Positions 1 to 64,000 of a DNA stretch of 64,000 bases are shown piece by piece. This DNA is from Globomyces pollinis-pini. Its lineage: Eukaryota; Chytridiomycota; Chytridiomycetes; Rhizophydiales; Globomycetaceae. Numbering within the stretch: position 1 is the first letter of the stretch; each line of letters starts with the position of its first letter. The stretch spans positions 60,242 through 124,241 of the forward strand of contig MU621106.1 of NCBI GenBank assembly GCA_025399215.1, written 5' to 3'. The notes beneath the pieces are model-generated. The model made no database searches and was not told the origin of the DNA. It worked only from the letters and a program-made list of their open reading frames with translations. Made by a program: the position numbers and the translations under genes.

Positions 1-167
1 ATTAGAAACGTCTCAGTAAAATGAAATCGGTACCAAAATCACGGAAAACTATTGAGCTTCACGATAATTAAGGAAAAACTTGAAAATAAATATTTGATTT
101 AAAATAGGATTTATATATATAGATTCTTTTTTGTTCGAACTTTACCTTCTTTTTAGTACTCAAAGGG

Positions 168-3100
168 ATGACACATCCCAAACACTACAAAATGTTATGT
201 ATAGCAGATATGCTATTAAATCCATCGGTGGATTTAACTAGTACGGGTACTGTTCCTGTACTGGTTGGTTCTTTAACTGAAGATCGTCGCATATTAGGCC
301 AACTCTTTCTCAAAGATAAAACTGGTACATGAGAAATAGAATCTAAATATGTAGGTCAAATTCCATGCATATTTCTGAATTTCAAGTTGATGGATTTGGA
401 TCAAACCATATGTGTAGAAGATTGGAAATTGGTCAAGTTCAATACAAAATACTACGTTGAAATCAAATCATTCTTTATCGCTTCAGAAGAATTAAAAAAC
501 TATCCTTATTTTGAATTTGAATTTCATTCAAAGTATGTGAAATCAACCAATTCGATAATAGAAACCAAACTCAAACAAGGGATAAGTGTTGTAGGTTCAG
601 TATTATCCAAATCACAGATTATGGTTAGTGGAAACCATTACCTATTCATTATCAAAATATCTTGTATTTTAAAAACAGAATCGAATTGTAAACCAGAATT
701 ATTTATGGCCTACATTACATTTAAATCAATTGATACCACTTTACCTCTATTAAACCATTTCTATTCAATCAAATTAAAGGAAAGTTTTCATTTTATGAAT
801 ATGAAATCAAGTAAAGTGAAATTGAAATCAAATTCAGATTCAATGATGTCTCTTATGTTTGATTGTGGTATCTCAATTCAGTATCCCGTCGAACCAAATT
901 CGGATTTAATATCTGTGTTGAATACTCAATCAAATGCTTTTTTCTGTCAGGACACTATTGGTACTGTGAATAGTACTAAAATATAGATTCACAAACTCCA
1001 AGTCAAAAAAATGGAAAAGATATAATTATAGAGTCTGTTATTTGCTATAAGGGAACGGTTACAGATGTTTTGGATTTGACAATGGGAATTTATGTAATCG
1101 ATAACACCCATCAACTTCATTTAACGTATCACAATTTAGCTGGTTACGGACTGGGGATCAGAAAAGGTATTTTCAATCACTTAACAGCTTACAAAAGGCA
1201 CTGAATTGGAATTAAACAATGTACATATCATCCCTGATGAAATTCAATCGTTTATCTATTTCATTGCATGTCCATATTCAACAATAACCATTTGCAAGTT
1301 TTCCGATATTAAAACGGTGCCAATACCTTTGAATCCGATTTATAATCCAAAAGACCGACAAAAAGAGTTTATGAAATTCAAAAGCTATAATTTCGTCGAT
1401 ATCCTTTTTCGCCTATCCATTCAAAAGCAGCTATCAAGTATAGAAAACTTAACCGGGTGTCCAAACCTTCCTCCAAACCTCGCCCATGATATAATGATCA
1501 GCTGTGGGTATACTCCTTACAAAGACAATATACAAACCACGATACTTTCTCATGATAAATCTTGTTTTCTCACAAAAACGAGGTATAATATACCCAGGGT
1601 CGTGAATGTTGAAGATCTTCATCAAAGTTTTAAAGAGATTGAATCACTAGATCAATTTAACAATCAAGTAGAGAATATTCTATTATTTGTTATAATTCGA
1701 CAAAACAAATTTGGAATGTATTGGTTATGTGATTCTAGTGGGGAAATGTTGGCAATCCTAGATCAGAATTTCGAATATTTGAATATATATAATGGATTGT
1801 TTGTGATACGGAAGCTAGAATTGTTTACAAACAAGAGTACTGTTACTAACCCTACGATCAATTATGTGCGAATAAACCAAACGGATGTATCCGAAGTATA
1901 TAGGAGCGCTGGTCCTACAACGTTAAACCAGAGTCATAGATTCATATTCAATCCCACGTTGATATCTCCTATTACAGTACATTTCTCAACAGATTCTAAA
2001 ACTGGAGGTATATTGACTTTGATTTGACATTAGAATTGACAACATCTTATCAATCTATTCTGCAAGGGGGATTACTTCAATATCCAAATTGTGATGGTGA
2101 TGGAAAGAACTGTTTTATAAAGTTTACAGATGAATTTTTGCATATTAGACATCAGATTCAATACCATTCCAAATTCATTTTACACATACCTACGTCTGTA
2201 ACGATGACACACTTTGATAATGTTGCAATTGAATGGAATGGGCAATGTGAACTGCAGACTGAAGAAAAGAAGTTGACCATATCCGAGATTTATCGAGACA
2301 GATATTTAAGTGCAGAGCGAATTATTGACCAATCTTACTCCATATCACAAAATCAAGCTTTGATATCTTGTCATGGAAAAATCCGATCAATTCAATATTT
2401 GCAATCTGAAAATATCTATCATTTTCATGATTCCACAATTGCAAAAGAATTTAATACGAATCGATACCATCTGTACCCTTTTAAAGTTGTGCTAGTTGAT
2501 GATATGAATGTGGAAAAACAGTTGGAAGTCATTTTCCCGTTTGGATACCCTACATTTTCCATGATACCCAATTCGTACCTGTACCTGCATCAAATTCAAA
2601 TTTCAATCATCAATGGAAAAATTCAATTGTTGGTTTTACCCGTAACTGAAATGAATTATTCGGTGCAATTTTTGTTTTCTAGACAACTGGTTGATTTGGA
2701 AGCACAAAATCAAGATTTTACACATCACACCTATTTGACTCATTTATTATCAAATAAGCCATCAAAAAATACTTGGATAACTTGCAAAATCAAAAATATC
2801 TTGTCAATTAAATTTTCTTTGTATTGTAATGATTGCGTAAACGCGAATTGTGAATGTGATACGAAGGAATTAGTTGGAAGTTTACAGCTACTGGTTGAAG
2901 ATTCAACGATGGAATCTATTGTTCAAATTGATACTTTAAAATTGATTATGTCAGTGTTATATCTTACTGAAAATGATTTAGACAAAATTTGTTCATATCT
3001 ATACAAAAATCAACCGCTAATTGATCTTGATTTGTCCCCTTGGTCTAGCTTGAAACCTGCGAATGAAGCTTTAACATTTTTGACTGGGTTAAGTGATCAA

Positions 3101-3364
3101 AAGAAGATTTTCAAAACCATTCATTTTCGAATTTCTGGTATTCCAAACCATATTACTCAACGACCTATTTTTAAAATGGATCGACCGACATCTGTATGTA
3201 GATTAGATATGTTACGTAGTCGGACTGGTAGAATTGGGGATGGTAATTTCAGTACAGTTGGATTGAAACGAATTGTTTTATTTGTGAATGATTTGAAGGA
3301 TCTTGAGATTGTGAATCAAGCGATGCGATTTGTACAAGAAATTGAAGCGAGTTTAACTAATTAA
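168..3364 (+). CDS. CTC1: CTC1-like OB-fold telomere protein
   Basis: Probable CTC1, the large OB-fold subunit of the CST complex that protects telomere ends and brings in polymerase alpha-primase for C-strand fill-in. I read five exons (168-324, 355-959, 986-1166, 1198-2007, 2034-3364), about 1,027 residues, near the usual family length. The four introns are 26-31 nt. Removing the first takes out an in-frame TGA at 330-332 and joins LFLKDKTG to QIPCIFLNF, an OB-fold turn. A later splice rebuilds GIRKGTELELNNVHI. Near the C terminus a Cys cluster (CNDCVNANCEC) precedes VGSLQLLVEDSTMESIV, as in a zinc-ribbon OB fold. The identity rests on these remembered patterns; another large OB-fold replication protein is the main alternative. 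The start at 168 is the first ATG in frame after a pyrimidine-rich stretch ending TTTTTAG, so a further upstream exon is possible. Confidence 0.6.
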
Positions 3365-3540
3365 AACGATTTCATAGAAATAAATTAACTCAAAAATCAA
3401 TATGAATTTCGTTTGTCATTTTGGTATAATCGAATCCTTTGTCAATACGATATCAATATTGGTTTGATTTAATAATTGTTTTCAAAGAATATTTTCAATC
3501 GCGTATTGGATTTGATGTTTCAACATTTTAACATTTTTAC

Positions 3541-3925
3541 ATGCAAGTGGATCCATCAGTAAGTTTTACAACAGCTCACTTCATCAGACTTTACCAGAAC
3601 AAGACCGTTTGTTTTATGAGAAATATGGAAGATTACCTCCTCAAAAGAAACCACTTGGTCAACGACTGAAGGTATAGAGACTAACAGTTTATTCGTAGGG
3701 AGGAGACCGTAAATACTTTGATTCAGGAGATTATGCAATGTCCAAGGCTGGAAAGACTGATCCAGGGAATGTTGGTATGACAATTATTGATATTTATTAA
3801 AAGGATCTGATCATCCCTCACCTGAAAGAATTCCACACTCGATACCGCAAAATAAGAAATCTGATACTCATCCTCCATCCAAGGAGTCTGGGTTGACCCA
3901 GGAACAGGATGCTTCAGCTCCATAG
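3541..3925 (+). CDS. ENSA: Endosulfine (Igo1/ENSA/ARPP19), Greatwall substrate
   Basis: Small endosulfine-family protein, 99 residues, in four exons (3541-3558, 3588-3671, 3699-3774, 3804-3925) with introns of 29, 27 and 29 nt. The spliced protein has the family core LPPQKKPLGQRL followed by KYFDSGDYAMSKAG. The Ser in FDSGDY is the site phosphorylated by Greatwall/Rim15 kinases, after which the protein binds and inhibits PP2A-B55 to control mitotic entry or quiescence. Both conserved blocks are intact. The C-terminal tail is polar and disordered, as usual. Each exon is too short to be seen as a long reading frame, so the gene is easy to miss. It follows the CTC1-like gene by about 180 bp on the same strand. 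Confidence 0.9.
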
Positions 3926-4554
3926 TGGATATTTGTTGATTTGGTTTCTTAAATATAAAACTTATTATAACAATCCAGGAAACCACTTTATATTGCAACT
4001 CTTTTGTCCTGTACCAGGGTTGAAGAGAATCACGAGAAATTTGCTATTGTGGATTTTCTTTACAAGTCAATCCTTTCTTTACATACCAGAAGTTGATTAA
4101 TATCCCAATTATGAAATAATGGTTGAGACCTGAAATTGAATATTTTCCCTTCCAATGCTTTCAAGTGAAGGATGAATTCCATGAAACAGAGTCGGGTGAC
4201 TTTGATTGGATAATGAAATTCAATTGTTAAAGTAGGAAAGGACTAAGAATATCAAGTTTAATCAAGTAATATTGGAACAACAGACAATAGTACATTTTGA
4301 AATAATAGTTGAACAACAGACATCAGTACATTTACAACGTGTTTTACAAAACGAAACGTGTTCCAACATACCATTCAATAGTCTGATTTTAACAATGAAA
4401 TCGCAAGAATACGGTAGATCTAAATCCAAAAATACGAAGATCCAAACCATTGTTTTCTTGAAACTTGAGAGCGGCAACTTGCTTTGAGAAAGAGGTTCAA
4501 GTGGCTGCTGTTTTATTAAATTACAAACGAATTCATTTCTTTACCTTTTTTAAA
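3926..4554. other. Intergenic, no gene recognised
   Basis: About 630 nt between endosulfine and the glycosyltransferase. Two pieces look faintly coding on the plus strand (around 4020-4070 and 4126-4230, the latter reading 36 codons before a TAA at 4230), but I could not join them into a recognisable protein. An imperfect repeat of about 20 nt built on 'gaacaacagaca' occurs at 4270-4335. It may hold the decayed remains of a gene; nothing here supports a functional call. Confidence 0.3.
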
Positions 4555-5995
4555 ATGTCATCCACTCATGCTCCATTGTATGGATAGTAGAAATCACTCA
4601 TGTTAGGTTGGAAAACAATTCTAGGCCCTTGAATATTCTGTTTGCAACTGAATACCTTCCTCCTTTTGTTTCCGGTATCGCTAATCGTTGTAAAAATTTG
4701 GTCAATGGTTATAGAGAGCAAGGGCACAATGTTACCGTATTTTCTATAGTAGGTTCCGATTGTGACGTCGTCGTCCCGTCTGTTCCTAACCCTTTCTACA
4801 AACACCAAAGGTAAGATACTTAGACTGTCTAATTTCAGAACTTTTATTCTCCCTCCTCTTTCTTTAATTTGGGAATTACTGGATTTTACAACACCAATTA
4901 AATATGACATTGCACATTTAGTTGCACCACTATGTCTATCTTTCATCCCATTACTGCCACTTATGTGGCTTCGTGGAATCAAAATCTATGTTTCCTATCA
5001 TGTATACTTAGAATACTATCGTGATCATTACGTCGGCACCAGTGACAATATTTTCATTTATTTGTTCAACACTATTTGTGATTTGATCTTTCCTCTTTTA
5101 TATTTCATCCCTTTAACTTGGTTGGCATCTGTAGTTGGTATTCCATCAAAAACGGCAGATAATTATGTTTTTGATTATTCCCACAGAGTTCACATTTTAA
5201 AATCTGGTTTAGACACAAATGTTTTTCACCCAGATGCTGCATTTTCACATAATCCTTTAAAAAAGAACCCTTCAAAAGTAAAATTGATAGAAACAGAAAT
5301 TGGCGAAACTGACAACGTTTACACCAACTTACGTGAACTTTCCGGTCCTGGAAATGAAAAGGGCCCTGTTTTATTGTATTGTGGTCGTTTAGCTCTGGAA
5401 AAGAACATTGAATTTCTTGTCAATTGTATGTCACAGCCACTTCTACAGGATGCAACTCTCGTTTTAGTTGGAGATGGCCCTTCACGCACTTCGTTGGAGG
5501 CATTGGCAAAAAGTGTTGTTGGATCTGACTACGTTTATTCATTTGATCCTTCCATGGTAAGAACAGTACCATTTCTGACCTGTATAGGAAGATCCTCTAG
5601 ATGGGAGCAAAAGGCATCGAGTTATATTCACTGGAATGGTTTTAAATGAACACAAAGTCGCCTCCTTATACGCACAGGCAGATATTTTTGTGTCTGCATC
5701 TGGATCCGAAACTTTTGGATTTACAGTTGCGGAAGCTATGGCATGTGGTACACCATCTGTCGTAGTCCGTTCTGGGGCATTCCCTACCGTTTATAAGATG
5801 ATTAATGACTGGATGTTTGATATGGATGACAGTGAAGGTTTTGCTGATGCTTGCTCCCGAGTGTTCAATACTATTGAGGAGTCCAAGTTGTTTGCTAGAA
5901 ATGTTGCGGTGGAAGGGTTCAGCATAAATTCATCAGTTAAAGACTTACTGACGACTTACTACTGGATCGTAAATGGATGTCCCGATGATCTTTGA
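4555..5995 (+). CDS. GT4 glycosyltransferase, SQD2/PimB-like
   Basis: Glycosyltransferase of the GT-B fold, family GT4. Exons 4555-4577, 4607-4810, 4839-5556 and 5588-5995, about 450 residues; introns 29, 28 and 31 nt. The N-terminal domain opens NILFATEYLPPFVSGIANR, the nucleotide-sugar transferase start with a Gly-rich loop, and has the SYHVYLEYYRDHY region. The C-terminal domain shows VLLYCGRLALEKNIEFLV, LVLVGDGPS and SGSETFGFTVAEAMACGTP, where the E-x7-E donor-binding motif (ETFGFTVAE) is intact. Closest in pattern to SQD2-like sulfoquinovosyl- or PimB-type mannosyl-transferases acting on lipid acceptors, but the acceptor cannot be read from sequence. A hydrophobic stretch with FIYLFNTICDLIFPLLYFIP in the N domain suggests membrane association. 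Confidence 0.85.
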
Positions 5996-6049
5996 TATAA
6001 TTTTTAGTATTACTTAAACTGATTATTTGAATTGTTGAGATAATGAGAT

Positions 6050-6225
6050 ACATATGGGATTTTTCATTGTGCATTTTCTGTAAACCCAAAAACCTTCTTT
6101 TTACGCTGATCAAAACCCCGTCCATCCTCCGTCCGCGATTCTGAAGTTTACAGTCAGCACTAAGGACTAGAAGATCTATACAAGGTTGATCCATATCTAA
6201 GTTTGTCCCCGCATTTTCTTCTTTT
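6050..6225 (+). pseudogene. Ghost of the 5' end of the downstream desaturase
   Basis: This stretch resembles 7625-7990, the promoter and first codons of the fatty-acid desaturase gene: shared blocks include ATTTTTCATTGTG, GATTCTGAAGT, AGCACTAAGGA, TAGAAGATCTATACAAG and GCATTTTCTT. The ATG at 7844 corresponds here to ACG at 6103, several bases are deleted and the frame is lost. It is a truncated, degenerate duplicate and cannot encode the protein. Confidence 0.8.
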
Positions 6226-6263
6226 TCACTTGAAGGCTCTCTTTCTCCTCAAAACTAAGTGAA

Positions 6264-7304
6264 ATGTCTGACAATGATAACCAATATAAATGGAACAAAT
6301 TTGTGGAAATAGGAAATACTATCCACAAGATGAGAGGACAATTTCGTATTCTGGAAGCAATCAGAGCTCTTCAATATACGGAACAGTCTTAAAGACCAGT
6401 TTATTTCGAACTTTCCCATCAAAGATCAACAACTCTACGATATCCTCCTTCCTAAAATCGCTTGCTATCTGGATGGGAATGCTGAAATAATTCAAGATGC
6501 CGTGGAGAAATACTTTTTAGCTCAACACTGCAAAGCTAGTCTTGATGAAAATCTCTTTCAAGTGTCTTCTTACCCAAGAAGAGTGGAATTCAAACAGGAT
6601 TCATTTGAGACATCAGTGATGGAGATCAAACAACTCGCTACTTTATCAAGATACATCAATACGGCCCAACGGAAGACAATTGGAAAAGTTTGCAACCACC
6701 AGATACGAAGGAGTTGTTCATATACAAATTTCTAAGCTACCTTGGAATCGGCCCAGATGTCCATTTCATTCCGTCTCGCAGCTCAAAGATGACTATCTAC
6801 ATTTCCACAAAAGATTGTCATCTCACACTATTGTCTCAATTGACCAAGGATACCATGAACACGAAACTTTAGTCCAACTCGATTTGATTTCACGGATTTT
6901 ATGTCTTCATGATTGCGCGACCAAAATCCTCTAATTGTGGTCAAGTTAACGACAATCCGATGATTGTAGATTTTCGTATCAAAAAACAGATAGGTATATA
7001 TTTCAAATCGGATATCTTGGACAAGTTCTATCAAGGAAATGGGGAGTTTAACTATTCTGGCTTGATGGTAGAGGCAGTTAGAATTCCACAAGACCAGAAA
7101 TTGTTGATTTTGAGAAATTCATTGCAAGAGTGGAACCTGGCAGAAATGATTGACAAAACTGCGTTGGAAATGCAACCGATGATTCAGAAAATTGTTACTA
7201 AAGTTAAAGTTGATTTACAGCGCTATATTTATGATGTAAAAGAGACAATCAAAATCCTGTCGCAAATTGAACATAAACAGAATCACTTAGGTTTATTAAA
7301 TTAA
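6264..7304 (+). pseudogene. Frame-broken gene of unknown family
   Basis: Coding-like text runs across this whole stretch but changes frame at least four times (near 6391, 6615, 6885 and 6925) at places with no convincing short intron. In order, the pieces read SNFPIKDQQLYDILLPK, TTRYFIKIHQYGPTEDNWK, TKELFIYKFLSYLGIGPDVH, LVQLDLISRILCLHDCAT and NPMIVDFRIKKQ. The VDFR after a Lys-containing FIKIH strand is loosely like a protein-kinase-fold phosphotransferase, but I cannot name the family. It begins with ATG at 6264 and ends TAA at 7302-7304. It lies beside the desaturase ghost, so the region looks like a patch of decay. Sequencing errors are the alternative, but neighbouring genes show none at this density. 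Confidence 0.6.
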
Positions 7305-7843
7305 ATAAGCAATTCACATGTCAACTTCAGAATAGAGTTTTGGAATAGATGAAGCAGTAAACAAAGGCTTCTGAACAGACACACAATCCAAGTAATTCGG
7401 CGAAGAATTTCAGAGAAAAGAACTGCTTGAATTGTAAGGTCAACTCTTTAGGAATGCAAAATTGCCTTCCCTGTTAGGTAATGATTGCGTAGATGAACTT
7501 GTAGTTTCATACAAAATCATTGTTCAAAAATATTTTGAAACTCTAATGACTCAAAAATGACTCCAAAGTCAGAATTCTCAGACCACTTTTGACCTTCAAA
7601 TATTTTTTTAAATCTTTCAAAAATATTTAAGAGATGAGATTTTTCATTGTGTATTTTCGCGTTTTGATTCTAGTTGTTTCAACAGCGGAATTTGTTGATT
7701 CACATCTTCATAAACCCTGGCCCGCGACAAAGAAAGTAACTATCTCAATCTGCTTCCGAAATGACTCATTGTTATTAACAATGACGTAAGTGATTTATTT
7801 CCTTTCGCGTCTGATAAAACACCAAAATTCTTTCCCTCTTTTC
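7305..7843. other. Intergenic, source of the duplicated promoter block
   Basis: No coding region seen. The part from about 7625 onward (with ATTTTTCATTGTGTATTTTC) is the intact counterpart of the ghost at 6050-6225 and probably forms the desaturase promoter and 5' leader. Confidence 0.4.
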
Positions 7844-9135
7844 ATGTTGATCAAACCTTCCACAGTCCGTCCTCCGGTCCGTGATTCTGAAGTATTTCAG
7901 CCAGCACTAAGGAGTCTACATGGTGATCTAGAAGATCTATACAAGATTGATCCAGATCTAAAGTTTGTCCGCGCATTTTCTTGGTTTCCAAACAGTTCTG
8001 TTCCTGAACCTCTTCAACCGCTACTACAAGCATATATTCGCTGGACTAGTACCTTTCTAGCTGATCCAAGAGATACGATCTTTGTCACTCATATTATCTT
8101 TACCTTTCTGGTTGTTGCACCATCAACTGCACTTTTACTTTACAGATTTTCTTGGATTCATGCTATTCTCCACACCATCGGACTTGTTATCACCATTCCT
8201 CCGTTTATTCTTTTATTACATTGTACTGTTCATAAAAGGGTGACCAAAAAAGACTTGTTTCCTATCACTGATCTCTTGATTATGTATGTTATTGCTCCTC
8301 TCTACGGACAAACCTGGAATACCTTCTATTACCACCATGTGAAGCATCATCATGTGGAAGATAATGGTGTGAATGATTTGTCATCGACAATTTGGTATGA
8401 TCGAGATAACTGGGTACATTTCGCTATTTATTTTTCTCGATTCTATTTTTTGGTTATGTTTGAATTGCCGTATCATTTCTATACAAAAGGTCAATATCTT
8501 GCTGCTTATCATTGCTTTACTGGAGAATTTTTTACGTATATCTTTTATGCTTCCTTCTTTTTTATCTGCTCGAATCCTTTATCAGTAATGTTTACATGGT
8601 ACATGGCTTTCAATTTTTCAAGGTAGTTTAAATTGTTTATTGAATTATTTTTAGAATTGGAATGATGACTGGCAATTGGACACAGCATGCATTTTTGGTT
8701 CAAGATGATCCAAAGAATGATTACAAAACTGCTTTGACATGTGTCAACACAGTGTATAATTCCTTTTGCTTTAATGATGGTTATCATACTTCTCACCATT
8801 TAAATCCAAAACGTCATTGGCAAGATCATCCTGAACATTTCATGACTTCGATTAAACGATATGCGGAGGAAAGAGTACACGTTTTCCAAGGGGTTGATTA
8901 TTGGGAAGTATGGTGTATGTTGATGATCAGAGACTATGATGGTTTAGCCAAATCTTTTGTAGATTTGACTGAAACTTTAACTCATGAAGAAAAGATAGAA
9001 TATTTAAAGGCTAGACTCAAACGTCTCACTCCAGAACAAATTGAAAAACATTATGGTACAAAAAAGAGTTATGGAGTTGGTAATCAGAAACCAACTACCA
9101 TTTTGAAGTCTGAAGAGTTTGATAAAAGTAAATAA
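7844..9135 (+). CDS. Membrane fatty-acid desaturase
   Basis: Membrane di-iron fatty-acid desaturase, two exons (7844-8622 and 8655-9135) with a 32-nt intron, about 420 residues. The three His boxes are visible: an early LLLHCTVH, then YHHVKHHHVED, and the C-terminal GYHTSHHLNP, which together ligate the two irons. Hydrophobic segments around residues 85-130 and 185-265 fit the four-helix membrane topology. The NWTQHAFLVQDD stretch between the last helix and the third box is typical of the family in fungi and algae. The substrate and the position of the double bond cannot be told. The start at 7844 gives MLIKPSTVRPPVRDSE; a duplicate of this 5' end lies at 6050-6225. Confidence 0.85.
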
Positions 9136-9192
9136 AGATTTGTTGTGTTCTTAAAATAGTTAATTTTTGAGATTGATTGTGATGAAATTTGA

Positions 9193-10140
9193 TTATTTTA
9201 TTGACACACATCGTTGCTTTTTAAGACTAGTGGTGCTGTTACTGAAAAGTTGAGTTTTGGAAATCTTTTTATCTCCTTGTACTTTAATAAACTTTCCAAA
9301 ATAAAGCAACGTGTAAACTGACCCACAAAGACCAAATATGACAGTCGAAACTGTATATTTCTTGATGGCCCTTGTATTTTCATCATAAACCAATAGCCTC
9401 GTTCTTTCTATAGACTCGGAATCGAAATCAAAATTAGGAATACTATCGAGTAATCCCAAACCAATTCCTAACACAGCTACAATCATTAATCGATAAATAG
9501 CAAATGATACATTATCCACATACCTAAAATTAGATGTTTTCCTTAATTCGCTATAGTATAATAACAATGCATTATAGAGATTGAATAGCATCACTAGAAT
9601 AATGGATGATAGAAACAATTCGTAAATTCCTGCAAAATTCTGTCTCCAAATAGGTAATTTCACGAAATCATCAGCATAGAAACCATAGAGTATCCCAGAT
9701 ATCATCCCCAATATAATAATAAAAATGATGTTTAATTGTGTCATGAAATAAGGGTGATGAATTCTATAAGCTTGTATTTTTTGAATGAATCTGAAAGAAT
9801 TAACCATTAAACTAGAGAAATCTAAATATATAGATAAGAACACTAGTATGATCGATATCAATGCAATATTCATCGCCAAATATTCTAAATGGTCAAGAAT
9901 TGATATCTTCATCAGTTGTTGTAGAATCGTACCATTTGCTTGATACACAATTTCTGACAGAATTATAGAGTTGATTCTTATAATATGATATGCAGTCAAT
10001 CCTATTTGAGATACAATATGAGGAAACGTTTTGATTTCTTTGGTTCGAACACATTGTAAGATAAGGGCAACGATGAGAAGGATACTTGATATAGAATGAG
10101 TTGCAATTGACAGTAAAAGAACTGGACTGTATAAGGTCAT
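9193..10140 (-). CDS. Seven-helix membrane protein, lineage paralogue A
   Basis: Intronless gene for a 315-residue integral membrane protein with about seven hydrophobic segments (near residues 8-28, 45-60, 88-108, 135-155, 170-192, 212-230 and 265-285). I do not recognise a named family. It shares layout and short motifs with the next gene: VYQxNGT near residue 68, a FxY-D block (NFRYVDNVSFAIYRL) before helix six and FGLCGSVYTLLYFGKF in the last helix. The Asn in NGT is a possible glycosylation site. The gene runs tail-to-tail against the desaturase, 57 bp from its stop. A receptor or transporter role is possible but not shown. Confidence 0.75.
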   Translation of the reverse strand: MTLYSPVLLLSIATHSISSILLIVALILQCVRTKEIKTFPHIVSQIGLTAYHIIRINSIILSEIVYQANGTILQQLMKISILDHLEYLAMNIALISIILVFLSIYLDFSSLMVNSFRFIQKIQAYRIHHPYFMTQLNIIFIIILGMISGILYGFYADDFVKLPIWRQNFAGIYELFLSSIILVMLFNLYNALLLYYSELRKTSNFRYVDNVSFAIYRLMIVAVLGIGLGLLDSIPNFDFDSESIERTRLLVYDENTRAIKKYTVSTVIFGLCGSVYTLLYFGKFIKVQGDKKISKTQLFSNSTTSLKKQRCVSIK

Positions 10141-10371
10141 TTGAATTGGAATCTAAATCGATTGGATGACGATCTTGTGTTTTACGCGTTTTCATTACAA
10201 TTCGATTGTAAACAATGTAAATATGCTATATTGCATGTGCTTATTTATTAATGGATACAATAATCTACCAAGTGATTTTTAAAACTGAATACAAATCAAG
10301 AAAATCTATTGAATAAATATATGAAATATCCATGAAGAACATTCCGAGAGGTTTTTAGAGTGCCAAACACT

Positions 10372-11301
10372 TTAACCCATTGTAATTGATGCTGGTATCG
10401 TATTTTTGGTCATGCAGCTAATATCCCTGTTTGTGTTTACACTTTGTCGTGATCTAAAGCAAGGCATGTATTGACCAATATATAAAATCGAATAAATAGA
10501 CCCACTCAGTCCAAACATGATGTTCATGGTAGTGAGTCTACTGCTAGAAGGAATGGGGATCTCTCCTGAATAGTTGTGATCCACAACAGTATTTGTGAAT
10601 AGTATAGTAGTTGAATCCATGAGTAGAAAAGAAATTATGATAAAGCAAACCAATAACAATCTATACATTCCGAGGGATATGGGATCAAAGTATCTGAACC
10701 GATTACCAGCCTTGATTAATCCATAATAAGCTCTTAATGCATACAACAAATTTAGGAAGAGTATTAGCAATAGCATTCCAAAAAAGAATTCCAAGCCGGC
10801 CATAAGACGAAGTCGCCATAGCTTTACTCTATGAGGATTTGAGGAAAAGAATGCAAGAATGGTGACAGATGAGATAAGTAGCAGAACTGATATGGATATA
10901 GTTACTTGACATAGAAATGTTGGATTTCGCTGATAAAATTTATGGAATTGTTTGATGGCTGGCAAAGAATTGGACATCAATTGGACAAGTGCTAGACTGA
11001 AGGTAATATAGACCATAACAACTCCAACCTCTGATATCATCATGGTGAAGTCTGTGTAGTGTTGAATATATAAGATTGACTTTGCTTGTTCCATATAAGT
11101 TCCATTTAATTGGTAAACTCGTTCACTTTCCAAAAAATGTGGCACTTGTAACCCATGGTGGAAGGTAAGAGCTAAGTGAGACCAGATAATATTGAAATCA
11201 ATGCTTGGTTTAGTAACTTTTTGGATAACCAACGATAGTATCAATAATAGACAAGAGAAGGAGTTTGTAATTATTATCAGTAACAATCTGACGTTGAGCA
11301 T
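10372..11301 (-). CDS. Seven-helix membrane protein, lineage paralogue B
   Basis: Intronless 309-residue integral membrane protein, tandem sister of the gene at 9193-10140 on the same strand, 231 bp apart. Shared features include the loop motif VYQLNGT, NRFRYFDPISLGMYRLL before helix six and MFGLSGSIYSILYIGQY in the last helix. The rest has diverged widely, so the duplication is old. No recognised domain; the short polar C-terminal tail contains CFRSRQ. The topology resembles seven-pass receptors, but no diagnostic GPCR motif (such as DRY or NPxxY) is visible. Confidence 0.75.
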   Translation of the reverse strand: MLNVRLLLIIITNSFSCLLLILSLVIQKVTKPSIDFNIIWSHLALTFHHGLQVPHFLESERVYQLNGTYMEQAKSILYIQHYTDFTMMISEVGVVMVYITFSLALVQLMSNSLPAIKQFHKFYQRNPTFLCQVTISISVLLLISSVTILAFFSSNPHRVKLWRLRLMAGLEFFFGMLLLILFLNLLYALRAYYGLIKAGNRFRYFDPISLGMYRLLLVCFIIISFLLMDSTTILFTNTVVDHNYSGEIPIPSSSRLTTMNIMFGLSGSIYSILYIGQYMPCFRSRQSVNTNRDISCMTKNTIPASITMG

Positions 11302-11574
11302 TTACAAAAACTTTTCGCGTCTGTCAGTTCCAAGATGAATTAAAAAGAATTGGTTACGGATATTAGTTAAGAGCGTAATGAATAGTCTGGTTTTTGAACT
11401 CACTATAACACAACTGGCAGTATGATTCTTTATGATGAACTATAAAATAACCATGAAAGCAGCATAAATCTTCCATATATTTGACGTCTAAATAGAAGGG
11501 AAAGTTTGTGGTTTCGATACTAATTGACATCTCAGTTGACAATTTTTTTATTATTTTTATAAAAATGTTTTTGA

Positions 11575-12108
11575 ATCGAATTGGATCCGTATTTCAAAGA
11601 ATTTCTAATTCTTAGAGATTGAATCTTCACAGACCAAATGGATTTACTAGGTTTTTATCTGATCAACTCAAATCACAAATCGAAACAGTATGTTGTAGTA
11701 GTAGTTTAAATGTAGACTGTTAAAGCAAGTCCAGTTGTTGTATTTATGAAAGGAACAAAAGAGCAACCTCAAGTAATTGATTGGGTTATTAATCCTAGTG
11801 TGGATTCAGTCGCGGAGTGGTTCAAATCCTTCAGTTACAAGGTAAACGCTTATCATTGAATCAAACCTTATTCAGGGGTGGAAGAATATGATACAGTAAA
11901 TATCTTAGAAGACCAAGACATGAGACAAGGTATTAAGGAGTATACGTAAGTTTTAATTTGTTGACTTGTACACAGTTCATGGCCAACCATTCCTCAAGTG
12001 TTTATCAAAGGTGAATTTGTGGGTGGTTTTGACATTATGATGAACATGCATCAATCAGGAGAGTTGGAAGACACTTTAATTAAGGAAAAGATTGTCAATC
12101 CTGAATAA
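11575..12108 (+). CDS. GRX5: Mitochondrial monothiol glutaredoxin (Grx5, CGFS)
   Basis: Monothiol CGFS glutaredoxin that transfers Fe-S clusters in the mitochondrial ISC pathway. The gene is chopped by five introns of about 26-34 nt. After splicing, the protein reads [14 protein letters not shown], then [11 protein letters not shown] with the cluster-ligating Cys, then [40 protein letters not shown] and the final helix. The third intron, in the middle of the QPQ|CGFS motif, hides the active site from a plain reading. The N terminus (MFLNRIGS then [14 protein letters not shown]) is basic and lacks acids, fitting a mitochondrial presequence. Length about 127 residues, normal for the family. Confidence 0.93.
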
Positions 12109-12364
12109 ACACTTTCATTACTAGTCTTTAATATTTTCAATCATCAGCAATACGAGTTTTGTAAGCTTTAAGTTGAAATATAATAGACGGTACCTGTATA
12201 GAAGAGTCGTCTGAGATTCGAACTAAATTGAACTCTTTAAGAGTGACCATAATACAACAGCATGACAGTGCTGGTTCACTTCCAACATATAATAAACTCT
12301 TATAGTTCCATAGCAACACTCTGAGGGTGTCTTCACTAAATCCTTACATTTTTCTCACTTTATT

Positions 12365-14861
<2,497 letters not shown>

Positions 14862-14950
14862 AAATTTAAAATTCTGTAGTTTTTATGTTGTTTTTGATGA
14901 TGTTGATTGATGATGACACGTACTCATTTACCTTTGTGTGGCTGTAAAGA

Positions 14951-16139
14951 ATGAAATTTTTAACCAACATTTTTACATCTTTAATGGTATTTGATTTGAA
15001 GTTTCCACCTCAAGAAACCATTAAATTACTAGCAAATTACCTATCATTCATAGTACTAAAGAATGACCAACGATCTGATACTCAACGAAATTTAACTAGA
15101 TTTCATGCTAGAACAATACCTTCAATTGATATTGTTGGTTATTTAACTAGAATATTAAAATATGCTCCATGTGGAACAGAATGTTTTCTTGCAATACTCA
15201 TCTATTTGGAAAGATTATCACCCGATAATTCTTTATTAATTCAACCAACTGAAACTACTAATTCTACAGTAGGTGAATTAGAATTGAAATTAGAAGGAAC
15301 TTTTATAACCAAAAATTCAAATCCTATTGTCATTGATTCATTTAATATTCATCGATTAATTATTTCAGCAGCTCTTGTCAGTATCAAATTTTTAAGTGAT
15401 GTTTTTTATACAAATTTACATATTTCAAGTAAAAAAAATTGATTTTATAAAAATATTAATTTGATTAGGAGTTGGAGGGGTACCAGTAGTAGAATTAAAT
15501 CAATTGGAATTAGAATTTTTAAAAAGATGTAATTTTAATCTTATGGTGACTCCAATGGAATTAATAGCTTGTGGAGAAACTTTACAAAAATTTTCAACAT
15601 TTCCAGAAATTATTGAAGGTTCTGTTACAAAACATGATCAACATCATCAAATTTCTTCAACTTCTATACCAAATCGATTACATGAAACTTTATTGAAAAA
15701 TAGTTTAAAAGAATTTGTGGGTAGTCGTCAAACGGTTTTAATTAGAGATAAATCTTCTTCTAATACAAGTTCTGAATCAAGTTTAGATGCTATTGGTCAT
15801 GTAGAAACTTTTCAAAATCAAATGTTTGAAACAAATATTGAAACTATACAGGATATTCAATATAAACATTTAGATATGATATCAAAATCTATATCAACAT
15901 CATGTTCAACATTATCAATGAATCATTCAATGGAAACTATACAAATTGAACAAATCATTCGATTAAAACAATCAAGATCAATGAATGGTTCTAAATCATC
16001 AAATACATATAAACGACAAAAGATACCGTTGGCGATTGCAGGAGAATCTAGATTACGTTCATGTTCTTCAAGTGTTTGTAAAAAAATTCATTGTCATCAA
16101 TGTGGTAAATCCAAGACTAGATGTGTTTGCAAAATCTAA
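14951..16139 (+). CDS. Pho80/PCL-type cyclin
   Basis: Cyclin of the Pho80 (cyclin P/U) type, the partner of a Pho85/CDK5-like kinase. Two exons (14951-15428 and 15469-16139), a 40-nt intron, about 382 residues. The cyclin box starts near RFHARTIPSIDIVGYLTRIL, continues ECFLAILIYLERL and FNIHRLIISAALVSIKFLSD, and the splice joins ISS to RVGGVPVVELNQLELEFLKR, the family hallmark (vGGv..eLN.LE.eFL). The C-terminal half is Ser/Thr-rich and ends in a Cys/His cluster, KKIHCHQCGKSKTRCVCK, that might bind zinc; this tail is not part of the usual family. The biological target cannot be told. Confidence 0.88.
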
Positions 16140-16253
16140 TATAAATTTATTCATTTTAAAGCTTTTCAAAATTGCAAGAGTTTGTAAATATAAGAATATA
16201 TTATGATAATGTGAATGATGAATTTTTTTTTTGTGATGGATGAAAAGGATAAA

Positions 16254-16321
16254 CGTTAATGATGATTTTCTTTGATGATTTGAGATACGTTAATGATGAT
16301 TTTCTTTGATGATTTGAGATA
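16254..16321. repeat. Perfect 34-bp tandem duplication at the AFG1 stop
   Basis: Two identical 34-nt copies (16254-16287 and 16288-16321), each starting CGTTAATGATGATT and ending TTTGAGATA. The inner copy holds the last codons and TAA stop of the AFG1 gene on the minus strand; the outer copy repeats them in the 3' flank. No divergence between copies, so the event is recent. Confidence 0.95.
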
Positions 16322-18064
16322 ATTCAGAACCGATCCAAGAAATTCCTTGCATTTCAATTAATCGAGATAAAGCTCTTTCAAACGCAAATACTTCTTCAAC
16401 ACCCGTAAACATGGCACTACTCAACTATAATAGGGTTAGTAAATATTATTTGTACTTGTTTAGTATCTAATTTTAAATCATCAAATAAGATTTGATCGGT
16501 TTCATGATGTTTGACAGTATTTTTATGATCTCCAGTAAATAATCCACTTAATGGAGCTTCCATAGTGGCAATTAATTTAACCTAAATGGATTAGATTGAT
16601 GTTTATGAAACCTTGGTATCGTAAAGAGCATCAATTAATGTTATAAATCTTCGAACTTCGTTACGATCATCCAAAGTCAATTTAGGTATATCCGTTAATA
16701 TGATGATATCAAATCGTTCTGAATCATTTAAAATAATTTGTTTTTTACCGGCTAATTGAAGATAATCTGCTGCACTATGAGGTTCTCCACAAATTTGTTT
16801 AAATGATAGTTTTGCAGTTCTACCACAAGTTTCCTGAATAATAAGACTTCTACCCAAAAAATTCAAATTTGTAGGGGTCACTGTCAAGAATTAAAGACGT
16901 TTTTTTTTCAATTACCAGGTTTTCCATTACATATTCTGTTGAACAAGTTTGTGATGTTTTGAGTTGTACTTGTATTTAATGGACTATCATTAAAAAATGG
17001 TATGATTTACTGGAAAAATATTTCCACTCTTTCTTGTTCTAGATACTGTATTAGAATGATGATGAAAAACCTTCTTTTCGATAATCGATTCCAGAATCTA
17101 AATTGTGTACATCACATTTTTGTTTTAATAATTCAATCGTTGGTAAAAAACTAGCCCTTTGAATACCATTTTGATATAAATCTAGTTGATCAAGTTGAAA
17201 GTATGTATACCATCAGGATGTCTATTTGAAGTTGCCACCTACCAACAATCAATTTGGGAATTATGAGATTACCATCACTACCCCATTGTTGAATAATTCG
17301 GCACATAATCGACTAAAAAAATGAATATGAGAATTTTAAAATAGTTCTACCGAAGTAACATGGCATCAGCAATATCAGTGACTTGAAACTCATCAAAACA
17401 AAGTAACCAAGCATCAGCGGCTAATTCTTCGGCAATCAAAAAACTAGGATCATAACCAATTCCACGTTCCATTCTCAGTTGATGAATTCTTTTGTGAATC
17501 TATAATGATTATTTAGATGGTATACTTACATCTTGCATAAAAGCATGAAAGTGGACTCTACGTTTTCTTTCGATAGGCATTGTATTATAAAATAAATCCT
17601 AGTTTTGATTAAAGATTTGATAGTAAACCATCAACATTGATTTCCCAGTTCCGACACTACCATACAGGTACAAACCATTTGGAGTTGAAATTGTATTATT
17701 TGAATTTATTTTTTTGAATGATTTTAAATATGATGAAATCTTTCATTAAATAATTACTAGTTACCTTTGAAGATAGAGATAATTTTTTTTGTTCGTGAAT
17801 CCAATTAAAATCAGGAGATTTTAAATTTTGTTTTAATTGAATTTTTTTGAATAATGATTCTGATTTTTTAATTTTTGGATTATAATTGATTAAATTGTTT
17901 TGTAAATTATTTAATTTTTTAATTGTTTTTAATTGATCCGGATTGTATTTTAATTCATTTTTATCAATTAATTCTTGATACTTTTTTAATGCTCCAGAAA
18001 TTTCTTTGGTTTTTTTTAAAACATTCTTCATGTTGTAAATTTTATTGGATAAAAAAATATTCAT
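16290..18064 (-). CDS. AFG1: AFG1/LACE1 mitochondrial AAA-type ATPase
   Basis: AFG1 (LACE1/AFG1L) P-loop ATPase that helps turn over respiratory-complex subunits in mitochondria. Many introns of about 25-45 nt. Spliced text in order: an N-terminal helix with YQELIDKNELKYNPDQL; NGLYLYGSVGTGKSMLM (Walker A); DLFYNTMPIERKRRVHFHAF with MQD; LCFDEFQVTDIADAMLL (Walker B); VATSNRHPDG; YRKEEQERVEIFF; FDIIILTDIPKLTLDDRNEV with RRFITLIDALYD; and FTGVEEVFAFERALSRLIEM near the end. All ATPase motifs are intact. The ATG at 18064 gives MNIFLSNKIYNMKNV; the inner ATG (MKNVLKK) is an alternative. The stop lies in a recent 34-bp duplication. Confidence 0.92.
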
Positions 18065-18629
18065 AAAACATACTTAGTATACATACATCGTATATAAACT
18101 AAAACATACATCACTAATACACGTCAATAAAATAATAGAGATTTATTCAATATAATATTTCAACTTTTTAAAGAAATGAATACTAAATGAAGGGAACCAA
18201 GATACTAAATAATAAGAAAACATGAATAAAAAGATTGCTATTAAAGTATCTATCAATTAAATTAAATCATCATATTACTAAAAATCAACTTTTCATATGG
18301 TTCTAACATGAATAATCCAAATGTGAGTTCATATTGATACTTTTTCAATTTAATAAAATTGTAGAGTGATGACATTTTAAAAAAAGTAAAAAATCAAACA
18401 AAATTAATCCAAATGACTAAAATAATAAAATATTATGTAGCTAGTTAAAAATCAATGATTAACTGGTTTAAAATAATCAAACAAGATGAGCTATTTAAAA
18501 TAATCAAATAACATTAGCTGGTATTTTAATTATCAGAACATGATTGGATATTTAAAATATTGTAACAAGATTTAATATTGGAACAAGATTGGAATACAAA
18601 CTTTTGTCCGATTTTTTTAAAAAATCCAA
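18065..18629. other. Divergent intergenic region, very AT-rich
   Basis: About 565 nt between the divergent AFG1 and EXO1 starts. No coding text. The second half (18420-18600) carries several degenerate copies of a motif like TTAAAATAATCAAACAAGAT followed by GAGCTAT or TTAGCTGG, perhaps a decayed satellite or shared regulatory repeats. Confidence 0.4.
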
Positions 18630-20479
18630 ATGGGAATATCCGGTTTATTACCTGTACTAAAACCGATCCAAAGGCAGATTCATCTCAGTGCTTTATCAGG
18701 TTTAGTCGTAGGCGTAGATGCTTATGTTTGGTTACATAGAGGTGCTTTTGGTTGTGCATGTAAATATTCTAAACTTTCATTTTTAGTGGATCTATTGAAT
18801 GATATTCCTACAAAAAAGTATTCGAATCAATTCTTTAAAATTAGATACGTCAATTTTTGTATGAAGAAAGTAATGCAATTGAAAGAGTTTGGAGTTTGGC
18901 CAATTATTGTGTTTGATGGTGGTATGTCCATTGATCTTTTATTGAATGACAGATTCTTTACCAATGAAGAAGAATACAGAAAATCAAAGAAGATCGTATT
19001 TCTGTTTGTACTAATAAAATTCAAGAAATCGAAAGGAAAGGAGACAGAAAGCATTACAGTACCTTAAAGAAGGAAATCAAGCCAAAGCATTAGAATAGTA
19101 TGATTATGAGTATGTTAACTTTCAATTAGTTGTCAAACTTGTATAGATGTAACACCTGAAATGGCACATGAATGGATTAAAGTACCGTCTTTACGATTTA
19201 ATGAAATAGGAACTTCAAAAACATAACATTGAATATATTGTAGCTCCTTATGAAGCAGATGCTCAACTAGCCTATTTAAATCGTAATGGGATCATATCAG
19301 CTGTCATCACTGAAGATTCAGATTTACTAACATTTGGTTGTACTAGAGTCATCTACAAGTAACTTGCTATCAAATCATAATGTTTAGATTGGACAAAGAC
19401 GGGAATGGAATTGAAATTAGAAAACAAGATATTGGAAATATTAGAGAATTACAGTTTTGGGATGAGACCAAATTTAGACAAATGTGTATTCTATCAGGTA
19501 TTCAATGAATTTTAATTATGATATCAGGTATGATATATATCTTAAGACACATTTAAGGTATGAGAATGAGTCATTTAATTATCTTTGGTTGCGATTACCT
19601 TGAATCTCCAAAAGGAATAGGTGTCAAGACTGCTATAAAGTTACTCAGCAATACTGATGCATATACGGTATTCTATTATGACTCAATGTATTACAGTTGA
19701 TTAAATCGTGGATGAATTTTGGAAAGTTGGTGAATGCACCAGTTCTTAAACCAGGATATTTGAAGGAATTTGAAATGGCGGATTTAACATTTAAGCATCA
19801 ATTTGTGTATGACTCTCACAAGAGCCAATTGGTCCATTTGCAACCTATTTCGGATATCATAGATATTGACATACATTTATGTTCAGGAAGGTAACTGGAC
19901 TTTTTTAATTTGAAAAGTATTATTGACCCATCTATTGCTCAGCAAATTGCACTGGGGAATTACAATCCGATTACAAAGTTACCATTTTTAAATACAGTTA
20001 ATGAAAATAAGAATATCAGACATGTAGATATTCAGAATCATAGTACAACAAAAAAGTCAAGTTCACATATACCATCATTGACAGATAAAACCAACAGAGA
20101 CTATCTGGTCCACTCCCAACAAGAGACGTGGAAAAAAAATACCACTTCGAATTATATGGTACCAATTAAGACTAGCACCAAGAAGAATCAGACAACCTGC
20201 AAGAAATTAATCAAACAAGGATTTATTAAATTATTATCGAAATCCACCAAACTCTTTTCGTCATCAAGTATTAGCCATCCAATTCGAGAGCAATTTAAAG
20301 AATCCATATCTGTTCAACAACACAGGAAAACAGATTGTATAACAACAATTGATAGTGTGGATACCATTGAAAGAGTAGTAGTAAATGATACAGTCCAATC
20401 GCAACGTGTCATATCAAATTATTTTGGGAGCAGTATTAATTCGAATAAGAAGAATCGATTTAAAATCACCAAGAAATAA
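18630..20479 (+). CDS. EXO1: Exonuclease 1 (EXO1)
   Basis: 5'-3' exonuclease of the FEN1/XPG superfamily used in mismatch repair and DNA-end resection. The N terminus [14 protein letters not shown] and [17 protein letters not shown] define the XPG-N region; [20 protein letters not shown] and [14 protein letters not shown] give XPG-I with the metal-binding acids; [19 protein letters not shown] is the helix-hairpin-helix. About nine intron positions. One of them (19498-19587) is a triple intron array just before CDYL. The C-terminal half is basic and disordered and ends [11 protein letters not shown], matching a PIP box (Qxx-I-xx-YF) for PCNA binding, then a basic tail that may be a nuclear signal. 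Confidence 0.92.
19498..19587 (+). other. Triple head-to-tail intron array in EXO1 (3 x 30 nt)
   Basis: Three abutting 30-nt units: 19498-19527 (GTATTC..ATCAG), 19528-19557 (GTATGAT..TTAAG) and 19558-19587 (GTATGAG..CTTTG). Removing all three rebuilds CILSGCDYLES, the conserved EXO1 motif. The third unit ends TTTG, not TTAG. If only the first two are removed, the third reads through in frame and adds ten residues before CDYL. Keeping the first or second gives stop codons. Confidence 0.75.
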
Positions 20480-20520
20480 ATTATTGAATGGCAATTTTGT
20501 TTTAGATCAATCTGAGGTTC

Positions 20521-20556
20521 AAGGGTCTGTAGGGGATTTAAGGGTCTGCAGGGGAT
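20521..20556 (+). repeat. G-rich 17-nt direct repeat
   Basis: Two copies of AAGGGTCTGyAGGGGAT (20521-20537 and 20540-20556), followed by a decayed third (GGTGTCAGGGGCTGAT). They stand out from the AT-rich surroundings and lie about 130 nt upstream of the RING/VWA gene. Confidence 0.7.
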
Positions 20557-20642
20557 GAAAGTGGGGTGTCAGGGGCTGATGAGTTTTTTCCAACTCTAGT
20601 GACTCACATGCTGATCCACCGAATCCGCCACCATTTTAAAAC

Positions 20643-20650
20643 TATAAAAG
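20643..20650 (+). promoter_or_regulatory. Probable TATA box of the RING/VWA gene
   Basis: TATAAAAG, 37 nt before the ATG at 20687, in the only strong context of this kind near the start. A short leader is implied. Confidence 0.5.
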
Positions 20651-20686
20651 GAGGGCAAATTACTACCTGGAATCTCATTCATTTCA

Positions 20687-22780
20687 ATGCAAAATACTGA
20701 ACAAAATACTTCAAATGATGCCAATGTCAATCAAAATTCTTCTGTAAATAATCCTGTTCCTGTTGTTAATGTACAATCCACTCAACCGCAACCTTTAGAT
20801 AAGGTTGTTCTTCAACAACTACTTGATGCACAAACTGCCCAATCTACTGTTCAAAATACCAGAATGTCATACAAAGCTCCATCAAGCTTTCCTCAACAAA
20901 CACCAATTCAACAACAACAATACTTTGGGAATAATGTCAGATTCAATCACTTTCAGCAAAACCATTCATTCGCTACTCCAACTGATCCCAAAAGCAAAAG
21001 AAGAGAATCTTGTCGGGTAACCATTCAAAATCGATACAGTAACCAATCTAACGATGCAAAACAGTCTGTGCCAAATTTGGGATTCCTCAATCGGTTATGG
21101 AAGTCTTCTAGTGTTCCTCCCAATAACGAAACACCAGTTGTTGTCGACACTGAAGTTGCTGCCAATTCGAATGATGACAGTTGTATATTATGTTGTGAAC
21201 AATTCCCTGAAGATATTGATTTGGGATTATTTGCATCCGATCCAGTCTATACACTACCATGTTGTAAACAATTATTACATGTGGATTGTTATGATGAACT
21301 TCGAAAACAAAAGTTTGATAACTGTATCTTTTGTCGAGCTCATTTACCCACCTATGACTTGAATACTTTTCATCCAAATTTACTTACTGAAGATGAACTG
21401 TTGATTCCCGATGCTATTGAACGAACCATTGAAATTGAACTTGACTGTGAAGCAGAGTTGAACGATGGGCTAGTAGATGCTATCGTCACTGTAAAAGGAG
21501 TGGTTACCAACCAAAATGATGATGATTTTGAAAATAATCGACCTGGGATGGATTTATTGATTGTGGTTGATGTCAGTGGTAGTATGAGTGGAACCCCTTT
21601 GAAACTTGTTCAAGAATCTTTAGTTTATTTGATTGATCACCAGTTGAAACCTCAAGATCGTATTTCACTCGTTAAATTTTCCACCACAGCTACCTTGGTC
21701 TCGAAACCTCGGGGAGTCACTGCAAAGAATAAGCCAGAACTTTTATCGATGGTTGAAAAATATCTGTTTGCTACTAATTCTACCAATATCTTTGGTGGGA
21801 TTCATTTGGCTGCCGAAGTATTAAAGATGCGAGAACGTAAAAATCCAATGGCCAGTATTTTGCTCCTTAGTGATGGTGAAGATACTTGTGGGTTACAAAC
21901 TGATTCGCTCGGATTGATTAAGCTTTGTAAAGATCTAAAGAAGGATTTCCTGCCAATCCATACTTTTGGATATGGTCGAGGACATGATTCCAAGTTGATG
22001 AAAGGAATTTCTGATATGACTGGTGGTGCATATTCGTTTATTGAAAGTAATACCGATGTTCCTGTTGTGTTTGCTAGTGCCGTTGGTGGTATGACTTCGT
22101 TAATTCTTCAAAATGTCAGTTTGAAGTTCAACATTGAATCAATGGAAGATTCTCAAGAAATCATTGATGTTTTGGCTGGTTCTTATGAAACCAAGTTCTA
22201 TGACAAGGCAGGAAAGGTGGACTTGTTCAATATGCTTGACGGGGAAAGTCGAAAAGTCATTGTAAAGATCAAGGACCCATTAGCTCATTTTGATGTGACT
22301 CCTTTGAAAGTTACTTTTAGTTATTCCTATGTCAATGAAACCGAGATCCACAAGCAGTACTGTGATCTAACTCAATTTGTACCATTTTCACACAGTCTGC
22401 ATGAACAATTGGCATACGTTGAATTTGAAAAAGCTACCGCAAAAGCTCTTCTATTGGTAGATCAAAGGGATACGAAATCAGCTTTATTGGAATTGAATGC
22501 TTTCAACCAAACCATCAGCAAAATGCGTACCAAATTGTCCACCATTGGTGAACATGATTTGAAATATCTTGAAGACATCCGATCCGAATGTGATTCTATG
22601 ATTGAAAAGTTAACCAAACAATCTGATTCAAATGTAACCAGATCCAAGATGCGCGAAACCCAAACAGTTTTATGTCAACAACGAAGTACTAATCAAACTA
22701 CTGTTATTTCAGCTTACCAATCAGCCAAATCATCATCTCACTCTAAACGATATATGCAAAGCAAGACTACAATGGAATGA
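20687..22780 (+). CDS. RING-like zinc finger plus von Willebrand A domain protein
   Basis: Intronless gene, 697 residues. A Gln/Asn-rich N-terminal region (residues 1-150) is followed by a RING-type finger: CILCCEQF, then LPCCKQLLHVDCYDEL, then CIFCRAHLP (about residues 165-225). A VWA domain follows (about 285-470) with an intact MIDAS metal site, VVDVSGSMSG, and the later LLLSDGEDTCG. The C-terminal 200 residues resemble the vWA-hint-like tail of plant WAV3/EDA40-type ubiquitin ligases, with helical LAYVEFEKATAKALLLVD. It probably acts as an E3 ligase with a protein-binding VWA domain; the target is unknown. A large intronless gene stands out among intron-rich neighbours. Confidence 0.85.
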   Translation: MQNTEQNTSNDANVNQNSSVNNPVPVVNVQSTQPQPLDKVVLQQLLDAQTAQSTVQNTRMSYKAPSSFPQQTPIQQQQYFGNNVRFNHFQQNHSFATPTDPKSKRRESCRVTIQNRYSNQSNDAKQSVPNLGFLNRLWKSSSVPPNNETPVVVDTEVAANSNDDSCILCCEQFPEDIDLGLFASDPVYTLPCCKQLLHVDCYDELRKQKFDNCIFCRAHLPTYDLNTFHPNLLTEDELLIPDAIERTIEIELDCEAELNDGLVDAIVTVKGVVTNQNDDDFENNRPGMDLLIVVDVSGSMSGTPLKLVQESLVYLIDHQLKPQDRISLVKFSTTATLVSKPRGVTAKNKPELLSMVEKYLFATNSTNIFGGIHLAAEVLKMRERKNPMASILLLSDGEDTCGLQTDSLGLIKLCKDLKKDFLPIHTFGYGRGHDSKLMKGISDMTGGAYSFIESNTDVPVVFASAVGGMTSLILQNVSLKFNIESMEDSQEIIDVLAGSYETKFYDKAGKVDLFNMLDGESRKVIVKIKDPLAHFDVTPLKVTFSYSYVNETEIHKQYCDLTQFVPFSHSLHEQLAYVEFEKATAKALLLVDQRDTKSALLELNAFNQTISKMRTKLSTIGEHDLKYLEDIRSECDSMIEKLTKQSDSNVTRSKMRETQTVLCQQRSTNQTTVISAYQSAKSSSHSKRYMQSKTTME

Positions 22781-22962
22781 AATAGTTTGTTAAAACAAGA
22801 TTGATTTCATCAATAAAGACTTTGAATTTTAAATATTTTTTTTTGATTGTGTGAATTAAGGATCAAGTTGAATTTACATAGAGATTCATTATCATTCAAT
22901 CAATGGTTTAATTTATGTTTAAGAATTGTCATTGAATTTTTCTTTTTTTACATTGGAATGGA

Positions 22963-25844
22963 ATGTTGAAATACAGATACAGTCAATCAATCTTCAAAGT
23001 ACCTTCGATTAGAAGCAATTTTATTCGAAAATTCCATCAGACGAATCAAAATTTATCAACAGTAAATTTTTTTGTAGTAAACCTCTTTAATCAATAGGTA
23101 AATTATTATAGTATTCTAATTATATAGGTATTCATTGCTTAGATATTCATGTTAATTTTAGAATTCTGATTCTGGTAAACCATATTCTAAAATCAATTCC
23201 ATCTTAAAATCAAAATCATCAAAAGGTTCCATACGTGATTTATTTTTGAAACCCAATGCAGATGTCAGAAACATTCCAACTGATCATTTGGAAGAGGATA
23301 AAGTGGAACCTCTAAAGAAAAAATTGGATTTATCAAAATTAGGAAATAATAGTTCAAAAAAGTATAAAAGGAAATTGAAAGATGTAACATCAGATTTAAA
23401 TCAAAATGTTTTCAAAAATGATCAGAAAGAACCTGAAGTGACTTCAAATACCGATTCAAGTGAAAATATAAAGTCAGAGGTGATTGAACCAAAAGCGATT
23501 GATTTATCTAATAATGTTGTATTTGGAGATATGATTATTCCCATTGTGGAAGTAGTTGATACAGAGGAGGAAGTTGTAGAAGTTGGAAAACACAAAAGAC
23601 ACGATTCTAGAGATTCCAAACATGGACTACAATCTCGTGACAAGGAAAAGATGTTAAGATCAAAGGAAAAGAAAGAAAGGCTAAAATCTGAAATGGAGGC
23701 CAAAAAGGGAACGTCAAAACCAAAAATACGTAAAGTCTACTTACAAGAAGGAATCTCTGTGGCTAATTTAAGTTCATTACTGGGTGTTCGATATGGTATG
23801 GATGAATTATACATATTTATTTAACAGAGCAATTATTAAGAAAACTGAAACAATCAGGCTTTGAAGAGTATCCTTCAGATTTTGTTTTGAATTCTGAAAT
23901 TGCAAGTTTGATTGTGTTAGAGTATAACATGAGTCCTGTTGTAATCCAAGAAGATACGACAGATTTGGAGAGAAGGTAACAATAGTTTATTGTAAATGCT
24001 TTAGGCCACCACCAACAGATTGGTCACAGTATCCACCTCGTCCACCAGTTATTGTAAATGCTTACCTTTATTAAAATCTAGACAATCATGGGGCATGTTG
24101 ATCATGGTTAGACTTACATAAATGTTGATATATAGGAAAAACAACTCTATTGGACTCACTGAGGAAGACTTCTGTTGCTGCTGGTGAGGCTGGTGGAATA
24201 ACTCAACACATTGGTGCATTTTCTGGTACACCAATTACTGTTTTTAACGATTTTAGTTCTATTACCATCAGGAAAGCGTATCACATTCTTGGACACACCA
24301 GGACATGCAGCTTTTTCAAGCATGAGAGAAAGAGGTGCAGAGGTGACAGACATTGTTGTTTTGGTAGTTGCTGCAGATGATGGAATCATGCCTCAAACGG
24401 TGGAAGCTATAAACCATTCTTTAAATGCAAATGTTCCAATTATTGTCGCGATTAACAAATGTGACAAACCAAATATCAAACCAGTATTTTTTATAGTCTG
24501 TCTAACCATAAGTCAAAAATCAAAGAAATGCTTGTGCAACACAATATAGTGGTCGAAGAATTTGGAGGAGACATCCCAGCTGTCCATGTATCTGGTAAAA
24601 CGGTAATGCTTTCGCAGTCCTAAGTTTTGTTAGGGAATGGGTTTATCTGAATTGGAGGAGACTATTCTGGCTATTGCAGAAGTGAATGAGTATAAAGGTG
24701 ATCCAGATGGCCCTGTGGAAGGTGTGGTTATTGAATCTCGAATGGAGAAAGGCTTTGGAAACGTTGCTTCTGTGATTGTACAACGAGGCACATTGAAACC
24801 TGGTACACTCATTACTGCTGGCCAAACTTGGTGTAGAGTGAAAAATCTTGTGGATGAACATAGGAATGAGATTCTTGAAGTGGGTCCTTCTGGAACAGTG
24901 GAAGTATCAGGGTGGAAAGGTTTACCATCAGCCGGGGATACCGTTATCGAAGCAGAATCTGAAGCTTTGGCAAAGAAGGTTATCTTTAACCGTAAAAGAC
25001 GACATTCAATTGCAGAATCTATCAAAAGCATTGATTCAATCAATGAAAAGAGGGCGGCAGCAAAACTTGAAAATGAAGCACTTGCAAAGATTAAAAATCG
25101 ACCAAGGGGCAGTAAAAAACTTCAGACCGAAGAAGAAACAGAAGATACCATTGTCAAAAAGGAGATTCCTAGTTATCGTGTTGTTTTAAAAGGTAGGTTA
25201 GTATGTTTTAACCTGTTAGCCGATGTTGATGGGTCATTAGAAGCTATAGAGGGCGCAATTGCTTCACTACCACAATATGAAGTCAAATGCGATATCATAT
25301 CTTCCGGGGTAGGATCTCCTACAGAATCCGATGTTCAATTTGCAGTTGCTGGGAAAGGTATCTGAATAATCCACTAACAAAATTAGCTGATATAATTGCT
25401 TTTAATGTACCAATCATCAACTTGATTCGTGGTAAAGCAAAGGAAAACCAAATTGAACTTTATTCACATAACATTATTTATCAATTAATTGATAAAATTA
25501 AAGAGTGTATGAGTGATCTATTGGAACCAGATTTAGTGGAATCTGTGATAGGTGAAGCTAATGTAGCCCAAATATTTGAAATCAATATGAAAAAGAAGAA
25601 GGAAAAAATTGCTGGTTGTAGAGTTATGACTGGTAAAATATTAAGATCGGAACATATTCGATTAATTCGAAATGAGCAAGTTATTTATACAGGAAAGATC
25701 AAGACATTTAAGCATCACAAGAAAGATATTTTGGAAGCACAAAAGGGTTTGGAATGTGGGATTGCTTTAGAGGAGTTTGATGATATTCAAGCTGGTGATA
25801 AACTTCAAGGATTTTCAATTACAAAGGTTAAGAGGACTCTATAA
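22963..25844 (+). CDS. MTIF2: Mitochondrial translation initiation factor IF-2
   Basis: Mitochondrial IF-2 GTPase, which places initiator tRNA on the mitoribosome. The N terminus [18 protein letters not shown] is basic and amphipathic, a good presequence. After a charged region comes the IF2-N helix set ([19 protein letters not shown]), then [16 protein letters not shown] (G1), [13 protein letters not shown] (G3), AINKCDKPN (G4), [14 protein letters not shown] (G5), domain II ([19 protein letters not shown]) and the C-terminal domains ([28 protein letters not shown]). About ten intron positions: one near the start is a triple array, and one at 25193-25219 is 27 nt long, stop-free and in frame. 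The gene ends 43 bp from the convergent uroporphyrinogen decarboxylase. Confidence 0.93.
23062..23161 (+). other. Triple head-to-tail intron array in mtIF2
   Basis: Between the exon ending LST (23061) and the exon starting [10 protein letters not shown] (23162) lie three abutting GT..AG units: 23062-23097 (36 nt), 23098-23127 (30 nt) and 23128-23161 (34 nt). Each has its own branch-like TTTAATC, TTCTAAT or GTTAAT a few bases before the AG. Removing all 100 nt restores phase 0. Confidence 0.75.
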
Positions 25845-25887
25845 AAATAAAATTGTATTTGTAATTTATTATCACATTAAATACATG

Positions 25888-27236
25888 TTAAGCCTTTTTT
25901 GGTGACTTTTTACCTTTGTTCTTGATCATTTCCATTGAATACTCTTTCTATACTGATAAGAAAATTAGAAAACTTACAATCGCCTTCAAGTAAACTTCCA
26001 ATTGTTCAGGTGTATGATCTATTGACTTAATATAAAATATGATACCAGGTAACATCCCATGACCTAAATTGGCAATGTATTTCTCAGTTCCGAAATCTTG
26101 CAACATTTCTTTCACAGTTTTTCGAACACATTCTGGTTTAGCATACAAAAGTGCAGGATCTGCATTTCCTTGAAGTGTTTTTGTGACTGCTTTTCTTGCA
26201 GTTTTTGGATCAATATTCCATCCAAGTTGAATAACATCATAATTTGTTTTTTCTAATTGCTCTAAAGCATAATGACAGTTTCTGGCAAAAACAACAATTG
26301 GAGGATTTAAATCAAACTTTTCCAAATCTTTCTTGACACGATCAACAATTTGAGTCAAATAAGGTAATGCAAATTCAGTAAAGTCCTGCAGAGAGTCAAA
26401 AATCAGTGATTACCCTTGGAGTCAATTCTCCTCCATTTGATTCAAAGACTTGCAATAACTAATTGATTATACTTTGAAATTATGCTTACCTGAGCACCAG
26501 CTTTCACTTGGCCAACGAGGAATGGAACAATCACATCAGTGATTCGTTGTAACAAATCATGAGATGCTTTAGGGTGATCATGAAGCCAAGTCTTGGCTTT
26601 ACTGTAATACTTACTACCACTACCTTCAATCATATATGCCATCAAAGTCCATGGACCACCAACAAAACCAAATAATGGTACACGACCATCTAACTTTTGT
26701 CGAGTTAACGTGATGGCATCATAAACATAGCTAAGTTCATGATCCACATCTACAGGGGTTGGTGATAATCGCTTTAAGCAATCTGGTGTCTCCAATCGCG
26801 CAGGAAATGTTGGTCCTTTACCAGGTACCATTTGAACTTCCAATCCCATTGCTTGAGGAACAACCATGATATCACAAAAGATGATTGAACCATCCAATAA
26901 TCCAGGATATCGATCGATAGGTTGTAAAGTGACTTCACAAGCTAATTCTGGAGTTTGACATACTTTAAAAAATTCTTGTTCAGCTCGAACTGCTCTAAAT
27001 TCTTTATAGTTTTAAAACAAATGAATTCAAATACCAGGTAAATATCTTCCTGCTTGTCTCATGATCCAAACTGGTGTTTTTTCAATCGGTTCACCTTTGA
27101 TCACTCTGAAGATTAAATCATTCTTGAGTTTGGGGAAATCTTTATCAGTATAGACTTTGAGCTTTTTTACTTTCTTTGCTGGTGGTAATACTTTGGCATC
27201 CAATACATCTTCCTTTGTTAATTTTTTTGTCCCCAT
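25888..27236 (-). CDS. HEM12: Uroporphyrinogen decarboxylase (heme synthesis)
   Basis: Cytosolic uroporphyrinogen III decarboxylase, which removes four carboxyls to make coproporphyrinogen III. The N terminus has the first signature, [14 protein letters not shown], with the substrate-binding Arg residues; later come [16 protein letters not shown] (second signature), [11 protein letters not shown] and NLGHGMLPG with its His. Several introns of about 25-35 nt; the last joins LKAI to [19 protein letters not shown]. The N-terminal extension (residues 1-45) is Lys-rich and longer than usual. Full length is about 390 residues. It is convergent with mtIF2. Confidence 0.93.
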
Positions 27237-27396
27237 AGTGTAAGGCCAAGAAAAAAAAGTTCAATTCGCGACTAAGTATCAAAAATGCTCTCTCAGAGTC
27301 AACAGAAAATAAATCAAATAAAAACTAATCACATCGGAAGAAGAATCAAAGCCCTCAATCATAAAAGAGGGAATTAAAAACATATAGAGTGATATA

Positions 27397-28863
27397 TTAT
27401 TCAAAGAAGCCTGTCAATGGTGCATTGTTAGAAGTCTCTGGTTCATACAAACCAGCATATTCTGGTTTTGCGACATGATCTGGTGGAGGCTGGTCAAAGT
27501 AGTACGTCTGTTCATGAAGTGCCCATCGCGCAAAACGACGAGTATAACCTTCGGTATTCAATCGATTGTCAAATTGCATTGGAGCTTTAGGATCGGATAG
27601 GGCCGTTTGTCCAGTTACTATTTCTGCTGTAATATCATAAGATCTCATGGGGTTGGCAACCATTCTAAACCAGCCACGAATAGTTTCAAATGCATTGACA
27701 GCCAATGGTTCTACAAAGGTGTTAACAATTTACAAATTTACCCTTGAGCATCATTCGGACTTGGTGCCAGTGGGTTTTCTCTGCGTGAGGAGCAGTAGAC
27801 AAGATATAACCACCTAGATTAATGTCAAACCAAGCAGCAATTCCGTGAACAAGCCCTAACCGCATTAAAGATATGTATTAGTTACCAGTATATTGAGCAA
27901 CCCAAGTAAAGGGGATGATAATATCTTGAATTTCCTCCTTGGTAACAGTACGGAAATCAACTATAACTTGTCAATACAAAAGGGAAATACCAGTTTGAGC
28001 ATGTGCTGGTGAAATTAGAATTCGAGCATCAAATCCACCCACAATCGGTTGACCAAAAACTTCATCCTTTGCATCTTTTGCCAAAGGTGAAAAGTCAATC
28101 CCATAAAAATCTTGCTGCTCCCAAAATCGAACTTTAAATTAATAAATATTGGAAATAAAAACCTTTTGCCATTGTTTGTGACCATAAATTAGCATCAGAA
28201 AACTGTATCATGAATATTGCAAGGTCTATTTACCGGAGCGACATATATAGTTCCCATTGATGGCACCATGGCCCCTCCTGGTTTTAAGAACCGATCTCGG
28301 GCAACAATGTAGGATTCAATCATACGTTCGTGCACCAACAAAACACCTAAGTATTAAAAATGATGTTACAAGGTACCAATGGGTTCACTAATGAGAGTAT
28401 CAACTTTATCACAATGATCCACTTCTTCAATTTTACCTACGAAGATTAAATCTTTATTCATGTTACTCTTGATAACAGTCAGTTTTCCTTTTAACCAGCA
28501 ATTAGATAAGTCTGTATGATCCATTAACTTTTGAATTTTATCAGCCATTCCACTTGCTTCTACAGCATATACTTTCTCAGCACCAGCACGAACAGCAAAA
28601 TAAGACAATATTCCAGATCCAGCTCCAAGGTCCATAATTGTTTTCCCTAAAAATAGCGCATTGCTGTTTGATAAAATGGCAGTTTGATATAGTGAAGTTC
28701 GAATGGAATCCTGAAGCATATTCTGTTGATGAACGAATTGAGCGTACTAAATTATCGTCATTAGTATTTTAGATTATACATATGAAAAGTATGTAGGATC
28801 TCTTTCATCTGATTCTTTTCTTCTTTGTTGGTCAAATACCGCAATTTCTTCACCCACTTTCAT
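27397..28863 (-). CDS. CARM1: Type I protein arginine methyltransferase (CARM1/PRMT4)
   Basis: SAM-dependent arginine methyltransferase, asymmetric dimethylation type. The spliced start MKVGEEIAVFDQQRRK leads to YFSYYAQFVHQQNMLQDSIR, the YFxxY helix. MDLGAGSGILSYFAVRAGA is SAM motif I; VYAVEASGMADK post-I; LISEPIGTLLVHERM is the double-E loop with both Glu, in the GTLL form seen in plant and protist PRMT4. The C-terminal barrel includes FYGIDFSPLAKDAKDEVF and THWHQVRMMLKEPLAVN. About seven introns of 25-35 nt, roughly 400 residues. It lacks the long C-terminal activation domain of animal CARM1. It lies 97 bp from the stop of the Pch2 gene on the same strand. Confidence 0.9.
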
Positions 28864-28960
28864 TGATGTCAAAAAATCAAATCAAAAAAAATCAAATTTT
28901 AAGACTCATCTACAAATGAATGAAAATTGACAAGGTATTTCAACAAACAGAAAAAGGATT

Positions 28961-30475
28961 TTATTTTGATTTGATAGATTCAACATACTCTTTCATAAAA
29001 TAGATATACGTTTTGATGTCAACATGGTGATCCTTTTCATTGAGATGAAATATTTACCTGAATGTATTTGGCATATACAAGAAATGGTAGTTTAGTTAAT
29101 GTCCTTCCAGACATCCCTTTCGTTATTGTAATTTGCATTCATACCTTCAGCAATTTGACAGATTTTCAATACTTCATGGGATATGGATTGTGTGTTACTG
29201 ATTGTTAATTGCACTTGGTCATATGGTAGCAATGTACACGTTGGAAGTATTTCACATCTCATAAGCTCCTTTAACCCTGCGGTAATGATTTGATAAATGG
29301 CCTTTGATGTGGGATTTCCAAGATGAAGCTTATCTTAGATATAATTGACATACCTTAACATCTGCTCTATCTAAAAATGCAATGTCAATGGCTTCAGTGA
29401 TATTTGAAGTGGTAAATATTAAAACCTATCATTAAAACAATTGGTATGGTACATTTTTCCTTTCACGTAATTTATCAATTTCAGTCAAAATACAATTGAC
29501 TACACGGATCGCATCTGAAGGTTCAGAGCCGTTTAAAGCAGCCTTGTTTTTAGCTTTTTTTGAAAATAGTTTACTTTTCTGGCTGCCGTCAAACTTTCAA
29601 CCTCATCTACACCGTTATAACGTGAGTATCATTTACCAATAAGAACACATACAAATGCATCTTGATTATCTAACATAGCATGCAGTTTGATGAAGAGCTT
29701 AATGACGGTCTTTGAAGATTCAGCAAAGAATTTACTAAAGACATTGTTTGCACTGATTTCTACCAGTTTTCCAAAGGTGTATCTGTCTGCCAGTCTAATC
29801 GCGATTTTCTACTGTTAACTATCTGTAAGTATGATGGTTATTCCAATACCTAGGTGGCAGTGTACTTGTGCTAAACCTTTACAAAGTGTTGTTTTTCCAG
29901 TTCCTGGTGGCCCATGAAGTAAAACTAAAAATAAACCAAAGGTATAAATACCAACTCGATTGGTTGGTATAATTTTAGAATCAACTCCTTTATCGCTGAA
30001 TAGCAAGCCAGTGTACACATAATTCAATAACATCTCTTTAACTGAATCTTCAAACACAAGGTTTTCCCACTGGTTCTCCAATTCTTTGGATGGCAAGATA
30101 GTTTCAGAAAACAGATTTGATTCGGTATGCATATCTTGTTGATCATTCAAATGATATACGTGTATGATAAGTTCAGTATCTTTAAGTGGAACAATTGTTG
30201 ATATTGTACCTATCATAAAGAATATAGAGAATGTACCATTTGCTTCACAAATCTTGATGGATACAACATCGGTAGGGAAGTTACAGTGTGTAGAATGGTT
30301 CAGAGTCTGATTTATAGTCAAGTTCACAAAGGTATCTCTTATCCACTGTTCGATAATATCGTTCAATTGGTGATCAGCATCAATATACGTATCATCGTAA
30401 ATACACACTTCGACTTGATATTAGTTATTGCAGTCTGTTACCATGAAGTTTAATAACAGTTTTGTTTGTGTTCAT
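28961..30475 (-). CDS. PCH2: Pch2/TRIP13 AAA+ ATPase (HORMA remodeller)
   Basis: TRIP13/Pch2 AAA+ ATPase, which opens HORMA proteins such as Mad2 and Hop1 in checkpoint and meiotic control. The N-terminal domain includes [20 protein letters not shown], and the ATPase follows with [20 protein letters not shown] (Walker A). Walker B and sensor motifs lie in later exons (VDEVESLTA, then [20 protein letters not shown]). The start is [11 protein letters not shown], spliced to [10 protein letters not shown]. One intron inside NRV|VLLHG is 27 nt, in frame and stop-free. The interruption after KGLAQ is about 57 nt with an internal AG|GTATT, so it may be a double intron. About 430 residues, normal for the family. 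Confidence 0.9.
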
Positions 30476-30624
30476 TTTAGAAACTGTCTCAAGAGTGTCT
30501 CTAAAAAATCCAAGAAAATTAAGTCTCTATTAAAATGGAGGCAATTACTTTAAAAAATACTTTTAAATTGAATAAATGAACAATGATTTCTATCCTGTTC
30601 CTTTGACCTTCTACTAACAGTCAA

Positions 30625-30707
30625 CCAGACAGTATATTTTTATGATTCCTATTTAACTGTACTTTACCAGGCAGTATATTTTATTAATCCTATTTGATTG
30701 TACTTTA
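30625..30707. repeat. Tandem 42-bp imperfect repeat
   Basis: Two adjacent copies (30625-30666 and 30667-30707), both starting CCAGrCAGTATATTTT and ending GTACTTTA, with about 85% identity by eye. They lie in the 460-nt intergenic region between the divergent Pch2 gene and the first PAK gene; nothing else was seen there. Confidence 0.8.
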
Positions 30708-30939
30708 TTTATAATAAGCAAGTTATTATACTTGTATTATTATAGTTTGAAATGCAATGTAGTGAATTTTACTAGTTGAATACAGAAACAGTGAAAATAA
30801 GCAACAAAGAGTGTCATTACAAAATTACTAGTATTTTTGATTGACATTTTCAAATCACAATTAGGGCAATGTAAAATTGAACGTGTGTGCTTTTTGAATA
30901 GTTTCATTCTTTAGCCACTAAAAAAATTACTGGATTCTG

Positions 30940-32841
30940 ATGGCTACAATTGTAAAGTCAGGATTTGTAAACCTGAAAGAAGATGGATTACGATCTTTTT
31001 TATGGCCAAAAAGATGGTTGGTTTTGAGACATTTAACTATCACTTTTCATAAAAATAATGTTTGTTTATCACTATTTAATCAATAGTCTTCTCCTCAAGC
31101 TGTTGCTTTGATTTTCTTGAAAGAATTAGAAATTGTGGAAAGAACGGATTTAAAACCTTATTGTCTTTTATTGAAAACTAGAGACAAATCTTATTACTTG
31201 GGTTTACAATCTGATGATGAATTGTATGATTGGCTGGACGAAATTTATAGTGTATATTATTCATTCTATGCTTATACTATAGCGTTCCCCTTTAGGTCAA
31301 TCCCTTCCTACCCATTTTATTCACCACAACCATGTAATCGATTAAATTCCATTTATTTGAAAGGTTGGATTTGATGTCAATACTGGAGCTTTTACTGGAT
31401 TACCAAAGGCTTGGAGAGAAATGTTAAAAGCATCAGATATTACCAAAGAAGAAATGTCTAGAAATCCTCAAACAATTTTAGGTATATTTTTAAAACTTAT
31501 AGACGATAGAGGTGCTTGAATTCTATAATGAAGTAATGACAACTGTATTCACATTAGAATGTTATTAAAAATGGAATTGATGAAGCTGAAGCTAGTGATA
31601 CAGCTCCATTAAGAGCAACACAGTCAAATGTAGAAATCAAAGTAAATGATCCGTTTCCAGAAAGTAATAGGCCAAAGACAAGCTTTCCTGCAAGTCCTCC
31701 AACATCACCCAATAGTGTGGAACGAAAACTGATCAAAGAGACGTCACTTTTTAGTACCGGTTACCCTCATCAATCTTCAATCAGGTCGTCCAAATCACCT
31801 TTGGTTTCATCTTCGAATCCTATTTCAGGTATAAATGATTCAATGGCAACTATGAGGATAAAACCACCCAGAAAGAAACCACCCAAAGATCCTAGAACGC
31901 CAATGCTATCCGAAAGCCAAATCATGTCCAAGTTGCGTAAGTGGTTCTTGATTTTAATTGATGATAGGTTCTGCTGTATCTCAAGGAAACTTGTCCATGT
32001 ACTATACCAAGTTGAAAAAGATTGGACAAGGTGCATCAGGATCAGTTTATATAGCCCGCGATAATAAAACCAGCGAAAGGGTTGCGATCAAACAGATGAA
32101 TCTTGCAGCGCAATCACGAAAAGAGTTATTGGTGAATGAAATTGTGGTGATGAAGAGTTCACGACATCCGAATATTGTCAACTATCGTGACTCATTTCTA
32201 GTTCGAGGTGACTTGTGGGTTGTGATGGAATTGATGGAAGGTGGTGCTTTAACAGATATTATCGAAACATTCCGACTTGATGAATCGCAAATAGCGACCA
32301 TTTGTTTAGAGGTGAACCATTAAGTTTTAATTAGTAGACATTGAAGGGATTGCATCATTTACATCAACGTAGAATAATACATCGAGATATCAAATCCGAT
32401 AATGTATTGTTGGATAAGCAAGGAAATGTGAAATTAACTGATTTTGGATTTTGCGCAAAGTTGTCTGTCGAAAAATCTAAAAGAGCGACGATGGTAGGTA
32501 CACCCTATTGGATGGCACCGGAGGTGGTGAAACAGAAAGAATACGGCGAAAAGATAGATGTGTGGTCCTTGGGAATCATGGTGATTGAGATGATTGATGG
32601 GGAACCCCCCTATATGGATCAAGAACCACTCAAAGCCTTGTATACCATTGCTACGAACGGCACACCCACCGTAAAAAATCAGGAAAATTTGTCCATGACC
32701 ATGTATAAATTTCTGATGCGATGTGTTGAAGTGAATGTTGATCGTAGGGCTAGTACCGGGATGTTATTGCAAGATGATTTTCTGAAGGGCGCTGCACCAT
32801 TGTGGTCGTTGCGTAAGCTTGTTGAAGGAGCAACTCGATAA
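30940..32841 (+). CDS. PAK kinase 1 of 4 (PH-CRIB-kinase, Cla4 type)
   Basis: p21-activated kinase with the Cla4 layout. PH domain at the start ([20 protein letters not shown] to YDWLDEIYS); CRIB motif rebuilt by splicing ([19 protein letters not shown], then FTGLP); Pro/Ser linker; kinase domain with [16 protein letters not shown] (Gly loop), VAIKQM (catalytic Lys), [22 protein letters not shown] and [20 protein letters not shown]. All catalytic residues are present. Six or so introns of 25-31 nt. Binding of GTP-loaded Cdc42/Rac to CRIB should release autoinhibition; the PH domain directs it to membranes. First of four paralogues in a row in the same direction. Confidence 0.93.
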
Positions 32842-33114
32842 AATGAGATAATTTTTGGATATTAGAATGTACAAAAACCAAAAGAAATAGAATAAATTGC
32901 AATATTTAAATAAGTTTTTAGAAACCAAAATACAATTATTACATGGATACCAAGACAATAACTACAACAGTTACATGGCAACTACATGATAAGTAGTACT
33001 TGGATACTACATGATAACTACTTATTTGATAGTTTCATTTCTCATGGAGATGAGCCAATGGGTTCCATTCAGCCCCCCACCTCCCTCAATTTAGTTATTT
33101 CCTTTCTTATCTTC

Positions 33115-34885
33115 ATGAGTTTCGTCGTAAAGCAAGGTTCGGCAAACGTAAAAGACGAGGGTCTAAGATCATTCCTTTGGCCAAAAAAATGGTTGATTCT
33201 TAGAGAACAAACTTTGACTTTTCATCGTGGTGAGGTATATTACTATCTCTCTCATTAAAATCAGGGTTCCGCTCAACCAATCAGTCTCATCTTCTTGAAA
33301 GAATTAGAAAAAGTAGAACGTACGGATTTAAAACCTTATTGCTTGGAATTGGTCACCAGAGATAAATCTTATAATATTGCTTTTAAAAGCGATGAGGAAT
33401 TATACTCTTGGTTGGATGAAATATACTTGGTAATCCCTTTCAATCAATTAACTTGTAGCGTTCACCGCTTGGTATATCAACTCCTACGAATTTTGCTCAT
33501 AATGTACATGTCGGTTTTGACCCAATGAGTGGTGTCTTCACCGGTTTACCAAAAGGTTGGAAAGATATTTTACAATCTTCCAAAATTACTCAGGATGATA
33601 TGGCAAAAAATCCTCAAGCTGTCTTGGATGTTTTAGAATTTTACACAGGAAATATGGTGTCAGATAATGAACAACAGTTATCCCCAAAACCTCCGAGTAG
33701 TAGCGCTAGTACTAGAGTTAATGAATTAAAAGGTCCTGCATCAACTCCTACCCTAAGGACCCAAAAAGTTTGATTTTAATGTACTGATTATCAGATTGAA
33801 CACAGCCCTAGACGTGAAAGTTTGAGACCTAATCAAAATTCAGAACCGACTTATCGACCTCCTCCACCACCCGCCATCAAAGAATTACCAAAGGTTCCTG
33901 CTATAAAAGAACAACCAAAAAAGAAAAAGGAACCAAGGTTGTCCACACTGACAGAAAGTCAAATTATGGAGAAGCTTCGTAAATTACCCTTCCAATATTT
34001 ACTATTTAGGCGCCGTGGTATCTCCAGGTGATCCTCATACCTTTTATACCAAAACTAAAAAAATTGGCCAAGGTGCTTCTGGGTCAGTTTATCTAGCCAA
34101 AGATATCAAAACAAGCGAAGTTGTAGCTATCAAACAAATGGATTTAAATGCACAACCTCGAAAGGAATTACTAGTGAACGAAATTATGGTAATGAAACAC
34201 AGTCAACATCCAAACGTTGTGAATTATAAAGACTCGTTTTTGGTCAAGAATGATTTATGGGTAGTCATGGAGTTGATGGAGGGAGGACCATTGACAGATT
34301 TAATTGAAAACAACACCTTAAATGAATCACAAATTGCCACAATTTGTCAAGAGGTAATAATAGGATAGTTTTAATCGATAGTCTGTGGCTGGATTGCACC
34401 ATCTTCACGAACGTAATATTATACATCGGGATATCAAATCAGATAATGTGTTATTGAATGGTAGAGGACATGTGAAAATCACTGATTTCGGATTTTGTGC
34501 TAAACTATCTGCTGACCGTTCAAAGAGAGCAACCATGGTAGGTACACCATATTGGATGGCTCCCGAAGTAGTAAAGCAAAAAGAGTATGGGGCCAAAGTA
34601 GATGTATGGTCATTGGGAATTATGGCAATTGAAATGATTGAAGGTGAACCACCATACCTTGACGAAGAACCTCTAAAAGCATTATATCTGATTGCAACCA
34701 ACGGTACTCCTAAATTAAAGAACCCTGAGACAGTGTCGGCTCCATTAAAAGACTTCCTAGATCGGTGTTTGCAGGTGGATGTGGGTAAAAGAGCGACAAT
34801 GGAAGAATTACTGGCCCATCCATTTTTAAAACTTGCAGGCCCAACCTCATCTTTACAACCTTTACTCAAAAAGAAGAGAAAGTAA
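33115..34885 (+). CDS. PAK kinase 2 of 4 (PH-CRIB-kinase)
   Basis: Second Cla4-type paralogue. PH domain from [20 protein letters not shown] to [14 protein letters not shown]; canonical [24 protein letters not shown] then FTGLP; a Pro-rich linker with [20 protein letters not shown] (possible SH3 ligand); kinase with [36 protein letters not shown] and [16 protein letters not shown]. Of the four copies, its CRIB is closest to consensus. Intron positions match the first copy (after the PH N-half, after the PH domain, before the kinase, and inside the kinase after TICQEV). The 273 nt upstream contain two copies of ACTACATGATAA near 32980-33020 and no gene. Confidence 0.93.
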
Positions 34886-35170
34886 ATGTAATAAAATATT
34901 ATAATACACTTGATAAAGTAAATTAATAGTTTTTGTTTTTGGCAAGGAGAATGTACAAATAATATGGCCATTGGTATACAGTACTTCCTTACGGACACGA
35001 AGACAAATGTGAACACAAGACTCATAATAAACCAAACAATAATTGATTGAACAAAAATACCAATAAGAATGACCAAGTCGAGATAATTATCCCGACTCTT
35101 GAATCCGTGCACTTGTTTCAACGAATCAGGACATGGCGTATCACAAGCAACTTCCCTCAATACACATCAA

Positions 35171-37452
35171 ATGAATATTGTTCAGCGTGGTCAAGTAACA
35201 GTCAGAGAAGACGGAATTCGGTCCTTTCTATGGCTTAAACGACATGCTATTCTTCGAGAAGTTTCATTATCATTCCATAAAAATGATACTACTCCTCAAC
35301 ATACTTCACTCATCCTATTAGAAGATATTGTCAAGGTTGAAAGAGTTGATTTAAAGCCATTCGCTATTGAAATTGAAACTGACGATAAAACTTACTATAT
35401 CTCCTTTAAATCCGATGAAGAATTGTATAATTGGATGGATGAGATTTATTTGGTATAACTTGATTAATTCATTTGTAGAGGTCTCCCCTAGGATTTTCAA
35501 ACCCAACTAATTTTAAACATAATGTACATGTAGGTGTGAATCAAACCAATGGTTCATTTTCTGGATTACCTTTGGAATGGCAGAAAATGTTACAATCTTC
35601 CAAAATCACTCAAGAGGAAATGGAGGAAAATCCAGAGGTTGTATTGGATGTATTGGAATTCTATAATGAAAATTTGAAATCGGAAGAACATACTTACAGT
35701 ACTTCATCATCCTCTCTTAGTCCAAGTCCTATCAGCACTCGGTTTTCTAAACCAATCAATTTCAATAATCGTGGTCATTCTTATATTGAACCTGTTGCAT
35801 TGACTGAACGACCTTCGAGACCACCTGAACGGAAAAGGTCTGTAAAAAGAGAACAAAGACATGTTGTAGAGACGAATGAACAGGATAATAGTCAAAATAG
35901 CGACCGGCTTTTGATTCCTAGGACCAATCGGTCTCGGTCACGAAATCGAAGTGCTGACCGGAGAAGAGTACGTAGCCCTGAACGTCCTGAACGAATCAAG
36001 AGCCCAGAAAGAGCTCCAAGTGTATTTGATATGAATGTAAAATATTTGGGATTCTCATTTTTTTTTAGAATATGGATTCTGCCTTACCAACATATACTTC
36101 CAGACGACGAGAACGGGTTTCTGTAGATAATGCTCGTTCGAGACGAGAAAGAGTTTCTGTTGACGGAGTTCGGCCTAGAAGAGAAAGAATCTCTGCTGAA
36201 GAGTCATCACATAGACACGAGCGTAGTTCAACAGAGAATGTCACTGTTCGACAAAGAGTATCTGATGAACCTCCAAGAAGAGAGCGGATTTCTGTTGACG
36301 GAAATCGCACTACTCGTACCTATCATTCCCCAAATGACTATGCACCTCGTTCGGCTCCAGTTGATACTCGGGGACCAAGAAGACCAGTGGATTATTCACA
36401 TCGACCTCCACCACTCGAAGCTCCACAAATACCCGCTATAAAAGAATTACCAGTAACGCGGGTTGATCCTCCGCCCCGCTTGAAGAAGAAAGTGCCAAAG
36501 AAAGATCCACTATCGGATACCCAAGTGTTAAACCAACTTAGTAATTCTAATTGATACACTAATCCTAGATGAAATTGTGTCGGCAGGAGATCCGTCAACC
36601 ATATTCACGAAACTTAAACGAGTAGGCCAAGGTGCATCAGGATCTGTCTACATTGGCAGGAACAATACCACCAAAGAACGGGTAGCAATGAAACAAATGG
36701 ATCTCACCAAACAACCAAAATTGTCTCTCCTGGTCAATGAAATCGCCATCATGCGTGATTGCGTTCATTTTAATCTCGTATCGTATATAGACTCTTACCT
36801 TGTCAAAAACGATTTATGGATTATAATGGAGTTGATGGAAGGTGGTACATTAACACAAATAATCGATAATAATTCGATAACTGAAGCACAAATGGCAACT
36901 ATATTACGCGAGGTATATTCAAAAATCATATTTATATTATAGTCATTGTTGGGATTACAATTCCTACATTCACATCATGTCATTCATCGTGACATCAAAT
37001 CCGATAACATTCTATTTAATAGTCGTGGAAATGTGAAATTAGCAGATTTTGGTTATGCAGCTAAATTGACTGCTGATTTAACCAAACGTATGACTATGGC
37101 TGGTACAGCGTACTGGATAGCTCCGGAAATGGTAAAACAAAAAGCATATGGCCCTAAAATCGATGTATGGTCACTTGGAATCGTCACCATTGAAATGATT
37201 GATGGTGAACCTCCATATTTAGAAGAAGATCAACTAAAAGCCTTGTATTTGATTGCTACCAAAGGTACACCTGAATTGAAGAATCCAGGTAAGATATCAG
37301 CGCAACTGAAAAGTTTCCTGGGAGAGTGTCTGGTGGTTGATGTTGGATTACGGTCAAGTGTGGATGAATTGTTGTTGCATCCGTTTTTAGAAATTGCGGA
37401 TCCATTCTCATCTTTGGCTGGATTATTGAAAAGGAGTACACCATTACGATAA
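35171..37452 (+). CDS. PAK kinase 3 of 4, with Arg-rich repeat linker
   Basis: Third paralogue. PH domain from [41 protein letters not shown], where the usual GFD is GVN; then a long linker with short repeats of RRER(V/I)S(V/A)(D/E), for example [20 protein letters not shown], absent from the other copies. Kinase: [45 protein letters not shown] and [16 protein letters not shown]. The P+1 loop GTAYWIAPE departs from GTPYWMAPE, which may change substrate choice; catalytic residues are intact. The repeats look like tandem basophilic phosphorylation sites. It ends 67 bp from the convergent DGAT2 gene. Confidence 0.93.
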
Positions 37453-37519
37453 TAAACATAATTAAAACTATTGGATCCTTTCACAGCAAAATCATTTCAA
37501 GTTAAAGTTTAGTTTTTTA

Positions 37520-38534
37520 TTATAAAAATTCCATTTCTTTAGTTCGATAAGTAAAATAAGTATCTTTATACTTTTCATATAAATCACGCAAAGCAATGAG
37601 ATACAAACCATGTAATCGATCAATCTCTTCCTGAGATGGATCCGCGTTCTGAATAGTCTCAATAGGTGCACCCACAATCGTGACTAATTCATGTTGTAAA
37701 GGAAAAATAGTCTTCCAACGTCCAATAAAGGAAGGAGCAGCCATTTTAAAGATTTTGAAATAAGCTTTAATATATCCTGGGGCATCATATTGCGTATACA
37801 ATTCATTTTCCCCAAAGTTAAGAATTGGTACTAATGAAGCACTAAATGAATTAGTAAATGGATGAACAATTTTACCCAGTACGAATTGCAATTTTCACAA
37901 ATCCTTTACGATCAGCTAAAACTAAATCCATTGTTCCTTTTTTCATGAATGTGAATTCACGCGCACCACCAACGACAATTCCCAATGCAACTCCTTTCAC
38001 TACACATTTACTGATGGCTTTGGCAGAAGATGAAATGGCACCCACTCCAAAAGAAAATTCTCTCCACATTGGAATAACGAAATTGATTGGTAAAGTACAT
38101 GTAGTAGTTTTGATACCAGGAAATAGTCGATAAAAGTTTGGATTGTAAAGTACATTTGAAAGATAAGATAGACAATACACACCATGTGGATGTACACCGA
38201 AAATATATGGTTTTGATGGATCCAATTCACTTGTTTTGATTAATTTAGCGGAAAAGTAAGATCGTACGAAAGGCATGTATAAATTACCAATCAAGATCTT
38301 CAATCCTTTTATTTCACGATCGGATTCACCAGATGAATCGATAAATACCCAACCAAGATATAGCAAAGTAATCAATCGTGTTGTCCAGTTGAGGTAGAGA
38401 CAGAACAGGACTAGAATTGGGCCAACAAACATTGTTGCGAATGGTGCAAAAAAACTTATCACTCCTATTATTTCTAAAATAGAATTCTTTTTCGGAGCAG
38501 TATAAATCATCTCTTTGAACTCTTTTTCAGCCAT
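37520..38534 (-). CDS. DGAT2-type acyltransferase, copy A
   Basis: Diacylglycerol acyltransferase 2 family enzyme (acyl-CoA to diacylglycerol or a related acceptor), ER or lipid-droplet membrane. Two exons with one 34-nt intron that joins KIAIRTG to ASLVPILNFGENELY. An N-terminal hydrophobic hairpin (residues 22-65) precedes SYFSAKLIKTSELDPSKPYI and FGVHPHGV with the catalytic-site HPHG. GIKTTTCTLPINFVIPMWRE and GVALGIVVGGAREF are family blocks; RKGFVKIAIRTG is the RxGFVxxA motif. About 326 residues. It sits on the opposite strand to the PAK array and is a tandem sister of the next gene. Confidence 0.92.
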
Positions 38535-38681
38535 TACGATTAAAGAGAAATTTGGTAGAAAAAAGATTAAAATTGCGTTTGTTTCGGGCGGTGAATTTTG
38601 AAATTGTTGGGACGGCCGATAAAATGAAATAACAACTTAGTGATTCTTTCAGAACAATTTATTAAAAAAGGTTCGGGTTTT

Positions 38682-39706
38682 TTATACAAATTCCATGTCT
38701 TTGATACGATACGTGAAATACTGATCTTTATATGCGTCATAAAGATCACGTAAACCTTGTAGATATTGTTGATGAATATCATCAATCATTTCTTGAGTTG
38801 GCTCTGCAGTTTTGATCGTATGTACCGGTGATCCAATAACTGTTACTAATTCATGTTGAAATGGCATTATTGTACCAAATCTACCAGAAAATGATGGTGC
38901 CGATGCTCTGAATATTCGGAATATCTTTTTCATGAATTCAGAAGATTCTCCACGAATGTAGATTTCATTTTCTCCAAAGTTGATAACCGGAACCAAAGAA
39001 GCTCTATCATTTAGTTTTTACAAGTTTGATACCCTGATTTTATAGCTACTTTGATAAATCCTTTACGATCCCGTAATACTAAATCCAAGGTTCCCTTTTC
39101 CATATAGTTGTATTCTTTCGCTCCCCCTACGACTATACTCAAGGCAACACCCGGTCTGATACAGTTTAGAATTGATTCAACGTTTGATGAGATGAAGCCG
39201 ATAGCTTGAATCATTTCCTTCCAGATTGGAATATAAAAATTGGCAGGAAGAGTGCAAGTGGTAGTCTTTAAACCTTTGTATAGGTCATAAAAATGTGGAT
39301 TCTCCAGCACATTAATATGATAAGAAAGACAGATGACGCCATGTGGGTGGACAGCAAACAGATAAGATTTTGAAGGATCTAAATCAACAGTTTTGACCAG
39401 TTTAGATGAAAAGTAAGATCTGACATATGGCATTAAGGTCCTTCCAAAAAAGTTCTTTACTCCCTTTATCTCTCTGTCATGGAAACCCTTTTTATCCAAA
39501 ATAAGTGAAACGATGTAGATGCAGGCCAAAGTTCTAGTAATCCAATGGTAATAAAAAAAATAACCAAACAAGACTGGACCAAGGAAAACCTGTAAAATAG
39601 GAGAGAATAGTAAGAGGCCGATAACGGAGAAGAATTCCAAGATGTGATTTCTCTTGGAAGCTGTATACACGACTTCTTTCTTTGACTTGATTTCCGATTT
39701 CGTCAT
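38682..39706 (-). CDS. DGAT2-type acyltransferase, copy B
   Basis: Sister of the gene at 37520-38534, same strand, 147 bp apart, with the single intron at the same place (KVAIKSG|ASLVPVINFGENEIY). It has the N-terminal membrane hairpin, FAVHPHGVICLSYHINVL with HPHG, GLKTTTCTLPANFYIPIWKE, GVALSIVVGGAKEY and RKGFIKVAIKSG. Both copies keep every motif I know for the family, so both are probably active; monoacylglycerol or wax acceptors remain possible. Divergence between copies is moderate (very roughly 50-55% by eye). Confidence 0.92.
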
Positions 39707-40196
39707 TGAAACAAAAAGAAAAATGAGTCGGCGAGCGGAATTGAACGTAGTGACCTTGAAAATAAAGGGGAATAAATAGAAACCGATGATTTATATTAAA
39801 AGTCTATTAGTTATTACTCCGAGTAATTTACTCGTTCTAACAACAACTTTTCAAAGGTAAATAGGAATCTAATGGTGTGCAGAAAGAGAATGAAAGCAGT
39901 AACGAATGGATATGCCAAAGAGAAATAGAACAGGGCACTTTGACAGCTCCTTTATAAGTCAGGCTTTAAGTTGGTCCCTGACCAGTTTACAAACAACGGT
40001 AAGTTTAAACTCATCTTAGTGTAAAATACCGTGTAATCAAACCAAACCATAATACATTTTGTATTAGTATCAATCAATTTCTATCCAATTCACCTTCGTT
40101 TATCGTTTAAATCCTTTCCTGTTCATTCTCAATCATGAGGTTCATCACCAGCCACTTTTCTTGTGTTTATGTTTACAAAAATCTTTGACTTTCAGT

Positions 40197-42040
40197 ATGA
40201 ACAGTCTGAGTATGGTAGTCAGGCAAGGACACGTATACGTTAAAGACGATGGATTCACTCCATTCTTCTGGCCCAAAAAGTACTTGGTGTTGAATGAAAC
40301 TTGTTTAAAGTTCCTTAAAAATGACGTATTCAACTTTCACCTTTTTATTGTTCTTTAGGTCATTCATCAACCATATTTGGTATTATTGCTCAAGCACCTT
40401 GATAAAGTGGAAAGAGTAGATTTAAAACCATATTGCTTGGAATTACGTTATGGGGATCGGTCTTACTTTATCTCATTTAAATCAGATGAAGAATTATACT
40501 CATGGCTGGACGAGATTTATTCAGTATTTGTGAATGAAATTAATCTTTAGCGATCTCCTTTGGGAATTTCAAAGCCAACTGATTTTAAGCATAATGTTCA
40601 TGCTACTTTTGATCACACCACTGGTCAATTCACTGGATTACCCCAGGAGTGGATGGATTTACTGCTAGATTCAAATATTTCAAAGTTTGAACAAAGTCAA
40701 CATCCTGAAATCGTGTTGGAAGTTTTGGAATTTTATGCAGAGAATAATCAAACTCTCAATAAGTACGATAAAGTCACTAGAAGCAACTTGAATGAGAAAC
40801 CTATCGATATCCCGAATACAAGTTCAGCTACGATAGAAGTACAGCTAAGAAGAACTGGAAATGTTCAAAAACCACACCCTCTAAGTAAATCTTACACCGA
40901 AAGACGCCCCTCGACAGATCTTCCAGAAAATCTAGCTCGTTTGAAATTAAATCGTTATGTATGTAATTTTAGCTCATTGTATAGTCCTTTCAGAAAAACA
41001 ATGCAAAACACGCTTCATATATATCCGTCAATCCATTAAGCCAAAAACCACCTTTAAAGACGCCAAACGTTTGTGATGCACTTTCACCCAATTCTTATTA
41101 TCAGAATCGAAAAGAAGCCAATGAGCAAGCAACAAAAATAGACAAAATATTTCTTGAGCGATTGGCGGATCTGGTTTCTGACAAAGTCCCTACATTATAT
41201 TACACAAAGATAAAAAAGGTGGGTCAGGGAGCGTCTGGGTCAGTTTATATTGGTCGAAATAATGAAACAAACCAAATTGTTGCCATTAAACAAATGGACG
41301 TTGCTTCACAGCCCAAAAAAGAATTATTACTGAACGAGCTAACAGTTCTGAAACATAGCAACCATTTAAATATCGTTGGATTTGTAGATGCATTTTACTA
41401 TTTAGAAGATTTGTGGGTGATAATGGAGTATATGGAAGGTGGATCTTTAACTGATATTGTTTCCAAATCAAGACTCTCCGATATACAGATTGCAACAATA
41501 AGCACCCATGTAAGTTTATTACTATTTAACCGTTAGGCACTTAATGGATTGTACTTTTTACACCAACGAAATATTATTCATAGAGATATAAAGTCGGATA
41601 ATTTAGTATTGAATGGTCAAGGAATTGTAAAATTGATAGATTTTGGATATAGCACCAAATTAACTCCTTCTTCGAAAAGGATTGCTTTGGCTGGTAGTCC
41701 CTACTGGATGGCACCAGAGGTCATAAAGCAAAAAGATTATGATTGTAAAATTGATGTTTGGTCTTATGGCATAACAATTATTGAAATGATTGAAGGGGAG
41801 CCACCTTATTTGGACGAAGAGCATTTGAAGGCATTATATTTGATAGCCACTAACGGAACACCGAAACTGCAAAAACCACAGAAATCTTCTACCGCCTTAA
41901 AAGACTTCATGTATAAGTGTTTAGTTGTCGATCCAGTAGAACGAGCTAGTGCGCAACAATTGTTAAAAGAACCTTTCCTTGGTCTGACAGACTTTGGATC
42001 CACTCTCAGCTTGCTAAAGAAAACACAGTTAGGTAGATGA
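40197..42040 (+). CDS. PAK kinase 4 of 4, with altered CRIB
   Basis: Fourth paralogue, separated from the others by the DGAT2 pair. PH domain from MNSLSMVVRQGHVYVKDDGF to [37 protein letters not shown], where the HVGFD core is HATFD; a short linker; kinase with [50 protein letters not shown] and [14 protein letters not shown]. Loss of the Val-Gly pair in CRIB should weaken Cdc42/Rac binding (inference). The kinase keeps its catalytic residues. The intron inside the kinase is at the same place as in the other three copies. Confidence 0.92.
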
Positions 42041-42184
42041 CTGTTTGCATATTAATGTATATTTTGTGTGATGATTTGAATAAAATTAATTTGATTATCA
42101 ATAGATTTTATTTTGGCATTAAACTAAATCGTTTGGACACATTTGATAAAAACAAATGCATTGAACCAGGTTGATCCTACAAAG

Positions 42185-43809
42185 TCAGTCACTCTCTAAT
42201 ACCTTTTCCATTTCGGACAATAAATGAACAAAAGACCTTCTTGTACGTTCATCGACTGCCATATCTGTTAACACTGGAGAGATGATCAAGTCAATCAATT
42301 TTGCTCCGTTCTATCAATTATAAATTGTCCTTTGTGCGTTACCTGTACTCTTGTTTGATGTTTTGATGATCGAATAGTGCCAAAATCCCATCCTTCAGTC
42401 AGAATTGACAATTCCGATAAGTCATGGGATTCACTATTTAATTAGTATTACGGTTGTATATACTCAAAAAAGCTGGATTCATTCGCATCTGACTGTTGAC
42501 TTGTCCATTGAACATGACGATGAATCAAATCCTTTAAAATATTTGTTTGCTTGGCACTCTTAACAAACGGATGTTTCAATAATTCTTTTGCAGTTGGTCG
42601 CTAAAAATAAGCATTTCAAGAGTCTTACGTTAATTGGATCTTTCGTACAACATAATTCAACAAAGTTTTTGAATGGTTTGGTAAAATTGCCTTCCAGTAG
42701 TGGAGGTTCATTTTTCATAATCAAATTTAATGCTCTCATAGGATGCATGTCTGAATAAGGTGCTGATCCCTTTGCAAGTTCAATTGCAGTTATTCCTAGA
42801 GACCAAATATCAGCCTTATATTAAAGGTAATCAATTTACTTTTGTATCATAGCCTCCTTGTTGAATGATCTAGAATAAAAGGTGGCTTCAGATGTTACCT
42901 CTTTTAGTCAGTCAGAACTACTTAATCAATATACCTGGCGCCTATCTATTATAAATATTAAATTTACCATCCAATAGGGAGTTCCTACAAAAGAATGCTT
43001 TTTACTACAATCAGAAGTTTCACCACTTACTCTAACGTTGCAGAAATTTGACCAGATACACCAAAATCGGCTAGTTTTAGACTGCCATCTGCACAGACTA
43101 GTAAACTAACGTGTAAGAGGATTAAAGTGATACTTTGCAGCTTTTATATCGCGATGTAATTTCCCCTATAACAATTAGAAACTAATGGCATACATCATCA
43201 TGTATGTGATCTAGTCCTTTCAAAAGGTCTCTAATAATTACAGCCACATACACTTCTTCAAATGGTTTCGCTCTAAGCTATTACAGTAAGATCGAGTAGT
43301 AGTCTAGTTTACCAATTCAAAACATGAACCACCTTCACAGAATTCCATCACAATCCATAATTTTGATTTTTTAATAAAAGATCCATAATATTTTGTGATG
43401 TAAGGTGAATATAATTGAGACATGATGTGAATCTCTTTTTGGATATCGTCAATTTCATCTTCACTTTCTAATCGATTTAAAAATGCGTATGATTTACTTT
43501 CCATATCAATTATTTTAATTGCAACAGGTTCGTTTGTTTCTACATTATAACCTTTGAATACCTAGGTTTAACACCTATAGAATTCTACTTCTCCAAAAGA
43601 TCCTTTGCCAATTCGTTCTGTTCTGCATTAATTCATTCAATTCACCTTTATATTATCAAACTTCATTTTACCTTGTAGTTTAATTTTTGTAAGATGTACC
43701 TTAATTAGTGATCAATTTCTAATTAGATTAAATACCTACAATTCAATATGACGATTAGTATACCTGCTTTCTTATACAACAATTCTGGATCGGTTCGCTG
43801 TTTTGTCAT
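42185..43809 (-). CDS. GCK-III STE20 kinase (MST3/MST4/Sps1-like)
   Basis: Germinal-centre kinase III, the class that works with MOB/striatin or Cdc25-like scaffolds in septation, polarity and stress. Spliced text: [64 protein letters not shown], then [35 protein letters not shown] with [42 protein letters not shown]. The C-terminal helix ends [15 protein letters not shown]. At least a dozen introns, among them a five-unit head-to-tail array after YKKA and an exon chain of 7 and 2 nt inside the APE motif. A 30-nt in-frame intron between IIDME and SEDE reads through silently. Confidence 0.9.
42870..42967 (-). other. Intron cluster leaving exons of 7 and 2 nt in the APE motif
   Basis: On the minus strand: intron 42967-42942 (26 nt), exon 42941-42935 (GCGCCAG), intron 42934-42901 (34 nt), exon 42900-42899 (AG), intron 42898-42870 (29 nt). 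Joining gives GTPYWM + GCG CCA G + AG + ATC ATT, i.e. M-A-P-E-I-I. The APE triplet is near-invariant in protein kinases, and no other canonical GT..AG combination I found gives Glu and keeps the frame. Confidence 0.7.
43618..43763 (-). other. Five-unit head-to-tail intron array
   Basis: Five abutting units read 5'-3' on the minus strand: 43763-43736 (28 nt), 43735-43700 (36), 43699-43672 (28), 43671-43646 (26) and 43645-43618 (28). Each begins GTA or GTG and ends AG, and every junction is AG|GT. Flanking exons join KKA with [11 protein letters not shown] only when all 146 nt are removed. Branch-like CTAAT or AACTA motifs are clearest in units 1-3. Confidence 0.75.
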
Positions 43810-44498
43810 TGGATGGTAAGTTAAATATCAGTTGTATCTCACAGACACCAATCACCAGATCTGTTCCAAAATAGTGAACACTTAGAGACTCACACATAAC
43901 ATCACAATTGAACTAGTTACAGATCACATGCATATGCATATGCATTTAATTGATGGTGGGTCAATTAAGCAAGTTATATAGCCTTATGTATTGTTACTTA
44001 TTCGCTTAAAATATATAAGCTGTAATACCTTTGATTAAGTGAGCAGTTTGTATCTGTTTGTGTGTAGCATCTGTGGAAACAGTCGGTGATGGATGCACAC
44101 TCAAGTTTCGCGTCAAAAACAATCTTCAAAGATTTATGCTGGTAGGAATTCAAGCAAAAAAAAACATTTGAACAGCCTCAAATTTAGAACCAAGAGCAGT
44201 CTTTAAATACTTTGTGATTAATGATTGATGCGGAATATTTTATTGGAAAATCGACGATTTAACTGAATAGATATGTACGTATCATTTCATTCGGAGAAAT
44301 GGAACTGAATGGTATCGTATCATGTATATGGATGAAAAGGGACGAATGATTTCTGTTTCATTATGGATTCAGAAAACAGTATTATTTGGGTGACTCATCG
44401 CAATCAATCGAATTTACATCTCATCCCAATGAATACAATCATGGAAACCTCGATTTCTATAAAAATGAGAACCTTTCGATATTGTTAATTGTCCACCT
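43810..44498. other. Divergent intergenic region
   Basis: About 690 nt between the GCK-III kinase and the E2-like gene. At 43928-43946 a self-complementary ATGCAT/ATATGCAT run occurs. From about 44290 to 44400 the plus strand reads coding-like text (GTEWYRIMYMDEKGR) without a start or partner exon that I can place. No gene is called. Confidence 0.35.
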
Positions 44499-46162
44499 AT
44501 GAACAACCAAAAGTTTGCGCGAAAGACTGCCTATCGACACTATGTCAGTTACATGAAAAATCCTATCCCAGGTTTGTTGCACTAATTTGTTTATGCGTAG
44601 GAGTAACCATGCATCAAGTCAATGCGGATTGCTTTCATGTAAACACCGAACTGTTGGAGGGACCATACCAGGGAATATTAGTACATTGGGAATTAACAAT
44701 CAATGAAAATTACCCATTTGAACCTCCATTTGGAAAAATGGCAGATGGTTACAACTTTGGTCATCGTTACCATCATCATTTGTATGAGACACAAGGAATC
44801 TGTGCAGATTTCTTGGGTAACTTCAGCTATATGAACCAATCTGCTGGAGCTGGTTATGGGTGGACATCGGGCTGCGATTTCCACGGACTAATGATCAATA
44901 TGCAACCATTTTTGGCCGACCCAGATGGCGCAATTGGCCCAGTCCGCGAGTTATTGGCAATGGACAAAAAGTACTCATGCGATACTTGTGGACACTCTAC
45001 AGCAAAGCCGTATCCACCAATACCAAAGATAGTGGCTGATTTGGCTGATCAAGAAGAAAAGAACGTGAATCCTGCTGTAGAACGAGCCAGACGCGAAATG
45101 TTTTGCGCAGTAACGAAAGAAAACATCATTGACAACAAGTCATTATGTTTAGGATACCCGATTGATGTTACCCGCGACCGGTTTGGCCGAATTCATTCAA
45201 AGTTAATCCCCGAATTAATAAGTTATGACGCTTACATGAGCGAATATCAAGTTGCACACTCAAGAGGCATTACACATTTAAGAACCACAACTGGACAGCC
45301 TTACTCAAACTGGCTGCCAATGTTTGTTGAAGACCATCGATTTCTTAAGAATCGGGAAATTTTGCTGACAACTATATCAGTAATTGCTAAAGGGGAAGCT
45401 GGGACAACCGCAAACGACTTCAATTCTGGAATGATTTTGAAGGTTCTTTTAGCTTTGATGAATCAACAAGTAGTGGCAATCATGCAAGGAAACATGCACG
45501 AATCAGAATCTGCCATTATCGCATATGCAAATGTATTACGGCTTTTGAAGAGACTTATCGTTGTGTATCCCCACATCCAAAAAGATATTGATAGGAGTTG
45601 TATGCGGTTTCTAAAATCACCAGAAAGCCGAACGAAACGATATACACCTGATATTGGAGAGTTTCTAATCAAATTGGCATTATCCAGTGATTCAATGGAC
45701 CCCAATCCCAATCACTCAACATTAACCTACAATAATCCAAGCTTAAGGAGGGTACTTTTGAAGGAATACTTTGCTAGACAAATTCGTTGGGTGGATGATA
45801 AAGTAGCATTACAGTATCTTCAGCGGACTGAAATCGTTGAAAACAAGATAAAGAGATTGAAGAAAGTCTTCGACTGCACATTAACATCCAACAGACTTTT
45901 ACTATTCAATTTGGAAATGATTCGATACTTTGTAACGCCAAATTTCAATTCATTAATTGATTCAAACTATGGATTATTGCCTCCCAGAATGATTTTGTCA
46001 TTTCAACATCGAATTAAGTTGATTAAACATAGACTACACAACTATTCTACTTTAGTGAAAGCTGTTGGGATTTCGAAGGAAATTACTTCTGCCAATGAAA
46101 TGATTGACTTCATCAATGGTGCAGTTCATCTTTCTAAAAATCAGGGTTACCATAGAGTATGA
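44499..46162 (+). CDS. E2 ubiquitin-conjugating-like protein with long C-terminal domain
   Basis: UBC-fold protein. Exons 44499-44571 and 44601-46162; splicing a 29-nt intron gives MNNQKFARKTAYRHYVSYMK, then NPIPGVTMHQVNADCFHVNT, ELLEGPYQGILVHWELTINE and NYPFEPPFGKM. HLYETQGICADFL holds the expected active-site Cys, and YGWTSGCDFHGLMINMQ the following helix region, so E2 activity is plausible. After PVRELLAM, an extra region of about 380 residues starts with a possible zinc cluster (CDTCGHSTAKPYPP) and is otherwise helical (LLKRLIVVYPHIQKDIDRSC). I do not know a name for this C-terminal domain; similar E2-plus-tail proteins occur in protists. A pseudogene copy lies at 57715-58025. Confidence 0.8.
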
Positions 46163-46305
46163 ATGAATAAAATACAACCGATTTGAAATACGATGATTTT
46201 TGGATATTTACTTTAAAGTCTGTTGAGATTCACGAAAGACTGTATATTTACTTCTTATCAAGATTGCTACTCTAGTTTAAAACGTTTATTTTGTGTAGTG
46301 TCTAG

Positions 46306-49115
46306 CTAATTGTACATGTCGCCTCCTAGTATTCTCATATCTTCATTCAACCCCAGTCCAACTTCCGCCAACATATCAATCACGGTAGAATTCATCGCAG
46401 GTGGACCACACACAATAAACTTTGAGCTTTGATATTGAGAATAGATTCCATTCAAGATATTAATCGAAAGGTTCTCTTTAGATGTGTGAACCAGTGTGCA
46501 TAATTGTGGATATGCAATTTGTGCACCATCAATAATTTGTTTTCCAATCATTTGCGATGGATTGTCGGTTACTTGAATGATGTGTACTTTCATCGGTATT
46601 GAAGGTAGTGTGCAGCCTAACGGGAATGAACCTTGTTCATTTGTTGTCAAATTGTTACCAAAGCACCATCCATCCATATCTAAAAAATTAAATTAAATAT
46701 TAAGCCATACAATGATATTGAACTCTGACGATATCTCCTGGAGTCAAGTTCATTTCATCTGATAACTCAGCCCTGTAACTTTGAATAACCTATAATTTAA
46801 GATGTGCGAATACATACGCGAAGAGTAATGCCTGTGGAAAGAAACAAATATGTCAGTAGTTGCAGGCACGGGGTTATCCCACTGCCACCTGCAAAGTAGT
46901 AAATTGCTTCAGGCAGTGCTGATTGATATTGAAGTCTGGTATTGAAATCACAAAAAGGAGTTCCAAACGGACCTCTCACTTTGAATTGCCTATCACCAGG
47001 CTTTTGATTAATAAAAAATTGTGACATCTTGCCCTTTGGTTTGATTTTAACGAGAATTTCAAATGACCCCATTGAACCAAGAATTGGAGTATAGTACCGG
47101 GTGATACGTTCACTTCCTATCAATCCCTGGATTTCAACACATTGGCCTGGAAGAAAAATGTTTGGTTGCCCTAATCTTTCATTATATGGGTACAAGAGAC
47201 AAAATCGAAGGCGGACAGTTAAGGAATCAGATACTTGAGAGATTCTGGTCAGTGCGTATCTTCGAAACTCAAATATGTTGAAATTCAATGAATCGGTTTC
47301 CGTTCTTGAGCTAGACACCATTGAGGAAGAATCTTGGGAAATGTCAACAAGTTTTCCGACCAGCATGCTTGAGAGTCTTTCAATCGCCATTCGAGTATGC
47401 ACATGCAGCCGCCTCGATCGTTGAATGTACATCCAATCGTCTTGAGAATAAGAAGTCATATCTTTCGACCCTTCACTTAATCGAAGTGAGTTTAACGAAT
47501 CGAGTGACTTTCGCTTTAAAGCCCGCATATCACTAGCCGACAGTTCATTTGTAGGCGCTTCGTTTTTCGTTAATGAACCGTTGCGCTTTAGTGGAATGTC
47601 CGGCCGAGGAACAAAGTGTTCAGCATCAAAACCAGCATTATTAAAATAATCTTCCGATATATCAGTACCAGTGACTGAGAGTAGAATAATACGGCCCCCA
47701 GGATGAGAAGATATCCACTGAGATATGTCATAAACATATCGACCGTTTGCAACAACTAGCAATTTTCTAATCATTAATAAAACTGCTTATACCCATTGTT
47801 TACAGCGTGATCTAGAGATTCCCATGTAAAAACAGAGGAAGATGATGATTGGATTTCCTTTGCACCAAGTAAAACCTTGTCCTGTTTCTTTTGTAAATCA
47901 GCTTTCATTGGATTCGCTTTTGTGAAAGTCTGTGCAAACTTTTGATAAACTATACCATTCTGTCTGCGAACAAAGACTGTATGATAGACTTCAAATCCAC
48001 TAAACAAAATCAACCAAAATGACACTAATCCGATATAAATAACCCACATATAGATTTCTCTGGGATCTTCCCATGGATAGAGCACATTGATCCCTAGAGC
48101 CATTTGCAACATCGAAGTCATTAGCAATAGATATCCTGATATTTGGTGGAACATTCTAATCGTCGTACGAACTTTTTCAATATCTTCAAGAGAGAGACCC
48201 AGAAAAGACAAAAATCCAAGTATGGACTGAATTAACACTAACGCTAGTAATGTGATTCCAATAACAACATGAGGGTTGGAGAGATTTGGATCAGAATTGA
48301 AAAACATCAAGGATGCAAATACCAAAATCAATAATACTCCAGTACCCTGTATTATCAGCTTGACTAATAGCCATCCTTTCTTTGAGCGAAAATATCTTGC
48401 ATAAAACGCACCAAATGGAAGTAACACTAACCAAATGAACATCATACCAAGACCATGGATTTGCTTTACTTGAAAGTTTCCAACTTCTTTGGGTATTGCA
48501 AATCCTCTTTCAAGCATCATGTTAACTGATCCCCTATTCAATGGCGAGTGATGAACGAAATTCTTTTGCTTAGAATTGATAGGATTGAAGGCCCACAAGA
48601 AGCTTACAGGTGTCTTTGTAGGCAGTTGATAGTGATAATTATCACTTGGAGATAACGGTCTGGTAAATTGACAAGACTGCATGCTTGTAGAACCAATTCC
48701 AATTATTCCGTTTACTACTTCTGGTCCACCATAGTAGTGTTTCTAGATGATGAGTTTTTTGATATATGAGAATTACTGGTGCGGAGTATTTATTTGAAGA
48801 TTCATGCTCATGCATTGTTATCGAGGTATTCATTACATTATGGCATACAATGAATTGGCCAGTCAACATTGAAGTGCCAAACCCAATTGAGGCCCAAGAA
48901 TAATCTAAATCCTTGGCACTGTCTGACAATTTTTTAAGTTCCAGTATTCCAAATAAGTCAGTACTATCCACTTTCCAGTAAAATGTCAGTTGATAATCAA
49001 GGTCATTTGAGAGGATGGCGGAAAAGGGAAAGAGCGAATTGTTTGGTGTAGCTTCAGAAAGCAAGTCTTTGCAGTAAACTAGCAGCGATAAATACAAAAC
49101 TAGTAACGTTCTCAT
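46306..49115 (-). CDS. DOMON-cyt b561-cyt b5-flavin/NAD oxidoreductase with embedded SH3, copy 1
   Basis: Multidomain transmembrane electron carrier, about 900 residues. N-terminal signal peptide (MRTLLVLYLSLLVYCKD); DOMON heme or sugar domain (SWASIGFGTSMLTGQFIVCH); cytochrome b561 helices with candidate heme His in VKQIHGLG, NPHVVIG and MFHQISG; cytochrome b5-like domain with ISSHPGGRIILLSVTGTD; FAD-binding barrel with RYYTPILG; NAD-binding start YYFAGGSGITPCLQL. Then an SH3-like domain (VIQSYRAELSDEMNLTPGDI, later DGWCFGNN..GSFP) interrupts the NAD module, whose second half resumes MKVHIIQVTD and FIVCGPPAMN. It should move electrons from NAD(P)H through flavin, b5 and b561 to an outside acceptor. 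Head-to-head with its paralogue. Confidence 0.88.
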
Positions 49116-49295
49116 TACTGTTCAATTATAATTCCAAGTGCATTTTTGAAACCATGAGGCTTAATGACCAAACAAAGCCTTTGCAAAGGGATCGGTTTTG
49201 GACGCTTATGGAGCATGGTGGGACAAGGTTTGTTGGAGTTAACATGTGCTATGCTGTTTGTTTATATCGCGTTGTTTTCTTCAACAGTTTAATCT
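49116..49295. promoter_or_regulatory. Shared bidirectional promoter of the oxidoreductase pair
   Basis: Only 180 bp separate the two divergent ATGs (49115 minus, 49296 plus), so both genes must share this promoter. No coding region of its own; no clear TATA box was seen. Confidence 0.6.
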
Positions 49296-52085
49296 ATGAA
49301 ATTAGTGCTTTTATGGCTCTCATTGTATCTAGTTCAATCGATGAATGTGGATGGATTCGTACCATCCCGATCATCATTTGTTCCTACTTTCAAGTTCACC
49401 ACTACCTTGTTTCAATCAGCAAATGATTATAAGTTTGAATTTTCATGGGCACTATCAAAAGATGATTTTTACGGAATGATGGAGTTATCTCAACCAGTAA
49501 ACAATACACTAATATTGAAAGATGCGTGGGTGGCAATTGGATTCGGTACAGGGATGTTTAACTCTGAAATAATTACATGCCATGGTTTAACAAATGGGTC
49601 TGTATCTATGTTTGAACGAAGAAGTGACAATAGATATATGCCACCAGTAAATGATCTTAACTGAATTAATATTATAGTCTATCTTCTATTCGAAAAACAC
49701 GAGCATTTCTATGCCAATTTCAGGCAGTATGAAAGATGGTAAACAAACTTGTATTTTCCAAAGAAAATTGAGCCCCCAAGATCCTGATTATGTCAAGTTA
49801 TCTGCTGTTGGCCTAATGAATTTGATTTGGGCTTTTAATCCTACCAGTTCCCTTAACTACAAACAAGAAAGATTCACATTTCACGCACCAACTCATCGAG
49901 GTTCTTTTGTTGCTGTTACATCAGGGAAAACGATACCAAACACAAAGACAGATTTCCCAATAAAACAGACGCACGGTATACTGATGATGTGTGCATGGTT
50001 GATTGTCCTCCCTTCTGGTGCCTTTTATGCAAGATACTTCCGTACCACAATCAACTGGTTTATAGTTAAGTTAATCGTCCAAACTCTCGGATTGGTTTTA
50101 GCAGTTATATCAACAGTATGTATTTTAACTACACAATGGAGGATTGATGGGCTTCATGGCATCATGGGTGTGACAGTGCTATCTCTACTGTTAGTTCAAA
50201 TTCTATTTGGTGGTGTTTCAGTGATAGCATTTTCGTACACCCCATTCAACTCTTTTAGAGGATTTTCAAAGAAATGTCACACATTCATTGGGATCACATT
50301 ATTTACCTTATCTTTTGTCCAAATTGGTATACTATGTTTAATAGACTAAACTTAGGTATTGGCTTACATAAAATATATCCTTGGGAAGAAAAAAGAGACG
50401 GTTCAATGTTTTGGGGTTTCTACTTTGGGGCAATTATCTTTTGGATTGTAGCAACGTTCATGGCTGAACTTCTTTGGGGAAATTCGTTGCATAAGAAAGA
50501 AAGAGAAACATTATTTGATGAGGAGCAAGCAATCAAGTCAGTTACAAATGATGGGATGAAAAATTACACATGGGAGTCATTGCATCAGGCTGTAATGGAT
50601 GGGTAATATTCTTTATAGTTTATTTTTAGAAAATTATTGGTAGTGACTAAAGGAAGATGGGTTTACGATTTATCGACTTGGTATCAGTCACATCCTGGTG
50701 GAAGAAGGATACTACAAATGGTTTCCGGCACTGATGTTACATTTGAGCTGGTCAACCAGTACAGTGATACGTTAATCCACTTAAAGATCGAGCCTCCCCA
50801 AAAAACCTATCAATCTGACACAAAATTACTGAAGAAAATATCACTAAGTGACATACGAAATGAACCAATTGATGACCCACTTGATTTTGACTCCAGTCCG
50901 ATATCTCTATTAACTGAAAACGATCTGGCAATTCTCAAACAATCCAGAGTCAAACATGCACATTCTAGATTTGCAATTCAAAAACTTTCTCAATTCTTGG
51001 TCGGAGAAATTCCAGCGGAAAATAATACTTTTAGACCATCAGTCAACTCAAGTAATACTATAAATAATGAAAATTTACCGTTCGAAAATTATGAATTCAG
51101 AAGATATGTTATAACCAAAAAAGAAATTCAATCAACATCTAGCTTTCAGAAGCAAATCATTCTATTTAAATTTTGTATGGTCTACCCTTCTATCAAACAG
51201 AACCAACCGGTAAATTTCATACCTGGACAATCAGTGCAAATACAAGTCTGTAAAGACGGAAAGTATATATCCCGATACTACACCCCAATTAAAGGTGATT
51301 TGATATCGTTTGAGATTCTCGTGAAGATAGAACCAGATGGAATCATGTCACAATATCTTTTACAACAGAATTGTGGTGCCAATCAAGTAAAAATCGTATT
51401 TTTACTAATAATATATAGATCAAGATACGTGGACCATTTGGAAGTAGCATCCTACCAAAGAGTTTCCATGATAAGGCAATTCCATTTCAATTTCCAGAAA
51501 GAATCTATTTTTTTGCTGGTGGTTCGGGTATAACACTGTTCATTCAATTGACGAATTATATTCTATATAATACAAAGCTACCTCGTCGAGTAATTCGTTT
51601 TTTAATACTAACTGTTACAGGTCATTCAAAAATTTCAACCCATTGGTGACAGTAACGAGATTGAATTACTAGTGGGTGATCGTGTTATTATCTACCAACA
51701 TCAAGGCGATGGTTTTTGCTATGGAAAAAACATCAATTCTCAGGCAGTTGGATTGTTTCCTACATCTTGCGTACTACCAATGATACCAACCAAACTGATT
51801 TTGTTTGTTATATCAGAACGCGAGAATGAAATAATGGGGAGGGCAATTCTGAATGAAGTATTATACTCCTTTCCAAATCTACTTGAAATACGCTATTTAG
51901 ATTATCAGAGCCTTGAATCGAACGAAATATTGAATGTTTTAGAAAATGCATTGTCAAGTCAAAAAGTGCTGGTATGTGGTCCGAGTAAGATGAACACTAA
52001 AGTGGTTGATGTCCTTAAACGTATGAATGGACCATGGGGAGAACATATAAGTTATCGAGTTGGTGGTAGGAATGAAAAGTATTGA
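49296..52085 (+). CDS. DOMON-cyt b561-cyt b5-flavin/NAD oxidoreductase with embedded SH3, copy 2
   Basis: Paralogue of the divergent gene at 46306-49115 with the same order: signal peptide MKLVLLWLSLYLVQSMNV; DOMON (DAWVAIGFGTGMFNSEIITC); b561 helices (IKQTHGILMMCAWLIVLPSG, LHGIMGVTVL, KKCHTFIGITLF); b5-like QSHPGGRRILQMVSGTDV; FAD barrel SRYYTPIKG; NAD start FFAGGSGITLFIQ, lacking the usual Pro after GIT; SH3 (VIQKFQPIGDSNEIELLVGD, FCYGKNINSQAVGLFPTSCV); then KLILFVISER and VLVCGPSKMN. At least six introns of about 27-33 nt. The SH3 placement is identical in both copies, so it predates the duplication. Confidence 0.88.
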
Positions 52086-52316
52086 TAATAAAGTGTTAGT
52101 CAACTGTTCATCGCACACTAACGACGCGATTCACATCGCTTTCAAACAATAATGCCTGTTGCTTATCAAACATATCCAAGTTCAATTATTTGAACCAATT
52201 AATTATATCAATATCGATGCCTGTTGAATTTCGGGAATTCACTTTGGTAATAGATTTGAACAACAGACGCCACTTGAACCAGGGTGTTTTAATTCTTACC
52301 CCTTCAATACATCGAC

Positions 52317-52912
52317 ATGGTAATATTGCCTTTCTCTATCAATTCATTCCAATTTCTTTGTGCATTTATTGAAGATTTGATTTAATATATCGTAGGATAA
52401 TACTCTCAGACTTCTTCCAGATTCAAGCCAATTAACCTCAAAACAAGCTGGATCAAATACTGAATTCGGTGTTCATGATACTTTTAGAGATGGATTTAGA
52501 AGTGTTGCTACTGAAATCACCAAAAAGCATCCTCTTGAAGGCCACTTAGCAAATGTACACTATTATATCAAACTCACCTTCATGTTTAGTGGGATAAAAC
52601 TCAAACAGAATTGAAATATAAAATGCTCAGACAAACTTACGGAATTGATGCTCCTATCAGACTTCAAATGGAAAAAATGTTCGTTAATCAAGTATTTAAA
52701 TATCCATTAACATATCGCCATTAGTTGCATGGAGTCCCTGTTGGTCCGCAACATAACTTGTCACTAGATATACTCAATGGACGTGATCAAACTATTGAAT
52801 TTGAAGACTTCCTCGGTGGTATTCATTTTAATTTTTTATACATCTAGATTATAAGATGCCAATGTATTCTATCGATCCCCATGCTGCTATGGAGGAATAT
52901 CTTTCTTTATAA
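52317..52912 (+). CDS. UMP1: Proteasome maturation factor Ump1/POMP
   Basis: Ump1/POMP chaperone, which helps join half-proteasomes and is the first substrate of the finished 20S particle. Core text after splicing: GVHDTFRDGFRSVATEITKK, HPLEGHLANWDKTQTELKYK, GIDAPIRLQMEKMFVNQ, QHNLSLDILNGRDQTIEFED with FL, and AAMEEYLSL at the end. Three introns of about 32-35 nt inside this region are clear. The start is less certain: the ATG at 52317 followed by a 76-nt intron (52320-52395), giving MDNTLRLLPDSSQL, is my best choice, though this intron is longer than most here. About 140 residues, normal for the family. Confidence 0.85.
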
Positions 52913-53101
52913 TAAACTGGGATTTCTTTACATTTGTCTGATTTACTAAGTTGTATATGCCTCAAAACCATTTCAACAAACGCCTTTCAAATGAATAATT
53001 TTATAACCAAAATTGCTTTGCTACATTATAATTCCTGAACTCATTTGTAGTTGATCTACGAGTTGATGAAAAAAATATTTGCCCACAATTCACTATACAA
53101 A

Positions 53102-54329
53102 ATGAAAAGGGACTATACAAAGGATTACCAGGACCGACCAGCTAGAATTCAAGTACTGCATGATTAATTAACAGTGGGAATAGTTGGATTATAGGAATAC
53201 ACAACCAACGGATACTGGAGGAACTTGGAATGTTTATTACAGTAAATACTCTGGTGATGGTTCTCGTTTTGCTAAAGGGACCATCATTCCCGCTGAGCAT
53301 CGAGTAGTAATTGACAGAGATGCTGGGAAGACAAGAGCATCTTCAAAGATGCCGTTTTGCATCCATTTCGCACATGGTAAATGTTCAAGAGGACATAATT
53401 GCACTGTAATCAATTGCTGAAAATTGAAATTTAGTTTCTCCATCGCATTCCAATGAAAGGCGACCGAGTGGAAACTACAATTGATTGTTTTGGACGAGAT
53501 AAATTCAGGTAGTTTGATTTACCATTCATTAGTAGAAACCATCGAGAGGATATGGGAGGAGTAGGTTCTTTCGAGCATCGAACCCGAACTCTGTATGTAG
53601 GAAATGTAGCTATAAATGATCACATGGAAGTATTTATCTCGTTTGATCTTATTTTTAGGAAATTTGCAGAAATCATTTCTCTGAATTTGGAGAGATTGAA
53701 TATTGTAACAGTATATTTGTTCTAATTAGTAGTAAATGTCTTACCTGGCAAAGGAGTTGTGTTTATTCAATATACTCATATTAATAATGCCGAATTTGCC
53801 AAAGAAGCAATGGAAGGTCAAACTTTAGAATCTAGTGAAATAATCAACGTACGTTGGGCATCTGAAGATCCAAATCCACATGGTAAACCTTATGTTATTA
53901 ACTTGAAAGTTGTCGAAACATTAAAAAGGAAGACTGAAGAAACTGTTATTGAAACTATTCGTGCTCAATTACCAATTGTGGGTGATAAAGGAACCATTTT
54001 AGATTATGAGGACAGTTTCAAACGACCAAAGGTGGAAGCACCTGTGCATAAAGATATCTCTCGTGAAAAGGAAACACAATTAGAAAAGGTTTCATAAATG
54101 GGGACGCTTACTTTAATAGGGAGAGGCATTCTATGGTGCTGATGAAGATGCCTGGACAACTTATTGTAACGAATATTTAAATGCATATGGTGTTTATCCA
54201 GATGGTAGTGTTCCTCAAACTCAGGAAAGTGGAAGCGCATCATATGTCGTCAGCAAAAAGGCAAAGATTACGGAAGCAAAACCAAAACTATTGGTGGCTG
54301 ATTATGCTAGCAGTGACGATGATGCCTGA
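53102..54329 (+). CDS. CWC2: Splicing factor Cwc2/RBM22
   Basis: Cwc2 (RBM22 type), which contacts U6 snRNA and helps form the catalytic core of the spliceosome. MKRDYTKDYQDRPARIQ, then a Torus-like region WNVYYSKYSG, a CCCH zinc finger FCIHFAHGKCSRGHNCT..H, the linker DMGGVGSFEHRTRTLYVGNV, and an RRM with NFSEFGEIEYCNI and GKGVVFIQYTHINNAEFA. The tail reads EAFYGADEDAWTTYCNEYLN, as in fungal Cwc2. Six introns; one (53711-53729) is only 19 nt, or 22 nt with the second of two adjacent TAG acceptors. It is a core splicing protein in a genome with extreme introns. Confidence 0.92.
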
Positions 54330-54521
54330 TAATACCATATCCATACTGTCATAGTTTACTTCAATTTGAATAATAAATTTAATCAAACTTATAAAACAAT
54401 TGACATTCTGCCACATCATTGAATTCAAACAAATAGAATAAGATTTTCATATCAGAAACAATGTGGGTCAGATTTTATTTAGATTACCAGATTTTTACTA
54501 GATCGAAGGCTAAAAGTGTTC

Positions 54522-55265
54522 TTAGGCCACAAACCGATACTTTGGGAGATCTGCGCGTAGCTCCTCCTTTAAAAATATTAGTTAAATAAATAATACCATT
54601 GATGGGCCATTATCCTGAAATATCAAATAAGTACCAGACTCGGGGATTGGCTTTTCTACAACTGGTTTTACCGGTTTGATTGTAACTGGTATTGGCACTG
54701 GAGTAGGGGTTGGAATTGATTTTGACACAACAGGGTAAGGAGGTATGTTCATTGGTATAGGTGGTGGGTAACCATATGGCATTGAATACGAAGAATCGTT
54801 TGCTACAGGAGTAGGAGCAGATACAATCTGAGCAGGATTTACCTGCAATGCCTGAAAAGCAGCAAATTGAGCGCGAATGTTCTCGGGATCTCGATCAACT
54901 CTTGCTCGCTTTGGTTGTGATGGATCTCTTGCCAAATATTTTTGCAAATCGTCATATGGTATGCCCTCCATAGCAAAAATCTCAATGTCAGTACTATTGC
55001 GATCTGGAAGAGCATTTGGTACACTAATGTGAACAACAATAGATAGTACATTTTTATATCCTCCTTATGAACTTGAGCCAGATGAATAACCATACCACCT
55101 ACCGTATTAAGTTTTTTGTTGCAATAGTCGCATTTGAAGTGTTTTGCTTTCTGATGGTTGATCAAAACCTTCTCATCTTCAAACTCTCTATCACAATACC
55201 AGCACCACTGCTTGAGTTCTTTCCTTTTTTTCTACTGTTAGCTTCCAATTTCTTACTTTGCCCAT
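54522..55265 (-). CDS. BUGZ/ZNF207-like zinc-finger protein
   Basis: BUGZ (ZNF207) family, which binds spindle microtubules and loads Bub3 at kinetochores. After a short first exon, the protein reads [40 protein letters not shown] and HLAQVHKE, two C2H2 fingers with family spacing, then [20 protein letters not shown] and [11 protein letters not shown] Pro-rich central region follows. The last intron joins DNGPSM to [14 protein letters not shown], a match to the GLEBS motif that binds Bub3. Three introns (about 25-31 nt). About 215 residues, shorter than the animal protein because the linker is short. Confidence 0.88.
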
Positions 55266-55996
55266 TGTAGTTTGTCTTTGAAATGGTAAAAAGTTGTTTA
55301 CTTTTTCTGGCTTTTTGATTGGTCAACTTTACAAATTCTCCGTTTCACTATAAATTTTTGAATTTTTTTGTTCAAATTTTAACTAATTTTCATGAAGAAA
55401 TTGATGAAGGACTGAGTGGACTCTCGTTCTGTTGACTCAATCCTCCCTCAAATCTTTCTCTATCGATGTAAGTTTCATTACTTCCAAGTTTGGCGCGGAG
55501 CATTACTTTCTATGAAAGTCCCTTAGTGTATAATCCTTGCCAACACATCGTACAGTAACGCTTCTTTGGGCTTGAGGCCTTCGGGCCTCGCTCAACTAAG
55601 ACTCTATATTTCTAGACACGATATAATTGACTTTCTGTCATTGATGTTTTTGTAGAACCATAGAGCATACATTTTTATATTTTATTTACTATTTATTTGA
55701 GATCGTTAAATAGCGATATCAGCAACAGAGCAATATGACTTAACGTCTATTTTTTTTTTTTTGGTTCAATGGGAAATTCAATGACATCATCAGAATTACA
55801 TCATAACACAATATTGGCAACCAATCACCTATGCTAAAGCGTTTTTATACACAACTAACACAAAACTACATAGTTACAAAGTACTTTTCAGAAAGTCAGT
55901 AGTTTGAACCTGATGTTTGTTTGTAAATAGAATTGAGCTAGAAGAAACATTAAATAAATTTACTTGTAAATCAGAGAAGAACAGGCTCTTGGTCGA
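55266..55996. other. Divergent intergenic region
   Basis: About 730 nt between BUGZ and the unknown gene. It holds the hairpin at 55572-55596 and a T-run (11-12 T) at 55750-55761. No tRNA, snRNA or coding sequence was recognised. Confidence 0.4.
55572..55596. repeat. GC-rich inverted repeat with TTCG loop
   Basis: GAGGCC (55574-55579), loop TTCG (55580-55583), GGCCTC (55584-55589): a perfect 6-bp stem with a UUCG-type tetraloop. A second TTGAG/CTCAA pair (55572-55576 and 55592-55596) allows an alternative longer fold. It stands out in AT-rich sequence. Confidence 0.8.
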
Positions 55997-57619
55997 ATGT
56001 CAGTTGAGTCTCAACTAGATACGAATGATTTTATACCTGGATCATTACAGCACAAGACAATACGAAAAACGACTGAACAGACCATCAACATAGCAAATGA
56101 ATTCGTCTTTTCAATCCTGAATCCAAAATCTATTTCAGTAATACCAAAGAAACAATTGAAAACACAAAATTTCCACGTTTTGGATCAATTTGGTAGTGTA
56201 CAAGATATTTCATTCACAACTCAAGATTTGCTATCAAATAAAAAATGGAGAACAACAGCCAATAGCTTGTCAATTCAACGTACTGGAAAATCACTTAGAT
56301 CCATTGTGAGTTGTCTTCCCAAACTTCGTCCAAAACATAGTTGCCATGCAAAACTGTATTTAAATGCAATCCATAATGAATCATTAACACCAATAACACT
56401 CAATATCCAAGAGATTGAAAATGAAAGCTCAATGTGCTTGGAAAATGTATCTCGGAATTTAAGCTTTGTCTCCAATCAATCAATTGATGATACCAGTGTA
56501 TTTAAACAGTATTCAGCATCCAACAGACCTACCAGTTCGGTATTAAACAGTATACTATGTATGTCAGTTATAGAAACTTACAGATAGGTCCAAAGTCAAC
56601 TGGGAACATGTCTGATTCAAAGCTTGTTGACAATATGATGAACGACAAAAATACCATTGATATAAGCCATTCTATTTCAGATAACAGATTGAGCGGAGAG
56701 ACATCCTTTATACAAGAAGTCAGTGAAACTGTTGATATGCATTCAAATACAATGCCATTACTTCATACAGACAACAACGAGCACAATGCTAATGCTCGTC
56801 GCACAGCACCTCGAAAATGGAAAGGAAAACCCAAGGCTCAAAAGGTTAATGTGATGTATCAAAACAACCAAATCGGTTATTATCAAGAAAAGAAAAATTG
56901 TCTTGAAGTATATCAGAAACTCGACCCACAGTTAACTCCTTTGGAAGTTCTTGATGCTGGGTTAGTTGGGCCGAAAGATATATACAAAGGTTTGATTCAT
57001 ATTGATAGAAAAAGAAAACCGATTATTTACATAAAGCGTGAAGACACTCCAATAGTTGTAAAGGAAAGCACAGTGTACAAAAGAGCAATATCTACCAATG
57101 TGAGTCAAACTCGCATTTTTCTTACATTAGCTTTTACATTTAGAAACTATGGTTGCAAAGGAGAAGAAAGAAGATCAAAATTTCAAAAGTAGATTTCGAG
57201 ACGCATTCCACAGCAATTTACGCAAGAATAATCTTACAGATCCCAAATCAAAGACTAAAAGTTGGTGGTCCAAAGAAGAATACCTGGATATGCGTCACCG
57301 ACGAAAATACACTCTAAAGCCAAAGATTCCAAAAGATTATATGTCTCCTGAACCGTCCACAATAAGAGCATTATCACCTTTGAAAGAAAATGATATTAAT
57401 TCAAATGATGCACAAAGCTTTGCTTCTGAACTCCAGATTAACGATCATGAGTCAACTGCAGGTTTAGATAACTTGCAACAGAACAAAAAACTTGGCAATA
57501 CATCATTTACAAATCAACAGTCAAAATCCCTTCCATCAGTTGGTGAGAGAAAGACTTCTAGCAAATCATCAAAGCGAATCTCCAAGTCATTTGTAAATGT
57601 CATGCCAAAACTATCTTAA
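55997..57619 (+). CDS. Hypothetical protein, basic and Ser/Thr-rich
   Basis: Unknown protein of about 520 residues in three exons: a 29-nt intron near 56559-56587 joins SVLNSILC to PKSTGNM, and a 31-nt intron (GTGAGT..CATTAG) near 57100-57130 joins AISTN to LLHLETMVAKEKKED. The N-terminal 200 residues are polar. A more ordered stretch, LTPLEVLDAGLVGPKDIYKG, continues HIDRKRKPIIYIKRED. A second block has SWWSKEEYLDMRHRRKYTLK and ends in basic, Ser-rich text. No known domain, signal peptide or membrane segment was seen. The good splice junctions and long open exons support a real gene. The start at 55997 may be preceded by another exon. Confidence 0.65.
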
Positions 57620-57714
57620 GTGTAAATCACTTGTATTTCAACTGAACATCAAAAATTCTGGAACAATAAATAGTCAAGTTGAACTTTAAACTATTGTGAT
57701 TCTGTTCATGATAA

Positions 57715-58025
57715 ACTTAATTCTGATGTATGCTTCGTTGCATACTTGCCACTACCTGAATAAATACTGGTAGCAAGTTTCACTAAGGATGTCCGTTGGT
57801 GGTTTCCTAAACGTCTGATTCCTCTTGGATGTGCAACTTGATGTTCAATCATTGGCGACATCGTAAGTATTAACTCGGGGTAACTTTGAATTGATACCAC
57901 TAAACCGATCTGGAGAGTCACATAAATGAATTAGTCCAACAAACCTGTGATACGGGTTTTCATTGAACTGACATCGTGTCAATAGACAGTCTTTTGGGCA
58001 AACTTTTGATCGTTTAAAAACTAAT
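57715..58025 (-). pseudogene. Deleted copy of the E2-like gene
   Basis: Read on the minus strand, this matches two parts of the E2-like gene at 44499-46162: first its exon 1 and intron 1 (AAAAGTTTGC, AAAGACTG, GTCAGTT and the intron start CAGGTTTGTTG), then, after an internal deletion of about 580 nt, the region encoding DRFGRIHSK and EYQVAHSRGI (here EHQVAHPRGI). The UBC core with the active Cys is gone and the frame is broken. Since intron sequence is kept, the copy arose by DNA duplication and not through mRNA. Confidence 0.8.
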
Positions 58026-58049
58026 CTTTTTCTTTGCATTACCACAGTA

Positions 58050-58983
58050 TTTTTTTCAGTAGTTGTGAATCAATTAATCTTTGGTTAGTTGATTTGTCAT
58101 CCAATGAGGGTACCTTGCGGTTGGATCCTTTTTTTCAGTTGCACAAATCCTAAAGGAAAAAACTACCAAGTTGAACTGATTGTGAGAATATCTCTTTAAA
58201 GCCACCATGAACTGAACCATTCCTTTCTGTAATTTTGCTATCAAATTTTTAGTTTCTAGAACCACAGATTTAGTATTGAAAGTCTCTCAATTCATTACAT
58301 GCTTCACCAACCGTATTTTTTTTTGCCAGAGGCGTTGGTGTTGTTGACGATAAGAACCATATTCCCCATTGTATAGCGTTGAATAAAGTAATCCACATAC
58401 ATAGCTAAAGTAAAGAGATTCTACACTAGAAGAGTATGCATAGAAAGAACAAGGACTGTGTTTCCAAAATCAAACTAAAAGATTAACAGAGAATAAGCAA
58501 TACTTTACAACTTAAGTAGTTGTAATTAAAAGGCTTTGTTGGGCACGTTCATCAATGTTCCACTATTTTGGCAGATGATTGAGTTCACACACCAATCAAC
58601 ACCACTAATTCTCCACCAAAAAGGATTTCAGGGGAACTCTAAAGGGGGAACGGAAAAAAAAATCAAAATGCCGCCTTTGAATGATTTTAAGTTTATAGTT
58701 GAAAAAAAATATATGGCAGTTACTACTTTGTCCTCAGTTTTCACTGCTGGATGGACAAAAAGTTAGAAACATTCTTACCCCTTGACGTCATGTACCCCTA
58801 TCATTATGATACCCTCAAAGGAGCCTTGCTTTCGTGGCGGGCGGTTGGATGGACGAGGAATGGGTGACACGAAGGCGGTCGTACAACCACACCACTGAAA
58901 ATGAGATTGGATATACAAGAAAATGGCATAATAGAGTATTAGAGTATATAGGATTTATTATCGGGTTTGAAAATATGAGGGAG
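58050..58983. other. Region without a supported gene
   Basis: About 930 nt between the E2 pseudogene and the 3' end of the C2H2 gene. Open frames exist on both strands, but none shows recognisable motifs or good splice joins. A minus-strand stretch (58074-58265) could be more of the duplicated block, but I see no match in the E2 gene. A TGACGTCA palindrome is at 58783-58790. Confidence 0.35.
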
Positions 58984-59511
58984 CTATTGTTGATGTTTCC
59001 GTTTATGTTTTTGATCATCAGAGTTTGTGTGAGTAAGATAATGAGTGTCTTTGTTATCGCATCGAGAAAAGGATTTACCACAGCCGGGAAAATGACATTG
59101 GAATGGTTTAGCACCTGTGTGTATTCTTTCATGTCGCTGCAAGTGTTCCTTGCGAGTAAACGATGCTTGACTAAAGTTTTAGTAATTGCCTTGTCTTTAC
59201 CAATTGCTTTCGGGACAAATAAACTGCCGGTCAGTTTGGTCTGACTTGTTTGGACTTTTGGGGGTAAGGTAGACTGAGCGTTGACTTTGTGTAGGAGACG
59301 AAGACTTGGCTCTTTTTCTAGACCTGATGCTAGAGTCTTCAGACGATTTACTAGACGGCCTGCGACTATGTATTGGTCTTAATTGGGTATAAGGATAAGG
59401 TGCATAATTCTCTTTGTTCTCTGCTCTTTGACTAGAATGATAAGTTCGATTCAGGTGAATGGGCTTTATATTTTGATCTGCCAAATAACTTTGAAATAAT
59501 TCAGTAAACAT
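58984..59511 (-). CDS. C2H2 zinc-finger transcription factor, two fingers
   Basis: Two exons (59511-59201 and 59170-58984) with a 30-nt intron that lies inside the first finger. Spliced: [20 protein letters not shown] then HERIH (C-x4-C-x12-H-x3-H), linker TGAKPFQ, then [20 protein letters not shown] then LTH, a second C-x4-C-x12-H-x3-H finger. This spacing and the TGxKPF linker are typical of Kruppel-type factors. The N-terminal 85 residues are Ser/Arg-rich, with a basic cluster [11 protein letters not shown]. The tail ends KHKRKHQQ. About 165 residues. The longer open frame on the plus strand over the same bases is an antisense shadow. Confidence 0.88.
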
Positions 59512-59686
59512 TTGGCTTTAAGGATGTGAATCTCGAGAAGCTTCTGATTGTTATAGTTTAAAAAAGTAAACAAATGAGTGTGAAACTTCCCCTTTTTAGG
59601 TTATGACTCTTTGATACAGAACCCGGATAAACATATCACATGATGTCAACACCACCGATTTGATTCACAATGCACAATTAATTTCA

Positions 59687-61390
59687 TTATATTATCTCTA
59701 ACTCATCTTCACTACTCTCTGCTTGCTGAATCTAAGGCACTATTTACTATTTAGATGTTTTACCTTGGGTCTCTTTTTGGTGGACGCTGATTTTTTGTGA
59801 CACATAGCGGTCCGTATAGTGGAATGTGCTCGGATAATCTCAGCGTTAACTTTAACGGCTTTCTCCTGTTGTGATCCCCCCTCGGCGCTGCCAGAATCCC
59901 ACTCTATTGGCTTCTCCTTGGCAACATTCTTTTGTGGAGAATTACCATCTATTGTTAGAATCATTTTGGTGACACACATACTTTGGTTGAAAGGGTTGAA
60001 CCCTAACTTTGCTAAAGCTTTTGACCCAAAAATGTTGGCAGACCCTACTGTTATGTGGCAGTAATATGATACCTGCACTGGGCTTTTGAAACCCAAATGA
60101 TAATCTAACGGGGTTGGCACCTGGTGCATCACTGTTTAAAATCGACTCCCTAACCAGTTTAGTCTTCCCTTTTTTCATTTACAATTCGTCTTTTTCAACC
60201 TTGGATCTATGACGATGAATGGTTGGTTTCAACGGACTATGATGCTTTACATTATCACCTTCACACACAATAATTTCACCATTGATATTATACGTAGCAT
60301 TCTTCTCGAAACTCCGCTGTACTTTTGTTGATCGATTAGATTTATTTGTTGGTGCACCAATAGAGAATAAGGAGTTTCCAGTTGCAAATTCTTGGCGTTT
60401 GTTTCTTGAACGCTGATAGAGTAAAGTTTGATGTTTTAGGCAATATAATGTAATGCTTTTGTCAACAACTTTTGAACATTTTTGCTCCAAGTATCCTTTG
60501 CAAAATCCCATATCAACTGACATCCCTTTACGTATTAATGTAACAGTTAGAGTATACCTAAAATCATAATCAAACGGGGTGACTTCAATTCCAACCCAAT
60601 TTCTCCATTCATCTACCAAAATCAATCTTGTATAAATTACTTCTGATGGTAATACGATGCTTGGATTGAGAATTGCAATAACATTTCCAATTACAAAATC
60701 CATGTGGAATCCAATCAGAAACAATCGAACTGTGTTATTGTTGAAATCAATCAAATTCACTATCTGATTTGTGTCATTTGTTTTAGTTTTGTATGATTGG
60801 ATATTGAAAACAATTCCAATTGTTACCCAATCCCCTTCAATTTCGTCTTCGTGCACTTGATCCTGGATGTTTCGTAGTGGAATAAACTGCCGACCAATCA
60901 TTCGTTTCTTCATCTCTTCGTTGGTTACTATTGTAGAGCTAGAATACGATGAATATTGTAAATAATAGTTACTGCATTTTAAATTTTGTGTGGTATTCAA
61001 TGGATTGCTGAGATTAATAATCAATTGTATCATTACATTTTCGTAAACTTGATCTTTTAAGGGTTCTTCTAATTCCTCATCAGTGGAATCTTGTAAATCA
61101 GGGTCGGCATTGGTATTGGTATTCTCTTCTAATGGAGTATCTGATCGTCTCTTTAGATTTAACTCCTTGGATTTGCCCACCAATTGTTCATCAGGTTCAA
61201 TTCCTGATACTTGGTTCCGTTGTATGTGTTTAGTTGCAGAACCTAGAGATGTTTTTTCTTGCTGGAGGATCTTCAATGAAGATGTCAATTGAACATATTC
61301 CGATTGCAGTAACTTAATGGCCTTATGTATTTCAGCTTGTCTGTGTTTTATTTTCTGTATCTTCAATTCTGTTCCGTTTAGCTGAACCAT
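59687..61390 (-). CDS. MCM10: MCM10 DNA replication factor
   Basis: Mcm10, which activates the CMG helicase and helps load polymerase alpha. An N-terminal coiled coil (QAEIHKAIKLLQSEYVQLTS) precedes the OB-fold: RQFIPLRNIQ, EIEGDWVTIGIVFNIQS, LFLIGF, IAILNPSI. The CCCH zinc finger follows in DMGFCKGYLEQKCSKVVDKS and YCLKH. An apparent stop at 60179-60181 is removed by a 33-nt intron joining DEL to ESILNSDAPG; later introns of about 28 and 32 nt lead to SANIFGSKALAKLGFNP, the Mcm10 middle motif. The last exon is uncertain: read-through stops at about 59740, splicing ends IQQAESSEDELEII at 59687. The ATG at 61390 (MVQLNGTELK) is the first in frame. Confidence 0.88.
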
Positions 61391-61964
61391 GTTGATTTTT
61401 TTCAAGACTTTTGACCACAGTTATTGGACATGTCTATAATACTTCAATCAATATCGATGCAGTTTGATCAATGGCTAGGCATTATTTTAACTCAAACAAG
61501 GTTTAAAATTCAATACCAAAAATTAGGTATATTCAATATATTTGAAATACAAAGACAAACCAACAGCAAATGGTACGATTTTGATAATTAGATTTCTAAT
61601 GAACGAATAACCAACAAAGAAATCAAAAGCGTTACGGTAAATCATGTTTTTTTGTGTTTGACTTAACTTACCATTGACCGTTTAGGAATCCTAATCAAAA
61701 GTGAGCAAAAGAATTATCGATGATTATTGACTAAGATGCGATGGAAGCAAAGTGATTTATTGCAGCTATTCAAGTTCGGCGGAATGTTGAAGCATATAAT
61801 GTCACGCTACGTCAATGTAATGGTACAATTATAGTCTGATCTTGTATAAATTGTTACACTGACCCTCCGTCACTTTTTTACTATAAATCTTGTTGGGGTA
61901 AACAACTTGGTCTTTCTTCATATAGTTCTCCCTTCAAATCCTTAAATAACTCTGTAAATCTGGA
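61391..61964. other. Intergenic with likely promoter elements
   Basis: About 570 nt between MCM10 (minus) and the small secreted-peptide gene (plus). A TATA-like CTATAAAT at 61879-61886 lies about 80 nt before the peptide ATG. A 53-codon open frame (61430-61591) is present without support. Nothing else was seen. Confidence 0.4.
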
Positions 61965-62147
61965 ATGTTCCTCTCAATCTCAAATATCCATTCATTCAAA
62001 CAATTTCAATCGTTGCTTATTTTATTTACACTTATGGCAATGGTAATTGTAGCAAGAAATACTCAATGTGGTGAGTTTTGCTGGAAAGTTGGAGACGTCT
62101 GTAAATGTTTGGCTGACTGTGGTCCTCATGATCCTCTCTGTCATTGA
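61965..62147 (+). CDS. Small cysteine-rich secreted peptide
   Basis: Single-exon gene for 60 residues. A polar start is followed by a strong hydrophobic core (SLLILFTLMAMVIVA, about residues 17-31), then a probable mature peptide with six Cys in 26 residues: CGEFCW, VCKCLADCG and PLCH. That pattern fits a secreted, disulfide-tied mini-protein or a short type II membrane peptide. The family is not recognised, and no function is claimed; effector, defence or signalling roles are all possible. A TATA-like box lies upstream. The short length means chance cannot be excluded, but the signal core followed at once by six Cys is unlikely by accident. Confidence 0.55.
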   Translation: MFLSISNIHSFKQFQSLLILFTLMAMVIVARNTQCGEFCWKVGDVCKCLADCGPHDPLCH

Positions 62148-62299
62148 AAATACTTGTAAATTACATACATAGTCTATTATTAATATAATAATAATCATGA
62201 TACTAAATGTTGCCATAAGAATGTTGTTTAAGTAGGTACTCAAGTCATTCGTCACTCAATATATCTCGTTATTCATTCAAAGTGTGTATTCTACAGCAT

Positions 62300-63138
62300 T
62301 TATTTCTTATACTTTTCAAAGTAACTGTACTGAACAAACGTTCCAATTACCCCAACAATAATAAAGCCAGCAATAATGAAATACGCGCCAACACTTAAAG
62401 AGTGCAATTCGCTTAAATTCATCGAAGAGTAAAACCAAGCTGAGAAACCAGATCCAACAAAGTAATCAATTCCAAGGAACAATGCCAATGATCCAACAAA
62501 TGCAGAAGAAACAATTACTACTGGTTTTTCAAGAAATACAACCAATAACGCTACAATAAAACAAAGCATAACAGAGAAAATGATGGTAGATGACGCAGAA
62601 GGTAATAGATTGCCAATTGCTGGAATTCCGAGTAATAGCAAAGAAAGCAAGTATCCCATAAGTATTCCTAAGAGTAGCAGGCCAAGTTTGTACATTAGTA
62701 GAATCGCCAATCCACCTAAGATCGCCAAGCATAATGTAACAACAAAAAACACCAAATCCTTATTATCAACCAATTTCAGAGTCCCAGAAGATTGAAGGCG
62801 ATTAAGACTATGTAGAGTAACCAGAGCTATATCGTCAAGAATCATTATTTACCTGTAAAGTAAGCACCTGCTAAAAACATAGTCACTTTAAGCATATTAT
62901 ATCCGTAGAACACAAATATTATCCCGGTAATGATCAAAACTATAGATCCAACTAATGAATATCCTGATCTGGTTGTGAATCCATAATCCAATTGAGGCAA
63001 GGCAGTATCGTTCCAGCTTGTGGTTACTTTTTGAACTGGCGATCCTTGAAAGTAGGATACAGAATACGCATGTTGCCCATCTAATGGAATTGTACGAATA
63101 AAAGTTGTTAGGAACAATAGTAGTTTGAATAACTTCAT
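62300..63138 (-). CDS. TMEM198/DUF4203-like membrane protein
   Basis: Multi-pass membrane protein of about 270 residues. Signal peptide MKLFKLLLFLTTFIRTIPLD; a short outside region; then seven or so hydrophobic helices, starting LVGSIVLIITGIIFVFYGYN and continuing LLLGILMGYLLSLLLL, IIFSVMLCFIVALLVVFLEK and AYFIIAGFIIVGVIGTFVQY. The order signal peptide, GxxxxFxGY helix and Gly-rich helices matches the TMEM198/DUF4203 family in fungi and animals. One intron of 26 nt joins GAYFT to ALVTLHSLNRL. The function of this family is poorly known. A short C-terminal tail (YFEKYKK) has a KxK-type ER-return signal. Confidence 0.8.
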
Positions 63139-63698
63139 TACAAATGGAACAAAATTCTGGATTTAATGCACTTACTTCAGGGACGGGGCACTGACAATCA
63201 CGGATGTCGCTGCCCAGTTTGGAGATATCTAATTAAATCAAATCCTATAGCTAATTGATAAATGAAATAATGAAGAGCGATTATTGAATAATTTCATGAA
63301 GCGCGATTTTCAATGTACAGCGTAATTATCATGAATCTGGTTGCATAATTGTTGAGAATTAATCGCCTTCTGCAAAACACACTTGTATTATAGTATTTAT
63401 TCCATGTAATTATATTTAGTTTGGGAATTGCATCTTGCAGATTGTGGGATTATTTCCCGTACTTTAGATCGTAGGGAGAGTGTAAGACCTCGGGATACAT
63501 TCAGTTGGTTATCCCAACTAATTTAATTGAACTGAATTGGAATTGTTTCTAAGCATAGTATAAAATTTCGAGGGATTAAACAAGGAACTAAACAAGACTA
63601 GAAAAAATACAATAACAATATTACCTGATATTGGCTATATTTCTTTAAAAAGAACCAATATCTGATGGTGATGATTTCAAATATTTTTCCCTTTGAAG
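63139..63698. other. Divergent intergenic region
   Basis: About 560 nt between the TMEM198-like gene and the phosphatase. AT-rich; I see no gene or clear element. Confidence 0.4.
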
Positions 63699-64000
63699 AT
63701 GCGAGGTAAAAACAAACCAGTAACAAAAAGGACCGGATGAATGGTTAGCAACGATTAAAACTGGTCAGTTCTTGGAGGAATCAGAAATGAAAAGACTATG
63801 TGATATGGTATACGAAAGTTGGATTACTGATAGTCAGGTTAAGAATTTATTAGTTGAAGAAAGCAATATTCAACCAGTATCAGCTCCTGTAACAGTATGT
63901 GGAGATATTCATGGGCAATTCTACGATTTATTGGAATTGTTTAGAGTTGGTGGGGAGATCCCAAACACTTCATATATCTTTATGGTTTGATATGATACAG
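63699..64000 (+). CDS. SIT4: PP2A-like Ser/Thr phosphatase, Sit4/PP6 type (5' part)
   Basis: Catalytic subunit of the Sit4/PP6 branch, cut by the window end. Exon 1 is tiny (ATG CGA G, 63699-63705), then a 25-nt intron; the protein continues [20 protein letters not shown] and KRLCDM. A 30-nt stop-free intron (63808-63837) sits inside the DMV|KNLL helix and would read through in frame. Then [20 protein letters not shown] and [16 protein letters not shown] follow; GDIHG is the first metal-binding motif. The GPDEWL start is typical of Sit4 rather than PP2A. The last bases (GTTTGATATGATACAG from 63985) look like an intron running to or past the edge. Confidence 0.92.

Follow-up and report, generated by a model that had tools for sequence, protein, structure and literature searches.

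Minimal introns of about 15-30 nt are a feature of ciliates, nucleomorphs and similar systems, and we know of no report of such introns being stacked directly upon one another. For recursive splicing in Drosophila and vertebrates, zero-nucleotide exons are described in which an AG/GT junction regenerates a donor and no nucleotide of the site remains in the mRNA (PMC8605326; PMC5126111). Ratchet points known so far subdivide long introns, and according to PMC8605326 a cryptic RS-exon is required for intronic recursive splicing. The human UBC gene carries a series of AGGT words, each of which can be used as a 5' or 3' splice site and which delimit tandem repeats (PMC10809524). Fungal stwintrons, as described for Lipomyces, comprise several U2-type introns at one position, which are removed consecutively (PMC7138796). 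Finally, intron gain by duplication is documented for Cryptococcus CNN00420 (PMC2395259) and potato RdRp (PMC4974935), where introns were copied or AGGT-bounded introns were made.

The DNA analysed here (64,000 nt, referred to as the window; C17:60242-124241) belongs to the chytrid fungus Globomyces pollinis-pini, a member of Rhizophydiales (Chytridiomycota), whose genome measures 18.5 Mb in 459 contigs. It contains a GCK-III kinase gene in which the 146 nt between two exons, read from 43763 to 43618 on the minus strand, consist of five GT..AG units of 28, 36, 28, 26 and 28 nt that tile the interval exactly. The features concerned are the following (basis in brackets).

42185..43809, minus strand: GCK-III (STK24/25/26-like) kinase gene, as modelled (Pkinase 1-263 of 263, E 2.5e-67)
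43764..43809, minus strand: first coding exon (ATG frame and deposited protein P0001)
43736..43763, minus strand: array unit 1, 28 nt, GTATAC...TTGTAG, branch motif TTGAAT (sequence)
43700..43735, minus strand: array unit 2, 36 nt, branch motif CTAATT (sequence)
43672..43699, minus strand: array unit 3, 28 nt, branch motif TTAAAC (sequence)
43646..43671, minus strand: array unit 4, 26 nt, branch motif TTGATA (sequence)
43618..43645, minus strand: array unit 5, 28 nt, branch motif TTAATG, weak donor GTGAAT, weak acceptor ACAG (sequence)
43589..43617, minus strand: next exon, (E)RIGKGSFGE, glycine loop (homology and deposited protein)

The first-pass annotation of this locus had described five such units, and checking the sequence proved both their lengths and their coordinates right. 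It had also proposed zero-length exons; indeed, AG stands directly before the next GT at each of the four junctions inside the array, which gives eight internal sites. Extra GT and AG dinucleotides are also present within the units. The array sits exactly between AAGAAAGCAG and AACGAATTGG, and joining both gives the sequence of the deposited protein P0001. That protein reads YKKA-ERIGKG uninterrupted and without any translation of the array, in agreement with the earlier claim that YKKA is joined to the glycine loop by removing the 146 nt, and neither of the two relatives compared, P0044 (Kappamyces) and P0006 (Entophlyctis), has an insertion at this position. A single intron of 146 nt fits the protein equally well. 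The tiling itself is not readily obtained by chance: none of 20,000 shuffles of the 146 nt, with dinucleotides preserved and ends fixed, could be fully divided into GT..AG units of 23-37 nt. If whole units are retained, all 31 non-empty sets lead to a stop at or before codon 51.

As modelled, the kinase gene contains 17 intron units, five of them in the array, and its product is 97% identical to P0001, the deposited G. pollinis-pini protein. The two models differ at the 3' end (C-terminus), and an in-frame intron of 30 nt (43468-43497), whose removal gives DMEKSEDEIDD, is present in the deposited model and was missed by ours. Two further exons of this gene are very short.

42935..42941, minus strand: 7-nt exon GCGCCAG of the kinase gene (gene model)
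42899..42900, minus strand: 2-nt exon AG between introns of 34 nt and 29 nt (deposited protein WMAPEIIQ)

The 2-nt exon is required for the Glu codon of the conserved APE motif. The introns beside the 2-nt and 7-nt exons are 26-34 nt long, and the gene model of the 264-kb sample introduced below contains, among 534 internal exons, 11 of 1-12 nt and 17 of zero length. If the deposited protein is right, the kinase introns that lie 2 nt apart are removed separately, and a distance of 0 nt would be a small further step.

Elsewhere in the window, four neighbouring genes at 30940-42040 (plus strand), which judging by their translations we take to resemble PH-CRIB (Cla4/PAK-like) kinases, are probably tandem duplicates. 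Two adjacent diacylglycerol acyltransferase-like genes at 37520-39790 (minus strand), with the DAGAT domain at 39014-39790, were fused by our own model. Furthermore, two divergent, similar genes are located at 46306-52085, the minus-strand one with Cyt-b5 and FAD_binding_6 domains.

The ordinary introns of this genome were modelled in a sample of 264 kb, consisting of the window, itself selected for its array, and twenty 10-kb stretches fixed by position beforehand. The self-trained gene model yielded 113 genes with 617 introns, 567 of which are 23-37 nt long, with a peak at 28-29 nt; under a flat length prior, 388 of 470 introns fell between 24 and 35 nt, 10 between 39 and 53 nt, and 26 had at least 90 nt. 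In the trained model the donors are GTA (89%) or GTT (10%), and 76% of the acceptors are TAG. A motif search revealed a YTNAY-like branch motif that starts mostly 10-14 nt before the intron end; this motif lies outside the gene model, and the acceptor lies inside it. U2 snRNA was found by Rfam search (controls silent) and contains GTAGTA, presumably in its usual sequence context, and U1 snRNA gave no Rfam match, with the controls silent too.

Longer intervening sequences are present as well. Full tiling into units was absent from 41 of the 48 that measure at least 46 nt (window included), and some of these resemble real long introns, so that one-step removal of introns longer than 50 nt seems possible in this genome. 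In a comparison of branch sites, CTAAC occurs in 12% of 42 untiled long introns vs 5% of 401 introns. Two introns of about 75 nt, at 841-915 of locus L010 and 1462-1535 of locus L018 (both minus strand), lack AG/GT tiling and have ACTAAC close to their 3' ends; the genome may possess a second, longer intron class.

In length and end dinucleotides, the units of the kinase array match the minimal introns of the species, and the strength of their branch motifs varies (2.88, 5.07, 3.14, 4.09 and 4.70 bits for units 1-5). Ranked against single introns, donor, acceptor and branch motif stand at the 36th, 83rd and 20th percentiles in unit 1, the 87th, 35th and 86th in unit 2, the 26th, 8th and 23rd in unit 3, and the 67th, 35th and 44th in unit 4. 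Unit 5 is the weakest one, with donor and acceptor both at the 2nd percentile and the branch motif at the 70th.

Spacing of AGGT words suggests that such stacks are common. With AGGT itself at different distances serving as the expectation, 934 AGGT triples (451+483) were counted genome-wide at 26-38 nt and 250 (126+124) at 42-54 nt, and the genome has 1172 AGGTA pairs at 23-33 nt vs 356 at 39-49 nt. The excess of AGGT pairs within the 264 kb is modest (61 at 24-32 nt vs 44 at 34-42 nt and 44 at 44-52 nt). The reversed word forms 2204 triples (1035+1169) at 26-38 nt vs 2185 at 42-54 nt and thus has no spacing preference; its count was rejected as an expectation for AGGT, being that of a different, commoner word that exceeds the AGGT count itself. 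Single introns with AG before and GT after them contribute to the AGGT counts (12 of 524), and none of the 524 has the full AGGTA..AGGTA form. One place counted in this genome, G000:C2:114782-114855 (minus strand), contains exact 23-nt tandem repeats with AGGTA and is at first sight not intron-like.

Tiling and gene modelling point in the same direction. The twenty stretches (window excluded) contain 38 intervening sequences of at least 46 nt, 4 of which can be fully tiled (mean of 300 shuffle rounds 0.17, maximum 3); with the window included, these figures are 7 of 48 (shuffle mean 0.29, maximum 3). When tandem introns were allowed with a probability of 0.05, 10 of 618 intron sites in the 264 kb were multi-unit sites (7 of 479 without the window), and in seven of the ten all units are 20-40 nt long. 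Three of these seven arrays are located in the window, namely the kinase array and the following two, and four in the other twenty stretches (200 kb).

19498..19557, plus strand: second window array, units of 30+30 nt (gene model with tandem introns)
23062..23161, plus strand: third window array, units of 36+30+34 nt, upstream of the IF2 domains of its gene (gene models)

Four arrays per 200 kb scale, as a rough figure, to a few hundred genome-wide. The number of arrays in the 264 kb depends on the tandem probability (1 at a very low setting, 8 at 0.01, 10 at 0.05) and was 6 under the flat length prior; the five-unit reading of the kinase gene was chosen at 0.05 and 0.01, and neither at the very low setting nor under the flat prior. 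In addition, 18 loci (L022-L039) were hand-picked for many units from the first 100 places with AGGT triples, and 17 of them contained at least one modelled multi-unit site (L036 had none), the longest arrays having ten units (L022, L023), eight (L024) and six (L035). For the signal comparisons below, 27 of 32 modelled multi-unit sites were kept, all with units of 20-40 nt; the five sites dropped for longer units come from L006, L013 and L016 (one each) and L030 (two). The kinase array is therefore one member of a genome-wide class in G. pollinis-pini. The five-unit array and its zero-length exons stand as the first-pass annotation interpreted them, and the array is no singular oddity, since stacks built alike are present at many genomic sites.

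Arrays interrupt conserved genes. Spliced products of ten array genes, hand-chosen from 22 (window and picked loci), were searched against Pfam, and all ten matched a family, e.g. Ras (1-161 of 162), CoaE (2-178 of 180), Snf7, PhyH, MCM and protein kinase; the Vps24 query was limited to the last 201 residues of its model. Two ten-unit arrays show how deposited models can go wrong at such sites.

L023, 886-1170, plus strand: ten-unit array in the PhyH gene, wrong deposited model P0241 (sequence comparison)
L022, 780-1068, minus strand: ten-unit array in the Vps24 gene, wrong deposited model P0121 (sequence comparison)

At the Vps24 array, the relative P0122 (Boothiomyces) reads RILAKEVVASKKA straight through, and the fully spliced product RILAKEVVNSKKA is likewise uninterrupted; the deposited G. 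pollinis-pini model P0121 starts inside the array. In the PhyH gene, whose array lies on contig C12, P0241 has 19 extra residues, absent from P0243 and P0248, that correspond to translated units 4 and 8. Our own model of this gene keeps a 9-residue stretch lacking in P0241. Of the three deposited models examined at arrays, one is right (the kinase) and two are wrong; gene callers that do not admit zero-length exons may miscall array genes.

We consider it probable that the kinase array consists of five minimal introns with zero-length exons between them, which are cut out separately and in no fixed order, and that such stacks grow by local tandem duplication. Every unit is equipped with a putative donor of its own, a branch-like motif and an AG close by. 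Most likely the spliceosome recognises introns as such (intron definition) and strongly prefers lengths of about 28 nt; every GT would then be matched to the branch site and AG of its own unit, the nearest partner being the default, and the units would be removed separately and without a fixed order. Removal of any unit or of any run of whole units would again leave a valid AG/GT boundary; as every internal boundary is AG/GT, all complete removal routes give one and the same mRNA. In the kinase gene, incomplete removal that leaves whole units in place creates a premature stop. We infer individual removal, the lack of order and duplication as the usual origin from the arrangement and signals of the units. 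The wider proposal, that the genome holds hundreds of concatenated introns in stacks of 2-10, whose AG/GT junctions act as both acceptor and donor, whose units are excised alone and whose number grows and shrinks in a satellite-like manner as an undescribed mode of intron multiplication, appears to us slightly better supported than its opposite.

As for the origin, stacks probably form, and become longer, when a whole intron is duplicated in tandem at its own site. Once two units adjoin, slippage by one unit would give a third, harmless if all are spliced, and the units would then be maintained one by one through selection for correct splicing. In the PhyH array, units 2 and 3 (28 nt) are identical and several others are alike. 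A genome-wide search with this unit, the only one searched, returned just the two adjacent copies within 3 mismatches; identical neighbours without copies elsewhere point, for this unit, to local tandem duplication. Alternatively, the units could be introners or reverse-spliced introns that entered AG/GT sites, an explanation of origin and not of splicing. It would agree with the low resemblance of neighbours, 63 of 68 adjacent pairs being no more alike than the 99.5th percentile of pairs from different arrays. However, the only near-identical copy of the unit searched adjoins it, and 11 of 125 non-adjacent pairs from the same array exceed the same threshold, so that we regard insertion as doubtful and retain tandem duplication as the probable usual origin.

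The main alternative for splicing is that the 146 nt form a single intron, removed in one jump from the first donor to the last branch site and AG, with the inner AG/GT junctions being relics or chance. The absence of the whole stretch from the deposited protein is compatible with this, and untiled long introns appear to exist in this genome (the 41 of 48 mentioned above). Should only the outer sites be in use, however, the inner signals ought to decay, and the strength of the inner acceptors and branch motifs speaks against this. In the 59 inner units of the 27 modelled arrays, the acceptor reaches 2.31 bits and the branch motif 3.88 bits; the corresponding values are 2.12 and 3.75 in the 49 inner units of 19 AGGT chains collected independently of the gene model (17 of the 19 chains come from the picked loci), vs 2.14 and 3.99 bits in single introns (n=524). 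The controls are much lower, with an acceptor score of -2.12 bits in 160 AGGT pairs 40-70 nt apart and a branch score of 1.93 bits after shuffling. YTNAY is in place in 71% of the inner units of chains and 78% of those in modelled arrays, vs 77% of single introns and 33-34% of shuffled sequences. Nor are the outer acceptors and branch motifs of modelled arrays stronger than the inner ones: first, inner and last positions score 2.36, 2.31 and 1.52 bits for the acceptor and 4.18, 3.88 and 3.74 bits for the branch motif.

Since the 63 neighbouring pairs are not specially alike, the shared inner signals are not merely those of recent copies; five of the 68 pairs do lie above the threshold, and because the mean likeness of adjacent units slightly exceeds that of units from different arrays (0.219 vs 0.158, sd 0.107), inheritance may account for some of the shared signal. 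The donors argue in the other direction, inner ones being weaker (1.12 bits in modelled arrays, 0.50 in chains) than those of single introns (2.12 bits). Part of this difference can be ascribed to the upstream AG, which goes together with weaker donors in single introns too (1.51 bits after AG, 2.42 otherwise). Weaker array donors, the weak unit 5 and the untiled long introns are thus points against unit-by-unit removal, as is the dependence of the array count on model settings, including the failure of the flat length prior to pick the five-unit reading. Considering also that no shuffled sequence could be tiled, the sequence evidence favours stepwise removal, and a single jump is unlikely.

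A variant of dual-specific use, in which any GT is joined stochastically to any downstream AG and jumps over several units are as common as removal of single ones, would make use of the fact that all junctions are AG/GT and that any combination of whole units leaves a correct boundary. Dual use of AGGT is reported for human cells by Duan et al. 2024 (PMC10809524). The narrow range of unit lengths and the branch-like motifs favour the nearest partner instead, which makes such unordered long jumps quite improbable compared with removal unit by unit. Chance or an assembly artefact, i.e. incidental AGGT words in AT-rich sequence or collapsed repeats, is scarcely credible, for although AGGT words chain in coding repeats too and the control spacing gives 250 places, the genome-wide excess is specific to the spacing, the arrays lie in conserved genes whose product requires full removal, and the unit sequences are mostly unlike each other.

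If the units are cut singly, the spliceosome can assemble on introns that share their boundaries with introns on both sides and have no exon between them. This would bear on the minimal flanking sequence and spacing that splicing needs and on whether the order of removal matters, and also on the multiplication of introns, as an extra copy is cheap if every copy is removed. Each array would moreover be a ready-made reporter of splicing order.

The stacks share with recursive splicing the AG directly before GT, at four junctions in the kinase array, by which a donor is regenerated. In contrast to known ratchet points, the kinase array is not located in a long intron but measures 146 nt in total, with steps of 26-36 nt; across G. 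pollinis-pini, a fungus whose introns are minimal, the steps are 24-36 nt and number as many as ten at one site. The UBC series delimits coding monomers that are kept in variable number, whereas the units described here are introns that must all go; they have branch-like motifs of their own, and their sequence would permit dual use of AGGT. In a stwintron, one intron sits inside another and interrupts its donor, branch site or acceptor, whereas the present units are complete and adjacent and thus of a different kind. In CNN00420 and RdRp, the introns are part of a larger coding repeat, or the duplicated segment extends across an intron-exon boundary, whereas here whole introns abut. The near-identical dispersed copies typical of introners were absent for the one unit searched, which belongs to the PhyH array outside the window. 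The first-pass annotation's statement that no five-unit array of minimal introns had been described agrees with the open-licence PMC literature, in which no arrays of minimal introns without exons occur among the matches listed, although this does not prove their absence. Recursive splicing, dual-specific AGGT sites, stwintrons and introns born by duplication are all described already; beside them, the stacked minimal introns of G. pollinis-pini would represent a new form of zero-length-exon splicing.
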